Part shown: positions 1-53,224 of the stretch, piece after piece
Layout of the letters: every line of letters starts with the position of its first letter
Position numbering within the stretch: the first letter of the stretch is position 1
Source: a virus
IMG/VR virus record: IMGVR_UViG_3300046516_000543
Coordinates: 1 to 53,224 of that record
DNA: 53,224 nt
Strand: one strand, 5' to 3'
Notes under the pieces: generated by a model
The model's input: the letters and a program-made list of their open reading frames with translations, nothing else
Database searches by the model: none
What the model was told of the DNA's origin: nothing
Position numbers and translations under genes: made by a program

Positions 1-69
1 CTCGAATCCTGGAAAACTGCTACTAAAAATCTTCTGTGAAAAGGCCAAAACGTAGAAGGACATTCTAAA

Positions 70-522
70 ATGCAGAGGGGTCGAAAATCCCTGAATGGAA
101 CCCAACTCTCGGTTGTAATGGAACCTTTGGTTCCTGGGGCACAACCTCCAGGACCACCGGAGGAACTTGGCCCGGACGAGGCTATCGAGTGGCGGCTGCT
201 GGTCGGCCGGATGCCGGTCGACTGGTTTCCCCCGGAGACGTGGCCGCTGCTGATCCAGCTTTGCCGCCACATTTGCCAAGCCCGCTGGTTCGGCCAGTGC
301 CTGCAGGAGGTCCGGGCCGGTTGCATGGGCACCCTGCCAATTGCGGAGCTTGAGAACATCGAGCACCTGACCAAGCTGCACCACCTGGAGGGCCGGGCGG
401 TCCAGTCGATCATGCTGAAGCTGCGGCTGACCACATCGGTCAGGATGCCTGACCCGGATTCGGCGCGGCAGCGGCGGGCCGAGATCGCGGACGAACTGCC
501 GTGGCAGACGCCGCCAAACTGA
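70..522 (+). CDS. Terminase small subunit (probable, P27-like)
   Basis: A 150-residue protein placed directly before the large terminase, the usual position of the DNA-recognition subunit. It opens with a basic Arg-Gly-Arg-Lys segment, then a Pro/Gly-rich stretch, then helical segments rich in Leu, Trp and His, as in P27-type small terminases. An AGAAGGA ribosome-binding site lies about 9 bases before the ATG. The end overlaps the large-subunit start by 22 bases, which suggests translational coupling. The role, binding of packaging sites and loading of TerL, is inferred from position and composition; I see no diagnostic HTH motif. Confidence 0.7.
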   Translation: MQRGRKSLNGTQLSVVMEPLVPGAQPPGPPEELGPDEAIEWRLLVGRMPVDWFPPETWPLLIQLCRHICQARWFGQCLQEVRAGCMGTLPIAELENIEHLTKLHHLEGRAVQSIMLKLRLTTSVRMPDPDSARQRRAEIADELPWQTPPN

Positions 523-2051
523 CGCGGCCCGAAACCCGGGCTGAGCGCAACATCCGCTGGTGCGAACGCTACCTCTACCTCCCGGAGGGTAAGTTCGTCG
601 GTAAGCCGTTCCGCATGGCCCCGTTCATGAAGGACGACTTCAAGGCGATCTACGACAACCCGCACGGCACCCGGCGCGCGATCATCTCCAGGGGCCGCAA
701 GAACGCCAAGTCGGTCGAGTGTGCCGCCATCGCGCTGCTGCACCTGTGCGGCTACGAGGCCGAGGACCGGCCGAACTCGACGCTGTACTCGGCGGCGCAG
801 TCGCTCGATCAGGCGGCAATCATCTACGGCCACATGGAAAAAATGGCGCTGATGTCGCCGGTGCTGCGCAAGGTGGTGCGCTGCGTCAGCACCAAGAAGG
901 AAATCTACTGCCCGGGGAAGGGTATTCGCTACAAGGCGCTGACCGCCGAGAAGACCACGGCGTTCGGCCTGTCTCCGGTGCTGACGATCCACGACGAGCT
1001 TGGTCAGGTGCGCGGTCCGAACTATCCGCTGTACGAGGCGATGGAGACGGCGACCGCCGCCCAGGACGATCCGCTGACGCTCGTGATCTCGACGCAGGCA
1101 CCGGCCGACGCCGATCTGCTGTCGCTTCTGATCGACGACGCCAAGACCGGGGCTGACCCGCGCACCATCCTGCGGCTCAACACCGCGTCGATGGACGACG
1201 ACCCGTTCGATGTCGAAACCATTCGCAGAGCGAACCCGGCGTTCGACGTGTTCATGAACAAAAAAGAGGTCATGGACATGGCCGAGGCGGCCCGCCGGTT
1301 GCCGTCGCGCGAGGCCGAATTCCGCAACCTCATTCTCAACCAGCGGGTCGAGGCGTCCAACCCTTTCGTGACGCCATCGCTGTGGAAGTCGTGCGGCGAT
1401 CCGGTGCTGCCGTTCGATGCCACCACGCCGCTGTACGCTGGGCTCGACCTGTCATCGGTCGCTGACCTGACCGCGCTCGTTCTGATCGGCCAGCCACAGC
1501 AACAGCGGGTCTGGCATGTGCATCCGACCTTCTGGTTGCCCAGCGAGGGCCTGTCGGAAAAGTCGCGCGAGGATCGCGTGCCGTATGATCTGTGGGCCAA
1601 GCAGGGGCACCTGGAGACGACGCCGGGCACCTCGATCAGCTACGAGTACGTCGCCAAGCATCTGCGCGATCTGTTCAACCGCTACAACATCCGCAAGGTC
1701 GCGTTCGACCGCTGGAACATGCAGCACCTCAAGCCGTGGCTGGAGCGTGCCGGTTTCAGCGTGATGATGATCGAGGATCGCTTCGTCGAGTTCGGCCAGG
1801 GCACCCAGTCGATGAGCCCGGCGCTGCGCACTTTGGAAGAGACGTTGCGCGGCAAGCAACTTGCCCACGGCAACCATCCGGTGCTGGCGATGTGCGCCGC
1901 CTGCGCGGTGGTCGAGGGTAAAGACGATGCGAATCGGAAACTAAGCAAGAACAAATCGAGCGGCCGGATCGACGGGCTCGTCGCGCTCGCCATGGCGATG
2001 GGCGTGGCGCAGCAGATGCGGCCGGTCAACATCGAGACGCTGATCGCATGA
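501..2051 (+). CDS. terL: Terminase large subunit
   Basis: ATPase-nuclease motor that packages DNA into proheads. GTG start inside the small-subunit gene. The Walker A-like segment runs from S63 to S71 (S-R-G-R-K-N-A-K-S, lysine K70), and Walker B with the catalytic acidic pair is L-T-I-H-D165-E166. The C-terminal half has the RNase H-like nuclease signature Y-A-G-L-D-L-S-S, a later D-R-W-N segment, and a terminal R-I-D-G-L-V-A-L-A aspartate. Its 516 residues are normal for phage TerL of the Terminase_1/HK97-like group. It ends in an ATGA overlap with the next gene. Confidence 0.95.
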   Translation: MADAAKLTRPETRAERNIRWCERYLYLPEGKFVGKPFRMAPFMKDDFKAIYDNPHGTRRAIISRGRKNAKSVECAAIALLHLCGYEAEDRPNSTLYSAAQSLDQAAIIYGHMEKMALMSPVLRKVVRCVSTKKEIYCPGKGIRYKALTAEKTTAFGLSPVLTIHDELGQVRGPNYPLYEAMETATAAQDDPLTLVISTQAPADADLLSLLIDDAKTGADPRTILRLNTASMDDDPFDVETIRRANPAFDVFMNKKEVMDMAEAARRLPSREAEFRNLILNQRVEASNPFVTPSLWKSCGDPVLPFDATTPLYAGLDLSSVADLTALVLIGQPQQQRVWHVHPTFWLPSEGLSEKSREDRVPYDLWAKQGHLETTPGTSISYEYVAKHLRDLFNRYNIRKVAFDRWNMQHLKPWLERAGFSVMMIEDRFVEFGQGTQSMSPALRTLEETLRGKQLAHGNHPVLAMCAACAVVEGKDDANRKLSKNKSSGRIDGLVALAMAMGVAQQMRPVNIETLIA

Positions 2052-2266
2052 CCGATCAATACCAGCGTCTGGTGCCGGTCGAGATCAGCCCTGTCGTGAT
2101 GAAGGCGTTGATTGCATCCGGCCGCCTGCGCTGGTCGCAGCAAAACGATAAGCTCGCGGTCGGCAAGGCGGTCGACAGGCTGATGCACGACATCGCGGCC
2201 GGGACCGAACCGGCGAGCGAGGACGCCAGAGCTTGGGCCAGGAAGATTTTTTGGAATCCACCGTGA
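2048..2266 (+). CDS. Hypothetical protein
   Basis: A 72-residue protein starting in an ATGA overlap with terL and ending in a GTGA overlap with the next gene, so it belongs to the terminase operon. It contains a helical segment (Leu/Val/Lys-rich) around residues 10-45 and no recognisable domain. The tight coupling is the best evidence that it is expressed. Function unknown. Confidence 0.7.
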   Translation: MTDQYQRLVPVEISPVVMKALIASGRLRWSQQNDKLAVGKAVDRLMHDIAAGTEPASEDARAWARKIFWNPP

Positions 2267-2493
2267 GCGAACTGACCATCAACCCGGTCGATGTCGCGCG
2301 GCTCAAGGTCGAGCCCAGCGAGGTTCTGCTGATCCAGGTCGCAGGGGTGGTCGACCAGGACACGGTAAAACGGATCAAGGAAATCTTCCGCACGGCGTTC
2401 ATCGAATCCGGCTGCGTCGTGCCGGGCATTGTGGTGATCGACGACCGGATCAAGGTCACCGTGGTGCGCGCCGCTGATGTCGAGGGTCACTGA
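2263..2493 (+). CDS. Hypothetical protein
   Basis: A 76-residue protein if the GTG at 2263 is used, which makes a 4-base overlap with the previous stop. A TTG at 2233 in the same frame is a less likely start. Alternating hydrophobic residues (V-L-L-I-Q-V, I-V-V-I-D, K-V-T-V-V) suggest a small alpha/beta fold. It is coupled to the following gene by a TGATG overlap. Function unknown. Confidence 0.65.
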   Translation: MSELTINPVDVARLKVEPSEVLLIQVAGVVDQDTVKRIKEIFRTAFIESGCVVPGIVVIDDRIKVTVVRAADVEGH

Positions 2494-2708
2494 TGGCGAT
2501 GACCACCGCCAACTTGCGCGCGGCGCTGGAGCGGCCACCATCGTGGCGTCCCGATCTGCAGCCGGGCTATGAGCCACCGCGCCGGTCGACGCCGTACTAT
2601 CCGCCGCCACCGCTTGGGGCGCTGACGCGGCTCGATCCGATGGCGAAGCTGATGCTGTGCGCAGTCGTCGTCACACCGATGGTGCTGCTGGCGATCCTGC
2701 TGTCATGA
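2493..2708 (+). CDS. Hypothetical small membrane protein
   Basis: A 71-residue protein with a Pro/Tyr-rich N-terminal half and one predicted transmembrane helix at the extreme C-terminus (about residues 50-71, Leu/Val-rich). It starts in a TGATG overlap with the previous gene and is the last plus-strand gene before the first minus-strand cluster. The tail-anchored architecture points to the inner membrane; the role is unknown. Confidence 0.6.
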   Translation: MAMTTANLRAALERPPSWRPDLQPGYEPPRRSTPYYPPPPLGALTRLDPMAKLMLCAVVVTPMVLLAILLS

Positions 2709-2759
2709 AAAATCTCATGACCGCCGCAGCGTCGGGGGAACGGGTACGGCGGCCATGAG
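2708..2759 (-). terminator. Terminator of the first minus-strand cluster
   Basis: An imperfect 13-bp stem (CTCATG-A-CCGCCG pairing with CGGCGG-C-CATGAG, one mismatch) at 2714-2759. In the minus direction it is followed by ATTTTTC, as in an intrinsic terminator. It lies between convergent genes. Confidence 0.65.
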
Positions 2760-2770
2760 GCAGAACCCAA

Positions 2771-2872
2771 TCAACGGGGCTGATTGGGATTGGGGTTCGG
2801 GTTCGGGGCGTCGCCCGGCTTGGGATTCGGGGTTTGCTCACCCGGCTTCGGGTTTGGATCGTTTCCAATCAT
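2771..2872 (-). CDS. Asn-Pro-rich micropeptide, 33 residues
   Basis: A 33-residue ORF made almost entirely of Asn-Pro, Lys-Pro and Gly repeats (P-N-P-K-P-G twice, then N-P-N-P-N-P). It has one of the best ribosome-binding sites of the window (AAGGAGG about 9 bases before the ATG), so it is probably translated. It is the last gene of the first minus-strand operon, just before the terminator. The composition predicts an extended polyproline-like chain with no membrane segment. I recognise no family; a linker or decoy peptide is only a guess. Confidence 0.6.
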   Translation of the reverse strand: MIGNDPNPKPGEQTPNPKPGDAPNPNPNPNQPR

Positions 2873-2928
2873 GAGAGATACCCTCCTTGGGTACGGGAGG
2901 GAACGCGGTCGACCGGCAACTCGTTCCG

Positions 2929-3111
2929 TCACACGTTGCCGCACGAACCGTCGCAAAAACTCTGCAGGCACTCGATGCACTGCAGATGCTGATGATCTTC
3001 GCCGATAAAGAAAATGTTGAAGCTGTCGTTGTCGCAGTTCGGACAGATCAGCACTCTGGCCTCGACCGTCCTGCCGTCCTTGTCGGTGACCGGGCGCTGC
3101 TCGGTTTTCAT
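2929..3111 (-). CDS. Small zinc-ribbon protein
   Basis: A 60-residue protein with C-P-N-C near residue 24 and C-I-E-C near residue 45, followed by further cysteines (F-C-D-G-S-C). The two CxxC knuckles indicate a zinc ribbon of the kind that binds nucleic acid or proteins. It starts in an ATGA overlap with its upstream neighbour. No specific family recognised. Confidence 0.75.
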   Translation of the reverse strand: MKTEQRPVTDKDGRTVEARVLICPNCDNDSFNIFFIGEDHQHLQCIECLQSFCDGSCGNV

Positions 3112-3302
3112 TCGTCAGCCTCGATGGGCTCATCGGCCCAGTAGTTCGGATCGCTGAGCACGTCCGGCCGGTACTGCGCCATCTTTTCCTTGTGGCACTT
3201 GTCGCAAGTCCGGCACAGCGGGATGCCGCGCGCATCGTTCTGCCAGTAGCTCGGGAGCCCTGATCCGCAGGGGCATGGCCGCAAGGTGTTTTTGTAGTTC
3301 AT
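3108..3302 (-). CDS. Small cysteine-rich protein
   Basis: A 64-residue protein with C-P-C-G near the start (P-C-P-C-G-S-G) and C-R-T-C-D-K-C in the middle, likely one zinc site. The R-P-C-P-C-G start resembles SEC-C/Lar-like zinc motifs that open many phage proteins. Both ends are in ATGA overlaps with neighbours. Function unknown. Confidence 0.75.
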   Translation of the reverse strand: MNYKNTLRPCPCGSGLPSYWQNDARGIPLCRTCDKCHKEKMAQYRPDVLSDPNYWADEPIEADE

Positions 3303-3616
3303 CGCTCGACCCGATCATGCAGTGCAACCGGAAAGCCGGTGCCGTAGCCGGACATCTGCTCGACCGCGCGATTGAACCGGGCGTCCGAGGTGCTGACGTA
3401 GGTACCGCCGAACATCACGGCGTGCTCGTCGAGCCCGACCGGGATGGCGACCACGTTGCCCGACCGGCGCTTGACCAGCCGAACCGCTGGCGTTTCGTCG
3501 TTCGGATCGAACGGCCCTTCGACGTTGATCACGCAGACCTTGCTGGCGCGGGAGCTTACTCCCTTGTTCGAACAGTCGCCGAGATCGCTGCGAAAGATGG
3601 AAGCAATCATTCCCAT
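3299..3616 (-). CDS. Hypothetical protein
   Basis: A 105-residue protein with mixed beta-strand-like segments (V-C-V-I-N-V-E-G-P, A-V-R-L-V-K-R, V-V-A-I-P-V-G). AAGGA precedes the ATG. It sits directly downstream of the SSB-tip protein at 3635-3955. No family recognised. Confidence 0.65.
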   Translation of the reverse strand: MGMIASIFRSDLGDCSNKGVSSRASKVCVINVEGPFDPNDETPAVRLVKRRSGNVVAIPVGLDEHAVMFGGTYVSTSDARFNRAVEQMSGYGTGFPVALHDRVER

Positions 3617-3634
3617 GGTGTTTGTCCTTCCTGG

Positions 3635-3955
3635 TTAAAACGGAATTTCATCGTCATCGTAGCTGACATCGTTTGGGTAGGCGCGGGCGGCGTAGCGGTC
3701 GTTCTCGGCCTCCTGGCCCTCGCCGTTCTCGTTCCACTTGCTGGTGTCGCCATCGGTGTCCCACGGCTCATCGCTTTCCGGGTGCGGCACCGCAGGGCCA
3801 GCGTAGTGCGGGTTCTGCACCCAGACATCCCAGTCGTGCAGCAGCCACGCCTTGGTGGCGTTGTCGCCGTCGCCGCCGATGTTGCGAGCCCATTCGGCCA
3901 CGGCCTCTTGCGGCGTAGCGAGATGATCGCGTTCGTCTTCGTAGCGTCCAAACAT
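3635..3955 (-). CDS. Hypothetical acidic protein with SSB-like C-terminal tip
   Basis: A 106-residue protein with an N-terminal helical/Trp-rich part and a long disordered acidic tail ending in D-D-D-E-I-P-F. Bacterial SSB proteins end in the same acidic tip (D-D-D-I-P-F in E. coli), which docks RecQ, RecO, PriA, exonuclease I and other repair proteins. I see no OB-fold, so it is not an ordinary SSB. It may compete for SSB partners, or be the acidic tail of an unrecognised DNA-binding protein. AAGGAG lies 7 bases before the ATG. A decayed copy of the same 3' end is at 47043-47105. Confidence 0.75.
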   Translation of the reverse strand: MFGRYEDERDHLATPQEAVAEWARNIGGDGDNATKAWLLHDWDVWVQNPHYAGPAVPHPESDEPWDTDGDTSKWNENGEGQEAENDRYAARAYPNDVSYDDDEIPF

Positions 3956-3965
3956 TTGTTGCTCC

Positions 3966-4199
3966 TTAAATCTCCGGTTCCCATTGCATGGCGGCGTGGG
4001 CCATGGCCTCGACCAATTCGCGGTAGGTGGCAGCTTCGCCCAAGCCTTGCGCCCGGTGAATTTCCGCCAACATCTCGGCGCGGACCAACGACTGCCGTTG
4101 ACCGTCGCTCAAGCGTGGCCAGCCGTGGCCCCACTGTCGCGCCACGTACTTGACCGCTTCGGCCAATCGCTTCGCGGCGTGTTTGTCTGCGTCAGTCAT
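3966..4199 (-). CDS. Hypothetical protein
   Basis: A 77-residue helical protein rich in Ala, Arg and Glu, starting in an ATGA overlap with the upstream gene. Regular spacing of Leu/Ala suggests a small helical bundle. No motif or family recognised. Confidence 0.65.
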   Translation of the reverse strand: MTDADKHAAKRLAEAVKYVARQWGHGWPRLSDGQRQSLVRAEMLAEIHRAQGLGEAATYRELVEAMAHAAMQWEPEI

Positions 4200-4372
4200 T
4201 GCGTTTCCTTTGCCTCTTCGAAATAGCAGTCCATGCAGATCGTCTTGCCCTTGCGGACCTCGTCGCCTCTGCAGCGGGTGGTGTGACCGCACTCCAGGGT
4301 GCAGCGGTGCAGGACGATGCCGCGCCTAAAGCGGCCCTCGATTCGTTCGCTGGTGACGATTTTGCGTTCCAT
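4196..4372 (-). CDS. Small zinc-binding protein
   Basis: About 58 residues. It carries C-T-L-E-C-G-H, then C-R-G-D and C-M-D-C-Y near the end, a four-cysteine zinc site. A GTG at 4381 would overlap the previous stop as GTGA and add three residues; the ATG at 4372 is chosen because GGTGAAAG precedes it. Probably a nucleic-acid or protein adaptor; function unknown. Confidence 0.7.
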   Translation of the reverse strand: MERKIVTSERIEGRFRRGIVLHRCTLECGHTTRCRGDEVRKGKTICMDCYFEEAKETQ

Positions 4373-4377
4373 GTCTT

Positions 4378-4593
4378 TCACCCGATGTAGAGCACGCCGT
4401 CAGTCACGCTGCCGAACTCGCCCGTGAACATTGAGAACTCTTCGGCGGTGGCGTCACCCTTGGCACCCTTGACCAGTCCCAGCGCGTCGGCCTTGGTGAT
4501 CCCGACCCAGGCTTCGCTGAGCCCAAACCGGGGCATCACGACCACCTTGGTGGCGGCCTTGACGGCGGCGCGGAACTCTTTGACGGTCTTCAT
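4378..4593 (-). CDS. Hypothetical protein, first gene of its operon
   Basis: A 71-residue protein with a Lys/Ala-rich N-terminal helix (K-E-F-R-A-A-V-K-A-A-T-K) and a beta-rich C-terminus. It is the first gene after the regulon promoter at 4618-4646; the predicted transcript starts about 17 bases before the ATG and includes AAGGGA as ribosome-binding site. No family recognised. Confidence 0.65.
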   Translation of the reverse strand: MKTVKEFRAAVKAATKVVVMPRFGLSEAWVGITKADALGLVKGAKGDATAEEFSMFTGEFGSVTDGVLYIG

Positions 4594-4617
4594 GACGTAT
4601 CCCTTGGTTACAGGAGA

Positions 4618-4646
4618 TATATAGGCCGTTATGGCCTATACGTCAA
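4618..4646 (-). promoter_or_regulatory. Regulon promoter/operator copy 1
   Basis: Minus-strand -35 TTGACG (4641-4646), 17-bp spacer, -10 TATATA (4618-4623). The inverted repeat TATAGGCC-N5-GGCCTATA covers the spacer and -10. It drives the 4593-to-2771 operon. Six other copies occur in the window. Confidence 0.85.
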
Positions 4647-4684
4647 GGGGACGCTAACAGGTTGATGCCGTTGGGGTTTTCGGC

Positions 4685-4924
4685 CTAGAGCCAGGTTTCG
4701 ACGATCTTGGGGTCGTCGTCAGGGCTTCGCGTGATGCACGTCAGCCCGCGCTCGATCATCAGCTTGCGGATGCTGTCGAGGGTTGGCGCGACGATCATGT
4801 CGGTGGTCGCCACCGTGCCGCCAGCGCCGCTGACTGCAAATTTGCGCGCGACGAAACTGTGCGGATAATCGCGCGGGTGGTCGTACACCGTCCACATCAT
4901 CAGCGCGTCGTCAGACTGGGCCAT
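4685..4924 (-). CDS. Hypothetical protein
   Basis: A 79-residue protein with an N-terminal D-D-A-L-M-M-W-T-V-Y-D-H-P-R-D motif, typical of a small conserved family in phages and plasmids of Rhizobiales (recalled, not checked). It overlaps the upstream gene by 14 bases. It lies upstream of promoter copy 1, so it must be transcribed from further right. Confidence 0.65.
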   Translation of the reverse strand: MAQSDDALMMWTVYDHPRDYPHSFVARKFAVSGAGGTVATTDMIVAPTLDSIRKLMIERGLTCITRSPDDDPKIVETWL

Positions 4925-5126
4925 CGCGGCGAATCTCCTTGGCGACGGCCTCTAAGAGATCGGGCAGCTTTAAGGTGGTGATGAAGTCGGCCTGCACCGA
5001 GAAACCGTTGCCATGCTTGCCGCCGATCACGATCACCACCACGCCACCGGCATCGTCGGGCTTCATGCCAGCTTCCGCGCGCGCCAGCGTGCAAACGTCA
5101 TCGTACTTGCCCGGTCCGAGAGCCAT
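4911..5126 (-). CDS. Conserved phage hypothetical protein
   Basis: A 71-residue protein with a hydrophobic core G-G-V-V-V-I-V-I-G-G, followed by G-N-G-F-S-V and L-P-D-L-L-E-A-V-A, a pattern I recall from many alphaproteobacterial phage hypotheticals. It is the first gene of the left minus cluster and faces the plus-strand gene at 5196 across a 69-base gap, in which I see no clear promoter. The only nearby Shine-Dalgarno-like sequence is GGAT, so the start is uncertain. Confidence 0.6.
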   Translation of the reverse strand: MALGPGKYDDVCTLARAEAGMKPDDAGGVVVIVIGGKHGNGFSVQADFITTLKLPDLLEAVAKEIRRDGPV

Positions 5127-5195
5127 CGCGAAATCCAGTTCGGTTTTTGGGTGGAAAACGCCCCGCCTCGTCACGCTACCACAACGGAGGATGCC

Positions 5196-5549
5196 ATGCT
5201 GCAAATTCTCGACGGCCCGACCATTGCCGCAGGCGAGTCGCTGTCTGACGGCATCGACTGTTCGGCAGGCGACATTGTCCGCATCACGGTGCCGCAGGAA
5301 TATACGGCAGCGAACCTGACGTTCCAGTTTTCGTCGGATGGCAATTTCTACAACGATCTTTTCCTCGCCAACGGCGACGAGGTCACCATCCCGGCCAAGG
5401 CCAACACCGGCATCGTGATCCGCGCCGATTGGACCAAGCATCTGGCGTTCGTCAAGTTGCGGTCCGGCTCGCGCGATCATCCGGTGCCACAGAAGGAGGA
5501 TTGCAAGTTTGCCATCGGCATCGAGACGCCAGACGCGGCGGCGGCCTGA
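5196..5549 (+). CDS. Putative virion beta-rich protein A (paralogue of the next gene)
   Basis: A 117-residue protein with GGAGG 5 bases before the ATG. Motifs D-G-P-T-I-A-A-G-E-S, L-T-F-Q-F-S-S-D-G-N-F-Y-N-D-L and L-R-S-G-S-R-D are repeated in almost the same order in the next gene, so the two are tandem paralogues. The predicted beta-sandwich and the position inside the head module suggest a capsid decoration or head-completion protein; this is inference. Confidence 0.7.
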   Translation: MLQILDGPTIAAGESLSDGIDCSAGDIVRITVPQEYTAANLTFQFSSDGNFYNDLFLANGDEVTIPAKANTGIVIRADWTKHLAFVKLRSGSRDHPVPQKEDCKFAIGIETPDAAAA

Positions 5550-5551
5550 TC

Positions 5552-5947
5552 ATGGGCGACGCTCCCGCTGCCAAGACCCCGGCGCTCAACGTCTTCAACG
5601 GGCCGACCATCCAGGCTGGCCAAGTCCAGTCGGAGACGATGCCCATCGGTGCCGATTTCATTGTCGGCATCATCATGCCCGACGACTGGACGCCTGCGGT
5701 GGCGACGCTGGTGGTGTCACCGGACGGCAACCTGTTCTACGACCTGTTCGACGCCACCGGCCGCGAGTTCGTCTTCAACGTGACGCCCGGCGTCATGGTC
5801 GCCGTCAACCCGAACCTGATGATGATGGCTGGCTACATGCAGATACGCTCGGGCACCCGCGACAATCCGGTGGTGCAGGAAACGACCCGCCGATTCAAGG
5901 CCATCGGCGCGCAATCCATCGCGCTGCTCGCGTCGTCGACCAGATAA
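5552..5947 (+). CDS. Putative virion beta-rich protein B (paralogue of the previous gene)
   Basis: A 131-residue paralogue of the preceding protein. It shares N-G-P-T-I-Q-A-G-Q, S-P-D-G-N-L-F-Y-D-L and I-R-S-G-T-R-D-N-P-V-V-Q. It has its own N-terminal extension and a longer hydrophobic segment (G-V-M-V-A-V-N-P-N-L-M-M-M). It is two bases from the previous stop and three bases before the effector-like gene at 5951, so all three are probably co-translated. Role inferred as a virion surface or connector component. Confidence 0.7.
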   Translation: MGDAPAAKTPALNVFNGPTIQAGQVQSETMPIGADFIVGIIMPDDWTPAVATLVVSPDGNLFYDLFDATGREFVFNVTPGVMVAVNPNLMMMAGYMQIRSGTRDNPVVQETTRRFKAIGAQSIALLASSTR

Positions 5948-5950
5948 GCC

Positions 5951-7990
5951 ATGACGCCAGCGGCGCAGGCTCTGGCGAACGCCGAAGCGCGGCTCGATCT
6001 CAAGCAACGCTTCCGCATCGAGCGGTCGCGGGCCAAGCGGCTGCTGGCGCGCGCCGACGCCCACACCGAGTGGATGAACGAATGCGTCCCGCAAATGCTG
6101 GACTACGGCAAGGACCAGGATGTCGCCGTCGCCGCCTGTCTGAATATGTGGCGCGACGATTGGGAGGATGAGCATCCCGATGGTGCTGTCGATCCAGGCC
6201 CGCCGCCGCCTGGGTCGGAAAGCAGCAGTTCGGAAAAGCGATTGCAGATCGCGCGCCAACGGCTCGACAAGTTCAACCCGAACCATGAGCCCGGCGGCAG
6301 TCCAACCGGCGGCCAATTTGCGCCAGCGGATGGCGGCGCAGGCGGCGGCAGCGACAAGCCGGACGACGCCGCGCATCTCGATCCGAAGGTGATCCAGGTC
6401 GGCGGCGATGCCTGGAACAAGGCGACGGCGGTGCGGCTGGAGCGCGAGTACCAGACCGCCAAGCCCGCGCTCGATGCGCTGACGGCTAAGTATGCCGGGC
6501 TCGACACCGTGCCGGACATCGCAGCGCCGGGCGAAGACGACGAGGAGGACGGACCGCCGCCCACGCCGGAATCCTGGGACGAGATGGACGACACCAAGCA
6601 ATCGGAGGCGTTCGAAAAATACAAGGACAGCCAACTACCGTCCTACATCGAGAGCGAACAGCAGAGTTGGTACGACAACGGTCAGGCGCTCGACGAGGCC
6701 AAGGTCATCTTGGCCGACGACACCGACAAGGACGACTGGCTGCAGGACGCTATCAAAGAACACCTCGACGACAGCGACACCCGCTTTCCGTTGACCGCCG
6801 AACAGTTGAACAACGTCATCACCGTCGAATACCAGAGCGGTTATGACGGCAAGGGCGATGTCACCATCGACTTTCTCGACAAGTCGATTGCCGGGTATGT
6901 CGCCGAAAACACTGGCGCGAGTGATCTGCAGCAGACCTTGCCCGGCATCGAGCCGGAAGACCTGTCGGCGAAGCTGACCGACAAGATGCGCGAGGAACTG
7001 ACCGAAGCCGTCGAAGCAGCGTTCGACGAAAAAGCCGACAAGCTGCAGAGCGATCTGCCAGCGCCAGACTATCTGGCCGAGAGCGCCGCCGAGTTCATCG
7101 ACGAAGACTGGAATCACAACATGGAGGACAAGCAGAAATTCGAGTGGACAAAAAACAACACCGATCTGCTTGATGATGCCGATGTCGCGACGCCTGTGGG
7201 CGAGGTCACCGGCCTGCCGCAGAAATACGATCCGCTGAACGAGACGACCGGCGGCGATTACAAGCGCACTCAGCAGTTGGCGCGGGCGCTGTCGATCCAG
7301 CGCAGCAAGGAAGTGCTGGCGGCGCGCAATCTGCCGGACCCAGGAACAGCCACCCTGAAGCTGATCGACACCAAGTTGTGGGCGGCCTGGAAGTCTAGCT
7401 CGACCAGTCCGAACGGCCAGTTGCTGCAAGTCGCCAGCGCCGACGAGCTTGGCGGCAGGCTTAATCCGAACACCGGCCGTGGCGGCGCGGTCGTGATCAA
7501 TCGCGACAATATGATCGAGTACGCCAACAGCGAGTTCAAGGACATCGGCGGCTATGTCGGCGTCAAGGCCTACGTCCGCGCCAAGTGGGAAACCACGCAG
7601 TATCTGCTCGACAAGGCGGGCATCGCCGAACTGAAACTCTATCGCGGCATCGTGCTCGAAAAGGACAAGCTCGATCAGGCGGAACGCGAGAAGGCGGCCA
7701 GACTGAAGCAGATGGTCGCCGACCACGCCAAGGTGCCGAACCTCACAGTGGTGCGCAACGGCGCAGCCTCGACCACCACCAATCCGAACATCGCCAACGG
7801 CTGGGGGCAAAGCCAAGGCCGTGTCGTGCTGCGCGCGCAAGTGCCACGCACGGCGGCGCTGTCGATCCCGGCCTACGGCATCAACGTGCAGAGCGAGCAG
7901 GAGGTGGTCGTCACCGGCACCGCCTGGAAGGGCTGGGACGCTTGGCTCGGCAAGGCTCCGAACTTCGATCACGTCGCGATGGCGGCTTGA
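5951..7990 (+). CDS. Putative virion-packaged ADP-ribosyltransferase
   Basis: A 679-residue protein. Residues 38-71 hold a Cys/Trp module (M42-x2-C45 ... C63-x3-W67) also found at the start of the capsid protease in this genome. Residues 108-128 form a Gly/Pro linker (S-P-T-G-G-Q-F). The centre is acidic and helical. The C-terminal 120 residues carry the R-S-E signature of ADP-ribosyltransferases: L-Y564-R565-G, S607-T-T-T, and E649-Q-E651-V-V-V. The ExE form is typical of arginine-modifying enzymes. The position in the head module suggests packaging and injection, as for T4 Alt. The C-terminal fold is a motif-based call; the target and injection are inference. Confidence 0.75.
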   Translation: MTPAAQALANAEARLDLKQRFRIERSRAKRLLARADAHTEWMNECVPQMLDYGKDQDVAVAACLNMWRDDWEDEHPDGAVDPGPPPPGSESSSSEKRLQIARQRLDKFNPNHEPGGSPTGGQFAPADGGAGGGSDKPDDAAHLDPKVIQVGGDAWNKATAVRLEREYQTAKPALDALTAKYAGLDTVPDIAAPGEDDEEDGPPPTPESWDEMDDTKQSEAFEKYKDSQLPSYIESEQQSWYDNGQALDEAKVILADDTDKDDWLQDAIKEHLDDSDTRFPLTAEQLNNVITVEYQSGYDGKGDVTIDFLDKSIAGYVAENTGASDLQQTLPGIEPEDLSAKLTDKMREELTEAVEAAFDEKADKLQSDLPAPDYLAESAAEFIDEDWNHNMEDKQKFEWTKNNTDLLDDADVATPVGEVTGLPQKYDPLNETTGGDYKRTQQLARALSIQRSKEVLAARNLPDPGTATLKLIDTKLWAAWKSSSTSPNGQLLQVASADELGGRLNPNTGRGGAVVINRDNMIEYANSEFKDIGGYVGVKAYVRAKWETTQYLLDKAGIAELKLYRGIVLEKDKLDQAEREKAARLKQMVADHAKVPNLTVVRNGAASTTTNPNIANGWGQSQGRVVLRAQVPRTAALSIPAYGINVQSEQEVVVTGTAWKGWDAWLGKAPNFDHVAMAA

Positions 7991-7992
7991 TC

Positions 7993-9126
7993 ATGGCAAA
8001 CAGCAAGCCCATCGAGGTCGACATTCTCGACATGGAGATGAGCCAGGACTTGCCGTACTGGCTCGATCCGGTCGAACGCTACAAGGGCACGCACGACAAC
8101 GCGCGGCGGCAGAAGCACGAGGCGCACATCGCCGAACTGCAGGCCCAGCAGAAAGCGGAAAACAAAAAGAAGGCTTGGCAGCGGGCACGCGATGAAGCGC
8201 GGCGGCGACTAAGGGGCTTCGATCCATCAGAGCCGCGCGACGAAGCTGGCAGATGGACGGACGGCGGCGGCAGCGACGACGATAGCGGCAGCACCGGATC
8301 GTCATCGCCGCACGCCAAAGACCCGACATCGGCGTCATCGTTGCTGCGTATCAATCCCAAGGTCACGGTCAAAGACGTGATCGCCAGGGTGCCAGGGGCA
8401 GACAAGCAAGTCGCCGAAGCACAAGCCAAAGTGGACGCGGGCACGCCGACCGATAAGCCGGTCAGCCAAGGCGGCTACAAATTGCCGAACGGAAAATGGA
8501 CACCGGAGCGCGCGGCGTTGCATGACCGGATCAGGGCCTCGATCCTCACACCTGAAGTGGTCGCTGCCGCAACACCGAAGCCGGGCGAGCAGCCGGTGCT
8601 GCACATCCTCGGCGGACGCGGCGGCTCCGGGAAGAGTTGGTTCACCGGCCCGAAGGGCACGTTCGACAAGAGCACGTCGCTCTATCTGAACAACGACGAC
8701 ATCAAGGAGCGGCTGGGTTGGAAGGGCTGGAACGCCGGTCTATTGCACGAGGAGTCGAGCACGGTCGGCTCCGAGATCGAAACCGCTGCACGCAAGGCTG
8801 GGCTCAACGTCATCATCGATGCCACGCTGAAAAGCGACACCTCGACCTCTGATCGCATCGCGGCGTACAAGGCGGCGGGCTACCGGGTGGAAGGCCACTA
8901 TATGTACGCCAGCCCGGAGAAAGCCGCCGAACGCGCGCTGCAGCGTTTTGTCAGAGGCAACGCAGAGAACGGCAAGGGGCGGTTTGTCGATCCAGCATAT
9001 TCGATGGCCTCGACGACCAACGAGCACAACTTCGATACCAATCGCAAGAACATGGATGCGTGGGAAGTTTACGACAACAACGTCGATGGCCGCGAGCCGG
9101 TCTTCCACGCGCGCGGCGGCAACTGA
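7993..9126 (+). CDS. Putative virion-associated zeta-toxin-like kinase
   Basis: A 377-residue protein. A basic helical N-terminus (residues 30-75) is followed by F76-D-P-S-E-P-R-D-E-A-G-R-W-T, the kind of Arg-Asp/Gly-Arg-Trp linker seen in many phage head proteins (recalled). The C-terminal domain has a Walker A loop G207-G-R-G-G-S-G-K214-S and a zeta-like strand I-I-D276-A-T-L-K-S. A following V-E-G-H-Y-M-Y-A-S-P-E-K-A-A-E-R-A-L-Q-R segment matches zeta toxins, which phosphorylate UDP-N-acetylglucosamine. No epsilon-type antitoxin gene is adjacent, unlike in true toxin-antitoxin pairs. It starts two bases after the ART gene. The substrate is unknown; virion packaging is inferred. Confidence 0.75.
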   Translation: MANSKPIEVDILDMEMSQDLPYWLDPVERYKGTHDNARRQKHEAHIAELQAQQKAENKKKAWQRARDEARRRLRGFDPSEPRDEAGRWTDGGGSDDDSGSTGSSSPHAKDPTSASSLLRINPKVTVKDVIARVPGADKQVAEAQAKVDAGTPTDKPVSQGGYKLPNGKWTPERAALHDRIRASILTPEVVAAATPKPGEQPVLHILGGRGGSGKSWFTGPKGTFDKSTSLYLNNDDIKERLGWKGWNAGLLHEESSTVGSEIETAARKAGLNVIIDATLKSDTSTSDRIAAYKAAGYRVEGHYMYASPEKAAERALQRFVRGNAENGKGRFVDPAYSMASTTNEHNFDTNRKNMDAWEVYDNNVDGREPVFHARGGN

Positions 9127-9279
9127 TTATTTCTTCGGCTTGGCCTTATCCTGGGCGTCCTTGATCAGCTTGCTGGCGTGATCGACGCCGGGGCCGGTAG
9201 CCTCCCGAAACGGCAGATCGTCATCGAAATGCTCTGGCGGAATCTCATACTTCGGTTTCTGTTTCGGCTCAGTCGTCAT
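9127..9279 (-). CDS. Small hypothetical protein with an internal acidic LPF motif
   Basis: A 50-residue ORF with a Lys/Pro-rich N-terminus, the motif H-F-D-D-D-L-P-F at residues 17-24 and a Lys-rich C-terminal helix. The stop abuts the stop of the convergent kinase gene. The F-D-D-D-L-P-F motif looks like the SSB acidic tip but is internal. It is the last gene of the second minus cluster. Function unknown. Confidence 0.6.
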   Translation of the reverse strand: MTTEPKQKPKYEIPPEHFDDDLPFREATGPGVDHASKLIKDAQDKAKPKK

Positions 9280-9284
9280 GGTAC

Positions 9285-9485
9285 TCACTCGATCTTTTGA
9301 ATGTCCTCCAGCTTAATCTTTTTCTTCAGCAAAAGCTGCAGCAATGCAGCAGCCGTGAACGGGATGCGGCCCTCGTCGAGCGCCCAGCGCCGCGACGTGC
9401 GGGGTCCGACCTTGAACAATTCGCCAAGCCCAAGCTGGCTCAGATTCAGTTTGTCCAGGGCGGCACGATATTGTTTGGCGTTCAT
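9285..9485 (-). CDS. Small helix-turn-helix DNA-binding protein
   Basis: A 66-residue protein with L-N-L-S-Q-L-G-L-G-E-L-F-K-V-G-P-R-T-S-R-R-W, a Cro/XRE-type helix-turn-helix core with a recognition helix ending in R-R-W, followed by a helical Leu/Lys tail. This compact form is common in alphaproteobacterial phages. It could be one of the regulators of the seven-copy operator; nothing here proves that. Confidence 0.7.
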   Translation of the reverse strand: MNAKQYRAALDKLNLSQLGLGELFKVGPRTSRRWALDEGRIPFTAAALLQLLLKKKIKLEDIQKIE

Positions 9486-9709
9486 GCGTCTTCCACTTTT
9501 CTGAGCCGGTTGTCGAGGTGGCCAAGGACATCCTTGACCAGGACGAGATCGCGCTCGATCCGCAACGCGATGTTGCCAAGCACCGTGATGCTGGCCTTCG
9601 TATCGGTGATGTCAGCACGGATCGCGGTGATGTCAGCACGGATCGCGGTCTGCTCGACCTGGATACGTTCCAGCCGGTTGGCGATGAATTCGAGGGTTAC
9701 GTCAGCCAT
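9482..9709 (-). CDS. Coiled-coil hypothetical protein
   Basis: A 75-residue protein predicted to be one long coiled coil. It contains a heptad-like repeat T-A-I-R-A-D-I occurring twice in tandem, encoded by a near-perfect 18-base direct repeat around 9610-9650. It overlaps the HTH gene by four bases. The architecture resembles small phage coiled-coil scaffolds; function unknown. Confidence 0.65.
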   Translation of the reverse strand: MADVTLEFIANRLERIQVEQTAIRADITAIRADITDTKASITVLGNIALRIERDLVLVKDVLGHLDNRLRKVEDA

Positions 9710-9722
9710 GGTGATTCCTTAA

Positions 9723-9908
9723 CTAGGCCATTTTGTCCGAATTTTCAAGCACCGGCTGCGCGTGGTCGAGCGTGATCCGCATCAGGTTGGCGAGATCGCG
9801 CCGTTGGTCGGCAGTCATGTGGGTGCCGTCGCCGAACAGCGCCTTGCAGATCGCCTGCAGCTTGGTGAAGTCGTGCGGCTCGAAAAGGTAGCCGATGGGT
9901 TGGCTCAT
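9723..9908 (-). CDS. Hypothetical protein
   Basis: A 61-residue helical protein (A-I-C-K-A-L-F-G-D-G, D-Q-R-R-D-L-A-N-L-M), starting in an ATGA overlap with the superinfection-immunity gene. No family recognised. Confidence 0.65.
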   Translation of the reverse strand: MSQPIGYLFEPHDFTKLQAICKALFGDGTHMTADQRRDLANLMRITLDHAQPVLENSDKMA

Positions 9909-10192
9909 GCGAGCGTGCCATCTGGGTTGCGCCGCTTGATCGCGGTATTCGCCCAGACCAGCGCGCCAATCCAACCGATGAGTGTCCAGCCCAGGCCAAT
10001 GTTCAGCGTCAAGATCGCTAATGTTTGATGGTGGCCACGCCGCCACGCGACGATGGATGGCAAAGCGTAGAAAGCGGCCATCACGATGAGCATGGTCAGG
10101 GCGCTTTCGAAATCTTTACCGCTTGCTGCTTCGGCGAATGCAGGGGTGGCCGCCAAGCTGGCGATGATCGTCAAGCAAAACAGTTTCTTCAT
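9905..10192 (-). CDS. Superinfection immunity membrane protein (Imm-like)
   Basis: A 95-residue protein. The N-terminal 20 residues form a signal peptide (hydrophobic core, A-F-A-E cleavage region). Two transmembrane helices follow, with the family pattern L-P-S-I-V-A-W-R-R-G-H-H and L-N-I-G-L-G-W-T-L-I-G-W-I-G-A-L-V-W-A of the Imm_superinfect family, named for T4 Imm, which blocks DNA entry of related phages. Expected in the inner membrane. It belongs to the operon read from promoter copy 2. Family call is strong; the phage it excludes is unknown. Confidence 0.85.
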   Translation of the reverse strand: MKKLFCLTIIASLAATPAFAEAASGKDFESALTMLIVMAAFYALPSIVAWRRGHHQTLAILTLNIGLGWTLIGWIGALVWANTAIKRRNPDGTLA

Positions 10193-10195
10193 TTT

Positions 10196-10720
10196 TCAGG
10201 CGACTCCTTTTTTGCGGTTGTTCGTTTCGGTGATCGCGGCCTCGATCTGGCTACGGTAGTAGTTGCGGCCTTCGGTGATCGTCATCCACCGCCATTCCGG
10301 GTTGGACCGGCGCGGCCCGATGCGATGCACGGCGAAGCTCAGCTTCAGCGCATTGGCCAGCGCCATGAACTTGTCGCCCGGCTCGCGCGCCTCGTCCTTC
10401 TGGATGCGGGCATTGACCCGCTTGATCGCTTTGAGCATCCGCTGGAGCTTGCGCTCGCTCATCGAATAGACGTTGCGGTACTCGACATCGTTGCCGATGA
10501 AGCTCGACTCGGTGCTGTCGCAGGCGAAGCCGTACATGCCAAGTCCGTCGAGGCAGAGATCGATCAGATGCTTCGGCGTGCCTTCGCCGTAGAAACTTTC
10601 GCCGTCGCTGGAGCAGCCCAGCGGCATATCGCGGCCGGGCTCGCGGCGCACCACATGCACTTCGACGTAGTCGGTGCCGCTGCTGTTGGTGCGGTCGATC
10701 ATTAAGCCGTATTCGTTCAT
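10196..10720 (-). CDS. Hypothetical protein
   Basis: A 174-residue protein coupled by an ATGA overlap to the upstream LPD29 gene. It has a beta-rich first half and a basic helical segment (S-E-R-K-L-Q-R-M-L-K-A-I-K-R-V-N-A-R). A Trp/Tyr-rich end (E-W-R-W-M-T-I-T-E-G-R-N-Y-Y-R) follows. The pairing with an LPD29 protein suggests a shared early function. No family recognised. Confidence 0.65.
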   Translation of the reverse strand: MNEYGLMIDRTNSSGTDYVEVHVVRREPGRDMPLGCSSDGESFYGEGTPKHLIDLCLDGLGMYGFACDSTESSFIGNDVEYRNVYSMSERKLQRMLKAIKRVNARIQKDEAREPGDKFMALANALKLSFAVHRIGPRRSNPEWRWMTITEGRNYYRSQIEAAITETNNRKKGVA

Positions 10721-11280
10721 GCGTAGTCCTCCTTCTTCATTTCGCGGCCGATCAGGTTGGCGAGGTAGTCGCCAGCGTTCGGCACCTTGATGTCCCAGCC
10801 GACGAAAGCCTCGTCGCCGCTGATCTTGATTTCTGGCACCTCCATGCCGTAGTCGGCGCAGACCTTCTTCACCATCTCGGTGTAGGCGGGCACCGACCAT
10901 TTCTTGGTGCAGAACACGTAGTCGGCACCGAACCGCACCCGCTTGGCTTCTGGCGACGGCGCGGGTTCGTCATAGGACGAGTAGACGCCCTTGGAGCCTT
11001 CGGTGCCGGGCGACGACGCGGCGCTGACCGAACCGTCCGGCATCAGCCATTCGTCGGTCGAGTAAGCCATGTCGATCATGCCGTCGAACCCGCCGCTGCA
11101 GTAGCCGCCAGCGACCGCCTTGACTGCCTTCTCGGCCGGGCCATCGGTCCAGCCCACATCGATGGACGCGCCACCGGAATAGACACTGGAGCGCACCGAG
11201 AACTTGACGCCTGGGAACGACTTTTTCAGCGCGGCCCGGATCAACTTCGCCGTCGCGGCGCATGAGAGATATTCAGCCAT
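10717..11280 (-). CDS. LPD29-domain protein
   Basis: A 187-residue protein whose N-terminal 70 residues match the LPD29 pattern: A-K-L-I-R-A-A-L-K-K-S-F-P-G-V-K-F-S-V-R-S, Y-S-G-G-A-S-I-D-V-G-W-T-D-G-P, and F-D-G-M-I-D-M. LPD domains were named from large polyvalent proteins of phages and conjugative elements. The biochemical role is not known. AGGAGG lies 9 bases before the ATG. The domain call is from memory of the consensus. Confidence 0.75.
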   Translation of the reverse strand: MAEYLSCAATAKLIRAALKKSFPGVKFSVRSSVYSGGASIDVGWTDGPAEKAVKAVAGGYCSGGFDGMIDMAYSTDEWLMPDGSVSAASSPGTEGSKGVYSSYDEPAPSPEAKRVRFGADYVFCTKKWSVPAYTEMVKKVCADYGMEVPEIKISGDEAFVGWDIKVPNAGDYLANLIGREMKKEDYA

Positions 11281-11294
11281 TGGTTTTTGTCCTC

Positions 11295-11738
11295 CTATTT
11301 CGTTTCGGCAAAAGCCTTGTGGGCCTCGGCGAGGCCAACATTCAGCGGATCGCCAGGATTGCGGGCGCTGTCGTAGGCGACCTTGGCGGCGACCCACTTG
11401 TTCATGATGGCGCGGCCGACTTCCGGCACCGCTGCGCCGAACTTGTCCTGCCAAGCCTTGGCTTCCGCGCCGCTGCTGTACTGGCTTAGGCCGGACCAAG
11501 TGCAGTGGCCGTCCTCGTTGAGGTACATCGCGCCGCCGAATTCGGAGTAGGTCGAGGCCTTCGGCTTGTTCCAGACGTTGCCCCGCTTGGGGTTGGTGGT
11601 CTGCGAGACGAACCGAAAACCTTTCTTCGGCTTGAACTCCAGCCAGTAGCGGATCGAGCAGCGCAGCCGGAACCCGTATGGATAGTCGGCGACCACGTAG
11701 GCCGTTTCCGGGGAGACGTGGCCAAACAAAAGCGTCAT
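11295..11738 (-). CDS. Conserved phage hypothetical protein
   Basis: A 147-residue protein with D-Y-P-Y-G-F-R-L-R-C-S-I-R-Y-W-L-E and G-F-R-F-V-S-Q-T-T-N-P-K, then N-K-P-K-A-S-T-Y, a pattern seen in many phage hypotheticals of unknown function. It is the first gene after promoter copy 2. The ATG at 11738 is chosen over a TTG at 11741. The leader contains an AGGAAAGGAA purine run. Confidence 0.7.
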   Translation of the reverse strand: MTLLFGHVSPETAYVVADYPYGFRLRCSIRYWLEFKPKKGFRFVSQTTNPKRGNVWNKPKASTYSEFGGAMYLNEDGHCTWSGLSQYSSGAEAKAWQDKFGAAVPEVGRAIMNKWVAAKVAYDSARNPGDPLNVGLAEAHKAFAETK

Positions 11739-11771
11739 CAAATCGTTTCCTTTCCTGTTTCCTACAGACTA

Positions 11772-11800
11772 TAGATAGGTCGTTTTGGCCTATACGTCAA
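11772..11800 (-). promoter_or_regulatory. Regulon promoter/operator copy 2
   Basis: Minus-strand TTGACG (11795-11800), 17-bp spacer, -10 TATCTA (11772-11777). The left arm TATAGGCC is intact; the right arm is GACCTATC. It drives the 11738-to-9127 operon. Confidence 0.8.
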
Positions 11801-11809
11801 GAAGACGTA

Positions 11810-12334
11810 TCAAGTATTTTTGGCGAGGTTGGCTGTGGCTCTAGCCAGCAGCGTCGGGTGGCCGTGGCCCAGGACCGCGAGCTTTTTGGTCATTTCGCTC
11901 AGGTATCTCTTGGCGAAGGCCGGATTGGCCGCGACGGCGAGCCCGATGTTGCTGGAGTTGTCGACCATGTCGGCGAGCTTGATCGAGGCCCCTGTGGGGC
12001 TCGTGGCGGCGACGTGGGCGACGTAGGCGGCAAACCGCAGCGGTCTATTGCCCGGCACCTTTTCGATCTTCGGGTCGGTCACCTCGGCGACCAAGGCGGC
12101 GACGGCGGGACCGAACTCGGCCTCGATCATCGCGGCGGTGATCTCGGTGTCCTCGACCACGTCATGGAGGTAGGCGGCGGCGATCACCTCGGCCGGGAAG
12201 CCGAGATTGGCGAGCGTCGCAGCAACACGCTTGGGATGCTCGATGTAGGGCTCGCCCGTGTACTTTCTGAAGACCCCGGCGTGCGCCTTGGTGGCGAACG
12301 CGAGGGCCTTCTCGACAAGGGTGGCGGGAAACAC
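11810..12334 (-). CDS. HD-domain phosphohydrolase, MESH1/RelA-SpoT hydrolase-like
   Basis: A 174-residue protein from a GTG start with AAAGGAG 8 bases upstream. It carries the HD-hydrolase signature of MESH1 and SpoT: R23-K-Y-T-G-E-P-Y-I-E-H33-P, L-H57-D58-V-V-E61-D62-T, and K119-L-A-D122-M-V-D-N. These residues bind the manganese ion and remove pyrophosphate from (p)ppGpp in the characterised enzymes. It lacks synthetase, TGS and ACT domains. It sits alone between promoter copies 3 and 2, so it appears to be separately regulated. Probable role: cleaving host alarmones during infection; related nucleotide substrates are possible. Confidence 0.85.
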   Translation of the reverse strand: MFPATLVEKALAFATKAHAGVFRKYTGEPYIEHPKRVAATLANLGFPAEVIAAAYLHDVVEDTEITAAMIEAEFGPAVAALVAEVTDPKIEKVPGNRPLRFAAYVAHVAATSPTGASIKLADMVDNSSNIGLAVAANPAFAKRYLSEMTKKLAVLGHGHPTLLARATANLAKNT

Positions 12335-12358
12335 TTTTTGGCTCCTTTCTACACTCCA

Positions 12359-12387
12359 TATATAGGCCGAAACGGCCTATACGTCAA
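12359..12387 (-). promoter_or_regulatory. Regulon promoter/operator copy 3
   Basis: Minus-strand TTGACG (12382-12387), 17-bp spacer, TATATA (12359-12364). The palindrome is perfect here (TATAGGCC-GTTTC-GGCCTATA). It drives the HD-hydrolase gene 25 bases downstream. Confidence 0.87.
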
Positions 12388-12407
12388 TGGGTCATAAGTA
12401 CCTCAAT

Positions 12408-12608
12408 TCATGAGGCTTTTAGCGGTCGGCAGGCGTAGCCGACATCGCGCGGGGCGATGTTGTGTTTCTTGGCGTAGGACATGATGCAGAACCAAGTGGC
12501 CTTCGGGCCGCTGGCGCATATCCACTCTTCGGACGGCACCCGGCCAAGGTTGTCGTTCAGGACAACCCGCTGGCTGTTCTCCGGGGTGATGGCGGCAAAC
12601 GATGTCAT
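12408..12608 (-). CDS. Hypothetical protein
   Basis: A 66-residue protein, ATGA-coupled to the upstream gene. It includes E-W-I-C-A-S-G-P-K-A-T-W-F-C-I-M-S-Y-A and ends in Y-A-C-R-P-L. The three cysteines do not form a clear zinc site. No family recognised. Confidence 0.6.
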   Translation of the reverse strand: MTSFAAITPENSQRVVLNDNLGRVPSEEWICASGPKATWFCIMSYAKKHNIAPRDVGYACRPLKAS

Positions 12609-13225
12609 GCGATCTCCTCGATGCGCGCGCCTTCCAGTTGCTTGGCGGTGATCCGGCACAGCATCCCGTTGTCGGCGCGGAACACGGTGCTGGGAGTCTT
12701 GTTGCCGCGAACTCTGGCGCGGTCGACGGTGAAGGCCTGCTGCATGATGCCGCCGAACGATAAGGCCTCCGGTAGCGTCACCTTGGTGCCGGGCTTCAGC
12801 TTCCGCTTCAGCGCCTTGATGGCGGCCACGCGCGCGCTGCGGGCGCGGTATTCGGTGGCAGAGCGCAGGCTGGAGTATTCGGGCTGCGGGCCAATCGGAT
12901 CGCGCAATGCAGAGCACTGGGCGATGATCGACAGCGGTGCTTCCAGGCCATACGGCCCCATCGTCTCGGTCATGTCCTTGTAGCCGAAGTTGTACTGGCC
13001 TCGTGACGACTTGATCGCGATCACGGCCAGCGTGCGGATGGTGCCATCAGCATCGGGCACGTAGACATCGCTGTCGGGCTCGTGAACCTTGACGACCATG
13101 AACACCGCTTCGCGGGTCGCGGTCGCGGCCACCAACTTCTCGGCGCAGAACTTCTCGCCGAATTCGCGCTTGATCGTATCGACGGCCTTCATGCCGACCG
13201 GCTTGTGAAAAAACGTCCAGCCCAT
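12605..13225 (-). CDS. DUF6927-like protein
   Basis: A 206-residue protein beginning M-G-W-T-F-F, with F-G-Y-K-D-M-T-E-T-M-G-P-Y in the middle and K-L-K-P-G-T-K-V-T-L later. This order matches the DUF6927 group found in phages and plasmids as I remember it. Function unknown. It is coupled by TGATG to the upstream gene and belongs to the operon from promoter copy 4. Confidence 0.7.
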   Translation of the reverse strand: MGWTFFHKPVGMKAVDTIKREFGEKFCAEKLVAATATREAVFMVVKVHEPDSDVYVPDADGTIRTLAVIAIKSSRGQYNFGYKDMTETMGPYGLEAPLSIIAQCSALRDPIGPQPEYSSLRSATEYRARSARVAAIKALKRKLKPGTKVTLPEALSFGGIMQQAFTVDRARVRGNKTPSTVFRADNGMLCRITAKQLEGARIEEIA

Positions 13226-13416
13226 CAGATGCTCTCCTTCACTCCAGGGAACGCGGCGGCAACTGCCCGCAGTTCCGGCCCAGATTTTCCTTCCGCCACG
13301 GCGGCTTCCATCACCTTGTAGAGCGCCGGGATTGACATCATCGGGATTTGCAGTCGGTAGATCGCGCTCTGAATTTTCGCGGCGGTCAGCTTCTGCTCTT
13401 TCGTCTGTCTAGCCAT
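13225..13416 (-). CDS. Hypothetical protein
   Basis: A 63-residue, mostly helical protein with a basic N-terminus (A-R-Q-T-K-E-Q-K). GGAAAG precedes the ATG. No family recognised. Confidence 0.65.
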   Translation of the reverse strand: MARQTKEQKLTAAKIQSAIYRLQIPMMSIPALYKVMEAAVAEGKSGPELRAVAAAFPGVKESI

Positions 13417-13447
13417 TCGAGTTTTCCTTTCCGTTGGTTGATCCGGC

Positions 13448-13900
13448 TTAGTCCATCCGGGAATTCGAGTAGGCCTTCACGCCCAGTTCCTCGACCAGCA
13501 CTCTGGCCATCGCGGCGGCGCAGGCCTCTTTCCGTTCCATCGACTGTCCGAACGCGGACACCCAGATGTCGACGCCGCCGTAGTAGGCCTTGCGCGCCAA
13601 TTTATTTTTGACGAGCCACTTGGCGAACGAGCAGTTGCCGGGGCTCACGTTGACCCAGGCGAAACCGCAGACGCCCTCGGGCTCGACCCACTGCTGCACG
13701 GCGGGCGAATTGTCATTCAGCGGATTGGCGTGCTGCGTCACCACCATGGTCCGGGGCTTCGCGGCCTCACCAGCGGCCTTGCCTGCTGCGGCGGCCTTGT
13801 TATAGGCGGCCTCAAACTTGCCGTACCGCGCCTTCCGTTCGACCGATTCTGCCGCGATCTTTTCGCGGAGACTGCCGTACTGGGCTGTTTTGTCCAACAT
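13448..13900 (-). CDS. Hypothetical protein
   Basis: A 150-residue protein. The N-terminal third is an Ala/Lys-rich helix (Y-N-K-A-A-A-A-G-K-A-A-G-E-A-A). The rest is mixed, with G-V-C-G-F-A-W-V-N-V-S-P-G-N-C-S-F-A-K-W, a segment seen in phage hypotheticals (recalled). It is the first gene after promoter copy 4, with AGGAG 8 bases upstream. Function unknown. Confidence 0.68.
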   Translation of the reverse strand: MLDKTAQYGSLREKIAAESVERKARYGKFEAAYNKAAAAGKAAGEAAKPRTMVVTQHANPLNDNSPAVQQWVEPEGVCGFAWVNVSPGNCSFAKWLVKNKLARKAYYGGVDIWVSAFGQSMERKEACAAAMARVLVEELGVKAYSNSRMD

Positions 13901-13928
13901 GAAACTTTCTCCTGTTTCCTACCCAACG

Positions 13929-13957
13929 TATATAGGTCGAAACGGCCTATACGTCAA
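13929..13957 (-). promoter_or_regulatory. Regulon promoter/operator copy 4
   Basis: Minus-strand TTGACG (13952-13957), 17-bp spacer, TATATA (13929-13934). The TGA in the -35 is also the stop codon of the upstream gene (13954-14154). It drives the 13900-to-12408 operon. Confidence 0.87.
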
Positions 13958-14154
13958 GGGGTCGTGGTCAAGGAAAACGGGACCGTGGGGGTGACGTAGA
14001 CCCAGTGGCTGTCCTCGTTGTTCCAGACGCCCCAGCCGCCCTTGCTTCGACGTTCCATCGCCGCATAGAGATCGCGGCCACAGGGGCGCTTGGCTTGGTT
14101 CTGGTCGACCCAGCGATGGGCCGCGAGAGCGTCAACGACATATCCTTCGGTCAT
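13954..14154 (-). CDS. Hypothetical protein
   Basis: A 66-residue protein starting in an ATGA overlap. It has Q-A-K-R-P-C-G-R-D-L-Y-A-A-M-E-R and W-G-V-W-N-N-E-D-S-H-W-V-Y-V. The last codons (T-T-P-stop) lie inside promoter copy 4. No family recognised. Confidence 0.65.
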   Translation of the reverse strand: MTEGYVVDALAAHRWVDQNQAKRPCGRDLYAAMERRSKGGWGVWNNEDSHWVYVTPTVPFSLTTTP

Positions 14155-14312
14155 CGGGTTTTCCTCGCGCAATACTCGTCGTAGGCGGCGCGCAGCTTGT
14201 CGTAGCTGACGCGGAACATTCGGGCGGCACGGCCGCAGGCATCCGGGAACTCTTCGCCGTCAACGACTATCGCGTTGATCAGCCAATTCAGGGCGTTATC
14301 GGTACGGGTCAT
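14151..14312 (-). CDS. Small hypothetical protein
   Basis: A 53-residue ORF (M-T-R-T-D-N-A-L-N-W-L ... Y-C-A-R-K-T-R) with a start overlapping the upstream gene by 17 bases and an ATGA overlap downstream. The R-M-F-R-V-S-Y-D-K-L-R-A-A-Y segment resembles a DNA-contacting helix; no family recognised. Confidence 0.6.
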   Translation of the reverse strand: MTRTDNALNWLINAIVVDGEEFPDACGRAARMFRVSYDKLRAAYDEYCARKTR

Positions 14313-14448
14313 TTTCCTCTTCCTTCTTCAGTGGGCGTTCGTTCCAGCCGGGTGGCGGCGGGGCGTAGACCGCGCGGCCAGCCTCTTCGGCGATCTCACG
14401 CTTCTCGCGTTCCTTTCGTTCGATGTCCCAGATGATCCAGGGCTTCAT
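14296..14448 (-). CDS. Small charged hypothetical protein
   Basis: A 50-residue ORF beginning M-K-P-W-I-I-W-D-I-E-R-K and continuing with a Glu/Arg/Lys helix and A-P-P-P-P-G-W-N-E-R. It is ATGA-coupled to the first gene of the operon. The composition and overlaps support expression; function unknown. Confidence 0.6.
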   Translation of the reverse strand: MKPWIIWDIERKEREKREIAEEAGRAVYAPPPPGWNERPLKKEEENDPYR

Positions 14449-14594
14449 GCGGCCTCCAGGTGAAGCACCACGTTGGCCTCGGCCTCCAGCCGGGCAATGC
14501 GCGCCTCGTATCCAGCGACCCCTTTGCCGATGGCGTTGAACGCCAGGACGTAAAGCTCGGCCAGTTCGGCGCGGATCGTTTCGTAGCGGCCCAT
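14445..14594 (-). CDS. Small helical hypothetical protein, first in operon
   Basis: A 49-residue ORF (M-G-R-Y-E-T-I-R-A-E-L ... V-L-H-L-E-A-A), predicted entirely helical with heptad-like Leu/Ala spacing. The AGAGGAGA ribosome-binding site and promoter copy 5 (14617-14645) directly upstream make it the first gene of this operon. No family recognised. Confidence 0.62.
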   Translation of the reverse strand: MGRYETIRAELAELYVLAFNAIGKGVAGYEARIARLEAEANVVLHLEAA

Positions 14595-14616
14595 TCGTCT
14601 CTCCTCTTACACAGTC

Positions 14617-14645
14617 AATATAGGCAAATACGGCCTATACGTCAA
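14617..14645 (-). promoter_or_regulatory. Regulon promoter/operator copy 5
   Basis: Minus-strand TTGACG (14640-14645), 17-bp spacer, TATATT (14617-14622). The right arm is weakened (TGCCTATA). It drives the 14594-to-13954 operon and faces the capsid gene. Confidence 0.83.
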
Positions 14646-14651
14646 GTAGAC

Positions 14652-14670
14652 GGGCGTAATAATTACGTCC
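14652..14670. promoter_or_regulatory. Inverted repeat in the divergent region
   Basis: CGTAAT-A-ATTACG is perfect, extended by GG/CC pairs on both sides. It lies between promoter copy 5 and the capsid ribosome-binding site. Possible operator for capsid expression; no clear plus-strand promoter is seen. Confidence 0.35.
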
Positions 14671-14700
14671 CGCTAAGTGCTTGTAAACATGGAGGTTTCC

Positions 14701-16818
14701 ATGACGATCGCGGCGTTGAAGCGTAAGGAATGCACGCCAGAAGACGATGAGTCTGAAGAGGACTTCATGGATCGCTGCACCAGCGAGACGGGAGACGAAG
14801 ACGCTTGCTCGCTCGCCTGGGACGAGCGCCGCGCGCGCGACGTGCGCCACCGCACCCATGTCTCGCCTGCCAGCGGCTTCGAATTCATTCTGTCGGACGC
14901 GACGCCGGATCGCATGGGCGACGTGATCGTCGCCGAAGGCTGGGACTTAAAGAACTTCCTGAAGAACCCCATCGCGCTGTTCAATCACAACAGCAACTTC
15001 CCCATCGGCAAGTGGAAAAATCTGCGCGTCGTGAAAGGTGAACTGCGTGGTCATCTGGAGATGGCCCCGGCTGGCACCTCCGAACGCATCGACGAAATCC
15101 GCAGGCTGGTCGAGGCCGACATTCTCCGCGCCACCAGCGTCGGCTTCCGTCCCATCGAATCCGAACCGCGCGACAAGAACAACAAGATGAGCGGTGAACT
15201 GTTTCGTAAATCCGAGTTGGTCGAGACATCGCTGGTCGCGGTGCCCGCCAACCCGAATGCGTTGGCAGTCGCAAAGTCACTGCACATTTCCCGCGACACG
15301 GTCGCAATGGTCTTTGCCGGGCAAGGCAACAAGAAAGATCAGGTCGACAAGCACGTCGCGGCTTCAACGGCGGGCAAGCCGAAACGTCTCGTACAAAAGA
15401 GTACGAATATGTCTCCCCTCACCAAACGGATCGAGGACACCCAGCAAAGGCTGGTGAGCCTCAAGGATCAACTGACTCAGCATCTCGAAACCGTCGACGA
15501 CGAGAACGTCACCGACGCCGACCTGACGATGACTCAGGAACTCAACAAGAAAATTGCCGACCAGGAGAAGGCGCTGGAGGCCCTGAAGGACGCCGAGACG
15601 AAGCTCGCCAAGAAGACCGGCGACGACGATGGTGTCACTGGCAGCAGCGGCAGCGGCACCCACATCGTTGTCAACAGTGGCAACGGCAGGCGGCCCGCTG
15701 GGCTCGCAGCGAAGAAACTGCAGCCGATTGAGTTCCTGGTCCGCGCTGGCACTGTTCGCGCCATCGCTCGCTCGATGAACCTCTCTGTCGATGACGCTCG
15801 CCAGAAAATCTATGGCGACGACGAGACGACCAAGGTGATCTGCGATCTCACCTTGAAGGCTGCGGTGTCCCCGGCAATCACTACGGTTGGCGGTTGGGCT
15901 GCAGAGTTGGTGCAGCAGATCGTCGCCGATCTGATGCCGACGCTGCTGCCGTCCGCTGTGTACCCGACGCTGTCGGGCATGGGGCTGAAGCTGTCCTTCG
16001 GGCGCAACGGCCGGATCATCATCCCGACCCGCAACGTGACGCCCAGCATCGCTGGCTCGTTCGTCGGTGAAGGTCAGCCGATCCCGGTGCGTATCGCGGG
16101 CTTCACCAGCCAGACGCTGGTGCCGAAGAAAATGGCGGTCATCACGACCTGGACCCGTGAGATGGACGAGCACAGCGTGCCCGCCATCGAAGGTCTGCTG
16201 CGTGACGCCATCCAGCAAGACACGGCGATCTCCATCGACACGGTGCTGCTCGACGCCAACGCGGCGACCAGCATCCGTCCGGCCGGACTTCGCAACGGCG
16301 TTGCTGGCCTCACGCCTACGGCGGCGGGCGGCTTCAATGCTCTCGTCGGCGATCTGAAGCAACTGACCGGAGCCATCCTGACGGCCACGAACGGAAATAT
16401 CCGCAACATGGTCTTCATCATGAACCCGCAGCAGGCTCTGAGCATTTCGTTCATCCAGCCTCCGGTCCCGGGCGGGTTGTTCCCGTTCGCGGCGGAAATC
16501 AATGCCGGTCGCCTCAACGGGCATCCGGTGATCCAGTCCGGCACCGTGCCGCTTGGCACCGTGCTGTGTCTCGACGCGGCCGATTTCGTTTCGATCAGTG
16601 GCGACACGCCGAGGTTCGAGATCAGCGATCAGGCCACGTTGCACATGGAAGACACAGCGCCGTTGCAGTTGGCGGCGGCAGGCACTCCCGCTGTCGTGGC
16701 GGCACCAGCGCAGTCGATGTTCCAGACCGACTCGCTCGCGCTTCGCCTGATCCTCCCGATGAACTGGGTCGTGCGGCGCGCAGGCGTCGTGTCCTGGGTC
16801 GCGGGCGTCACTTGGTAG
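14701..16818 (+). CDS. Fused prohead protease and major capsid protein (HK97 type)
   Basis: A 705-residue protein with GGAGG 5 bases before the ATG. Residues 23-40 hold the Cys/Trp module M23-x2-C26 ... C36-x3-W40. Residues 50-225 are an HK97-family U35 serine protease, with catalytic His in L-F-N-H96-N-S and Ser in A-T-S146-V-G-F. A Gln/Lys-rich coiled coil (about 240-315) matches the scaffolding delta region. Residues 340-705 are the HK97-fold capsid protein (G-G-W-A-A-E-L-V, F-V-G-E-G-Q-P-I-P-V). An internal ATG at 15409 could give separate capsid or scaffold protein, but its ribosome-binding site is weak. Protease and capsid are usually separate genes. Confidence 0.92.
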   Translation: MTIAALKRKECTPEDDESEEDFMDRCTSETGDEDACSLAWDERRARDVRHRTHVSPASGFEFILSDATPDRMGDVIVAEGWDLKNFLKNPIALFNHNSNFPIGKWKNLRVVKGELRGHLEMAPAGTSERIDEIRRLVEADILRATSVGFRPIESEPRDKNNKMSGELFRKSELVETSLVAVPANPNALAVAKSLHISRDTVAMVFAGQGNKKDQVDKHVAASTAGKPKRLVQKSTNMSPLTKRIEDTQQRLVSLKDQLTQHLETVDDENVTDADLTMTQELNKKIADQEKALEALKDAETKLAKKTGDDDGVTGSSGSGTHIVVNSGNGRRPAGLAAKKLQPIEFLVRAGTVRAIARSMNLSVDDARQKIYGDDETTKVICDLTLKAAVSPAITTVGGWAAELVQQIVADLMPTLLPSAVYPTLSGMGLKLSFGRNGRIIIPTRNVTPSIAGSFVGEGQPIPVRIAGFTSQTLVPKKMAVITTWTREMDEHSVPAIEGLLRDAIQQDTAISIDTVLLDANAATSIRPAGLRNGVAGLTPTAAGGFNALVGDLKQLTGAILTATNGNIRNMVFIMNPQQALSISFIQPPVPGGLFPFAAEINAGRLNGHPVIQSGTVPLGTVLCLDAADFVSISGDTPRFEISDQATLHMEDTAPLQLAAAGTPAVVAAPAQSMFQTDSLALRLILPMNWVVRRAGVVSWVAGVTW

Positions 16819-16850
16819 ACCGGCGGTAACGTCCTCCCCCGCTGGTGTTG

Positions 16851-16885
16851 GGTGGTCGCCGTTTCTCAGGTTTGCGGCGATCACC
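16851..16885 (+). terminator. Hairpin after the capsid gene (partial terminator)
   Basis: An 11-bp stem (GGTGGTCGCCG with CGGCGATCACC, one G-U pair) and a 13-base loop, followed by TTCCTTTG. The weak T-run suggests attenuation or mRNA protection rather than full termination. Confidence 0.5.
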
Positions 16886-16918
16886 TTCCTTTGAAAACAG
16901 CAACTGAAGAGTTGTCAC

Positions 16919-17992
16919 TTGACCTCAGTCGTCATGAGCGGTGCCGTTGTTGCTTCGCAGTTCCTCGACATCGGCATCGCTCATTTCAAGCGCAATCAGT
17001 TTCGCGAGGCGCTTGCGCATTTCGATGCGTCGATCAAGCTCGCGCCCAGCGATCCCTACGCACGCTGGAACCGGGCGACAGCCTTGCTTTCGCTTGGCGA
17101 GTACGAGCGCGGATTTATCGAGCACGATGAAGCGTGGGAGAATTTCAAGGTTATCGGCGGCTTCAGCCCGGTCGCCGATGAAGACATTGACCGGCTCAAG
17201 GCCATGCCGATCTGGCGCGGCGAAAGCGGCGCTCGTGTTCTGTTCTATCATGACATGGGCCTGGGCGACGCCATCATGGCGTTCCGCTATCTGCGCGAAC
17301 TGGTCCGGCGCACATCCAAGCTGACGCTGGTGATCGATTGGCCGCTGGCGCGGCTGGCGCGGCAGTTTGGCGTCGAGGTTGTCAGCGGGGTGCCCGCCGA
17401 TCTTTCTCAATACGATTCCCGGCTTCCGTTTTTCAGCGTGATGTCGGCGCTGCAGCAGACCGCCGAGACGATCCCCAACGAGCCGTACATTTTCAGACAC
17501 CACTGGTGCCGGTCCGGCGACAAAATCGGCGTCGCTTGGTCGGGCCGAACGCAGACCGCGTTTTCGGCCGAACGCTTTTTGCCGATGATCAATCACGATG
17601 GCTTCAAGCTCTATGCGCTGCAGACCGGACAAACCATCGATGGCGTCGAGCCGCTGAAGCCTGGATGCGACTTCGCCGATCTGGCCGACCGTATCGCCGA
17701 GATGGATCACATCATCAGCGTCGACACGGCGGCGATCCATCTCGCGGGCGCGATGGGTCATCCTTCCGCGCATCTCGTGCTGCCGTTCTTATCGGATTGG
17801 CGCTGGTGGCACACCGCGCGCTGGTACCCGTCCTTGCACACCTATCGACAGCCAACGCCGGACGACTGGTCGACACCGTTCGCCCGGCTCAATGAAGCAG
17901 CTTTCAACCCAAGAGGAGTAGCAGATGGCAGATGTCGACACTCACAAGAAGGAAGATATGACTCCGACGCCGACGCAGGCCCAGTTGGATGA
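16919..17992 (+). CDS. TPR-glycosyltransferase family 9-like protein
   Basis: A 357-residue protein from a TTG start (GAAGAG upstream); an ATG at 16934 is the alternative. Residues 15-75 are TPR-like (A-L-A-H-F-D-A-S-I-K-L-A-P-S-D-P). The rest has the two halves of a GT9/heptosyltransferase-like fold: V-L-F-Y-H-D-M-G-L-G-D-A-I and, near 245-285, I-I-S-V-D-T-A-A-I-H-L-A-G-A-M-G-H-P followed by D-W-R-W. Such TPR-GT proteins often modify surface glycans or proteins. The position between capsid and portal suggests a virion or host-surface target. The 3' end runs 68 bases into the next gene. Confidence 0.8.
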   Translation: MTSVVMSGAVVASQFLDIGIAHFKRNQFREALAHFDASIKLAPSDPYARWNRATALLSLGEYERGFIEHDEAWENFKVIGGFSPVADEDIDRLKAMPIWRGESGARVLFYHDMGLGDAIMAFRYLRELVRRTSKLTLVIDWPLARLARQFGVEVVSGVPADLSQYDSRLPFFSVMSALQQTAETIPNEPYIFRHHWCRSGDKIGVAWSGRTQTAFSAERFLPMINHDGFKLYALQTGQTIDGVEPLKPGCDFADLADRIAEMDHIISVDTAAIHLAGAMGHPSAHLVLPFLSDWRWWHTARWYPSLHTYRQPTPDDWSTPFARLNEAAFNPRGVADGRCRHSQEGRYDSDADAGPVG

Positions 17993-18368
17993 AGCCACGG
18001 GCGGCAAGGATCACAAGACGGTACGGCCCAAGGCACCGGAGGCAGTGCCGCCATTCCCGTCTCAGAAAGAGAACGACGAAATGAAGTGCGCGGCGCTCGG
18101 TACGACCCTGGAGAAAGAGAACGAGCGGCGCGAGGCCGAGAAGAAGGCCGCCAGCAGCAAGGGCTCCAAGTCCGCGCCGGAAGACATGACGCCGACGCCG
18201 ACGCAAGAGGAAAACGATGCCGCCAAGAAGGCGGTGATGTACCAGCCTGAAGACAATCCCGGCACCGGCACCGATCCGCAGAAGACGGCGACGCCGAAGT
18301 CCAGGCACGTCGAGGCGGCAAAGCCGTCTGGCTACAACACACGCTCGACGGAAGCGAAGTCGGAATAG
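17925..18368 (+). CDS. Low-complexity head-module protein with a duplicated TPTPTQ motif
   Basis: A 147-residue, highly charged protein, probably largely disordered. The segment D-M-T-P-T-P-T-Q occurs twice (near residues 11 and 87), each followed by an Asn/Asp/Ala segment; a third diverged copy is P-P-F-P-S-Q-K-E-N-D-E. AGGAG lies about 6 bases before the ATG. It lies between the glycosyltransferase and portal. A scaffold-like or glycan-acceptor role is possible but not supported by a family match. Confidence 0.68.
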   Translation: MADVDTHKKEDMTPTPTQAQLDEATGGKDHKTVRPKAPEAVPPFPSQKENDEMKCAALGTTLEKENERREAEKKAASSKGSKSAPEDMTPTPTQEENDAAKKAVMYQPEDNPGTGTDPQKTATPKSRHVEAAKPSGYNTRSTEAKSE

Positions 18369-18374
18369 TCGGCG

Positions 18375-19838
18375 GTGGCCAACTTCCTGTCGCGCAACTT
18401 GTCGCGAATCTTTAGCCCTCGCGTCAAAGGCGAGGGCGGGGTTCGTCCTGGTCCGTACCATCTGCCGGTGACCGGCGGCTGGTTGCCTGACGGTGCGCCA
18501 TGGAACTGGTGGCAAACCGGCATGGACCCCTATAGCGGCGGCAACGGCGCGATGGTCGAGGCCTGCATCGCAGCCTATGCGCAAACCACTGCGATGTGCC
18601 CCGGTGACCACTGGCGGCTCAACGATGACGGCGGTCGCGAGCGGGTTACCAACTCGGCGCTATCGCGCATCCTGCGCGCGCCGAATTCCTATCAGTCGCC
18701 GTCCGACTTCATGCTGAATCTGACGCGCTCGCTTTACATGGAGGGCAATGCCTACGCGCTGGCGCTGCGCAACGACCGCTACGAGATCGACGAACTGCAC
18801 TTGATGGACCCGAATTTGAGCCGTCCGCACGTCGCGACGACCGGCGACATTTTCTATTCGCTGGCTGGCAACGATGTGGTCGAGCGGGTGATCAACCAGG
18901 AGCTTATGGTGCCGCAGCGCGACGTGCTGCACGTCCGGCTGCATGTCGTCAGGAATCGCATTCCGTTTCCGCTGGTTGGCGAGACGCCGATTGCAGCGGC
19001 GATGCAGGACATCGCGACATCGAACGCGATCACCCAGCAGCAGCTTCAGTTCTATCTGAACCAAGCGCGGCCTTCGCAAGTGCTTGGTACCGATCTGGTG
19101 CTCGACAAGGATCAGGTCCAGTTCATCCGCGACCGCTGGAACGAGCAGAGCAAGGGTCTGCAGGCGGGCGGCACGCCGATCTTGACCGCAGGCCTGAAGC
19201 CGTACCCGCTGTCTTCGGACACCAAGGACGCCGAAATCGCCGAGATGATGAAGCTGACCGAACAGCGCATCGCTTTGGCGTTCCGCATCCCGCTGCAGAT
19301 TTTCGGCATCGGCGGCACGCCGTTCGGTTCGACCGAGTTGCTGATGCAGTCCTGGATCGCTAGCGGGCTCGGCTTTGCGCTCAACCACATCGAGGAGGCA
19401 TTCGGCCTGACGTTCCAGCTTGAAGGCCAGCCCGACGAGTACGTCGAGTTCGACACCAAGGCGCTGCTGCGGTCGGCGTTCAAGGACAGAATTGCTGGCC
19501 TCGCGCAGGCGGTTCAGGGCGGCATCTTCTCGCCGAACGAAGCCCGCGCCGAAGAGAGTCTGAAGAAGGCCAAGTTCGGCGACGAGCCGCGCGTTCAGCA
19601 GCAAGTCGTCCCGCTGTCGGCGGCGGGAGCAATTCCAGCGGCACCGGGAGCACCAGGAGCGCCACCGGCACTGCCGGGAGCCGGACCGCCAGGAGCACGA
19701 CCGGCGCTGCCTGCACCGGCCAACGATCAACCAGCAAAGCCACCGACAACGGCGAAGGATTACGACGATGTCGTTGCAACCGAACGAAGACACATCCTCG
19801 CACGCGCCGCTTACCACGATGCACGAAGCAACGCTTGA
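18375..19838 (+). CDS. Portal protein (HK97 family)
   Basis: A 487-residue protein from a GTG start. It forms the dodecameric vertex through which DNA enters and leaves. The HK97 portal pattern is seen in [23 protein letters not shown], and the clip/stem region [15 protein letters not shown] Pro/Ala/Gly-rich C-terminal tail (about 415-465) precedes a short basic end. The 3' end overlaps the collagen-like gene by 71 bases. The portal lies downstream of the capsid gene, opposite to the usual portal-protease-capsid order. Confidence 0.92.
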
Positions 19839-21165
19839 CGCGCTGCGCGATGCACTGGGTCAGGTCGTTTCCGACCACCGCAAGCAGTGGGATCGCGAGC
19901 GTGCGCTGATCGAGGCACAGGCGCGCACCGTCATTGCGGAGCTACGGGCCGAGACTGTCGAGCTTCGGTCGCTGCTGGAGAAAAACTTCAACGAACGGAT
20001 GGCCGCACTGCGTGACGGTGCGCCCGGTGCGCCGGGCACTGTCGGCGATCAGGGCGAGCGTGGTCCACAGGGCGAGCCCGGTCCGCAAGGCGAACAAGGC
20101 GAACGCGGACCGCCGGGCGAGAACGGTCAGCATGGCCAGCATGGAGCGCGCGGCGAGAAGGGTGCGACCGGCGAGCGCGGTGAAAGAGGCGAGCAGGGTC
20201 TGACGGTCAAGGGCGATCCTGGTGATCCTGGCGAGCGTGGTGAGCCCGGATTGCCGGGTGAGCGCGGCGAGCACGGTCTGCCGGGTGAACGTGGCGAGCG
20301 TGGTGAAAAAGGCGAGCGCGGCGAGCCTGGGCTGACCGTCAAGGGTGATCCTGGAGTGGCTGGCGAGCGCGGCCCGGCCGGTGAGCCCGGTGGACGCGGC
20401 GATCCAGGTCCACGCGGCGAGAACGGCCAGCACGGCGCACGCGGCGAGAAAGGTATGCCCGGCGAGCGTGGCGAGAAGGGAGATCGAGGCGAGCGCGGGG
20501 AGCCCGGTCTGACCATCAAGGGCGATCCCGGCGAGCACGGTGAGCAGGGCGAGCGCGGCGAACCCGGAGCGCCCGGAGCGCCCGGTCCGCGTGGCGAGCT
20601 TGGTGTGCGCGGCGAGCCCGGCATTCCTGGGGAGCGTGGCGAGCGTGGCCCAATGGGAACGCTGCCGCGTGTCAAAGTCTGGGGGCCGGGCGTGCATTAT
20701 GAAGGTGATGTCGTCGTTGCAGACGGTGCCACCTATCAGGCCGACTGCGACACCGCCGAGGTACCGGGCGAAGGCAAGGATTGGATATGCCTCGCCCGAT
20801 CTGGCCGCGATGGCGCAACGCCGAAGGTGCGCGGCCTGTTCAGTGCAACCGAGAAATATCGGGCGCTGAACATAGTGGCGCTGAACGGCGGCAGCTTCAT
20901 CGCCCGCAAGGACGATCCTGGCCCATGCCCCGGCGACGGCTGGCAACTGATCGCGTCGCAAGGCAAGGCCGGACCGAAGGGCGAGCGCGGCTTGCGCGGT
21001 GAGCTTGGCCAGCGCGGCGAACGTGGCGAGCCAGCGCCGCTGATCGTTCGGTGGAAGCTCGACCAGTCTGCTTACGCAGCGGTGCCGGTGCTGTCGGACG
21101 GCAGCGAAGGTCCGACGCTGGAGCTTCGGTCGCTGTTCGAACAATTCGAGATGGAGATCAGGTGA
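19768..21165 (+). CDS. Collagen-like fibre with carbohydrate-binding-like modules
   Basis: A 465-residue protein starting inside the portal gene (GAAGGA upstream). Residues 18-85 form a coiled coil. Residues 88-305 are Gly-X-Y triplets, interrupted at regular intervals by L-T-V-K-G-D-P-G or L-T-I-K-G-D-P-G (three times). Two modules of the W/Y-G-D-V-V-x-G-x-x-Y type follow ([13 protein letters not shown] and [16 protein letters not shown]), like CBM5/12-like domains. A short second collagen stretch precedes the end. A trimeric fibre, probably on the head or neck, is inferred from neighbours. Confidence 0.82.
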
Positions 21166-21788
21166 TGGCCGATGTGACGGTCAAAGTCCTGGAGCCTGCG
21201 ACCGAGTTCGACTTCATGACCTTGGACGAGATCAAGGTTGCGCTCGGCATTGCGCCGACCGCCGTGAACCCGACCACCGACGCGCAACTGGAATGGATGA
21301 TCAGCACCAACTCGGCGGTGATCGCGCGGTTGTGCAACAGGGTGTTCGCCAAAGAGAAAGTCCAGGAGACATGGCGCTGCCAGCAACCTCGCCGCAGCTT
21401 CCTGTCGCATTGGCCGGTGAAGACCGCCGACATCGAGAGCGTCACCACCAACGGCACCGACAATGTTGACTACGAGCTTGAAGAAGACTCCGGCAAGTTG
21501 TCGATCTTCAGCGGGCGCGTCGAGCCGATCATCATCACCTATACCGGCGGCTACGAATTGCCGGAAGAGGCCCCGCTGGAGCTTAAGCAGGCCTGCACCC
21601 TGATGGTGGCGACCGAGAAGGCCGAACTGTCGTTCACGGCGGTGAGCGGCATTAGAATGATCGCCCACAAAGAAAAGCGCGTCATGTTTCAGTCGACGCC
21701 GAAGACTCCAGGCGCGGGTGGCATCGGTGCGGGCGTGTCCGCGCCAGTGCAGGCAATCCTGTCGCACTTCATCAGGTACTGGGTCTGA
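21165..21788 (+). CDS. Head-tail connector (gp6-like)
   Basis: A 207-residue protein in a TGATG overlap with the fibre gene. The opening F-D-F-M-T-L-D-E-I-K-V-A-L-G and the W-M-I-S-T-N-S-A-V-I-A-R-L-C-N-R helix, followed by a beta region (P-I-I-I-T-Y-T-G-G-Y-E-L-P) and a last helix, match HK97 gp6/SPP1 gp15-type connectors, which form the ring below the portal. The position agrees. Confidence 0.8.
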   Translation: MADVTVKVLEPATEFDFMTLDEIKVALGIAPTAVNPTTDAQLEWMISTNSAVIARLCNRVFAKEKVQETWRCQQPRRSFLSHWPVKTADIESVTTNGTDNVDYELEEDSGKLSIFSGRVEPIIITYTGGYELPEEAPLELKQACTLMVATEKAELSFTAVSGIRMIAHKEKRVMFQSTPKTPGAGGIGAGVSAPVQAILSHFIRYWV

Positions 21789-21789
21789 C

Positions 21790-22152
21790 ATGCCGTTCGA
21801 AATCGAGTGGGACGGTGCCAACGAGGTGCTGCAGAAGTTTGCCGATCTGGAGACGCGCATCGTCAACCTGGATACGGAGCTTCCCAACACTTTCATGAAT
21901 TGGCAGCGCGATGACATGCACCGTCATTTTCCCAAGGTCGAAGGCGGTGGCCTGACGTGCTCGACCGAAATCTTTCCGCGCTCACGGTTGCCGCACCAAC
22001 GCGGCAAGGGCAGTGGCAAGGCAACCCGGCGGCGCGCGCGTGTGGCGGCTGGGCGGCCCGGCGCTCACCGTCCGATCCTGCGCCCAGAACTGTTCGACAT
22101 GCTGCGCCAACGCATGATCGCGATGTGCGAGGCGGCACTCAAATGGCAGTGA
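21790..22152 (+). CDS. Putative head-tail joining or neck protein (gp10-like)
   Basis: A 120-residue protein beginning F-E-I-E-W-D-G-A-N-E-V-L-Q-K-F-A-D-L-E-T-R, like the N-terminal helix of HK97 gp10-type joining proteins, then a basic middle (G-K-A-T-R-R-R-A-R) and a C-terminal helix. The family match is weak. Its 3' end overlaps the next gene by 10 bases. Confidence 0.6.
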   Translation: MPFEIEWDGANEVLQKFADLETRIVNLDTELPNTFMNWQRDDMHRHFPKVEGGGLTCSTEIFPRSRLPHQRGKGSGKATRRRARVAAGRPGAHRPILRPELFDMLRQRMIAMCEAALKWQ

Positions 22153-22508
22153 ATTTTTCGACACTCGTCTATCTGCCGAACTTCGACACGTTCGCGCGGC
22201 CGATTACCATCACGCCGCTGGCATCGCAGCCCGGTGCACCAGCGTATGCGGCGCGCGGCATCTACGACACCAGGGCACTCGATGTGCAGGCCGAAGACGG
22301 TTCGATTGTCGGCGATCAGCAGACCATCATCGACATCCTGGATGTCGAGTTCTCGGTGATCCCAGAACAACTCGACCGCATCAACGTCCCATACGATGTC
22401 AATGCCGGTGCTGCGCTCGGAGATTTCGAGATCACCAACACCGAGTCTGACGGCGGCGGCGAGACGACGCTGGTGCTGCGCAAGATCAAGACAGCGGTAC
22501 CGCAGTGA
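22143..22508 (+). CDS. Putative head-tail attachment (stopper) protein
   Basis: A 121-residue protein, beta-rich: F-A-R-P-I-T-I-T-P, an A-R-G-I-Y-D-T-R-A-L-D-V segment, then I-I-D-I-L-D-V-E-F-S-V-I-P. The order resembles the small stopper/attachment proteins of the lambda FII-like group. It is coupled by GTGA to the next gene. The function call rests mostly on position. Confidence 0.62.
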   Translation: MAVNFSTLVYLPNFDTFARPITITPLASQPGAPAYAARGIYDTRALDVQAEDGSIVGDQQTIIDILDVEFSVIPEQLDRINVPYDVNAGAALGDFEITNTESDGGGETTLVLRKIKTAVPQ

Positions 22509-23146
22509 CCGTCACCGACACCCAGAGCTATTCGCTGGTGATCCGCGACATGCTGCTGGCCAAGCTGCAGGCGTCGGCATTCTTCCAGGGCTTTACGGTG
22601 AAGAAGAGCCGGGCCTTCAAGGTGCAACAGCAGCAGTTGCCATATCTCGGCAGCTACATCATCGACGAGCAGATGGTGCCGGACGGCGACGGCAACGCAG
22701 GCTACATCCGCTTCATCAACACGCTCCGCATTGGCTACTCGGTGATCGTCGTCAACAACGACCCGGAGGCCTGCGAGGCCAAGCTCGATCAGGCGTTCTG
22801 GTCGATCATGAACACGCTGTGGCGCGATCCGTATCTGATGAACCTGATCGACACCGAGGTCTATCCAGGCGGGCCAAGCAACCCGGACAACACCAGGATC
22901 GAGAGCGTCAGTCGCGGCACGCGGCGGCACGTATACGGCGCGACCGGGCTCAACAACGAGCAGCCCATCGGCGAACTGCAGTACGAGGCGTCGGTGATCT
23001 ATCGCTGCGGGTTTGAGCCGATCATCACCGACGACTTGCTGCAGATCGGCGTCCGCACCGGCGTCAAGGCTGGCGACACCCAGGCCGAGATGGATCAGCG
23101 CCCGCAGACCGGAATTGAACTCGTTATCACCCCAGCAAAGGAATGA
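22505..23146 (+). CDS. Putative tail completion (terminator) protein
   Basis: A 213-residue protein from a GTG start. It has an N-terminal helix (Y-S-L-V-I-R-D-M-L-L-A-K-L), a beta region and R-I-E-S-V-S-R-G-T-R-R-H-V-Y-G. It ends in V-I-T-P-A-K-E. Size and place, between the neck genes and the tail sheath, fit a tail terminator that caps the tube. No strong family motif is visible. Confidence 0.62.
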   Translation: MTVTDTQSYSLVIRDMLLAKLQASAFFQGFTVKKSRAFKVQQQQLPYLGSYIIDEQMVPDGDGNAGYIRFINTLRIGYSVIVVNNDPEACEAKLDQAFWSIMNTLWRDPYLMNLIDTEVYPGGPSNPDNTRIESVSRGTRRHVYGATGLNNEQPIGELQYEASVIYRCGFEPIITDDLLQIGVRTGVKAGDTQAEMDQRPQTGIELVITPAKE

Positions 23147-23544
23147 TCGTCATGCCAGAGATGAAAGTCACCGCAGTGAACCCGCGTCAGGCCACCCGCG
23201 ACGCACAGCAGGCGCGCTTGCGGCTCGCCACCGAAGGGCGAGCACAAACCGTCAAAGTCTTCGCCGCCAACGAGGATATGCGCAGGGCGCTGCGCCATGC
23301 CAACGGCACACGCTTCCGCGCAGAACTCGACCAGCCAGTGGAGTGGCCGAACGACAGCTTCACGTCGCGTCGCATTGCGGACGGTTCGGTCCGTACCGAT
23401 GGCGCAGCATCGGCCGATGCTGCTGAGCCGGACGAGACGCTGAACCCGCGCGAGCAGGCCGAGGCGCGGAAGCCGAAGTCAGCAGCACCGAAGAAGCCAG
23501 AGCCGAATAGGGCTGGCCACCACACCGAATCGCCGAAGGCCTGA
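23143..23544 (+). CDS. Hypothetical tail-module protein with disordered C-terminus
   Basis: A 133-residue protein. The first 85 residues are ordered-looking and basic. The last 50 are Ala/Glu/Lys/Pro-rich (P-K-S-A-A-P-K-K-P-E-P). It is coupled by an ATGA overlap to the preceding gene and 25 bases from the sheath gene. A small adaptor is plausible; not recognised. Confidence 0.6.
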   Translation: MIVMPEMKVTAVNPRQATRDAQQARLRLATEGRAQTVKVFAANEDMRRALRHANGTRFRAELDQPVEWPNDSFTSRRIADGSVRTDGAASADAAEPDETLNPREQAEARKPKSAAPKKPEPNRAGHHTESPKA

Positions 23545-23569
23545 ACATCATCACCGACAGGAGGCTTCA

Positions 23570-25129
23570 ATGCCCGTTAGCTTTGCTCAAATTCCTGCCA
23601 ACTGGAAACTGCCGCTTTATTGGGTCGAAGTCGATCCGTCGAAGGCTGGTCTATGGACGCTGAAGCAGCCCGCGCTGCTGGTCGGCATCAAGACCGCTGA
23701 TGGCGTCGCGCCGCCCGATGTGGCGATCCCGATTGGCTCGCAGGCCCAGGCCGACAAGCAATTCGGCCAGGGTTCGCATCTGGCAAATATGTTCCGCGCC
23801 TTCTTCGCCAACAACTTCGCCAACGAGGTCTGGGGGCTTCCGGTCGCGGAGCCCGTCGCAGGCACCGCCGCCAGCGGCACCATCACGGTGACGGTGGACC
23901 CGGTTCACGAGGCCGGGACGATCCACCTCTACATCGGCGGTCAGCATGTGCCGGTCAACATCGGCGCGGCCGACACCGTCAATAACATCCACGTCGCGAT
24001 CTCGGCAGCGATCAACGACAACCTCGATCTGCCGGTCAGTTCGGTCGGCGGTCCGACAGTGGTGACGTTGACGTGCAACTGGAAGGGCACCAGCGGCAAC
24101 GACATCGACATGCGCGACAGCTACTACGGCCGGATGGGCAGCGAAGAGCTTCCGACCGGCGTGCATGTCGCCTATGGGTCGCTCGGTATGTTGTCGGGTG
24201 GCGCGAGCGTTCCGGTGTTCACCACCGCAATCTCCAATCTCGGCGAACGCAACTTCGAATACGTGGCGTTGCCGTTCACCGATTCCACCACGCTGCTGGC
24301 CTGGGAAACCGAGTACGGCTTCACCGACAGCGGACGCTGGGGCTGGATGCGCCAGTTGTTTGGCCACATCTTCTCGGCCAAGCGCGGGGCATATTCCGAT
24401 CTTGTCCTGTTCGGCGAGACGCAAAACAGCGGCGTGCTTTCGATCATGGGTGTCGAGTTGGCGTCGCCCGCGCCGGTCTACGAGTGGGCCGCAGCCTACG
24501 CTGCGAAAGCGCAGCGCGGGTTGATCAACGATCCGGCCCGGCCGCTGCAGACGCTGGAATTCACTGGCGTGTTGCCTGCACCGTTGCACCAGCGATTCAA
24601 CCGCCAGGAACTGAACTCGATTGCTGGCTACGGCATCGCGACACAGGAAACCGGCAGCGACGGTGCGCCGATGATCTTGCGGGAAACCACGACCTATCAA
24701 CTCAACCTGTACGGCCAGGGCGACGACGCCTACGAGTTGGTGACGACGCTGGCGACGCTGGCACGGCTGCTGCGCAATCAGCGCCAAGCCATCACGTCGA
24801 AATTCCCGCGCCACAAGCTGGCCGATGACGGCACCCGGTTCGGCCCGGGTCAGGCTATCGTCACGCCGGGCATCATCAAGGCCGAACTGGTCGCTGAGTA
24901 TCGGCAGGATATGTTCAGCGGGCTGGTCGAGAACATCCGCGCGTTCAAGGCCAACCTGATTGTCGAGCGCGACACCGACAATCCGAATCGCGTCAATGTT
25001 TGCTATCCGCCAGACCTGATCAACCAACTCCGTGTTTTTGCAGTTCTGGCGCAATTCCGCCTGCAGTACGACCGTGGCGTCGATACGACCATCGTCGGGC
25101 CGCGCCTCGCGGCTGGTGGCACCGGCTGA
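23570..25129 (+). CDS. Contractile tail sheath protein (Mu gpL-like)
   Basis: A 519-residue protein with AGGAGG before the ATG. It has the Mu-like sheath opening F-A-Q-I-P-A-N-W-K-L-P-L, the G-P-T-V-V-T-L-T-C-N-W-K-G-T-S-G-N-D-I-D region, and the conserved C-terminal segment L-A-T-L-A-R-L-L-R-N-Q-R-Q-A-I-T-S-K-F-P-R. It polymerises around the tube and contracts on infection, establishing the myovirus type. Confidence 0.93.
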   Translation: MPVSFAQIPANWKLPLYWVEVDPSKAGLWTLKQPALLVGIKTADGVAPPDVAIPIGSQAQADKQFGQGSHLANMFRAFFANNFANEVWGLPVAEPVAGTAASGTITVTVDPVHEAGTIHLYIGGQHVPVNIGAADTVNNIHVAISAAINDNLDLPVSSVGGPTVVTLTCNWKGTSGNDIDMRDSYYGRMGSEELPTGVHVAYGSLGMLSGGASVPVFTTAISNLGERNFEYVALPFTDSTTLLAWETEYGFTDSGRWGWMRQLFGHIFSAKRGAYSDLVLFGETQNSGVLSIMGVELASPAPVYEWAAAYAAKAQRGLINDPARPLQTLEFTGVLPAPLHQRFNRQELNSIAGYGIATQETGSDGAPMILRETTTYQLNLYGQGDDAYELVTTLATLARLLRNQRQAITSKFPRHKLADDGTRFGPGQAIVTPGIIKAELVAEYRQDMFSGLVENIRAFKANLIVERDTDNPNRVNVCYPPDLINQLRVFAVLAQFRLQYDRGVDTTIVGPRLAAGGTG

Positions 25130-25169
25130 TCCTTCGCGGCAACTCTCACGACAGCAACAGGAGTAAACA

Positions 25170-25538
25170 ATGGCGCAGCGTTTCGCTGGCATCGCCCTGC
25201 TCATGGTCGATGGCAATCAACTGGCCCTGCGGGGCAACTTCACCGTATCGCCAAGCCCGGTCGAGCGCACCATGATCGCCGGGCAGGATGGTGTTCACGG
25301 CTATCAGGAATTGCCGCGCGTGCCCTACATCGAGGGCGACGTGTCGACGATCCCGGAGATGAACCTGGAAGACCTCGACGGCATGACCGATGTCACGGTC
25401 GTCGCGCAACTCGCCAACGGCAAGCAGTACAGCTTGGTCGGCGGCACATGCAAAGCCGCACTGGAGGCCAACACCCGCGACGGTCAGGTCAAGGTCCGTT
25501 GGGAAGGCCTGTGGTGTGAAGAGATTCAATTGGGGTAG
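25170..25538 (+). CDS. Tail tube protein (Mu gpM-like)
   Basis: A 122-residue protein with GGAG upstream. The pattern G-Q-D-G-V-H-G-Y-Q-E-L-P-R-V-P-Y-I-E-G-D-V-S and A-Q-L-A-N-G-K-Q-Y-S-L matches Mu-type tube proteins. It assembles the inner tube inside the sheath. Position right after the sheath gene agrees. Confidence 0.9.
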   Translation: MAQRFAGIALLMVDGNQLALRGNFTVSPSPVERTMIAGQDGVHGYQELPRVPYIEGDVSTIPEMNLEDLDGMTDVTVVAQLANGKQYSLVGGTCKAALEANTRDGQVKVRWEGLWCEEIQLG

Positions 25539-25541
25539 CGC

Positions 25542-25961
25542 ATGAACAAACAGACCAAACGTGAGGGCTTCGTCGCCACTGAGGAAGCCGAACGCACCAA
25601 CGGCCCGGTCATCGATCAGCCTGCGCTGCCTGATGCTTCAGAGCCGCCGCAGCCACCGGCACCGGAGACGTGGCCGGTCAAGGTCAGGCTGATGCACAAG
25701 CCGGTGCGCAACAACAAGGGCGACATGGTGCACGAGTTGACGTTTCGCGAGCCGACTGGCGGCGACATCAACCGCTACGGCAATCCGTGCCACGTCAATC
25801 AGGACGGCGATGTCATCATCATCGAAAAGAAAATGACCACCATGATGGCCGTGCTGTCCGGCATCCTGCAGCCGTTTCTGGAGGGGATGGACCCGCGCGA
25901 TTGGAATTCGTGCGCCTACAGGCTGCGCGGTTTTTTTCTTCCCGATCCGGCATCCTGGTAG
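25542..25961 (+). CDS. Tail assembly chaperone, short (zero-frame) product
   Basis: A 139-residue protein, like Mu gp41. It has a Pro-rich N-terminus (about 1-45), then the chaperone core K-V-R-L-M-H-K-P-V-R and L-T-F-R-E-P-T-G-G-D-I. The zero frame stops at 25961. A T-TTT-TTT heptamer at 25931-25937 in the correct register would let about the last eight codons be bypassed by a -1 shift, giving the long product to 26125. Both products normally wrap the tape-measure protein during tail assembly. Confidence 0.85.
   Translation: MNKQTKREGFVATEEAERTNGPVIDQPALPDASEPPQPPAPETWPVKVRLMHKPVRNNKGDMVHELTFREPTGGDINRYGNPCHVNQDGDVIIIEKKMTTMMAVLSGILQPFLEGMDPRDWNSCAYRLRGFFLPDPASW
25931..25937 (+). promoter_or_regulatory. 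Programmed -1 ribosomal frameshift site
   Basis: The slippery heptamer T-TTT-TTT is followed by CTT CCC and lies 8 codons before the zero-frame stop. The -1 frame is open from upstream and continues to 26125. This arrangement is standard for tail-chaperone genes. Confidence 0.82.
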
Positions 25962-26125
25962 GCGACGATCAGGTGCTCGATTGCTATCGGCTGGCGAAAT
26001 TCTATCACCAGTCTCCTGAAATCTTCCTTGCCATGGGGCTGTCGGAGGTTCGTGTGCATCTTGAGCGCACCATCGACCTTGCCAACATCATGAACCGCGA
26101 AAGCTCGGCCGACGACAATGGCTGA
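25937..26125 (+). CDS. Tail assembly chaperone, frameshift extension
   Basis: In the -1 frame the ORF continues S-S-R-S-G-I-L-V-G-D-D-Q-V-L-D-C-Y-R-L-A-K-F-Y and ends at 26125, overlapping the tape-measure start by 8 bases. The fused product would be 194 residues (132 from the zero frame plus 62). There is no separate start for this part, so it is made only by frameshifting. Confidence 0.8.
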   Translation, partial: SSRSGILVGDDQVLDCYRLAKFYHQSPEIFLAMGLSEVRVHLERTIDLANIMNRESSADDNG

Positions 26126-28787
26126 GTTTGAAGAACTACGTCTAAGCGTCGTCCTCACCGACAATGCAACGGCGGGGCTGACTGCCATTCGTCAGCAGAT
26201 CACGCTGCTGACTCAGTCGGCCAGTGGGGCTGTTGATCCTCTCAACCGCGTCGCCGAGAGCGCGAAGCGGGTGGGTGAGTCTACGCGGGGAGCGACTCCG
26301 CACGTCACCAGCGCCGAGAAGGCGATGAAGGATTTGGGCCGCACAACCGAGGCGGCGGCCCGTGGTGTCATGCAGATGGCGCTGTCGGTGCGCGGCGGCA
26401 TCGGCGCATTGCCACAGCTTGCCCTTGGGCTGCGGGAAGCCACTACAGGCGTCAGTGGCATGAGCGAAGCGATGGAGAAGATCGCTCCAGCATCGCGCGC
26501 CTCGTTGATGGCACTGGCTGGTGTTGCGGTTGGTGTTGCTGCTGTCGGCGCTGCGGTTGCCGCTTATTTTATTTCGGTTTTCAAGTTTGCCAGGGAGATG
26601 AAGGAGCTAAACGACAGCGCCAAAGTGCTTGGGATGAGCCTTGGCCAACTGAAGGATGCGCAAGATCAGGCGCGGGTGTTCGGGATCGCTGCCGAGTCAA
26701 TCGTCCAGAGCTTTGGTGCGATCCAGGCGGCGCAAGTTGATCTCTATCAAAACAATTCGCAGTTGCGCCAGCGCCTGATCGCCATAGGCACGCCAGCGCA
26801 GTGGGTCAACGAGTTGATGAGCGCCGACCCGGTCAAGGCGCAGAACATGGCCGTGCAATATGCGCGGCAGATCGAACAGGGCTTCATCAAAGAGGGCGCG
26901 AGCAAATCGATAGCGCGCGGCTTCGCCAATAAATTCCTCGCCGAGTTCGGCCTCGCCGCCAGATTGATGGACATGCCGCTGCTCAAGCCGATGGACCCGG
27001 CGATGGAGCGGAAGTGGAAAGACATCGGCGAGACGAGCGACAAAATATCCAAGGTCTGGGGCGAGATCGGCGAGAAGCTGGACCGGATCAAGGTCGCCAT
27101 TCTCATGCCCGGCTTGCCGGTGGTCCTGGAGTGGTTGAGGACCGCTGACAGAATTATGGAAGACCTCGCTCACTGGACAGAAAAAATTGTCGAGTGGTGG
27201 GGTAAGTTGCCGAGTTGGATGACGGACCCCGATCTCATGGGGAAGTTTGTCGGCGCGCTGCGTGGCGCTGGTGTTCCTGAAGGCCCCGCAAAACCGCCCG
27301 CGCCCGCAACCCAAGACCCACTGCAGCGGATGAATTACGTCCCTGGTGGCGGCAGCCCATTGCTCCAGCGTGCGAGCCTAGAGCTTGTCGACGAGACGGA
27401 AAAGAACACCAGCGAAACCACGAAGCTGACCGACCAGCTTGTGAAGCTCAATACATTCTTTGATCGCGCTGGTGGCGGCAGCACCACGGCGAGCGCAGGC
27501 GGGCCGCCGGGCGTTACGCAGGCTAGCTTTGGTGGCAATGCAGCCGGTGCTGCAGGCGTGCCATGGGCTGGTGGCGATACTGGTGGCGGCAATGCCGGAA
27601 CGAGCCCGATGGGCAGGACCGGCGCAGCGGCAGCGGGCGCTCAAGCGAGCGCCGATCTCAGTAAGCCAGCTTACGATCAGATGTTCAAAGGCACGCCGCT
27701 GGAAGGCAAGTACGACAATGTTGTCGCCGCCGCCAAGGCGAACAATGTGCCGCCGTCGCTAATGGCTGGCATCATGGCGCACGAAACCGGCAAGGGCACA
27801 TCGGCGATGCTGCGGGACAAAAACAACCCCGCAGGCCTGATGGACCCGAAGACCGGATCGCGGACCGGGATGAGCTTCCCGAATGTCGATGCTGGCATCG
27901 AGGCCGCCGGTCGCAGCATCGGCAAGAATTACGCGGCCGGTGGGGGCAGCATCGAGGGGATGGCGAAGAGCTACGCGCCACCGGGTGCCGCCAATGATCC
28001 CGCTGGCTTGAACAAGGGTTGGCCGACCGGCGTCGCCAGTGCGCAGCGACAACTCAGCACCGGCATGGAAGGTCAGACAGCAGGCGGAATTCCTTCGCAG
28101 TTCCAGGCCGATCTCACAGCGATGACGCTGGCCGGTGCCAAGCCGCATAATATCCGCGCCTATATGCAGTCGCGCGGCATCAATCTCAGCGAAGCGACGT
28201 GCGGACAGTTCATGGCTGCTGTCGTCAAGGAGCACGGTGGATCGCCACCCAAGAATCCAGCCATCGCATCGAATTGGAACACGTTCGGTGGCCCTGGAGG
28301 TGCCGGATATTCGTCTGATCCAAACGCCATCAACGTGGCTGTTAAGCAAGGTGTCAGCACCGGCAGCACTGGGTCGCATGTCACCGGGGCCGTTCCTATC
28401 ATGGATGAGTCCGGCAAGGTCGTTGGCTTCCGTGGCGTCGGAGTCAATCAAGGCCAGGGCCAGGGTGCGGAGCGTGGCGTTGGCCAATATGGCCGCGACG
28501 TTATTTCCAGCAAACCTCTAAGCATCGGTACCGGACGAGGTCAGTTTCAAATCCGGCATCAGATACCAGACCGCGACGTGCTCGACCGCAGCGCCGTCGA
28601 CCGTTCGAATGGTGGCGGCAATATCAACTCGACCGGCAAGCTGAACATCGACATCAATGCGCCGCCGGGTACTAAGACCCAATACGAGGGTACCAATCTG
28701 CTGAAGAACTACGGAATGCAGCGGCAGACCCAGATGCTGCCGACCAGTTACGGCACGCCGGTCGACAGCCCGAATTTGTGGGAATAG
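26118..28787 (+). CDS. Tape measure protein with muramidase-like domain
   Basis: An 889-residue protein, setting tail length. The N-terminal half is helical with one hydrophobic stretch (about 128-157, L-M-A-L-A-G-V-A-V-G-V-A-A-V-G-A-A). A Gly/Ser-rich linker (about 440-515) leads to a lysozyme/glucosaminidase-like domain at about 520-648 (V-P-P-S-L-M-A-G-I-M-A-H-E-T-G-K-G-T-S, then N-N-P-A-G-L-M). It probably opens peptidoglycan during DNA ejection. The C-terminus has a G-Q-G-Q-G-Q-G-A-E-R stretch. The start lies in the frameshift gene's end. Confidence 0.9.
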   Translation: MAEFEELRLSVVLTDNATAGLTAIRQQITLLTQSASGAVDPLNRVAESAKRVGESTRGATPHVTSAEKAMKDLGRTTEAAARGVMQMALSVRGGIGALPQLALGLREATTGVSGMSEAMEKIAPASRASLMALAGVAVGVAAVGAAVAAYFISVFKFAREMKELNDSAKVLGMSLGQLKDAQDQARVFGIAAESIVQSFGAIQAAQVDLYQNNSQLRQRLIAIGTPAQWVNELMSADPVKAQNMAVQYARQIEQGFIKEGASKSIARGFANKFLAEFGLAARLMDMPLLKPMDPAMERKWKDIGETSDKISKVWGEIGEKLDRIKVAILMPGLPVVLEWLRTADRIMEDLAHWTEKIVEWWGKLPSWMTDPDLMGKFVGALRGAGVPEGPAKPPAPATQDPLQRMNYVPGGGSPLLQRASLELVDETEKNTSETTKLTDQLVKLNTFFDRAGGGSTTASAGGPPGVTQASFGGNAAGAAGVPWAGGDTGGGNAGTSPMGRTGAAAAGAQASADLSKPAYDQMFKGTPLEGKYDNVVAAAKANNVPPSLMAGIMAHETGKGTSAMLRDKNNPAGLMDPKTGSRTGMSFPNVDAGIEAAGRSIGKNYAAGGGSIEGMAKSYAPPGAANDPAGLNKGWPTGVASAQRQLSTGMEGQTAGGIPSQFQADLTAMTLAGAKPHNIRAYMQSRGINLSEATCGQFMAAVVKEHGGSPPKNPAIASNWNTFGGPGGAGYSSDPNAINVAVKQGVSTGSTGSHVTGAVPIMDESGKVVGFRGVGVNQGQGQGAERGVGQYGRDVISSKPLSIGTGRGQFQIRHQIPDRDVLDRSAVDRSNGGGNINSTGKLNIDINAPPGTKTQYEGTNLLKNYGMQRQTQMLPTSYGTPVDSPNLWE

Positions 28788-28799
28788 CAGGAGATCGCT

Positions 28800-29384
28800 T
28801 TGGCGACATCGATCATCACACTTCGCGACAACATGGCAGGCACATGGTGCGAAAGCTGGCGGGCCGCTAGCTTTCGCGGTGCGACATTCTATGTCGACAC
28901 CGCCGTTCGAGAGTCCGGTCGTCGCATCGTCACCCATCAGTTTCCAAAGCGGAACATCCCCTATGCTGAAGACCTTGGCCGCCGCGCCCGTGAATTCACT
29001 GTGCGCGGCTATCTGATCGTTTATCCGCGCAACATCGCGCAGGATGATCGGAAGAAGCGCAATTATTTGCCACAGCGCGATTTTCTGATCGACATGCTGG
29101 AGATGGAGGGGCCAGCAATCCTGCAACTGCCGCTGCTCGGCGCGATGAATGTTGCAGTGGTCCGTTATCGCGTCACCGAAGAGGATAAACTCGGCGGCTA
29201 CTGCACGTTCGACATGACGTTCGTCGAATACGGTCAGGCACCGGCCGAAGGCACGCGGGACGGCAGCGCAGCGGTAACAAGCAGCGCGGCTCAGCTAGAG
29301 GCCGCAACCACGACCGGCGTCGAAAATAAAATCAAGACGCCATCGCCGGTACCACCAGTACCAACAGATGCACTGACATCATGA
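28800..29384 (+). CDS. DNA circularisation protein, N-terminal part (Mu gpN-like)
   Basis: A 194-residue protein from a TTG start (AGGAG upstream). It has W-R-A-A-S-F-R-G-A-T-F, G-R-R-I-V-T-H-Q-F-P-K-R, then Y-A-E-D-L-G-R-R-A-R-E-F-T-V-R-G-Y-L, the N-terminal domain of Mu gpN-type proteins (baseplate and DNA circularisation). A Pro/Thr-rich tail follows. The usual C-terminal half is in the next gene, coupled by an ATGA overlap. Confidence 0.85.
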   Translation: MATSIITLRDNMAGTWCESWRAASFRGATFYVDTAVRESGRRIVTHQFPKRNIPYAEDLGRRAREFTVRGYLIVYPRNIAQDDRKKRNYLPQRDFLIDMLEMEGPAILQLPLLGAMNVAVVRYRVTEEDKLGGYCTFDMTFVEYGQAPAEGTRDGSAAVTSSAAQLEAATTTGVENKIKTPSPVPPVPTDALTS

Positions 29385-30061
29385 AGAAGTGGGAAATTGA
29401 CGAGGCCGCTGCAATCATTGTGGTCGCAATCGACATGCTGCTCGCGACATCGAACGATCAGCAGGGGCGCGCTGGCTCTGACCTTCGGCGGGCGTGCGGT
29501 GACATGAAGGCCAATGTCAAAACCTACATCGCCGAAAACGAGATCGCCGCCAAGGTAGCCAACTGCTTTGAGCAGGCACGCCTCACTGGCGCGACAGTCG
29601 ATGACTTTAACCGGATACGCATCGCCGTCGATGACGGGGCCGCCATTTCGTTGATCGCAGTGTTGCTGCAGCAGGCGTGCATTTGCTACAGCCTGCAGCA
29701 AATGGCGCTGGTCATCGAGGCCATGACATTCACCAGTCGCGACGATGTCGATGCGATGCGGGACTTGGTCAATGTGGCCTTCAACGAAGCCGAGGAATAT
29801 GCCGCTGACGGCATGGCGTTGACGGTCTATCGCGCGCTGATCACGCTGCACGCTGCCTTGGTGTTCTATCTCTACCAGACCGCCCGGCCGTTGCCGCGAA
29901 TGCTCGGATTTGAATTTGCTGCTATTCGTCCGACGCTAGTGCAGTCCTACCGGCTGTACGACACGGCGTCACGCGCCGATGAGCTTCGCGCGGAAAACAA
30001 GATCATCCACCCTGCATTTGCGCCGCGATCCGGCCGTGCGCTGGCACCGCTGCTGACTTAA
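29381..30061 (+). CDS. DNA circularisation protein, C-terminal part (Mu gpN-like)
   Basis: A 226-residue helical protein. Its end, S-Y-R-L-Y-D-T-A-S-R-A-D-E-L-R-A-E-N-K-I-I-H (split here at the family's usual C-terminus), matches the end of full-length gpN homologues, preceded by L-P-R-M-L-G-F-E. Together with the preceding gene it reconstructs a normal gpN of about 420 residues. It looks like a stable gene split, because the second half has its own overlapping start. Confidence 0.75.
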   Translation: MKKWEIDEAAAIIVVAIDMLLATSNDQQGRAGSDLRRACGDMKANVKTYIAENEIAAKVANCFEQARLTGATVDDFNRIRIAVDDGAAISLIAVLLQQACICYSLQQMALVIEAMTFTSRDDVDAMRDLVNVAFNEAEEYAADGMALTVYRALITLHAALVFYLYQTARPLPRMLGFEFAAIRPTLVQSYRLYDTASRADELRAENKIIHPAFAPRSGRALAPLLT

Positions 30062-30065
30062 AGTT

Positions 30066-31175
30066 ATGCCGAATCCGGCAGAAGTCGCGCAACTTGCCGT
30101 CACTGGCATGGTCTTTGAGGACTGGGACACCGTCTGGGTCCAGAACCGATGGCAGGATGGCTGGCATCTGTTCCACTTCACTTGCGCCGAACGCGCACCA
30201 CTGTCGCTGGATTGGACGCTCTTGAAGTTCAGGCCCGGCCTGCAGTGCACCATCATCCTGGGTGGGCAACTGGCAATCACCGGGGTCATCACGAAGCGCG
30301 TCACAGGCTATGACGCCACCACCCACACCGTGATGCTGTCGGGTGTCAGTCTGACCTGGGGTGGCGCAACGTCGAGCGTCGACAGCACGAACGGCAGTTT
30401 CGACAAGATGGGATTCACCCAGATCGCCATGAAGGTGATGCAGCCGTTTTGTCCGGTGAAGGTTATCGGCGCGGTCGATAACACGCCGTTCGACCGCCTG
30501 CAGTGCCAACCCGGCGAACTGAACTTCGATTTTCTGGACCGGATCGCGCGGATGCGCGGCGTCACGCTCGGCACCGACACGTTCGGCAATTTTCTACTGA
30601 TCGGACAGCACAGCTATCCGCCGGTCGAGCAGCAACTGATCGAGGGCGTCAACATCCTGAAGATGCAATGCACCTTCAGCAACGAGCTTGTGGCCGACTT
30701 TTACGCGGCGCGCGGACAGAAGGCCGTTGAAGACGGCACGGGGATGCGCGAAGCAGCCGAGATGGTTGCCAGGGCCGGTGGCACGAGGCCCGGCGTCTTC
30801 AAGTGGCTGGACACGGTTCTCGAAACTCCGGTCAAGGAAGCGATTGAGGTCATCAAGCGGGTCAACTACGAGGCGATCCAGCGCGAGGCCACCAAGATCA
30901 CCGCCGTGGTCACCGTGCAGGGCTGGCTGCGCGCTCCAGGGCATCTCTGGACGCCCGGCGAAAATGTCCTGATCTACTCGCCGATGGCGATGCTCGCCAT
31001 GGCGATGAAGATTCGAACGGCGACGTTCACGCAGGACGACTCGACAGGCACTACGACGACGCTTGAATGCGTGCTGCCGTGGATGCTCGGCGATACATAC
31101 GCAGCGAAGGGGCAAGTGCCGCCGCCGCTTCCTGCCGAACCGCAATTCTCTCCCAGCGATACCGCAGACACCTAA
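30066..31175 (+). CDS. Baseplate hub protein (Mu gpP-like)
   Basis: A 369-residue protein with the G-F-T-P-like hub pattern: W-D-T-V-W-V-Q-N-R-W-Q-D near the start, then K-V-I-G-A-V-D-N-T-P-F-D-R-L-Q, Q-P-G-E-L-N-F-D-F-L-D-R-I-A-R, and H-L-W-T-P-G-E-N-V-L-I-Y-S-P near the end. It forms the central hub of the baseplate around the tail tube. The spike gene starts 16 bases later. Confidence 0.88.
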   Translation: MPNPAEVAQLAVTGMVFEDWDTVWVQNRWQDGWHLFHFTCAERAPLSLDWTLLKFRPGLQCTIILGGQLAITGVITKRVTGYDATTHTVMLSGVSLTWGGATSSVDSTNGSFDKMGFTQIAMKVMQPFCPVKVIGAVDNTPFDRLQCQPGELNFDFLDRIARMRGVTLGTDTFGNFLLIGQHSYPPVEQQLIEGVNILKMQCTFSNELVADFYAARGQKAVEDGTGMREAAEMVARAGGTRPGVFKWLDTVLETPVKEAIEVIKRVNYEAIQREATKITAVVTVQGWLRAPGHLWTPGENVLIYSPMAMLAMAMKIRTATFTQDDSTGTTTTLECVLPWMLGDTYAAKGQVPPPLPAEPQFSPSDTADT

Positions 31176-31191
31176 CGCTCTGGAGCAATCC

Positions 31192-32166
31192 ATGCACCGC
31201 ACCACACCGCTGGCCAGCGCGTTCGTCGCCTATTCAGGCGGCGGCGCTCGCGCGTTGGTCGACACCATCAACGACGAAACCGGAATGCAGGAGATGAAGG
31301 GCTCGTTCATGAAGAGCGAGGCTCGCGACAAGATCGAGTCGCCGCAAAACTATGGCTTCACCAGCGTGGTGCGACCGGCGACGAAGGGCAAGGACGGCAA
31401 AATCGAGCAATGTGCCGAGGCCTACATCAATTTCATGGGCGGCAACCGCAGCTTCCCGGTCGCCGGGGTGATGGATGACCGGCGCTACCGGCCGTGGGGA
31501 CTGAAGCCCGGCGAGAATTCACAGTACGACGACATCGGCCAGATGACGCTGATGCGGCGCAACGGCTTGTTTCTGCTGTCGCTCGACAGCGAGGACGACA
31601 GCCAGCAACAGCAGGGCCAGAGCGGCGGTAGCGGTGGCGCGACGCCTGCAGCGTTGGCCGACACCGGCAGCAGCGGCAGCGGCAGTCAGAGCAAGGTCGT
31701 CGAGCGCATGGTGTCGCTGCGCCACGTCGAGAAGCAGAAGCAGCCGCGTCCGAAGGGCCAGCAGAGCAGCCCCGCCAGCGGCAGCACTGGCGGCAGCACC
31801 GGCACTGGCGGCGCTACACCGACCGCGCAGGCCGACACCGGCAGCGGAAGCCCAAGCAGCAGTGGCCAGCAGAGCGGCAAGGACTTCAAGCACGAGGGCG
31901 AGACGGTCAACACCGAGGTTCGATGCAAGAAGAACAAGATCGAAATCCTCGACGGCACAACCGTGGTGGCGACCTACGACAAGCAGGCCAAGTCGTGGAC
32001 GTTTTCGAATTTCAAGAAGCTCACCCTGAAGGCCGACGACGAAATGAATTTCACCTCCAAGAAGGTCACGATAGAGGCTACCGGCGACGTGCTCGATCTC
32101 AAGGGCAAGCCGATCAAGTTCAATGGTGGCGGGCCTGAAAGTCCGCCGTTCCAGGTACCGGGCTGA
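31192..32166 (+). CDS. Baseplate spike/assembly protein V (Mu gp45-like)
   Basis: A 324-residue protein with GGAG upstream. Residues 1-125 form the OB-fold/gpV-like part (V-D-T-I-N-D-E-T-G-M-Q-E, N-R-S-F-P-V-A-G-V-M-D-D-R-R-Y). Two Ser/Gly/Gln linkers follow (about 135-165 and 190-230). The C-terminal part has spike-like beta-helix strands (K-K-N-K-I-E-I-L-D-G-T, F-K-K-L-T-L-K-A-D-D-E-M). It should form the cell-piercing tip. Confidence 0.86.
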   Translation: MHRTTPLASAFVAYSGGGARALVDTINDETGMQEMKGSFMKSEARDKIESPQNYGFTSVVRPATKGKDGKIEQCAEAYINFMGGNRSFPVAGVMDDRRYRPWGLKPGENSQYDDIGQMTLMRRNGLFLLSLDSEDDSQQQQGQSGGSGGATPAALADTGSSGSGSQSKVVERMVSLRHVEKQKQPRPKGQQSSPASGSTGGSTGTGGATPTAQADTGSGSPSSSGQQSGKDFKHEGETVNTEVRCKKNKIEILDGTTVVATYDKQAKSWTFSNFKKLTLKADDEMNFTSKKVTIEATGDVLDLKGKPIKFNGGGPESPPFQVPG

Positions 32167-32169
32167 TCG

Positions 32170-32673
32170 ATGCCTGACATCCGGCTCGTCCAGGACACCA
32201 CATGGCCGCGCTACTCGATCAGCGTCGACTGGTCGTTGCTCGGCGATGGCACGCTCGACGACGATCAGGCACTGGCGACAGCGGTGGTTGTCGCACTCGG
32301 CACCAATCGGTTGGCCAGTCCAGGCGACATTCTGCCGGACCCTGACAGCACGGATCGCTGCGGCTGGTGGGGTGATCTCGACGCCCAGGAATTATTCGAC
32401 GGCTGGCCAATAGGTTCGCGGCTCTGGCTGCTTCGCCGCGCCAAGATCGTCGGGGCGGAAGACCCGGAAGGCGCGACCGTCAGTCGTGTTGAGCAGTACA
32501 TCCGCGAAGCGATCCAGCCGTTCATCGATCTCAGAATCGCGACGAGCTTCAACGTGCAAGTGGCGCGCGTCGGCGTCGAGCGCATCGACGCCCACGTCAC
32601 GATCTATCGCGGGCCAAGTCGCCCTATCGAATTGAGTTTCCAAATCCTCTGGGACGACATCGAGAGAGCATAA
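32170..32673 (+). CDS. Baseplate wedge protein (Mu gp46/gpW-like)
   Basis: A 167-residue protein with I-S-V-D-W-S-L-L-G-D-G-T-L-D-D-D-Q-A-L-A-T-A-V-V and G-W-W-G-D-L, then G-S-R-L-W-L-L-R-R-A-K, matching Mu gp46. It is a wedge component of the baseplate. Directly followed by the gp47 homologue. Confidence 0.9.
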   Translation: MPDIRLVQDTTWPRYSISVDWSLLGDGTLDDDQALATAVVVALGTNRLASPGDILPDPDSTDRCGWWGDLDAQELFDGWPIGSRLWLLRRAKIVGAEDPEGATVSRVEQYIREAIQPFIDLRIATSFNVQVARVGVERIDAHVTIYRGPSRPIELSFQILWDDIERA

Positions 32674-33789
32674 ATGCCCTGGTCAACCCCGACCCTCAAA
32701 GAAGTGCGCAGCCTCGTCCGCGATAATATACGCGGCTCGTTGCCGGGCGCTGACGCCAGCGTGCCGAATTCGGTTTTGCGTGTGCTGTCGGATGCGCAGG
32801 GCGGTCTTTGTCATCTGACGCTGCAGTACATCGATTGGCTGTCGCTGCAGCTTCTCCCGGATACAGCAGAACATGAATGGCTCGACCGGCACGCCGACAT
32901 CTGGCTGGTCAACGCTGATGGCACGCACGGTCGTAAGCAGGCGACGTTTGCGCACGGCACCGTCGAGTTCATCGGCACGGTTGGCTCTATCGTTCCGCAG
33001 GGCACCATACTTGAAGGCACATCGACCATCGCGCCAAGCGCGATCCAGTATCAGACCACCGCAGATGTCATCCTTAATGTCGACCCCACGTCAGGGCCGG
33101 TGATTGCGCTTGATCCTGGGATCATCGGCAATCTGGAAGCCGGTGCGACGCTGTCGGTGCTCAGTGGTCTTGCCACCGTCAGTCTGGTGACTGTGGTCAG
33201 CCTGACCGGCGGCACCGACACCGAGAACGACGACGATCTGCGCGCCCGCGTGTTGCGCCGCATCCGAATGCCGCCGATGGGCGGCGCTGCACACGATTAC
33301 GAGGCCTGGGCGCTGGCCTGTCCAGGCGTCACCCGCGCGTGGTGCTCGCCGCTGGAGATGGGAATCGGCACCGTCACCGTGCGCTTCATGATGGACGATC
33401 TGCGCGCCGACAACGGCGGCTTCCCGCTGCAGGAAGACATCGAGGTGGTCAGCGCCTACATGAACCTCGTCCGTCCGGTTGCCGTGAAGGACATCTTTGT
33501 CGTCGCTCCGATTCCGTATCCGGTCGACGTGGTGCTGGAGCGGCTGGTGCCTGACACCGAGTCGGTCCGCGCTGGCATCGAGCAGTCCGTCGAAGCCATG
33601 CTGATGGCGTTGGCTGTACCCGGCCAGCCGATTTATGCGGCATGGAAATCGGCCGCCATCATGGAAAGCCCCGGTGTTGAGTCGTTTCATCTGATCAACA
33701 CCGAAGACGACATCATGCCGTCGACCGGGCACATGGCTGTGCTGGGCGACATCGTGTACGCCCCGCCGAAGGCGCTTGCGGCCCCATGA
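32674..33789 (+). CDS. Baseplate J-like protein (Mu gp47-like)
   Basis: A 371-residue protein of normal length for this family. Motifs: L-D-R-H-A-D-I-W, G-T-V-E-F-I-G-T-V-G-S-I-V-P-Q-G-T, and G-G-T-D-T-E-N-D-D-D-L-R-A-R-V-L-R-R-I-R. It builds the outer wedge connecting baseplate to tail fibres. It ends in an ATGA overlap with the next gene. Confidence 0.93.
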   Translation: MPWSTPTLKEVRSLVRDNIRGSLPGADASVPNSVLRVLSDAQGGLCHLTLQYIDWLSLQLLPDTAEHEWLDRHADIWLVNADGTHGRKQATFAHGTVEFIGTVGSIVPQGTILEGTSTIAPSAIQYQTTADVILNVDPTSGPVIALDPGIIGNLEAGATLSVLSGLATVSLVTVVSLTGGTDTENDDDLRARVLRRIRMPPMGGAAHDYEAWALACPGVTRAWCSPLEMGIGTVTVRFMMDDLRADNGGFPLQEDIEVVSAYMNLVRPVAVKDIFVVAPIPYPVDVVLERLVPDTESVRAGIEQSVEAMLMALAVPGQPIYAAWKSAAIMESPGVESFHLINTEDDIMPSTGHMAVLGDIVYAPPKALAAP

Positions 33790-34487
33790 GCGACAAGCAC
33801 GTTCGTCGCAGCGGCGACGACTACGCGCAAGCGATGCTATCGCTGCTGCCGCAAGGTCAGGCGTGGCCCAAAAACCCTGGCACCACACTGCAGCGTGCGA
33901 TCACCGGGCTCGCGCTGTACTGGGGCTTCGTCGACGCCCGCGCCGCCGATCTGCTGGAAACTGAAAGCGATCCGCGCCTCGCGGTTGAACTGTTTCCTGA
34001 CTGGGAGCGCAACTGGGGTCTGCCTGACCCGTGCTTCTTCCACGACAATGGCGACCTCGAAAGCCGACGCGCCATCTTGATGTTGAAGATGACGCTGATC
34101 GGCGGCCAGTCGCGCGAATTCTTCATGTGGGTCGCGGAGCGACTTGGTTACACCATCCACATCACCGAGTACGCGCCGTTCATGGCGGGCATCTCCCAGG
34201 TCGGAGACACCCGCACACCACCGCTCGATCCCAGTCCGCTGGTCGGCGAATTCCGCTGGTACATCGGCCCGCCAGAGATGCGCTTCTACTGGACCGTGTC
34301 GGTGTCTGGTGTGTCGCTGATCTGGTTTCGCGCAACTGCTGGTCAAGCTGGCGTCGACCCGCATCTGCGCATCGGCATCCCCGAAGACCTCGAATGTTTG
34401 TTCAACAAGTGGAAACCGGCTCACACGCAGATCGTCTTTGATTTCTCAAACATGAGCGATCTCGGCCCGATGGAAGGAACGCCATGA
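33786..34487 (+). CDS. Baseplate protein (Mu gp48-like, DUF2313)
   Basis: A 233-residue protein with Y-A-Q-A-M-L-S-L-L-P-Q-G-Q-A-W-P and F-P-D-W-E-R-N-W-G-L-P-D-P-C, the hallmark of YmfQ/DUF2313 tail proteins. It joins the baseplate wedge to the fibres. Coupled at both ends by ATGA overlaps. Confidence 0.9.
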   Translation: MSDKHVRRSGDDYAQAMLSLLPQGQAWPKNPGTTLQRAITGLALYWGFVDARAADLLETESDPRLAVELFPDWERNWGLPDPCFFHDNGDLESRRAILMLKMTLIGGQSREFFMWVAERLGYTIHITEYAPFMAGISQVGDTRTPPLDPSPLVGEFRWYIGPPEMRFYWTVSVSGVSLIWFRATAGQAGVDPHLRIGIPEDLECLFNKWKPAHTQIVFDFSNMSDLGPMEGTP

Positions 34488-35917
34488 AATACTCAGCGCC
34501 ATACGGCGTCAGCGATCCAGATGCCCACTACATCAACGGCAATCCGCAAACCGGAGTGCAGGGATCGATTCCGCCTGCGTCGGCGTTCGAAGAGCCGCAG
34601 CGAGAGTTGGTCAACTTCATCGTTCAATCCAACCTCAACCCGGACGATGGCGACCTCTATCAACTGACGAAGGCAATCCGTTCGCAATACGTCAACGTGA
34701 CGCGCGACATCGGCACGGTGGCCAACGCGATTGTTTGTATGCTGTCGCCGCCGTTGCAATCGTACACGCTCGGATTGCCGCTTCAGGTCATCGTCGCGCG
34801 TACCAACACCGGCAACGCCACAATCGATGCCGGTCCAGGCATTGCGCAGATCGTGCGGCCGGATGGTTCGGTCCTGCAGGCTGGTGACTTGTCGGCTGGC
34901 GGCATTGCCACGCTGGTGTTCGACGGCACACGCTTCCAGATGCTCAACTTTCTCGGCGCAACATCAGGCGGCAGCAACACCTATTTCGTCAAAATCCCAT
35001 ATGTCGCCGACACCAGTTCGGTCAGCAACGCCATCACTGCAGTCTTCACCCCAGCGATCACAACCGTAGCGCCCGGCGATGCCGTTCTGGTGAAGCTCGC
35101 CAACCCAATAACCGGCGCGACGACGATCAAGGTCAACGGGCTGGCTGCGGCCCCAGTCACCAAGCCCGACCAAAGCCCGCTAACGTCCGGTGATGGTGCA
35201 GTCGGTCAGATCATGTTGCTGATCTGGGACGGCCTGCGCTGGCAGTTCAGCAATTTGAAATATGCAACGCTGAAGACCGGCTTCCAACTCTATGCCGCGC
35301 GCGGCACCTATTCATTCGTCGTCCCGCCAAACGTCTTTCGCCTGACCAGCGTGCGGATATGGGGCAGCGGCGGTGGTGGTGGCTCCGGTTATCCTTACGG
35401 CACGACCGGGCCAACCGGCGGCGGTGGTGGCGGCGCTGGCGGCTATTCGGAAATAAAGGGGCTTGACGTTGTGCCGGGACAGACGATCCCCATCATCATC
35501 GGCGCGGGTGGTGCTGGCACTCCCGCCTACAATTGGTCGACCGGCGGTTCGGGCGGGGCGAGTAGCTTTGGCTCTTTCTGTTCTGCGACCGGCGGCACCG
35601 GCGGCACGAATGGATACCCAAGCACGCTTGGCAACGGCGGCAGCCCCGGCGTCGGCAGTGGCGGGAATATCAACTATCAAGGCGCATTTGGTTCACCCGG
35701 TTTGCCGTGTACGCCGATGATTGTTTATTCCGGCGGTGGCAGCGGCGGCTCTGCGCCGATGATCGGCGTCGAATCGGTGGGTGGCTATTCCCTTTACGAC
35801 ACGGGTGGCAACGGCGCTGGCGGCGCGGGCGGCGAGGCGTTTGTCAGTGGCTATTACTCAAGCACCCGAGGGGCCGATGGTGGCGATGGTCGCTGCGAAA
35901 TCGATTGGAGGTTGTGA
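34484..35917 (+). CDS. Tail fibre protein with glycine-rich tip
   Basis: A 477-residue protein. The N-terminal 70 residues attach to the baseplate (inferred, V-S-D-P-D-A-H-Y-I-N-G-N-P-Q-T-G). Residues 80-270 are beta-rich repeats (N-A-I-T-A-V-F-T-P-A). The C-terminal 185 residues are a glycine-rich domain (I-W-G-S-G-G-G-G-G-S-G) like polyglycine-II adhesin tips of phage receptor-binding proteins. The stop overlaps the next start as TGATG. Confidence 0.8.
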   Translation: MKYSAPYGVSDPDAHYINGNPQTGVQGSIPPASAFEEPQRELVNFIVQSNLNPDDGDLYQLTKAIRSQYVNVTRDIGTVANAIVCMLSPPLQSYTLGLPLQVIVARTNTGNATIDAGPGIAQIVRPDGSVLQAGDLSAGGIATLVFDGTRFQMLNFLGATSGGSNTYFVKIPYVADTSSVSNAITAVFTPAITTVAPGDAVLVKLANPITGATTIKVNGLAAAPVTKPDQSPLTSGDGAVGQIMLLIWDGLRWQFSNLKYATLKTGFQLYAARGTYSFVVPPNVFRLTSVRIWGSGGGGGSGYPYGTTGPTGGGGGGAGGYSEIKGLDVVPGQTIPIIIGAGGAGTPAYNWSTGGSGGASSFGSFCSATGGTGGTNGYPSTLGNGGSPGVGSGGNINYQGAFGSPGLPCTPMIVYSGGGSGGSAPMIGVESVGGYSLYDTGGNGAGGAGGEAFVSGYYSSTRGADGGDGRCEIDWRL

Positions 35918-36480
35918 TGAAGTTGGCTCGCATCGAACGCGACACGGTTGTCGAGATCGTGGATTTGCCAGACGACATCGATCCGGCGTCTGCGTTTCAT
36001 CCCAGCTTGAGGTTTGTGAAAGCAGCCGCTGGCGTCAAGCCCGGCGCAAAATGGGACGGCAAGGAATTTGTTAATCCGGTCGAGGTCAGCGAAGACCACT
36101 TGCCGAAAGAGGTTTTGAAAGATCGGGCGCTTGGGCATCGTCGGTTCTTGATCGAGACAGCAAGGATCAAGGTCGGCGAGTGGCAAATCGGCATCGATCT
36201 CGGCATCCTTGCCACCATCACGATCAAGATTTTGCTGATCGACCGTGGTGTCATCAAGCAGCCGGTTAAGTTCAGGTTGTCTGGCGGTTACGCCACGCTG
36301 AACCGTGGCGATCTTGCCGACCTGGAGCGCGCCATCGCCGTGCAAGTCGAAGAATTGTTTTCCACCGAAGCCGCCGTCATAGAGGCTATCGACAAAGGCC
36401 AGATCAGCACCGAAGAGCAGATCGAGGCAGCATTCCCGTTGCGGATTGGCAAGGTGCCGCTGCCGGGTGGTATCGGATGA
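35917..36480 (+). CDS. Putative tail fibre-associated or assembly protein
   Basis: A 187-residue protein starting M-K-L-A-R-I-E-R-D-T-V-V-E-I-V, with F-H-P-S-L-R-F-V and the W-D-G-K-E-F segment common in tail fibre chaperone-like proteins next to fibre genes. The C-terminus is basic-helical. Assignment depends on these short motifs and context. Confidence 0.6.
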   Translation: MKLARIERDTVVEIVDLPDDIDPASAFHPSLRFVKAAAGVKPGAKWDGKEFVNPVEVSEDHLPKEVLKDRALGHRRFLIETARIKVGEWQIGIDLGILATITIKILLIDRGVIKQPVKFRLSGGYATLNRGDLADLERAIAVQVEELFSTEAAVIEAIDKGQISTEEQIEAAFPLRIGKVPLPGGIG

Positions 36481-36845
36481 CGACGAACATTCTGTTGCTG
36501 CCGCGCGTCGAGTTGGCCGCAATCACCGGCACCAACGAGGATTGGCTCGACGGCTTCGCATTTTTCGAAGACGAGGCCGCCACCTTGCCAATCGATCTCG
36601 GCGGCATCGACTTCCAGATGGAGGTGCGTCATCTGCCGCCTGACCACACTGTGGTGCTGCAAGGCAAACTTGCTGACGGCACGCTGCTCGCCGTCGAGAA
36701 CACCCTGATGATGAATTATCCGATGATCAGCATGAGTTTCCTGCAGCCGCTCGACTACGTGTTCGACATCGTGATGGTGGCCGACTGGCACCAGCGCGTG
36801 CTGGCCAGCGGATTGGTGACCGTAACGCTGGGGGTCACGCGATGA
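36477..36845 (+). CDS. Hypothetical tail-module protein
   Basis: A 122-residue beta-rich protein (P-I-D-L-G-G-I-D-F-Q-M-E-V-R, T-V-V-L-Q-G-K-L). Both ends overlap neighbours as ATGA, so it is part of the fibre operon. It may be a small beta-sandwich clip; no family recognised. Confidence 0.65.
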   Translation: MTTNILLLPRVELAAITGTNEDWLDGFAFFEDEAATLPIDLGGIDFQMEVRHLPPDHTVVLQGKLADGTLLAVENTLMMNYPMISMSFLQPLDYVFDIVMVADWHQRVLASGLVTVTLGVTR

Positions 36846-38512
36846 TCACATCAATTGCCGTTGTCACCGGCTCAGCATCGGTCGCTGGCGTTCGTGGTCC
36901 ACCCGGTCCCGGCTATGCCGCGACCAGCACCACGTCATTAAACATCAGCACGCTGTCGAAGGCATTCGAGACGCAGGCAGATTTGGCCTATCAGGCTGGA
37001 ACACGACTGCGTGCAACGTCTGCTGCCGCCCCCACAAGTTGGATGGAAGGCATCGTCACCGCTTACAGCGACACTACACTGACGATCTACGTCGACCTGA
37101 CCAGCGGCTCTGGCACGCGCGCCGATTGGAACATCGGCTTGGCAGGACAACCGGGGCCGCAAGGCGCGACAGGTTTCGGCACGTCCGGCCCACCGGGGCG
37201 CTCGCTGTGGGCGCACGCGGGTGCACCCGCGACACCGGGCGCTACGGCACCGGATGCGCTGCCGGGCGACACCTACGTCGACACCACCACGTTCAACTGG
37301 TATGGCCCGGCCGTCAACGCTGGCGACCATCTCGATTGGGGTTTGACTCTTGGCGTTCCTGTTGGTGCGCCGGGTGCGGGCTATAAGGCAACGTCAAGCT
37401 CATCGCTGGCAGTCGCGATTGGCTCGAAGAATTTCACGACGCAGGCCGGTCTTGCCTACACCGCAGGATCGCGGGCGCGAGCGACATCGGCAGGCACACC
37501 CGCGAGTTGGATGGAAGGCGCTGTCGCCAGCTACACCGGCACCAGCCTGATCGTCACCGTTGACCTGATCGGCACCGCTGGCACCCACGCCGATTGGAAC
37601 ATCAGCCTCACCGGCCAAGTCGGTGCGCAGGGACCGGCTGGCACCAATGGTGCAGTCGGTGCGCAGGGGCCACCCGGCCCGACAGGTGCCGCTGGCCCTG
37701 CAGGCCCGACAGGCCCGGCTGGTGGCGTTCCAGAAGCGCCAAACGATGGCGCGTTTTATTCCAGGCACAATTTGGGATGGGCGGCGTTCATTCCGACTGG
37801 CGCACCGCTCGACTCGCCAGCGTTCACTGGCGTGCCGACCGCGCCGACTGCAGCCAATGGCACCAACACCTCGCAACTTGCCACCACCGCGTTCGTTCTT
37901 GCGAACGCAGGCCCTGCAGGCGGATCGCCGGGACAGGTGCAATTCAACAACGCTGGCGCATTCACCGGCTCCGCTGGGTTCACTTGGGATGACACTCTGA
38001 AGGCGCTGGGTATTGGTGCTGGCGCTGGCTACTACAATTTCAACGTGACCAAGGGGCCGACCGGCTACGGCCTTCGCGACAATTCCGGCGTTGTTGAAGC
38101 AAAGAACAGTGCTGGCGCATGGTCGGCAGTGGTCGCGCTCAATACGCCAAGCCTGTTCACCGCACAGCAGTCGTTTGCCATTGCGACGCTGACAGACGCG
38201 GCCAACATCGATTGGGCCGTAGCCACCAAGCAGAAGGCCAAGGTGACGCTCGCAGGCAACCGCGTCGTCAACGCAGCGACCGGCCTCGTTGAAGGCACAA
38301 CTTATTTCCTGTGGGTGATCCAAGACGCGACCGGCTCGCGCACGCTGAGCTTCACGAGCGGCGGCACCAACGGCTGCTTTGATTTCGGCACGGCGGGTGC
38401 GCCGGTTCTGACGACAACGCCAAGCCGCGCCGATCTGCTGACGTTCGAAGCTCTGACCATCGCGGGCGTGCTGAAAATGCGCTTCACCGGGATCGTCAAG
38501 GGATACGCTTAA
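36842..38512 (+). CDS. Tail fibre protein with tandem beta domains and collagen-like stretches
   Basis: A 556-residue protein. Two related domains at about 20-100 and 180-260 share A-T-S-x-x-S-L, S-W-M-E-G and a D-W-N-I end. Collagen-like Gly-X-Y runs follow each (G-Q-P-G-P-Q-G-A-T-G; G-P-T-G-A-A-G-P-A-G-P-T-G-P-A-G-G). The central region has T-G-V-P-T-A-P-T-A-A-N-G-T-N-T-S-Q-L-A-T, a stalk signature of phage fibres, and a beta-rich C-terminus. Confidence 0.8.
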   Translation: MITSIAVVTGSASVAGVRGPPGPGYAATSTTSLNISTLSKAFETQADLAYQAGTRLRATSAAAPTSWMEGIVTAYSDTTLTIYVDLTSGSGTRADWNIGLAGQPGPQGATGFGTSGPPGRSLWAHAGAPATPGATAPDALPGDTYVDTTTFNWYGPAVNAGDHLDWGLTLGVPVGAPGAGYKATSSSSLAVAIGSKNFTTQAGLAYTAGSRARATSAGTPASWMEGAVASYTGTSLIVTVDLIGTAGTHADWNISLTGQVGAQGPAGTNGAVGAQGPPGPTGAAGPAGPTGPAGGVPEAPNDGAFYSRHNLGWAAFIPTGAPLDSPAFTGVPTAPTAANGTNTSQLATTAFVLANAGPAGGSPGQVQFNNAGAFTGSAGFTWDDTLKALGIGAGAGYYNFNVTKGPTGYGLRDNSGVVEAKNSAGAWSAVVALNTPSLFTAQQSFAIATLTDAANIDWAVATKQKAKVTLAGNRVVNAATGLVEGTTYFLWVIQDATGSRTLSFTSGGTNGCFDFGTAGAPVLTTTPSRADLLTFEALTIAGVLKMRFTGIVKGYA

Positions 38513-38519
38513 AAAGCAA

Positions 38520-40757
38520 ATGCCAATTCTTGCGCCGATCATGGTGACGGCAGGGATTCCCAGCGTCGAATATATCGTCGTCGCGGGCGGCGGTGGTGGT
38601 GGCGGCTCTGACCCAGGCTGTATCGGCGGCCACGGCGGCGCTGGCGGTATGCTGGTCGGCACGTTGCTCGGCACCACCTTTGTGTCGGGCACCGGCTACC
38701 CCGTTACAGTCGGCGCTGGCGGACCAGCGAGCGCCGGATGGGCAAACGGCAGTCCTGGCGGCGATAGCTCCTTTGCGGGCATCACCACGACCGGCGGCGG
38801 CTTTGGCGGCGCTGGTTATAACGCTGGCGGCGGCCTTGGCTATCAGGGCGGCAACGGCGGGTCGGCGGGCGGCGGCGGTGGTGGCGGCAGCGGCACCGGC
38901 GGCCCTGGCGGCAGCAACGTCGCCGGTCAAGGCAATCTGGCGGGCACTGGCGTCGGCGGCAACGGCGGCGGTGGTGGCGGCAAGGGCGCGGCTGGCTCGG
39001 GCGGCAGCGGCGGTGCGGGCCTCGCAAGCTCCATCAGTGGCGCGTCGGTCACCTATGCAGCGGGCGGCTCTTATCGCGGCGATGGCAGCGGCGTTAACGC
39101 CTCGCCAGCCGCAGCAAACACCGGCAACGGCGGCGGTGGCGGTTTTGCCGCAGCGGGCGGCGCGGGCGGCTCTGGCATCGTCATCGCGCGTTATCTCGGA
39201 CCGCAACAGGCGACCGGCGGCACCGTCACGAGCGCGGGCGGCTACACCATCCACACGTTCACATCGAGTGGCGCGCTGACGTTCGGCCCGCCCAACGTCG
39301 AATATCTTTTGGTCGGCGGCGGCGCTGGCGGCGCTGGCAGCAATGCCGGGGGCACTGTCGGCGGCGGTGGTGGTGCTGGCGGATTGTTGCAGGGCACGTT
39401 CCTTTCATTGTCGCCCGGTGCTTATGCGGTCACGGTTGGCGCGGGCGGCCCGGCGGGCACCGGATGGGCCAACGGCACCAGCGGCGGCAACACAACTTTT
39501 AATTCGCTAACGGCGTTGGCTGGCGGCATCGGCGGTGCTGGCAGCACCGGCGGCCCTGCAAACTCTGCTGGCAGCGGCGGCTCGGGCGGCGGCGGCGGCG
39601 GTTCCGGCACAGCAAGCCCCGGCAACGGTGGGCCCGGCACCGCTGGACAAGGCAACAACGGCGCGAACGGTGTTGGCGGCTTTGGCGGTGGCGGTGGCGG
39701 CGCTGGTGCGAACGCATCCGGCACTGCCAGCGGTGCGGGCCTCGCAAGCTCCATCAGTGGCGCGTCGGTCACCTATGCGGTCGGCGGTCGCGGCGACGGC
39801 GTGGCTGGCAACGGCACGCTGCCGGGACCACAGGCGGCCAACACCGGCAACGGCGGCACTGGCGGCTATAGCGCGCCCGGTGGTGCTGGCGGCTCGGGTG
39901 TTGTTGTTCTGCGCTATCGCGGCGCGGTGCAAGCCACCGGCGGCACCGTCACGCAAAGCGGCGGCTACACCATCCACACATTCACGGCCAGCGGCACGTT
40001 CACGATGCTTTATCTGACGCCGCTGGCGCTGCCGCCCTTGGACTATCTCGTTGTTGCCGGTGGCGGCGGTGGTGGCGGAACGCAAGACTCTGATTTCATC
40101 ATCGGCGGCGGTGGTGGTGCTGGCGGATTGTTGCAGGGCACGCTGGCGTCGGCGGTCGCCAACAAGTCATACACTGTCACGATTGGTGCTGCCGGTGACG
40201 CTGGCACCACCGCGCCGTCGAGTGGGGTTCAAGGCGGCAATAGCCAGTTCGATACCATCATCGCGACCGGCGGCGGCTCGGGCGGCTATGGGTATGGCGG
40301 CGCAGCGGCAGCGGGCGGCACTGGCGGCTCGGGCGGCGGCGGTGGTGGTGCGGGATCATCGATTGGCACCGGCGGCGCTGGCACAGCGGGACAGGGCAAT
40401 GCTGGGTCAGCCGGATCAGGCGGCGGCACCGGCGGCAACGGCGGCGGTGCTGGTGGTGCTGGCTCAGTGAGCGGACCTGGACTCGCGAGTTCGATCAGCG
40501 GCGCGTCAGTCACCTACGCAACAGGAGGTCTCGGCAACGGTGCGTATGGATTTAACACTCAACCATCGTCCAGGGCCGCTAACAGCGGCGACGGCGGCTA
40601 TGGCGGCTATGGCTACTACGGCGGATGGGGCGGCTCGGGTGTCGTGATCGTCCGGTATCCTGGCTCGCCGCGCGCCACCGGCGGCACGGTGACATCGGTT
40701 GGCGGCTACACGATCCACACCTTCACCAGCAGCGGCACGTTCGTGTTCGGCTCTTGA
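38520..40757 (+). CDS. Triple-repeat glycine-rich adhesin
   Basis: A 745-residue protein composed of three repeats of about 245 residues, starting near residues 15, 260 and 507. Each opens V-E-Y- or L-D-Y-x-V-V-x-G-G-G and ends G-G-x-T-I-H-T-F-T. Each repeat has a polyglycine core and the segment G-L-A-S-S-I-S-G-A-S-V-T-Y-A. Repeats 1 and 2 are nearly identical at DNA level across this segment (39010-39060 and 39730-39780), so duplication or conversion is recent. The glycine-rich fold resembles polyglycine-II adhesins that bind host surface glycans or porins; this role is inferred. Confidence 0.78.
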   Translation: MPILAPIMVTAGIPSVEYIVVAGGGGGGGSDPGCIGGHGGAGGMLVGTLLGTTFVSGTGYPVTVGAGGPASAGWANGSPGGDSSFAGITTTGGGFGGAGYNAGGGLGYQGGNGGSAGGGGGGGSGTGGPGGSNVAGQGNLAGTGVGGNGGGGGGKGAAGSGGSGGAGLASSISGASVTYAAGGSYRGDGSGVNASPAAANTGNGGGGGFAAAGGAGGSGIVIARYLGPQQATGGTVTSAGGYTIHTFTSSGALTFGPPNVEYLLVGGGAGGAGSNAGGTVGGGGGAGGLLQGTFLSLSPGAYAVTVGAGGPAGTGWANGTSGGNTTFNSLTALAGGIGGAGSTGGPANSAGSGGSGGGGGGSGTASPGNGGPGTAGQGNNGANGVGGFGGGGGGAGANASGTASGAGLASSISGASVTYAVGGRGDGVAGNGTLPGPQAANTGNGGTGGYSAPGGAGGSGVVVLRYRGAVQATGGTVTQSGGYTIHTFTASGTFTMLYLTPLALPPLDYLVVAGGGGGGGTQDSDFIIGGGGGAGGLLQGTLASAVANKSYTVTIGAAGDAGTTAPSSGVQGGNSQFDTIIATGGGSGGYGYGGAAAAGGTGGSGGGGGGAGSSIGTGGAGTAGQGNAGSAGSGGGTGGNGGGAGGAGSVSGPGLASSISGASVTYATGGLGNGAYGFNTQPSSRAANSGDGGYGGYGYYGGWGGSGVVIVRYPGSPRATGGTVTSVGGYTIHTFTSSGTFVFGS

Positions 40758-40769
40758 GAGAGGCATGGC

Positions 40770-40973
40770 ATGGCAGAAAAAATCTATCTGATGATCGATG
40801 AGAACGGCATCGTGCAAAATGCTTGCGTGTGGGATGGCGTGACGCCCTACGCGCCGCCGTCCGGCTGGACGCTCGAAGAGGTGCAAGAGGGCGAATACTA
40901 CGAGTTCGGCAAGCCGCGTGGCATCGAACCACCGCCGCCGCCAGAAGAGCCTGTTGCGACACCACAGACATGA
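40770..40973 (+). CDS. Hypothetical tail-associated small protein
   Basis: A 67-residue protein: M-A-E-K-I-Y-L-M-I-D-E-N-G-I-V-Q-N-A, then P-P-S-G-W-T-L-E-E-V and a Pro-rich end. This pattern (short beta-hairpin plus G-W) is frequent in small tail-fibre accessory proteins. GAGAGG precedes the ATG. It ends four bases inside the next gene. Confidence 0.6.
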   Translation: MAEKIYLMIDENGIVQNACVWDGVTPYAPPSGWTLEEVQEGEYYEFGKPRGIEPPPPPEEPVATPQT

Positions 40974-41254
40974 CCGAACTCAAGTCATGGGTGAGGTCCA
41001 ACGCGACGCTGGTCTACTTCTTGATCGCGCAGGCCATCTTTATCGGCGGTCTGGCATTCAGCGGTTACGGCTACATGGTGCGGCTGGAGACTCGGGTCAG
41101 CACGCTGGAGACGCGAGGCTCGCCGCATCTCAACGTGATCGACAACCGACTGACGGTGCTGGAGAGCACGACGAAGGACAACAAGCGCAGCATTGACCGG
41201 ATTGTCGACGTGATGACCAAGGAGCTTCACGTCTCGCCGTCGAGGGATCGATGA
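40970..41254 (+). CDS. Single-span membrane protein of the lysis cassette
   Basis: A 94-residue protein with one transmembrane helix at about 11-35 (L-V-Y-F-L-I-A-Q-A-I-F-I-G-G-L-A-F) and a charged coiled-coil C-terminal domain (L-E-T-R-V-S-T-L-E-T-R). Position before the endolysin and architecture fit a holin- or spanin-like protein. I could not decide which. Confidence 0.6.
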   Translation: MTELKSWVRSNATLVYFLIAQAIFIGGLAFSGYGYMVRLETRVSTLETRGSPHLNVIDNRLTVLESTTKDNKRSIDRIVDVMTKELHVSPSRDR

Positions 41255-41388
41255 AAGCAATTCTGTGGGCTCTGTGGCAACGCCTGAAGGTAATTAGAAT
41301 CCGCAAGGCTGAGTCTGGCGGCTGGTACCTCACCACATTCGGTTACGCCTTTCACATTCAACGTGTGAGCAAGGACAAGGTCAAATGA
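41251..41388 (+). CDS. Small basic hypothetical protein
   Basis: A 45-residue ORF (M-K-A-I-L-W-A-L-W-Q-R-L-K ... V-S-K-D-K-V-K) with ATGA overlaps on both sides. The Trp/Leu-rich amphipathic start could associate with the membrane. No family recognised. Confidence 0.6.
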   Translation: MKAILWALWQRLKVIRIRKAESGGWYLTTFGYAFHIQRVSKDKVK

Positions 41389-42338
41389 CATACAACCGCA
41401 TCGTCATATCGTCCGGGCACGGCAAGTTCGTGCGCGGCGCATCCGGGCTGATCGACGAGGTCGACGAGGCTCGCCGCGTGGTCGAGCATCTGGCCGACGA
41501 ACTCAGCGGCATGAATGTCGAGGTCGTGGTGTTTCACGACGACACCAGCCATAGCCAGAACGAAAACCTCAACACCATCGTCAACTTCCACAACAGCCAG
41601 GAGCGCGACCTGGATGTTAGCGTTCACTTCAATGCCTACGTCGAAACCGAAAAGCCGATGGGCGTCGAATGCCTCTACGTCACGCAATCCGGTCTAGCCG
41701 CCGAAGTGTCGGCCGCCATCGCATCGTGCGGCTTCACCAATCGCGGGGCGAAGAAGCGCAGCGACCTGTTCTTTTTGAACAACACCGACGAGCCAGCGAT
41801 CCTGATCGAGACGTGCTTCGTCGACAGCGTGACCGATGTCGGCGTCTATCACAAACACTTCGACAAGATTTGCTGCGCCATTGCCGGTGTGCTCGGCGGC
41901 GATGAGGATGACGCCGAACGTCCGGGGATTGAAGTCTGCCTGCGCGGCACGGTGAGTTGGTTTGGTGGCCCGAACGACAAGGGCGTTGCGCCGGACGAAG
42001 GACTCGCCTTCATCCAAAAGGTCGAGCAGGCCCCGCATCTGTTCCTGCCGCAGCAGCCACCCAACACCAGCGGGCTGGCACGGCGGCTCGATCCGCACGC
42101 GCACTATATTGCCTGCCGATGGAACTACGACACCACGCCGCACGACATGCTGCTGGATCAAGTTGCGCTGGTGATGGTGCCAAAGACCGGCCGGGCGCTC
42201 ACCGCCCATCCGTCAGATTGGGGACCGCATGTCGACACCGGCCGGGTCGCCGACATCAGCCCCGGCCTGATGGAAGCTCTCGGAATTCAGACCGACGATG
42301 AAGTCGAAGTTATCTTCCCGTACACCCGCAACATCTGA
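41385..42338 (+). CDS. Endolysin: N-acetylmuramoyl-L-alanine amidase with double-psi beta-barrel domain
   Basis: A 317-residue protein. The N-terminal domain (1-180) is Amidase_3. Zinc and catalytic residues are H12 (S-S-G-H-G), E28, H81 (S-V-H-F-N-A) and E142 (L-I-E-T-C). The C-terminal domain has G-T-V-S-W-F-G-G-P-N-D-K-G-V-A-P-D-E-G and H-Y-I-A-C-R-W-N-Y, as in RlpA/DPBB-like modules seen in some phage lysins. No signal peptide is visible, so it should need a holin. Confidence 0.9.
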   Translation: MTYNRIVISSGHGKFVRGASGLIDEVDEARRVVEHLADELSGMNVEVVVFHDDTSHSQNENLNTIVNFHNSQERDLDVSVHFNAYVETEKPMGVECLYVTQSGLAAEVSAAIASCGFTNRGAKKRSDLFFLNNTDEPAILIETCFVDSVTDVGVYHKHFDKICCAIAGVLGGDEDDAERPGIEVCLRGTVSWFGGPNDKGVAPDEGLAFIQKVEQAPHLFLPQQPPNTSGLARRLDPHAHYIACRWNYDTTPHDMLLDQVALVMVPKTGRALTAHPSDWGPHVDTGRVADISPGLMEALGIQTDDEVEVIFPYTRNI

Positions 42339-42450
42339 CCGGCCTCGACCGCGCCGCGTCTTTATCCCAACGCGACTCTGCGCCAAGTGCGAGGAGCGCC
42401 GCCGCAGGATCGCCGACGCCTGGAAGAAGCTCACAACCAAGGGAGAATGA
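42298..42450 (+). CDS. Small basic hypothetical protein with C-x2-C
   Basis: A 50-residue ORF starting 41 bases inside the endolysin gene. It is very basic (R-P-R-P-R-R-V-F-I-P-T-R-L-C-A-K-C-E-E-R-R-R-R), with one CxxC pair. The stop overlaps an ATG of the next region. Coding is less certain than for its neighbours because it shares sequence with the endolysin. Confidence 0.5.
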   Translation: MKSKLSSRTPATSDRPRPRRVFIPTRLCAKCEERRRRIADAWKKLTTKGE

Positions 42451-42452
42451 CC

Positions 42453-42632
42453 ATGGGACTCGGTTTGGCTTACTGGATTTTGATGCTGATCTGGTTGGTG
42501 TTCGGTCTGCTGACCCATTTCGGTTATGTCGGCGGGCCTTATGCTTTTGGCACCAGCACGCTGCTGCTGTTCGTGTTGTTCCTGCTGCTCGGCTGGCAGA
42601 CGTTCGGCCCGCCGCTGCGCAGGGGAGCATGA
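42453..42632 (+). CDS. Putative holin (two transmembrane segments)
   Basis: A 59-residue protein with two hydrophobic helices (about 4-22, L-A-Y-W-I-L-M-L-I-W-L-V; and about 33-50, L-L-L-F-V-L-F-L-L-L-G-W) and a basic C-terminal tail. GGGAGA lies 7 bases before this ATG; an in-frame ATG at 42447 is too close to that site. Size, topology and place fit a holin that releases the endolysin. Confidence 0.65.
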   Translation: MGLGLAYWILMLIWLVFGLLTHFGYVGGPYAFGTSTLLLFVLFLLLGWQTFGPPLRRGA

Positions 42633-42733
42633 ACCGCAACCTGATGATCGTCGCAATCGTGGGGCTCGTTCTGATTCTGATCGCGCTCGGCGTGACGGTC
42701 AGCGGCGTCGGCGATTGCTGTGACCTGAAATAA
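42629..42733 (+). CDS. Small single-span membrane protein
   Basis: A 34-residue ORF (M-N-R-N-L-M-I-V-A-I-V-G-L ... D-C-C-D-L-K), one transmembrane helix and a vicinal Cys pair. It starts in an ATGA overlap with the holin-like gene and is followed directly by the terminator. It could be a holin regulator or spanin-like element; not recognised. Confidence 0.6.
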   Translation: MNRNLMIVAIVGLVLILIALGVTVSGVGDCCDLK

Positions 42734-42734
42734 G

Positions 42735-42767
42735 AAGCCGCCCCGGCGTGAACCGGGGCGGCTTTTT
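42735..42767 (+). terminator. Strong intrinsic terminator of the late operon
   Basis: A perfect 12-bp stem (AAGCCGCCCCGG with CCGGGGCGGCTT, loop CGTGAA) followed by a T-run. It ends plus-strand late transcription directly before the convergent minus cluster. Confidence 0.9.
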
Positions 42768-42778
42768 CGTTTGTCGCG

Positions 42779-43198
42779 TCAGCCTTGCCGGATGTGCTCC
42801 AGCGCAGCTTTGCCGGTCAACGGCATTTGCTTGAGCTTGCCGGTCAGCTTGGCGTCGCGCTTCTCTTTCTCGATGACGCGACGCTCGGCGTTCCTGTCCT
42901 TCGTTTTAGGATCAGCCATCAGGTTGCGCCGGTCGAGGAACGTGGGGATGTCCTCCTCCGGTGTCGGTGCTGCTGCTGCTGCTGCCGCTGGCGGTGCCAT
43001 TGGCTGCGGCCCACGCTGTGGCACAGACCGCGCCTTGGCCAGTGCCTTGGTCTGCCGGGCCAGGAGCTTGCGCAGCCGGTCGAGCTTGACCTCGCACTTC
43101 ACCAGCTTGGCCAGCAAGGCATCTCGTTGCGCCAACGTGCGGTACATGGTATCCGTTGTCTCGCGGTGGCGCTTTTCTTGAAGGGTCGTCATCGTCAT
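42779..43198 (-). CDS. Coiled-coil and Ala/Pro-rich hypothetical protein
   Basis: A 139-residue protein. A basic coiled coil (about 20-55) is followed by an Ala/Pro linker (about 66-80) and a Lys/Arg-rich C-terminal part (K-T-K-D-R-N-A-E-R-R-V-I-E-K-E-K-R). GGAG lies before the ATG. It converges with the lysis genes. No family recognised; a DNA- or RNA-associated role is possible from its charge. Confidence 0.65.
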   Translation of the reverse strand: MTMTTLQEKRHRETTDTMYRTLAQRDALLAKLVKCEVKLDRLRKLLARQTKALAKARSVPQRGPQPMAPPAAAAAAAPTPEEDIPTFLDRRNLMADPKTKDRNAERRVIEKEKRDAKLTGKLKQMPLTGKAALEHIRQG

Positions 43199-43222
43199 CG
43201 TGTTGTCTCCTTTCGAGTGGAG

Positions 43223-43260
43223 CCCGTCAGCCCTTACCGGCTGGCGGGTTTTTCTTTTTT
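43223..43260 (+). terminator. Plus-strand intrinsic terminator inside the minus cluster
   Basis: Stem CCCGTCAGCC with GGCTGGCGGG (one G-U pair), loop of 6, then TTTTTCTTTTTT on the plus strand. No plus-strand gene ends here. It may be a backstop for readthrough or end an unannotated RNA. Confidence 0.65.
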
Positions 43261-43480
43261 GTCGGCCGGGTGAATTCCAGGCTGACCAGGAGAGTGTAGC
43301 AAATGGGGTCCGCGCTTTTTTCGGTTTTGCTGAATCGCGATGTCGGCAAGCCGCATGAACATTGGCTTGGCGAAAAAACTTCGCGCTATTGACTTGAGGC
43401 TCCACGGGCCTCGCCGCAATCGAATTGATAACTTTGGATTGCGATGAAGCCGATGGATCGCGGGTCGGCGAAGTCGATAT
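43256..43480. other. Non-coding interval of the right minus cluster
   Basis: About 220 bases without a credible gene between the minus-strand stops and starts. A possible minus extended -10 (TGCTACACT) lies at 43293-43301, about 95 bases before the 43198 start. There is A/T-rich sequence at 43370-43390 and 43480-43490. No clear -35 partner is visible. Confidence 0.4.
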
Positions 43481-43639
43481 TTATTTTTTTCGGGAATCTC
43501 GGCGTCTGATCAATTCGAGCCGCAGCAGCCGCGTCCAAGGATGACGAACACCGAGATCGGTTTTGGCAAATCGATAGTCGCGGGTGAGCTTGCCCAGCGG
43601 CCACGTCGACATCGGCTTGCCCATCCAGTTCGGCTTCAT
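43481..43639 (-). CDS. Small basic hypothetical protein
   Basis: A 52-residue protein, Trp- and Arg-rich (K-P-N-W-M-G-K-P-M-S-T-W ... R-L-E-L-I-R-R-R-D-S-R-K-K). It starts in an ATGA overlap with the upstream gene and is the last gene of that operon. Function unknown. Confidence 0.6.
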   Translation of the reverse strand: MKPNWMGKPMSTWPLGKLTRDYRFAKTDLGVRHPWTRLLRLELIRRRDSRKK

Positions 43640-44262
43640 CGTTGTCGCGTCGAGCGCCGCCGTCGCGGTTCCCAATGCTTCAGCCCATCGTCTTGCGCGG
43701 GCGGCCCGTTGGCCAGCGCCTCGGCGACGATGACCCGACCCAGCGCATCGGGTAGCTGCTTGCCGTGAACCCAGTATTCGACCCGGATGAACGGCTCGGC
43801 CGGTTTGCAGTTGTCGTTGCCCGACACCAGGGTGTTACGCGCCATCACCGCGACGAACAGATCGCCGTGCGGTCGGCCCGGCATCATGGTGTGCTCGATC
43901 AATAGCTGGGTCGTGATCTTGGCCTGCGCCTTCTTCAGCCCGATCTCTTTGGTGTAGCGCGGCAGTGCGATGTACGGGCAAACCTGGAGCGCAAAATGGC
44001 TGCACTCATAGTGCATCGGTGGATCGATGAATGCGCCATTGGCGTGAAACGCCGAAAGCGCGCCGCCGACGAACCAGCGCCCGCGCAGCAGCTTGCCGCC
44101 GCAGACTGAGCAAAGATCATGGGTGAGGCAGCGCACCCGCAGATGCTCTTGGTTGACGGCAAAGTGCGGCTGACCGTCGCGGTCGTACTGCACGATCCAC
44201 GGCACCGGGAAGCCGCGCTTGTCGACCTTCAGATGCTTCATACGGTCGGGGATGCCGATCAT
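43636..44262 (-). CDS. Zinc-finger-containing hypothetical protein
   Basis: A 208-residue protein. A C-L-T-H-D-L-C-S-V-C-G-G-K-L segment (about 45-60) and later H-Y-E-C-S-H-F and C-P-Y-I suggest one or two metal sites. The following region (A-K-I-T-T-Q-L-L-I-E-H-T) is mixed alpha/beta, and the end is very basic (R-R-R-R-S-T-R-Q-R). Probably nucleic-acid binding. The start forms TGATG with the upstream stop. Confidence 0.7.
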   Translation of the reverse strand: MIGIPDRMKHLKVDKRGFPVPWIVQYDRDGQPHFAVNQEHLRVRCLTHDLCSVCGGKLLRGRWFVGGALSAFHANGAFIDPPMHYECSHFALQVCPYIALPRYTKEIGLKKAQAKITTQLLIEHTMMPGRPHGDLFVAVMARNTLVSGNDNCKPAEPFIRVEYWVHGKQLPDALGRVIVAEALANGPPAQDDGLKHWEPRRRRSTRQR

Positions 44263-44510
44263 CACACGCGCCGGTCGAAGTCTTCGGCCAGCGCCTTGCA
44301 GAACTCGACGCGCTCATCTTCCGGGATGCCGATCACCAGGGCGAATTCCGTCGCGTCGGTCAGGATCGCCTTTTGATATTCGACCGGATCGATGGACGAC
44401 TTCGGGTCGGTCTGCGCGTAGAGCTTGTCGCGCTCCGGGTGCTCGTAGTTGAAGAACAGGTCCGACAGTTGGTAGCCGTTCAGGTGCAGCGCGATGCCGT
44501 ACAGACTCAT
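44262..44510 (-). CDS. Hypothetical protein
   Basis: An 82-residue protein (M-S-L-Y-G-I-A-L-H-L-N-G-Y ... F-C-K-A-L-A-E-D-F-D-R-R-V), predominantly helical. Tight packing in the operon supports expression. No family recognised. Confidence 0.65.
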   Translation of the reverse strand: MSLYGIALHLNGYQLSDLFFNYEHPERDKLYAQTDPKSSIDPVEYQKAILTDATEFALVIGIPEDERVEFCKALAEDFDRRV

Positions 44511-44526
44511 TTCCGGTTCTCCATGT

Positions 44527-45021
44527 TCAGAAGTGTGGCCGCAGCAATCCGACCATGCGGCCGACCGAGTGACCTTCGGTCATGTCGCGTATCTCCAGCG
44601 GCGACAGCTTGGCCTTGCCGTGCTCCGGTCGCAGGATGTAGCGGTGCGCCGTGATGATGTTGCCGTGCCGGTCTTCGGCGGTCAGCATCAAAATCTCGCG
44701 GCGGTCCGGGTGCTCGCTCAATCCGTCGCGCTCGATCCGCTTCCATTCATCTGGGCCTGGAACGCGGTTCTGGGTGTCCAGTATCCAGGCTTCGTCCATG
44801 AAGACGTAGCGTTCGACGTTCAGCTTGGCGAACGCGATCTTGATCATCCCGACTGAGATGTCCTTGTCCTTGTGCGGCGCGTTGAGGATCAAAGTCTGAC
44901 CGTCAGCGGTGACCGCGTGATACATCGGCAGCACCTTGCCGGTGTTTTTGAACAGCTTCGAAATCTGCTCGGAGGCAAACTCGATCAGCGCGTGGAGCTT
45001 GGCGTTCTCTGGCGTCGTCAT
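44527..45021 (-). CDS. Hypothetical protein
   Basis: A 164-residue protein in an ATGA overlap with the HTH gene. The region V-G-M-I-K-I-A-F-A-K-L-N-V-E-R-Y-V-F-M-D-E-A-W and R-R-E-I-L-M-L-T-A-E-D-R-H-G-N-I looks like a mixed beta fold of a conserved phage family I recall without function. The C-terminus ends in G-L-L-R-P-H-F. Confidence 0.65.
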   Translation of the reverse strand: MTTPENAKLHALIEFASEQISKLFKNTGKVLPMYHAVTADGQTLILNAPHKDKDISVGMIKIAFAKLNVERYVFMDEAWILDTQNRVPGPDEWKRIERDGLSEHPDRREILMLTAEDRHGNIITAHRYILRPEHGKAKLSPLEIRDMTEGHSVGRMVGLLRPHF

Positions 45022-45287
45022 GTTTTCAGCATCGCCGCCTTGGCATTGTCGGCGATCTCGCGCACCCACGCGGGCACCCCGTGCTTGAGGTACATATCCA
45101 GCAGCAGCGCGACCGTTTCCGGCACCTCGCGATCACCGGCAGAGATGCGCTGGCATTGCCGCAGCTTGAGCCCCAGCGCCGCAACAGTTGCTTGCCCGGA
45201 TGGTGTCAGGCCCAACTGCTCCAGCTTCGCCAGATATTTCTTGGTGGTGATCCGCTTGAGCGTTGCCGCATTCGTTTTTTTGGTCAT
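45018..45287 (-). CDS. HTH-like DNA-binding protein
   Basis: An 89-residue protein with a basic N-terminus and a Cro/XRE-like helical part: G-L-T-P-S-G-Q-A-T-V-A-A-L-G-L-K-L-R-Q-C-Q-R-I-S-A-G-D-R (written here across the helix pair) followed by V-P-E-T-V-A-L-L-L-D-M-Y. This compact form occurs in many alphaproteobacterial phages. It may act as a Cro-like regulator of the operator repeats; not shown. Confidence 0.68.
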   Translation of the reverse strand: MTKKTNAATLKRITTKKYLAKLEQLGLTPSGQATVAALGLKLRQCQRISAGDREVPETVALLLDMYLKHGVPAWVREIADNAKAAMLKT

Positions 45288-45538
45288 TTTGTCCTCGTGG
45301 CTGGGCTGGTGGTGCGGCCGACATCGCGGCCGGTCGGATCGTAGATCGTGGTGGTGCCTTGCGTGTCGGTCGAGGCGCGGCCGGTGACGTTGCCACGGCT
45401 GTCGTAGAACGTGGTGGTGCCCTGGCTGTCGGTGCTCGACTTGCCGACGCTGCGACCGCTGGCGTCGTAGTAGCTGCGCTGCTCGGCCAGCGCCGTGGTC
45501 GGCGCGAGCGCGATCAGCAGCAGGGTGATGAATCTCAT
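45284..45538 (-). CDS. Exported YD/RHS-like repeat protein
   Basis: An 84-residue protein with a signal peptide (M-R-F-I-T-L-L-L-I-A-L-A-P ... A-L-A) and 2.5 repeats of about 20 residues, Y-D-x-x-G-R/N-x-x-G-x-S-T-D-x-Q-G-T-T-T. This resembles RHS/YD repeats but much shorter. It should be periplasmic or surface-exposed. Coupled by ATGA to its upstream gene. Function unknown; similar proteins occur in Bradyrhizobium genomes as I recall. Confidence 0.75.
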   Translation of the reverse strand: MRFITLLLIALAPTTALAEQRSYYDASGRSVGKSSTDSQGTTTFYDSRGNVTGRASTDTQGTTTIYDPTGRDVGRTTSPATRTK

Positions 45539-45978
45539 TTGCGTTCCTTTTTGGCTGGTTTCTCGTTCAGAATTTCGTGCAGCCTGAGCTTTGAGGACTC
45601 GGGCAAGTTCTCGGCGACATCCTTCGCAAGATCGGCCATTTTCAGTTGGCCGGTGAGACGAAGCTCGCGGGCCAGCGCCTGGAAGGTGCGGGTGATTGCA
45701 TCGATCTTGGTACCGGCGCTGCTCATGGTGATTCTTTCTGATTTTGCATAAGGCCGCGACTCCAGCGGTGCAGCATTGCCGCGCAATTCGCCCTCGTTGA
45801 CGCCAAGCACTTCGGCGAGCTTGATGCGGTCGCGTTCGCCCAATTCCTCTGGCACACCACGTCGCAGAAATTGCTGGAGGTAGGATGTATTGCGTCCAAT
45901 TCTAACCGACGCATTGGACATACTGAGCCGCATCTTAGCCAGCCGCTCGACAATCAGTTGGCGCACGTTGTCGGTCAT
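45535..45978 (-). CDS. XRE-family transcriptional regulator
   Basis: A 147-residue protein. Residues 8-60 form an HTH domain (L-A-K-M-R-L-S-M-S-N-A-S-V-R-I-G-R-N-T-S ... L-A-E-V-L-G-V-N-E). The rest is helical, with R-L-T-G-Q-L-K-M-A-D-L-A, possibly for dimerisation. GGAG lies before the ATG, which overlaps the upstream stop as ATGA. It is a candidate repressor for the inverted-repeat promoters; no LexA-type peptidase domain is present. Confidence 0.75.
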   Translation of the reverse strand: MTDNVRQLIVERLAKMRLSMSNASVRIGRNTSYLQQFLRRGVPEELGERDRIKLAEVLGVNEGELRGNAAPLESRPYAKSERITMSSAGTKIDAITRTFQALARELRLTGQLKMADLAKDVAENLPESSKLRLHEILNEKPAKKERK

Positions 45979-46451
45979 GCTGACTCCACGCTCCATTGAA
46001 TTCCATTTTCATCCGGCGGCGACATCTCGACTTGGCGGATGCCGCTGCTTTTCCACACCGTCTGATAGCGCGCGGCGGGCGGTCCGATGGACACGGCCAG
46101 CCCGGCGTCCACGAATGTCTTGAGCAGCGCGTGCATCGCTGGGCGCTTCCAGGCATCGGGCGAGCCGGGCAGGGTGGTTGCGCCCATCACGTTCGGATTG
46201 GTCGATGGTGCGATTACCACCTTGCTGCGGTCCGGGCGAAGCTCTGGCGCAAGGCGCTGGCGCGGATCGTCGCGGCTCTGGCTCATCAGCCAGAGGCATT
46301 CGTAATCGACGCACGTCTTCGGCCGCGTGTCGTAAACCTTGCAGCCCTTGCCGATGGCGCAGTGGTCGCACCATTTGCCAGCGGGCTTCTCGATCTCCGG
46401 GATCGAAAACACCCGGCAGCACGCCGTGCAGGAGCCGCAGTGGTTGGTCAT
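45975..46451 (-). CDS. YkgJ-like cysteine-cluster protein
   Basis: A 158-residue protein. The N-terminal 60 residues have C-G-S-C-T-A-C-C-R-V-F, K-P-A-G-K-W-C-D-H-C, G-C-K-V-Y-D-T-R-P and C-V-D-Y-E-C. This is the metal-binding cysteine cluster of the YkgJ family, normally thought to bind zinc or an iron-sulphur centre. The C-terminal half is not conserved with the family in my memory. No enzyme function is established. Confidence 0.78.
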   Translation of the reverse strand: MTNHCGSCTACCRVFSIPEIEKPAGKWCDHCAIGKGCKVYDTRPKTCVDYECLWLMSQSRDDPRQRLAPELRPDRSKVVIAPSTNPNVMGATTLPGSPDAWKRPAMHALLKTFVDAGLAVSIGPPAARYQTVWKSSGIRQVEMSPPDENGIQWSVESA

Positions 46452-46831
46452 TGCGACACCTCAGTCGCCAGCGCATCCACTTCTTCGCCGTGGTTTAGCG
46501 TGGGCTCATCGATCTGCTCGACCGCCTCGACCTCGCTGATGTCGAGCCCCTCCCATTCGCCCTTCCAGTCGGTGTAGTTCGATCCGGCATCGCCGTCGCG
46601 CCAGTTGTCACTGCGCTCGTTGTAGTAGTTATCCATCTCGCCGACGATCTCGTCGCGGAACGTCTCCACTTCGGTCAGCGCGTTGTTGTACGTCTCGATG
46701 GCCGGGTTGAGGTTTGCTTCGATTGCCGTGTTGACCGTCTCTAGCGCCTCGCGAACCGTTTCGGCCGCCTTGCCAAGCGCCTCGATCAGCTCGGCCTTGG
46801 TCTTCTCCTGGGTCTTGGATAGACGCTTCAT
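46448..46831 (-). CDS. Helical hypothetical protein
   Basis: A 127-residue protein dominated by a coiled coil (K-A-E-L-I-E-A-L-G-K-A-A-E-T-V) and an acidic end (E-G-L-D-I-S-E-V-E-A-V-E). GGAG precedes the ATG. ATGA overlaps at both ends. No family recognised. Confidence 0.65.
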   Translation of the reverse strand: MKRLSKTQEKTKAELIEALGKAAETVREALETVNTAIEANLNPAIETYNNALTEVETFRDEIVGEMDNYYNERSDNWRDGDAGSNYTDWKGEWEGLDISEVEAVEQIDEPTLNHGEEVDALATEVSQ

Positions 46832-47025
46832 GCGATCTCCGTGCAATCGTCGGCATAGACGCGGATGTGCTTGCCAGACTTGTCGAGCTTGACCGTGTAG
46901 GTATCGGCTGACTTGCCAAGCACGTTGTCGCTTTCCGTCGTGCGACCGACCTTGACGACTTCGCCGTAGCGGTCGCCCATCATCCAGCGGTCGGTGTAGG
47001 CGGGGATTTGAACGCGGGTTGTCAC
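46828..47025 (-). CDS. Small hypothetical protein
   Basis: A 65-residue beta-rich protein from a GTG start with AGGAGG 10 bases upstream: V-Q-I-P-A-Y-T-D-R-W-M-M-G-D-R-Y-G-E-V-V-K-V, then T-Y-T-V-K-L-D-K-S-G-K. An ATG at 47106, with AAGGAAG and a TAATG overlap, would add 27 residues, but these cover the decayed tip sequence. SH3-like or small beta-barrel fold is possible. Confidence 0.6.
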   Translation of the reverse strand: MTTRVQIPAYTDRWMMGDRYGEVVKVGRTTESDNVLGKSADTYTVKLDKSGKHIRVYADDCTEIA

Positions 47026-47042
47026 TGGTTCGCTACCTCCTG

Positions 47043-47105
47043 TTAAAACGGAATCTCTTCGTCCTGGATCGGCTTGGCACGGTGATGTCGCCATGACGTA
47101 GCCCA
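47043..47105 (-). pseudogene. Remnant of a second SSB-tip gene 3' end
   Basis: The frame continues from the stop of the preceding gene as W-A-T-S-W-R-H-H-R-A-K-P-I-Q-D-E-E-I-P-F then TAA. The last 20 bases of the frame closely match the 3' end of the 3635-3955 gene, including the bases after the stop. No start codon remains. A decayed copy, or a tail reached only by stop-codon readthrough, would explain it. Confidence 0.5.
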
Positions 47106-48092
47106 TTATGCTGCTTCCTTCTGTTCTGCTGCGGCGCTGAGCACCGCAGCCTTGGCTGGCCGGGAGAAGAACCCGAACTTGGGATCGTCGTCGGAAACCT
47201 TGACGGTCGCCGTGAACTCGACCTCGTCGCCCCGCGTCAGGCCGTCGAGGATCATGCTGGGCACCGTGCCCCAGACCTTCCAGCCGTCCGCGTGCTGGAC
47301 CAGCATCTTGGTTTGCACCCCGTAGAACCCTTCGGTCGTCTTGACCGTGAGCACCTTGCCCCGCACCACCATCCGGCCATTGGCCACCGGCACCGGCTTT
47401 GCAGCCTCTGCCTCGGCCGCCCGCGCTGCCGCGATGGCAGGGGCTCTCGCGATCCGGTCGAGCAGCACCTTGAGGTAGTTCGTTGCCTTGTCGCTGATCG
47501 AGCCGTACTTGATCAGCTTGCGGGCGATGTCGACCACGGTCCGCTCGTCGTCACTGGTGACGGCGGGCTTCGGCGCGTCGGGCTCATCGTGATAGGGGCC
47601 GTTGTCGACAAGCTCCGGGTTGGCCTTGCGCCATGCGCCGTAGGCCTCTGCGTTGTCGGCGTACCGTTTCTCGACCGCTTCCATGACCGCCCAGACCTCG
47701 GCGAGCCCGGCCGCTTCCAGGACCGCCTTGGCTTTGCGCTTGCCAGCGGTCGCTTCCAGGGCGTGCTTGACGTTCTTTTTGAAGGCGTCGATGCCGTCAC
47801 ACTGCAGCTTCTCGGCGCAGTCGAGGCCGGTCTTGACGTAGCTATTCGATTTCGCGTGATAGAACACCGCCGTGTAGATCGCGTTGACCGAACCGCAGAT
47901 GTGGCAGTTGCCGCCGTGTTCGTGGCTGCTGTACTTGCCGCCAGTCCGATCCATGTGGGCCTTCAGCGCCCGGCGCTGATCCTGCATGAACATCGCAGAG
48001 CCGAGATCGTCGATCCGCAAATACCCGAAGGCCACGAAATCGTAGTCTTCGGGGTTGATCGCGGAGGGGCGGTGGATGTCAAAGCGGGCCAT
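47106..48092 (-). CDS. Putative zinc-finger and OB-fold nucleic-acid-binding protein
   Basis: A 328-residue protein with GGAAGGAAG before the ATG. The N-terminal half holds a zinc motif (G-G-N-C-H-I-C-G-S and a later G-L-D-C-A-E-K-L). A helical middle follows, then a beta-rich end, V-V-R-G-K-V-L-T-V-K-T ... G-D-E-V-E-F-T-A-T-V-K-V-S-D-D-D-P-K-F-G-F-F-S-R, that looks like an OB-fold. This order recurs in phage proteins of unknown function. It is the first gene after promoter copy 6. Confidence 0.68.
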   Translation of the reverse strand: MARFDIHRPSAINPEDYDFVAFGYLRIDDLGSAMFMQDQRRALKAHMDRTGGKYSSHEHGGNCHICGSVNAIYTAVFYHAKSNSYVKTGLDCAEKLQCDGIDAFKKNVKHALEATAGKRKAKAVLEAAGLAEVWAVMEAVEKRYADNAEAYGAWRKANPELVDNGPYHDEPDAPKPAVTSDDERTVVDIARKLIKYGSISDKATNYLKVLLDRIARAPAIAAARAAEAEAAKPVPVANGRMVVRGKVLTVKTTEGFYGVQTKMLVQHADGWKVWGTVPSMILDGLTRGDEVEFTATVKVSDDDPKFGFFSRPAKAAVLSAAAEQKEAA

Positions 48093-48115
48093 TGGGTCTT
48101 CCTTCCTACCCAACT

Positions 48116-48144
48116 CATATAGGCCTTTGTGACCTATACGTCAA
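48116..48144 (-). promoter_or_regulatory. Regulon promoter/operator copy 6
   Basis: Minus-strand TTGACG (48139-48144), 17-bp spacer, TATATG (48116-48121). Left arm TATAGGTC, right arm GGCCTATA. It drives the large 48092-to-43481 operon, 24 bases before its first ATG. Confidence 0.86.
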
Positions 48145-48154
48145 GGGGTCGTTT

Positions 48155-48481
48155 TTACTGCATCACACGGCGTCCGTTTTCTTTCACGATAACGACCGGG
48201 CGGCCTCCCATTGTTGAGATGACGATCTGCGCCACCTGATCGCGCGTCAGCCCGATGTGTTGGTTCAGGCCATCGGCCCACTCTTGGGCCTCGACCTTCC
48301 ACTTGAAGGTCTTGCCACCGATTGGGCTGTAGCCCTTCTCGTTGGCGACGGCGACGCCAAGCGCCCAGCCTTCCTTTTCGTCGATCACTGCGACGTAGGC
48401 ATAGAGCTTTTCCCAGAACGTACCGGCGACCTTCTGGTCGATGATCGCGGCCTCCAGGTTGGTGTTGGTGATGTCAGTCAT
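48155..48481 (-). CDS. Hypothetical protein
   Basis: A 108-residue protein with an alpha/beta pattern (F-W-E-K-L-Y-A-Y-V-A-V-I-D, V-I-S-T-M-G-G-R-P-V-V-I-V-K-E-N-G-R-R-V-M). It ends 11 bases upstream of the -35 of promoter copy 6. No family recognised. Confidence 0.66.
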   Translation of the reverse strand: MTDITNTNLEAAIIDQKVAGTFWEKLYAYVAVIDEKEGWALGVAVANEKGYSPIGGKTFKWKVEAQEWADGLNQHIGLTRDQVAQIVISTMGGRPVVIVKENGRRVMQ

Positions 48482-48483
48482 GG

Positions 48484-48843
48484 TCAGACTCCTTGTTCGA
48501 TTTGTTTGAAGCCGAAGCGGTCGACGAGGAACATCTTGCTGCCGTCGACCACGACGATGTCGCCGACGCTCATCGAAGTGTGCTGCAGACCCTTCGCCTC
48601 GATCAGCGCGTTGGCCTCGCCGTTCGGCGACCAGACCTCGCCCTGCATGTCGTGGAAGACCTTGTTCAGCGCGCGGTTGAGTTCACCGTCGACAAATTGG
48701 AATTCCATGGTCTTCAGTTCGACGTGGGTCTTGTCGAGCGCCGCGATGCTTGGCATCGGGCCGTGCTCGCGAAGCCATTTGTAGCCCATGATGCCGTCAC
48801 GAAAGAATTCCGGCTTCATGTAGTGAACTGCGAACGTGGTCAT
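48484..48843 (-). CDS. Hypothetical protein with YodL-like C-terminus
   Basis: A 119-residue protein ending M-S-V-G-D-I-V-V-V-D-G-S-K-M-F-L-V-D-R-F-G-F-K, a strand-turn pattern like the YodL/LPD domains of phage and plasmid proteins. The N-terminal half is mixed (A-V-H-Y-M-K-P-E-F-F-R-D-G-I-M-G). Function unknown. Confidence 0.68.
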   Translation of the reverse strand: MTTFAVHYMKPEFFRDGIMGYKWLREHGPMPSIAALDKTHVELKTMEFQFVDGELNRALNKVFHDMQGEVWSPNGEANALIEAKGLQHTSMSVGDIVVVDGSKMFLVDRFGFKQIEQGV

Positions 48844-48857
48844 CTATTCCCTTTCCT

Positions 48858-49847
48858 TCACAGTGTTGCCCACTGGCGAGCCTGCCAGCGGTGGGTTTGT
48901 TTCCAGCCGTCATAGCGGGCCTGCTCGTAGGCGATCCGCTCGTTCAGGTGTCTGATCCGCGCCTCGATCTGGGCGATCTCGTTTTTCTTCAGCGCATCGA
49001 AGCTCGTGATGCCGCGCCTGGACAGCGCCTGTTTCAGTTCGCCTTCCGCCTCGGCGAAGTTCGCCCGGCCAACGTAGGCCCGTTCTTCCTCGTAGTGGCC
49101 ACGACCGAGAGGCTTCTGGTAGTTCGTCCAGGTGACGACGATGTCGCCGCCGATCTCCTCGCGCTCGACCTTGCCGCGCCGCTCGATCTGGCTGTCGCGA
49201 TTGTTGGTCAACCCGGTGATCATCTGACCCAGCCGGGTCCGGCTCGCTTCGAACGGGGCGTGCTGCGCGCCCATGCAGGAGGCGGTCTGGAAACCGTCAC
49301 CCGGCCGCTCGTAGCCGTGGTGGGCGATCTTGCCGCGTTCGGCAAAGATGTCCCGGCCGCAGCACTGGCAAGTCATTGCCTTGCCCTCGCGCAGCTTGGC
49401 GGCGGCGATCTGCTTCTCTGTCGGCCCAGCTTCACCGCGCTTGACGATCAGCGGCTTGGCGGCCTGGAGCAATTCGTTCAGCGGCAACAGCGCCTTCAGG
49501 AAGGTGGCGTAGGCGTCGAGCCCACCCTGCTTTTCCACCCGCTTCAGCGCGGCCGGGAGATTGTGTGAGCCGCTGACCAGCGCATCGGCATGGTAGGCAC
49601 CCAGCCACCAGTCGCTCTGATTGTGCTGCTGCGCGTGCGGCCCGGTGGCCAGGAACGCTTCCGCGCTCTCTTCGACGCGCCGGTTGAAGATGAACTTGGC
49701 GTCGGTGACCAGCTTGTTCATGACCTTGCCGGATGCCACGGCGGCCTCAAGTTCGGCGACGGTGGCGATCAGGTTGTAGCCCTTGTTTTCAGGCAACACC
49801 GCCAGGGCGGCGGCGAGATCGATCTTGGTTGATGGCAAGAGCTTCAT
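48858..49847 (-). CDS. Conserved phage protein with zinc-ribbon insert
   Basis: A 329-residue protein. A central zinc motif C-Q-C-C-G-R-D-I-F-A-E-R-G-K-I-A-H-H-G-Y-like core (about 158-175, then G-F-Q-T-A-S-C) is flanked by long helices. The C-terminus is a coiled coil (K-N-E-I-A-Q-I-E-A-R-I-R-H-L). The C-x-C-C and H-H-G-Y-E-R-P-G order is widespread in phages with no known function. AGGAA lies before the ATG at 49847. Confidence 0.68.
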   Translation of the reverse strand: MKLLPSTKIDLAAALAVLPENKGYNLIATVAELEAAVASGKVMNKLVTDAKFIFNRRVEESAEAFLATGPHAQQHNQSDWWLGAYHADALVSGSHNLPAALKRVEKQGGLDAYATFLKALLPLNELLQAAKPLIVKRGEAGPTEKQIAAAKLREGKAMTCQCCGRDIFAERGKIAHHGYERPGDGFQTASCMGAQHAPFEASRTRLGQMITGLTNNRDSQIERRGKVEREEIGGDIVVTWTNYQKPLGRGHYEEERAYVGRANFAEAEGELKQALSRRGITSFDALKKNEIAQIEARIRHLNERIAYEQARYDGWKQTHRWQARQWATL

Positions 49848-49981
49848 TGTTGGTTCCTGTGGGATCACATCGTCGAACGGCGGTCAGTGCCAAATGGAGG
49901 GTCGGAACAGCCTGTCAGGCTTGCCAAGTCCGAGTTCCATACCGTGCCGTTCTGCGATGTCCTCCTGTTTCCTACACAAGA
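49848..49981 (-). promoter_or_regulatory. Long leader with an unused ribosome-binding site
   Basis: From promoter copy 7 the transcript would have a leader of about 125 bases. It contains the GTAGGAAACAGGAGG sequence shared with other operons here. No start codon follows at normal distance; the next ATG is 20 bases on and opens an 18-codon frame (M-E-L-G-L-G-K). A lost first gene or a leader peptide is possible. Confidence 0.4.
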
Positions 49982-50010
49982 CATATAGGCGAGTATGGCC
50001 TATACGTCAA
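49982..50010 (-). promoter_or_regulatory. Regulon promoter/operator copy 7
   Basis: Minus-strand TTGACG (50005-50010), 17-bp spacer, TATATG (49982-49987). Right arm weakened (CGCCTATA). The -35 holds the stop codon of the upstream gene. Confidence 0.85.
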
Positions 50011-50219
50011 GGGGTCGTTTTGGGGCTGTTTTCAGGGGTTCCGACGCTGGCCACCACGGCAACGTGCCAGCCCTTGCTTTGGCAATAGGTGCGGACCTTG
50101 TCGCGCGACCAGCCGCGCATGTACTTGACGATAGGTGCGGCCCTGGTGACCTTGTCGTCGACCAGGACGATGCCAGCGTAGAAGTGCGGGGCGTCGATCA
50201 CGGCGACGATCTCGGTCAT
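50007..50219 (-). CDS. Hypothetical protein
   Basis: A 70-residue protein: I-V-A-V-I-D-A-P-H-F-Y-A-G-I-V-L-V, then W-S-R-D-K-V-R-T-Y-C-Q. An alpha/beta pattern with a recurring phage sequence (D-A-P-H-F-Y-A-G) I remember only as hypothetical. The last residues T-T-P-stop lie in promoter copy 7. Confidence 0.68.
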   Translation of the reverse strand: MTEIVAVIDAPHFYAGIVLVDDKVTRAAPIVKYMRGWSRDKVRTYCQSKGWHVAVVASVGTPENSPKTTP

Positions 50220-50422
50220 GGCTGGCTCTTCGGCGGCGGCGTATGCGACCAGTCCAGATTGATGGCGTCGCAGGCCTCGCGCCCTTCGTTGATGATTTCC
50301 TCGCGGGTCATGCGCTGCACGCCGGTCCTTGTCTGCTTGCGACCGGAGGCGATGGCGCGGAGATGGTTGATCAGCGCGCTGTATTGCTCATGGGTCAGTG
50401 GGATGTCCGGCCAGTTTGTCAT
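50216..50422 (-). CDS. Hypothetical protein
   Basis: A 68-residue helical protein (L-T-H-E-Q-Y-S-A-L-I-N-H-L-R-A-I-A-S-G-R-K), ending in a Pro/Lys tail. ATGA overlap at each end. No family recognised. Confidence 0.65.
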   Translation of the reverse strand: MTNWPDIPLTHEQYSALINHLRAIASGRKQTRTGVQRMTREEIINEGREACDAINLDWSHTPPPKSQP

Positions 50423-50604
50423 GGTGGCCGCCGCTGTAGCTGATCGGGATGATAGATGTGCAGCGCGCCGTAGACTTCATTGACGGTGCATTCGACGACG
50501 ACGCGAGGGTCGCCATTCGTGGTTTCGAATGCCGCCACGACGATGCCCGGCCACCTGTACCCTTTGATCTTCTCAACGTGATCGCCACGCTCGAATTTGG
50601 TCAT
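50419..50604 (-). CDS. Hypothetical SH3-like small protein
   Basis: A 61-residue protein with F-E-R-G-D-H-V-E-K-I-K-G-Y-R-W-P-G-I-V-V and N-E-V-Y-G-A-L-H-I-Y-H-P-D-Q-L. The strand-rich order G-D-x-V ... W-P-G-x-V-V ... H-I-Y-x-P-x-Q-L is typical of small SH3-like barrels of phages. First gene before the non-coding interval at 50605-50698. Confidence 0.68.
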   Translation of the reverse strand: MTKFERGDHVEKIKGYRWPGIVVAAFETTNGDPRVVVECTVNEVYGALHIYHPDQLQRRPP

Positions 50605-50619
50605 TCCAGTTACTCGATA

Positions 50620-50628
50620 TGCTACACT
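50620..50628 (+). promoter_or_regulatory. Putative extended -10 of a small RNA
   Basis: ATGCTACACT resembles an extended -10 (TGC-TACACT). The same TGCTACACT sequence appears on the minus strand at 43293-43301. No good -35 at 17 bp is seen. Confidence 0.35.
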
Positions 50629-50631
50629 CCA

Positions 50632-50703
50632 AATCGCGTCTCACCTTGAGGCGTTCCTTACACTGACCCGCAGTTGGCCCAACCGGCTGCGGGTCTTTTT
50701 ATT
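50632..50703 (+). ncRNA. Candidate small RNA with two hairpins
   Basis: Predicted transcript of about 70 bases. A first hairpin CGTCTC-ACCTT-GAGGCG is followed by an intrinsic-terminator hairpin at 50665-50695. It lies opposite to the leader of the 50604 gene, so it could act in antisense. Evidence is structure only. Confidence 0.4.
50665..50703 (+). terminator. Strong plus-strand intrinsic terminator
   Basis: Stem GACCCGCAG with CTGCGGGTC (9 bp, extended through TTGG/CCGG), followed by TTTTTATT on the plus strand. It does not end any plus-strand gene. Confidence 0.8.
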
Positions 50704-51001
50704 CCCGTGCGATCTTCTTCTCGGCAACAAACACCGCGACTTTCTGATGCTCCTCCCACTCGATGAAATAGCCGATGCCGACCTTGCTGTGGCGGATCGA
50801 GCCCAACACCGTGCCCCTGGTGCCGACCGGCTTGAAGTCGCCGCGCTCTTCCATGATCTTGACGATGGTGGTGCCGTTCTTGATCGCGCCCGGTGCTTCG
50901 CCGCGCGTCAGCACGCCGACCCAGCCCGGCTCCTTGCCGATGTTGAATAGCCCGGCGGCCCTGTCGCTGAACGGAATGTATTTGGGTTTGCGGCGTGTCA
51001 T
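50699..51001 (-). CDS. Hypothetical protein
   Basis: A 100-residue beta-rich protein: T-R-G-T-V-L-G-S-I-R-H-S-K-V-G-I-G-Y-F-I-E-W (an SH3-like barrel pattern), preceded by a Gly/Arg segment. It ends in V-A-E-K-K-I-A-R-E. Its 3' end touches the sRNA terminator. Function unknown. Confidence 0.68.
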   Translation of the reverse strand: MTRRKPKYIPFSDRAAGLFNIGKEPGWVGVLTRGEAPGAIKNGTTIVKIMEERGDFKPVGTRGTVLGSIRHSKVGIGYFIEWEEHQKVAVFVAEKKIARE

Positions 51002-51465
51002 TGCACACCTATCGCTGCGGCAATCTCTTCAGCGGTGGGGATCGCGATCTGCTTGACCTTGCGCCAGCCTTCGCGGTCCTTGATGTCATCCCAGATGCGA
51101 ACGCCATGACGGCGCGGGTCGATCTCGCCCTGGATGACGACGATGTCGGTGGTGCCACCGTCGCTGTTTCGCGACTTGCGAAAGTGCGCGATGCGCAGCC
51201 CGCACCACTCGTGATCGCCCTCGGAAATAATCCACCATATCTCGTGGAAGTCGAAAGGCGATGGCGGCATTGCTTTGTGATACGAGCCGATCTCCAGCAT
51301 GTTGAACCGCCGACCGTCTGTCGTGGTGACGTTCCAGTTGCGGACCTTGTCCTTCTTGCGGATGTACTCGACCTCCGCGATCTCGTGAACGCCGCCATCG
51401 GCCTTGATGTAGTCGCCAGCCACGACGCTGTAGATGTCGGTGGCGCTGCCCAGTTGTTTTGTCAT
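50998..51465 (-). CDS. Hypothetical protein
   Basis: A 155-residue protein. Beta strands dominate: V-V-A-G-D-Y-I-K-A-D-G-G-V-H-E-I-A-E-V, then W-N-V-T-T-T-D-G-R-R-F and T-D-I-V-V-I-Q-G-E-I-D-P. The opening looks like a small barrel with a catalytic-free fold. ATGA overlaps at both ends. Not recognised. Confidence 0.66.
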   Translation of the reverse strand: MTKQLGSATDIYSVVAGDYIKADGGVHEIAEVEYIRKKDKVRNWNVTTTDGRRFNMLEIGSYHKAMPPSPFDFHEIWWIISEGDHEWCGLRIAHFRKSRNSDGGTTDIVVIQGEIDPRRHGVRIWDDIKDREGWRKVKQIAIPTAEEIAAAIGVQ

Positions 51466-51713
51466 GGCAGCAACCGGCGCAGCTTGATCAGGTTGCGGAG
51501 CGAGGCGCGAGCCTGCGCTGAACTGTTGAATAGGCGGGCGCTGAAATAAATGCAGAGCACAGCCGGGATGATGACCAGGATAGACGTGATGTAATAGACC
51601 AGCATGACCATGGCCGCTGCGGCGACGCAAGCCCAGGCCTGGAGGAGATAGGTATGCGCAGCGAGCCGCCGCAGATCGGACTCTGGCGTGTTGGGCGTGA
51701 TGTCGATCTTCAT
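51462..51713 (-). CDS. Small membrane protein with two helices
   Basis: An 83-residue protein with two hydrophobic segments at about 22-42 (L-L-Q-A-W-A-C-V-A-A-A-A-M-V-M-L-V) and 43-60 (S-I-L-V-I-I-P-A-V-L-C-I-Y). The C-terminus is basic (L-I-K-L-R-R-L-L-P). Inner-membrane location expected; role unknown. Confidence 0.68.
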   Translation of the reverse strand: MKIDITPNTPESDLRRLAAHTYLLQAWACVAAAAMVMLVYYITSILVIIPAVLCIYFSARLFNSSAQARASLRNLIKLRRLLP

Positions 51714-51964
51714 CAGTGCTTGTGCTTTTCCATGATGATGCGCCGCTGCTGTTCGACGAACTTGGTCCATTGATTGTTGGCTTGGTTGCGCCGCTCGCGC
51801 TTGGTGAGTTCGCGCAGCCGCAGACCTCGTGTTAACGCCATCTGATGGCCGCAGCGCAGGCAGATGGTGATGTCGCCGGGCTCCGGGATGTCACCATCGT
51901 GCGTCGCCGTGACGGCATCGAGCCGGTCGCCGCACTTCAGACAGGCACTGGTCGGCAGTTTCAT
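51713..51964 (-). CDS. Small zinc-ribbon protein
   Basis: An 83-residue protein. C-L-K-C-G-D-R-L (residues 8-15) and C-L-R-C-G-H-Q-M (about 35-42) form a typical zinc ribbon. The C-terminal half is a basic helix (R-E-L-T-K-R-E-R-R-N-Q-A-N). Nucleic-acid or protein binding is likely. It starts at the ATG at 51964. Confidence 0.76.
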   Translation of the reverse strand: MKLPTSACLKCGDRLDAVTATHDGDIPEPGDITICLRCGHQMALTRGLRLRELTKRERRNQANNQWTKFVEQQRRIIMEKHKH

Positions 51965-52028
51965 CGTGCGCGCCTCTCGATTGGTGACCCCGGCGCATCC
52001 GGGTTGAGGCTCGGATGGCCGGGGCCGG

Positions 52029-52066
52029 GCGGTCGTGGGTGAAGTCCGCGCTGGAACCACGACCGC
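52029..52066 (+). other. Hairpin in the 51965-52074 gap
   Basis: A perfect 10-bp stem (GCGGTCGTGG with CCACGACCGC) and an 18-base loop, between two minus genes. The plus-strand 3' side is TTTGGTGTTT. Possibly an RNA stability element; no clear terminator. Confidence 0.35.
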
Positions 52067-52074
52067 TTTGGTGT

Positions 52075-52467
52075 TTACTTCCGCATTGACAGCGTCTTCA
52101 CCAGATCGATGATGGCGAGGCGTTCCCGGCTGGCCAGCGTGGCCCAGCCTTCCATGAGCTTCTGCCCTTGCTGCTCGGAGATGAATTTGGTGAAGGCCAC
52201 GTTGTGGCCACCGTTGCCGTTGGTGTGCTTGCCCGGTGCACCATCGAAGAACCACGCGACCGGCACGCCCAGAACGTCAGAAAATTGCTGCAGGCGGCTG
52301 GAGCCCATCCGGTTGGCTCCCTTCTCGTACTTCTGCACTTGCTGGAACGTCACGCTGACAGCGTCGCCGAGTTTTTCCTGCGACATGCCAAGCTGCATCC
52401 GCCGCATCCGCACCCGCGCGCCAACATGAATATCAGTGGCGTTTGGTTTTTTCTTCGTCATAGCCAT
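52075..52467 (-). CDS. XRE-family regulator, Rhizobiales type
   Basis: A 130-residue protein with GGGAGG 5 bases before the ATG. The XRE-type HTH domain (G-A-R-V-R-M-R-R-M-Q-L-G-M-S-Q-E-K-L-G ... V-Q-K-Y-E-K-G-A-N-R) is followed by L-G-V-P-V-A-W-F-F-D-G and a helical C-terminus with R-L-A-I-I-D-L-V-K-T-L. This form is typical of chromosomal regulators of Bradyrhizobium-like bacteria. It may repress the seven-copy operator or answer to host state. It overlaps the next gene by 35 bases. Confidence 0.85.
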   Translation of the reverse strand: MAMTKKKPNATDIHVGARVRMRRMQLGMSQEKLGDAVSVTFQQVQKYEKGANRMGSSRLQQFSDVLGVPVAWFFDGAPGKHTNGNGGHNVAFTKFISEQQGQKLMEGWATLASRERLAIIDLVKTLSMRK

Positions 52468-52681
52468 GGTCGCCTCCCTGTGAGTACATCGCGTAACGCT
52501 CGTCATCGACTTCGCCGATGTCTTGCCGCATCACCAGATCGCCGTTCCAGATCGTGAGATTGAAGCCTTGCCGACAGCCGACACGGTCGGTGCAATAGAA
52601 GTTCTGCGCAGCACCACCACGCGGGCCGGGGATCATCTCCGCGCCGCAGTGCATACAGACCGGCTCGACGGTGTCGGTCAT
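52433..52681 (-). CDS. Small zinc-binding hypothetical protein
   Basis: An 82-residue protein: C-M-H-C-G-A-E-M-I-P-G-P-R-G-G and F-Y-C-T-D-R-V-G-C, a four-cysteine metal site in the first 45 residues, then an acidic end (D-H-G-Y-D-E-E-K-T). It is ATGA-coupled to the gene upstream of it. Its tail lies in the regulator gene's start. Confidence 0.7.
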   Translation of the reverse strand: MTDTVEPVCMHCGAEMIPGPRGGAAQNFYCTDRVGCRQGFNLTIWNGDLVMRQDIGEVDDERYAMYSQGGDHGYDEEKTKRH

Positions 52682-53025
52682 TGGTCGTGGCTCCTGATCC
52701 GCTTCGCGATGTCGGCACCGACGCTCGGATGGCTCACGTCCAGTGTTTCCTCCGCGATCCGCGCGCACCGCTCGCGCTCCAGCACCCGCGCCGCCGCGAT
52801 GGCAAACTCAGCCTCGTTGACCAACAGCATGACGGAAGAATCCTTGCCGCAAACCCGCTCCAGGTCTTCACGCAAGTACGGGCCGTTGTCCGGTTCGCCC
52901 TTGCGGGCCATGAAGCCAAGCATCGCTCGGTTCAGCGCCTCGTTGGCCAGCACCCGGTCGCTGGCGGTGACGCCTTCCTTGAGCATTTTGAGAAACGCCG
53001 TGCGCTGTTCGCCGGTTTCGGTCAT
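52678..53025 (-). CDS. Hypothetical protein
   Basis: A 115-residue helical protein (R-V-L-A-N-E-A-L-N-R-A-M-L-G-F-M-A-R, V-L-E-R-E-R-C-A-R-I-A-E-E-T-L). Typical of small phage hypotheticals; ATGA overlaps at both ends. No family recognised. Confidence 0.65.
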   Translation of the reverse strand: MTETGEQRTAFLKMLKEGVTASDRVLANEALNRAMLGFMARKGEPDNGPYLREDLERVCGKDSSVMLLVNEAEFAIAAARVLERERCARIAEETLDVSHPSVGADIAKRIRSHDQ

Positions 53026-53219
53026 GGTTTCCTCAAAAAGATTTCAGCGGCAGGCGGCACATCGCTCGACATCTCGACGCGGTCGAGGTGTTTCGACATC
53101 ACCCGGATATGCCTGTCGCCGTGGGCGTAGATCACCGCCAGCAACTTGCCGCCTTCGCCGATGACCTCGATGGCGGCGCGATCCAGCGAAAGGTGTGGCT
53201 TGATGCGGAAGGTCGTCAT
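53022..53219 (-). CDS. Hypothetical protein, first of the right cluster in this window
   Basis: A 65-residue protein (F-R-I-K-P-H-L-S-L-D-R-A-A-I-E-V-I-G-E-G-G-K), ending with D-V-P-P-A-A-E-I-F-L-R-K-P. Only five bases separate its ATG from the window end, so its promoter is outside. If the molecule is circular, the next bases would give GAGG 4 bases before the ATG. Confidence 0.65.
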   Translation of the reverse strand: MTTFRIKPHLSLDRAAIEVIGEGGKLLAVIYAHGDRHIRVMSKHLDRVEMSSDVPPAAEIFLRKP

Positions 53220-53224
53220 CGTGC

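Follow-up and report, generated by a model that had tools for sequence, protein, structure and literature searches.

A 106-aa protein encoded in the window (the whole 53,224-nucleotide stretch of viral DNA analyzed here) ends in the SSB tip most common among Alphaproteobacteria, carried by a disordered tail behind an acidic core that is predicted not to be an OB fold. This tip is conserved among the tailed relatives of the protein. We propose, with a probability of roughly 0.55, that the protein is a phage adapter, whose core would have a tip-independent function and whose tip would dock to host or phage SSB-binding proteins.

Gene and protein

The first-pass annotation had described a D-D-D-E-I-P-F end after a long acidic tail, and translation of the minus-strand gene (Table 1) confirmed it: the product ends in SYDDDEIPF*, with the tip and stop encoded by GAC GAT GAA ATT CCG TTT TAA, and the net charge is −12 for the tail (residues 61–106) and −5 for the core (residues 11–60). 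The gene lies within a series of small genes on the same strand and is the only ORF of the window with an SSB-like C-terminus. Its end follows the functional SSB-Ct motif pattern (acidic residues at −4 to −6, a hydrophobic residue at −3, P at −2, and F at −1) and, as in SSB (PF00436), closes a disordered linker. When the protein's own tail was shuffled, such an end arose in 8 of 200,000 trials.

Table 1 Coordinates of the SSB-tipped protein gene and its parts in the window.
Feature	Position	Strand	Remarks
106-aa protein gene	3635..3955	−	Stop codon included
Ribosome-binding site AAGGAG	3962..3967	−	Six bases 5′ of the ATG
Folded acidic core, residues 11–60	3776..3925	−	pLDDT ~95; PHROG 36991 match at residues 13–65
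Disordered acidic linker, residues 61–100	3656..3775	−	pLDDT ~50–60; columns of high entropy in the family alignment
SSB-like C-terminal tip DDEIPF, residues 101–106	3638..3655	−	Conserved tip columns; commonest alphaproteobacterial SSB tip

Elsewhere in the window, a 53-aa ORF (9127–9288, minus strand) carries an FDDDLPF that is internal, not C-terminal. The weak PHROG 18154 match of the window (E = 0.001) corresponds to this internal motif, aligned at the end of the SSB profile.

Family and predicted fold

A Pfam domain search with the 106-aa protein gave no match, and PHROG 36991 matched it with E = 3e-13. All 44 aligned members of the family match PHROG 36991 and none matches Pfam; the PHROG is the family itself, as a database entry without a function or any mention of the tip. 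Relatives found by tblastn came from seven Brevundimonas jumbo phages, Xanthomonas phage XacN1, and Erythrobacter phage L02. When viral contigs were scanned with an alignment, 38 loci were obtained, and a second such scan added ten, whereas a scan of viral contigs with a single sequence gave no match. Members were also present on two bacterial contigs, Bradyrhizobium CSA207 and a Blastochloris MAG. Because the family profile matched only 1 of 385 alphaproteobacterial genomes, namely Bradyrhizobium, we consider the family to be phage-borne. The 18 genomes checked carry one copy each, except XacN1, which has two. In the XacN1 record (L005), the two family matches score equally and lie towards opposite ends, and the copy that was read is tipless.

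AlphaFold2, run on the family alignment, predicted a ~50-residue core made of a helix (residues 15–27) and a beta hairpin (strands 37–39 and 45–47), followed by a disordered tail, with the pLDDT values given in Table 1. The predicted core is therefore not an OB fold, in line with the first-pass annotation, which had seen no OB-fold pattern. With this core, the best Foldseek hit against the PDB had an E value of 2.3, neither VIA-align nor a PDB sequence search returned a match, and only two BFVD proteins fell below E = 0.001, neither with a known function. W45, Y51, G53, and P59 are invariant across the 44 aligned members, within the signature W-L-L-x-D-W-D-V-W-x-x-N-P-x-Y-x-G-P-x-V-P-H-P-E, and the net charge of the core is negative in every one of them (−2 to −7).

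Conservation of the tip

Tip conservation was evaluated on 48 non-redundant members, which were counted as tailed when 15 or more residues followed the core (L018 was counted as short). A P-[F/Y/W] end was found in 27 of the 33 tailed members, divergent ones included, and in none of the 15 tailless ones (Fisher p = 5e-8). The two findings named beforehand as speaking against mimicry, an OB fold and a tip not conserved in homologues, both failed to appear.

The ends of the tailed members are mostly D/E-D/E-I-P-F: P occupies −2 in 27/27 and F occupies −1 in 23, while −3 is mostly I and −4 to −6 are mostly D/E. Column entropy is 0 bits at −2, 0.75 at −1, and 1.3–2.4 at −3 to −6, and reaches ~2.7–3.6 further in, the linkers being variable across the family, unlike the tip. 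Since the tip codons differ between members, conservation acts at the protein level. Among control ORFs from the same loci, a P-[FYW] end occurred in 1 of 722, an approximate rate as these ORFs were called mechanically, and in 0 of the 47 acidic-ended ones; together with the shuffling result, these counts rule out a chance acidic end.

Another reading is that the C-terminal P-F is recognized by a non-SSB partner, for example a protease, or that the tail is a generic acidic DNA mimic. Hydrophobic C-terminal residues can indeed serve as protease signals, and the whole protein is acidic. Considered against DNA mimics of the Ocr and ArdA type, in which a structured acidic surface copies DNA, the core is acidic, and the structural searches with it returned no match. 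A generic acidic tail would, however, explain neither the invariant P at −2, the F at −1, and the I/V at −3, nor the agreement with SSB tips of hosts described below, which makes this reading improbable.

Some members carry imperfect tips (KDVPF, VDPPF, SDPW). On a poorly resolved tree built from 56 columns, the tip changed ~15 times, with no more clustering than for shuffled labels; coming and going so often on this weak tree, it appears to be dispensable in some phages.

Two observations concern the rest of the C-terminal region. A linker segment, WDTDGDTSKWNENGE..EAENDR, is near-identical between the window protein (3635–3955) and L009 (3001–3354), while linkers elsewhere vary, and it may be a second motif; no relatives of the linker were found in the phage collection. 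In L052, L053, and L054, a different C-terminal sequence (FPINGWFVSYSEAAKYARAQ...) replaces the tail and is perhaps an alternative module.

Match to host SSB tips and candidate partners

From the relatives, we infer an alphaproteobacterial host for the window virus. Among the SSB tips read from Alphaproteobacteria, 28 in all, DDEIPF, as in the window protein, occurred 17 times and DDDIPF 7 times. The Bradyrhizobium genome encodes an SSB ending in DMDDDIPF and a family member ending in DDDDIPF. Like the SSB-Ct of bacterial SSB (PF00436), the phage tail is a disordered linker leading to a DDEIPF/DDDIPF tip whose C-terminal Phe is free and whose sequence is the same as in the hosts. It differs in that the protein has no OB fold, its core is acidic, and its linker is short and acidic, where that of bacterial SSB is weakly charged. 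Mimicry of the SSB tip is thus well supported at the level of sequence and predicted fold, by the non-OB core, the retention of the tip in divergent relatives, and its identity to host tips. As the first-pass annotation suggested, the protein may use this tip to recruit or occupy host repair and restart enzymes, or to keep them from host SSB.

The SSB tip serves as a hub: in E. coli, 17 or more proteins of genome maintenance recognize it. SSB-interacting proteins bind the nine-residue acidic tip MDFDDDIPF of SSB (PMC10018359). ExoI, which the first-pass annotation had listed among the enzymes docked by the tip, is an unlikely partner here because, of the 41 genomes of Alphaproteobacteria sampled, only 3 had its Pfam domain. 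The polymerase chi subunit was detected in 35 of the 41.

SSB and SSB tips in phages

A PF00436 SSB was detected in 0 of the 41 phage records holding the family, many of which are fragments; the same search found an SSB in 10 of 14 control genomes. A PHROG 18154 SSB was co-detected with the family in a single genome, that of a tailless relative. Searches with PHROG 743 and PHROG 112 matched none of the control genomes and are therefore uninformative on absence.

When viral contigs were scanned for ORFs ending in DDDIPF, 24 of the 80 matches listed were SSB-like according to a home-made profile. Of 52 other ORFs scanned among the matches listed, 13 matched PHROG 18154, 8 PHROG 743, and 2 PHROG 9002, all three labelled as ssDNA-binding. 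The same end was also present, among the matches listed, on one Erf-type annealing protein and two DEAD-type helicases (L114, L099, and L113), which places the SSB tip on phage proteins of various types other than SSB. This broader scan suggests that the tip is common to several kinds of phage DNA-metabolism protein; most of the carriers listed are ssDNA-binding or related proteins, the PHROG 36991 family being an exception by its fold.

The phage SSB families (PHROG 18154, 743, and 7364) have only the C-terminal tip in common with the window protein and differ from it in the core. For the small 18154-type set, this was checked by profile comparison with hhalign, where 12 columns aligned, all at the tip, and the cores were not homologous. 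The predicted non-OB fold, the lack of a Pfam match, and this tip-only alignment rule out an ordinary SSB.

It could still be argued that the protein is an atypical small ssDNA-binding protein, whose core binds ssDNA and whose tip acts as that of SSB. The many ssDNA-binding families among the DDDIPF matches listed, the absence of a PF00436 SSB from the phage records of the family, and the conserved aromatic residues of the core would fit such a role. Against it stand the predicted non-OB fold, the alignment with the small phage SSB family at the tip only, and the negative charge of the core in all 44 members, given which binding of ssDNA by the core is unlikely. We regard this as the least probable of the readings considered, and a very improbable one.

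A precedent for tip docking in a phage is given by the SSB of HK620, whose tail NDYPPF is required for the action of this SSB on Sak4 (PMC5928155), although in that case the tip is carried by a true SSB. In the open-access literature searched, no report of a non-SSB phage protein with an SSB tip was found.

Adapter or decoy

The main rival to the adapter is a competitive decoy, abundant after infection, whose tip would fill the SSB pocket of host enzymes and displace host SSB, so that repair nucleases, restart, or the replication of the host would be blocked, with the core as a mere folded carrier. The conserved tip of the tailed members and its identity to host SSB tips are compatible with this, as is a small, acidic, free-standing protein encoded in a run of small same-strand genes; moreover, the isolated SSB-Ct peptide binds RecO and alters its behavior (PMC10018359). 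However, a mere carrier fails to explain a core with four invariant residues that is tailless in 15 of 48 members, and we consider the decoy possible but doubtful.

Because these 15 members keep the core without a tail, the core probably has a role of its own, and tip-based blocking cannot be the whole function of the family; for the same reason, we favor tethering of a core function over pure blocking. In the adapter reading, the ~50-residue acidic core, unlike any solved structure, would carry this tip-independent function, and the end of the disordered tail, as a copy of the host SSB tip, would dock in the pocket where SSB-interacting proteins take SSB. Docking would bring the core to host or phage replication and repair enzymes, and at high dose the tip could also compete SSB away from them. 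More tentatively, this widespread family of phage proteins may have adopted the host SSB tip as a detachable docking module, repeatedly gained or lost, through which a novel domain is directed to the machinery of replication and repair in phages that lack a recognizable SSB of their own.

A phage family in which an unrelated domain carries a copy of the SSB tip would provide a natural mimetic of SSB, usable as a tool to find which SSB partners phages need or disarm and as a lead for peptide inhibitors of the SSB-binding pocket. It would also offer a route to a function for PHROG 36991, which has none.

Gene neighborhood

No fixed gene neighborhood indicating a pathway was found around the family loci, where the neighbors are mixed and include primase, PhoH, thymidylate synthase, head, and endolysin genes. 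The neighboring genes thus point to no partner. The window also encodes a metal-dependent phosphohydrolase (PHROG 990; 11810–12334, minus strand). In L009, L011, and L014, relatives of this gene are located immediately upstream of the PHROG 36991 gene.

What the first reader, a model, noticed from the sequence alone, without database searches (positions are those of the whole stretch)
5951..9126. Two-enzyme effector pair inside the head module: ADP-ribosyltransferase plus zeta-like kinase
Seen: the C-terminus of the 679-residue protein carries Y-R565-G, S607-T-T, and E649-Q-E651; the neighbour carries a Walker A loop and zeta-toxin-like strand order. Both lie on the late strand two bases apart, next to virion proteins, with no antitoxin. 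Known: T4 Alt is a packaged, injected ADP-ribosyltransferase, and zeta kinases act on UDP-N-acetylglucosamine. Inferred: both are packed in the capsid and delivered with DNA to modify host proteins or nucleotide sugars.
Basis: partly seen in the sequence, partly recalled or inferred. Interest (0 to 1): 0.82.

Follow-up and report, generated by a model that had tools for sequence, protein, structure and literature searches.

The report
Address-tagged enzymes in phage head module
This soil phage carries, among its head genes, two enzymes (an ADP-ribosyltransferase and a zeta-toxin-like kinase) that start with short pieces shared with the phage's capsid-protease protein and a short 'GRW' tag, which suggests a plug-in scheme for loading exchangeable enzymes into virus heads.

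Summary
In detail: genes 5951-7990 (679 aa) and 7993-9126 (377 aa) lie 2 nt apart in the head module. The 679-aa C-terminus is very probably an ADP-ribosyltransferase (ART): R565, E649 and E651 are invariant in 57 homologues, motifs align in register with known ARTs, and a confident model (pLDDT 90) has ARTs as its best, though weak, solved neighbours. The 377-aa protein ends in a zeta-type kinase (Pfam E 6e-21). They are not a conserved pair: only 2 of 66 ART loci have a zeta. What recurs is a design: address + tag + enzyme. Residues 37-69 of the ART protein match (E 6.5e-11) a segment just upstream of the S78 prohead protease in related capsid polyproteins; the kinase protein's N-terminus matches the start of such polyproteins (E 2.7e-24). 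A protein-level tag (FDPxxPRDxxGRWT) precedes enzymes of many unrelated families. The ART is also fused to portals of two Pfam families. Packaging in the head and injection with DNA is the best explanation (about 0.7), but no virion data exist; targets and the tag's role are unknown. Packaged phage ARTs and MuF-zeta fusions are published; the shared capsid-protease addresses and tag appear new.

The parts
501..2051 (+). terminase large subunit (context, start of head module)
   Evidence: PHROG 9, E 3.9e-114
5951..7990 (+). 679-aa protein: N-terminal address, variant tag, acidic middle domain, C-terminal ADP-ribosyltransferase
   Evidence: no significant Pfam, PHROG or PDB sequence hit on its own
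6059..6157 (+). address 1, residues 37-69 (AHTEWMNECVPQML...AACLNMWRD), homologous to the segment just upstream of the S78 protease in capsid polyproteins
   Evidence: profile built from 20 S78 ORFs only: E 6.5e-11; 0 hits in shuffled ORFs
6272..6322 (+). variant tag FNPNHEPGGSPTGGQFA (residues 108-124), at the position where homologues L014, L017 and L019 carry the canonical tag
6377..7180 (+). acidic, mostly helical middle domain (VGGDxWNKxTAxRLExEY...), conserved together with the ART
   Evidence: alignment A1, model secondary structure
7187..7987 (+). ADP-ribosyltransferase domain region (residues 413-679)
   Evidence: AF2 pLDDT 90.4, pTM 0.89; Foldseek best PDB hits are ARTs; hhalign to ADPrib_exo_Tox modules 93.8%
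7643..7645 (+). R565 of the Y-R-G motif
   Evidence: invariant in 57 sequences
7769..7777 (+). S607-T-T motif
   Evidence: S607 at least 90% conserved in 57, invariant in the first 19
7895..7903 (+). E649-Q-E651 (ExE) motif
   Evidence: both E invariant in 57 sequences
7993..9126 (+). 377-aa protein: address, canonical tag, zeta-type kinase
7993..8208 (+). address 2 (residues 1-72, VDIL-MEM...LPYWLDP), homologous to the N-terminus of S78 protease-capsid polyproteins and to a stand-alone protein of about 80 aa encoded right after the ART in relatives
   Evidence: 53% identity over 86 aa, E 2.7e-24 to the L012 polyprotein; alignment
8218..8259 (+). canonical tag FDPSEPRDEAGRWT (residues 76-89), followed by DGGGS
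   Evidence: at least 120 stretches with this pattern in IMG/VR; 158 contexts in fetched loci
8578..9039 (+). zeta-toxin-type kinase domain (residues 196-349); conserved Walker K214, D235, R314, R318
   Evidence: PF06414 E 6e-21; profile hits solved zeta toxin 1gvn at 8e-11 and PezT at 3e-8; alignment A6
14677..16818 (+). S78 prohead protease fused to major capsid protein (context); its N-terminus carries a degenerate copy of address 1
   Evidence: PHROG 617 E 1.6e-79; S78 and capsid matches; N-terminal sequence
18375..19838 (+). portal protein (context)
   Evidence: PHROG 12, E 2.7e-71

Best explanation
Both genes encode enzymes built to be carried inside the phage head. Each has a short N-terminal address related to the pre-protease part of the S78 protease-capsid polyprotein, then a GRW-type tag, then the enzyme. 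The addresses are proposed to let the proteins co-assemble with the procapsid; the prohead protease or simple release frees the enzyme; the enzymes enter the next host with the DNA. There the ART (R-S-ExE class, probably arginine-directed) would modify a host protein, and the zeta-type kinase would phosphorylate a nucleotide-sugar or NAD-like metabolite, to blunt defence or take over metabolism. Shown: genes, folds, catalytic residues, shared addresses and tag, portal fusions in relatives, head-module order. Inferred: packaging, processing, injection, activity, targets.
For: ART: R, E, E invariant in 57 homologues; model pLDDT 90, with ARTs leading the PDB hits, best prob 0.99 though E only 1.2e-3; hhalign to ADPrib_exo_Tox modules 93.8%, E 1.7e-7, with YRG, STT and ExE in register, against 0.2% for two unrelated controls. 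Kinase. Virion link: the ART is fused to Phage_portal_3 in 7 of 66 non-redundant loci and to a lambda-type portal in L186; S78 capsid gene downstream in 24, portal downstream in 20, TerL upstream in 17. Address 1: a profile from S78 ORFs alone finds the window ART protein at 6.5e-11 and the L105 zeta protein at 7.6e-9; shuffles 0. Address 2: E 2.7e-24 to the L012 capsid polyprotein. The tag precedes 75 sequence clusters of modules, including ADPrib_exo_Tox 10, Zeta 6, topoisomerase IB 4, ART-PolyVal 4, 2H 2, Acb1 1 of 150, against at most 1 of each ART or zeta family in 150 untagged ORFs from the same loci. Tag codons follow ordinary usage, so selection is on protein. Zeta is also joined through the tag to a collagen-like protein next to the portal in L143.
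Against: No virion proteomics. The ART's PDB Foldseek hits are weak (E 1e-3 at best, low TM-scores) and its first full-length model found nothing. S78 was found in only 11 of 30 tag-bearing contigs of 25 kb or more, so the tag is not tied to that protease family. Some capsid fusions are stop-to-stop ORFs that may use internal starts; L091 and L082 contain a stretch that looks like out-of-frame read-through. All loci are environmental contigs or prophages with no experiment.
Confidence: 0.68

Rival explanations
1. The enzymes act in the producing cell late in infection (for example against late-acting defence or to steer metabolism before lysis) and are not packaged; head-module location only gives late expression.
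For: Late, co-directional position; most ART proteins are not fused to a structural protein; PMC9503650 itself mentions that head-linked ARTs might counter immunity that targets the packaging apparatus.
Against: The ART fused to two portal families and addresses shared with capsid polyproteins are hard to explain without virion association.
Confidence: 0.17
2. The proteins are mainly structural or scaffolding head components; the enzyme folds are vestigial or serve assembly (for example modifying capsid proteins or phage DNA).
For: The ART is strongly conserved and often the constant part while other modules change; large conserved stretches lie outside the motifs.
Against: Catalytic residues of both enzymes stay conserved, and the tag joins many unrelated enzyme families.
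Confidence: 0.08
3. The kinase is a prophage toxin-antitoxin or superinfection module that happens to sit by a moron block, not a virion effector.
For: Zeta toxins are classic TA toxins; the opposite-strand block downstream encodes a superinfection immunity-like protein.
Against: No epsilon-like partner found; the zeta domain is fused to a capsid-polyprotein address and tag, and recurs by TerL, portal or S78 genes in L094, L105, L143 and L003.
Confidence: 0.04
4. On the tag alone (can be true together with the best explanation): it is only a flexible linker or a recombination seam, without its own function.
For: It is followed by glycine-rich, low-complexity sequence and stands at module boundaries.
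Against: Third codon positions match normal usage, so it is not a DNA repeat. Positions not fixed by the search are also skewed: Q or E in all 157 at position 5, G in 118 of 157 three residues after the core. P, R, G and W positions are constant, but the search itself required most of them.
Confidence: 0.3

Closest known systems
Polyvalent proteins of phages and conjugative elements (PMC5512222)
   Same: Large multidomain proteins encoded by head genes, with ARTs, zeta-like kinases fused to MuF in phages, 2H, InPase; proposed to be packaged and injected.
   Different: The passages read propose processing by in-polypeptide zincin peptidases; none describes the GRW tag or addresses shared with the S78 capsid polyprotein. 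This ART region hits no Pfam family reliably.
Head-linked phage ARTs and T4 Alt (PMC9503650)
   Same: ARTs next to or fused with portal and head genes, enriched in contractile-tailed phages, presumed injected.
   Different: No sequence relation to Alt detected; only weak Foldseek similarity to a T4-like ART (E 0.05). Fusions seen here are to Phage_portal_3 and lambda-type portals.
MuF polymorphic toxins of temperate phages (PMC5576092)
   Same: Constant head-linked N-terminus with exchangeable toxin C-terminus, next to portal or terminase genes; 14% are putative ARTs.
   Different: No MuF domain in these two proteins; the constant parts are S78-linked addresses and a short tag; no small immunity gene follows on the same strand.
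Zeta/PezT kinases and AvrRxo1
   Same: P-loop kinase fold with Walker A and catalytic Asp.
   Different: No antitoxin; fused to address and tag. Substrate unknown: zeta and PezT phosphorylate UDP-GlcNAc, AvrRxo1 phosphorylates NAD and not UDP-GlcNAc (PMC5491322).
Cyanophage PSS2 minor head protein with zeta domain (GQ334450)
   Same: 31.5% identity over the kinase region, within a protein annotated as minor head protein.
   Different: Only the kinase region (residues 166-321) matches; address and tag parts gave no match.

Membership tests
R-S-E class ADP-ribosyltransferases | Catalytic R, S-T-[ST] and ExE in that order, conserved | tested here: met
   R565, E649, E651 invariant and S607 at least 90% conserved in 57 sequences
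R-S-E class ADP-ribosyltransferases | ART fold | tested here: met
   Model pLDDT 90; top 8 PDB hits are all ARTs, best prob 0.99, but E 1.2e-3 at best and TM-scores low; BFVD hits include named phage ARTs at E 6e-3 and above
R-S-E class ADP-ribosyltransferases | NAD-dependent ADP-ribosyl transfer | not testable with these tools
   needs biochemistry
T4 Alt family | Sequence relation to Alt | tested here: not met
   No match in the phage collection by tblastn, no PHROG match; T4-like ART only at Foldseek E 0.05
Dinitrogenase reductase ART (DRAT, PF07357) | Pfam profile match | tested here: inconclusive
   1 of 18 members at E 4.8e-4; no DRAT found to compare with in 150 genomes
Zeta-toxin kinases (PF06414) | Domain match above curated cut-off | tested here: met
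   75.2 bits against cut-off 22.3
Zeta-toxin kinases (PF06414) | Walker A and catalytic Asp and Arg residues | tested here: met
   K214, D235, R314, R318 invariant in 6 sequences; residue roles from established knowledge
Zeta-toxin kinases (PF06414) | Paired epsilon antitoxin (epsilon/zeta TA system) | tested here: not met
   No same-strand gene directly downstream; no antitoxin Pfam hit in ten ORFs of the opposite-strand block
MuF polymorphic toxins | MuF domain N-terminal to toxin | tested here: not met
   No PF04233 or PF06152 in either protein
Phage polyvalent or packaged effector proteins | Conflict-type enzyme domains fused to or encoded among portal-terminase head genes | tested here: met
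   Portal fusions and gene order; ART with Acb1 in one polypeptide in L190
Phage polyvalent or packaged effector proteins | Presence in virion and transfer into host | not testable with these tools
   needs virion proteomics or a translocation assay

The most novel reading that the evidence does not exclude
Short N-terminal addresses shared with the S78 protease-capsid polyprotein, plus a GRW tag, form a transferable head-loading code by which many temperate and soil phages plug exchangeable enzymes (ARTs, zeta kinases, topoisomerases, anti-CBASS and others) into their heads, with the tag acting as sorting or processing site.
Probability: 0.35. Interest if true: 0.86.

Novelty: new variant of a known kind. 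Interest (0 to 1): 0.68.

Why it matters
How phages choose which proteins to put in the head is known for few systems (T4 capsid targeting sequences, for one). A short portable address plus tag that recurs in front of unrelated enzymes would give a sequence rule for finding injected phage enzymes across metagenomes, a handle for loading proteins into phage heads in laboratory strains, and a list of early-acting counter-defence candidates, several with no known family.

Tried and rejected
Full-length model of the 679-aa protein with 19 sequences gave pLDDT 67 and no PDB hit; a domain-only model with 57 homologues solved this. PDB sequence search with the ART protein alone or its 18-sequence profile found nothing real. 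DRAT kinship could not be tested: no DRAT in 150 genomes searched. Named phages: no match to the ART protein and none to the tag as a 30-aa query (probably too short or filtered). Tag as S78 cleavage site: not supported as a general rule (11 of 30 contigs). Tag as DNA recombination repeat: rejected. The header of the kinase protein as an obligate ART partner: rejected as universal, next to the ART in 23 of 66. L091 and L082 as one long polyprotein: doubtful, likely out-of-frame joins. No paper in the library holds any of the five tag peptides tried. Conserved ART-zeta pair: rejected.

Full report
CHECKING THE OBSERVATION. The first ORF, 5951-7990, is 679 aa, and R565, S607-T-T and E649-Q-E651 are exact. 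The second starts at ATG 7993, two bases after the TGA (7988-7990), and ends at 9126, 377 aa. The window is a contractile-tailed phage: TerS 70-522, TerL 501-2051, an S78 protease-major capsid fusion 14677-16818, portal 18375-19838 and tail sheath 23570-25129. Close relatives of the ART lie as prophages in Bradyrhizobium, so the host is probably an alphaproteobacterium.

THE ART. On its own the 679-aa protein has no significant Pfam, PHROG or PDB sequence hit. Scans of viral contigs gave 19 and then 78 loci with relatives. Over 57 ART-region sequences R565, E649 and E651 are invariant and S607 is at least 90% conserved. A profile comparison with six tag-borne modules of the cluster whose first member hits PF03496 (ADPrib_exo_Tox) gives 93.8% probability, E 1.7e-7 for a single comparison, and puts YRG on YRG, STT on STS and ExE on ExE. 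Two unrelated profiles give 0.2%. A domain model with 57 sequences has pLDDT 90.4 and pTM 0.89. Its best eight PDB matches are all ARTs (cholera toxin A chains, HopU1, Vis); the best E is only 1.2e-3, with probability 0.99. In the viral library the top hit is a phage head morphogenesis protein, E 5e-10. I take this as an ART with about 0.93 confidence. An ExE motif usually goes with arginine targets (established knowledge, not tested).

THE KINASE. Residues 196-349 match Zeta_toxin at 6e-21. A six-member profile finds zeta toxin 1gvn at 8e-11, PezT at 3e-8 and AvrRxo1 at 6e-5. Walker K214, D235, R314 and R318 are invariant. Zeta phosphorylates UDP-GlcNAc, but AvrRxo1, of the same fold, phosphorylates NAD and not UDP-GlcNAc (PMC5491322). 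The window protein alone aligns with AvrRxo1 also upstream of the Walker loop, at a marginal E of 0.03, so the substrate is open.

THE PAIR IS NOT THE UNIT. In 66 non-redundant ART loci only two, the window and L019, have a zeta, and none of 50 ART contigs searched whole has one above the Pfam cut-off. A recurring order is TerL, ART, then a protein beginning with the same header as the window kinase protein (23 of 66), then S78-capsid, then portal. The header (VDILxMEL...LPxWLDP) is a stand-alone protein of about 80 aa in L022, L030 and L031, leads the S78-capsid polyprotein in L011, L012 and L016, and leads the kinase in the window.

ADDRESSES SHARED WITH THE CAPSID-PROTEASE PROTEIN. The kinase protein's first 90 residues match the L012 polyprotein at E 2.7e-24. 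Residues 37-69 of the ART protein match a different, cysteine-containing segment just upstream of the S78 domain. A profile made only from 20 S78 ORFs finds the window ART protein at 6.5e-11 and the zeta protein of L105 at 7.6e-9, with none in shuffled ORFs. A profile that includes all seeds rings in 55 of 59 S78 ORFs, 10 of 189 tag-bearing ORFs and 6 of 14,393 others; the 6 include the window ART protein and what look like S78 fragments. So the same kinase type is led by one address in the window, by the other in L105, and by a collagen-like protein next to the portal in L143.

THE TAG. FDPSEPRDEAGRWT-DGGG stands before the kinase. The ART protein has a variant (FNPNHEPGGSPTGGQFA) where homologues have the canonical form. 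Modules after the tag fall into 75 sequence clusters. In 150 of them Pfam finds ADPrib_exo_Tox 10, DUF7178 9, Zeta 6, topoisomerase IB 4, ART-PolyVal 4, 2H 2, Acb1 1 and nuclease toxins. In 150 untagged ORFs of the same loci none of these ART or zeta families is among the 25 listed families, so each has at most one member; 10 against 1 gives p 0.005, and the summed ART plus zeta counts, 20 against at most 4, p 0.0005 (members may be related, so these are rough). Codon third positions are ordinary, so the conservation is of protein, not DNA. Several of the conserved tag positions were fixed by the search pattern, so their perfect conservation is not independent evidence.

VIRION LINK. The ART is fused to Phage_portal_3 in 7 of 66 loci and to a lambda-type portal in L186. 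In L190 one 1751-aa polypeptide holds the ART, a tag and the anti-CBASS domain Acb1. Published work already argues that phage ARTs near or fused to portal and MuF genes are packaged (PMC9503650) and that zeta-like kinases are fused to MuF (PMC5512222). MuF polymorphic toxins are the best-known analogue (PMC5576092).

MECHANISM. Most likely, addresses co-assemble the proteins with the procapsid, and the enzymes leave with the DNA. Proteolytic release at the tag is possible, but S78 is seen in only 11 of 30 tag-bearing contigs of 25 kb or more, so another protease or a pure sorting role is as likely. Some capsid fusions may use internal starts within one open frame (L011 reads through plainly; L091 and L082 look like frame accidents).

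VERDICT. Observation confirmed; interpretation partly right. A new variant of packaged phage effectors, with a possible new loading code that is easy to test.

Noticed in passing
window 9129-14172, minus strand: Opposite-strand block between the kinase gene and the capsid gene: superinfection-immunity-like protein (PF14373, E 3e-18, 9908-10192), LPD29 protein (10720-11499), HD-domain protein (11813-12334), DUF6927 protein (12608-13225); sigma-70-like promoters on the minus strand at about 14.65 kb.
   Followed up: partly
L011, L013, L014, L016, L163 between TerL and ART: Several relatives carry a second, capsid-like gene without protease, so apparently two major-capsid paralogues per phage.
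   Followed up: no
L190:8321-13573: 1751-aa polypeptide with the ART, a tag and the anti-CBASS domain Acb1 (E 1.7e-34), linking the ART family to counter-defence.
   Followed up: partly
window 19768-21165 and L143:373-2028: Collagen-like protein right after the portal; in L143 its counterpart is joined by the tag to a zeta kinase.
   Followed up: partly
L030:8273-11740 and L022, L031, L082, L085, L089, L091: DUF7178 module follows the tag in 9 of 150 cases; function unknown.
   Followed up: no
tag loci of alignment A3 (members not resolved): Four tag-following modules are topoisomerase IB, an unusual candidate head-packaged enzyme.
   Followed up: no
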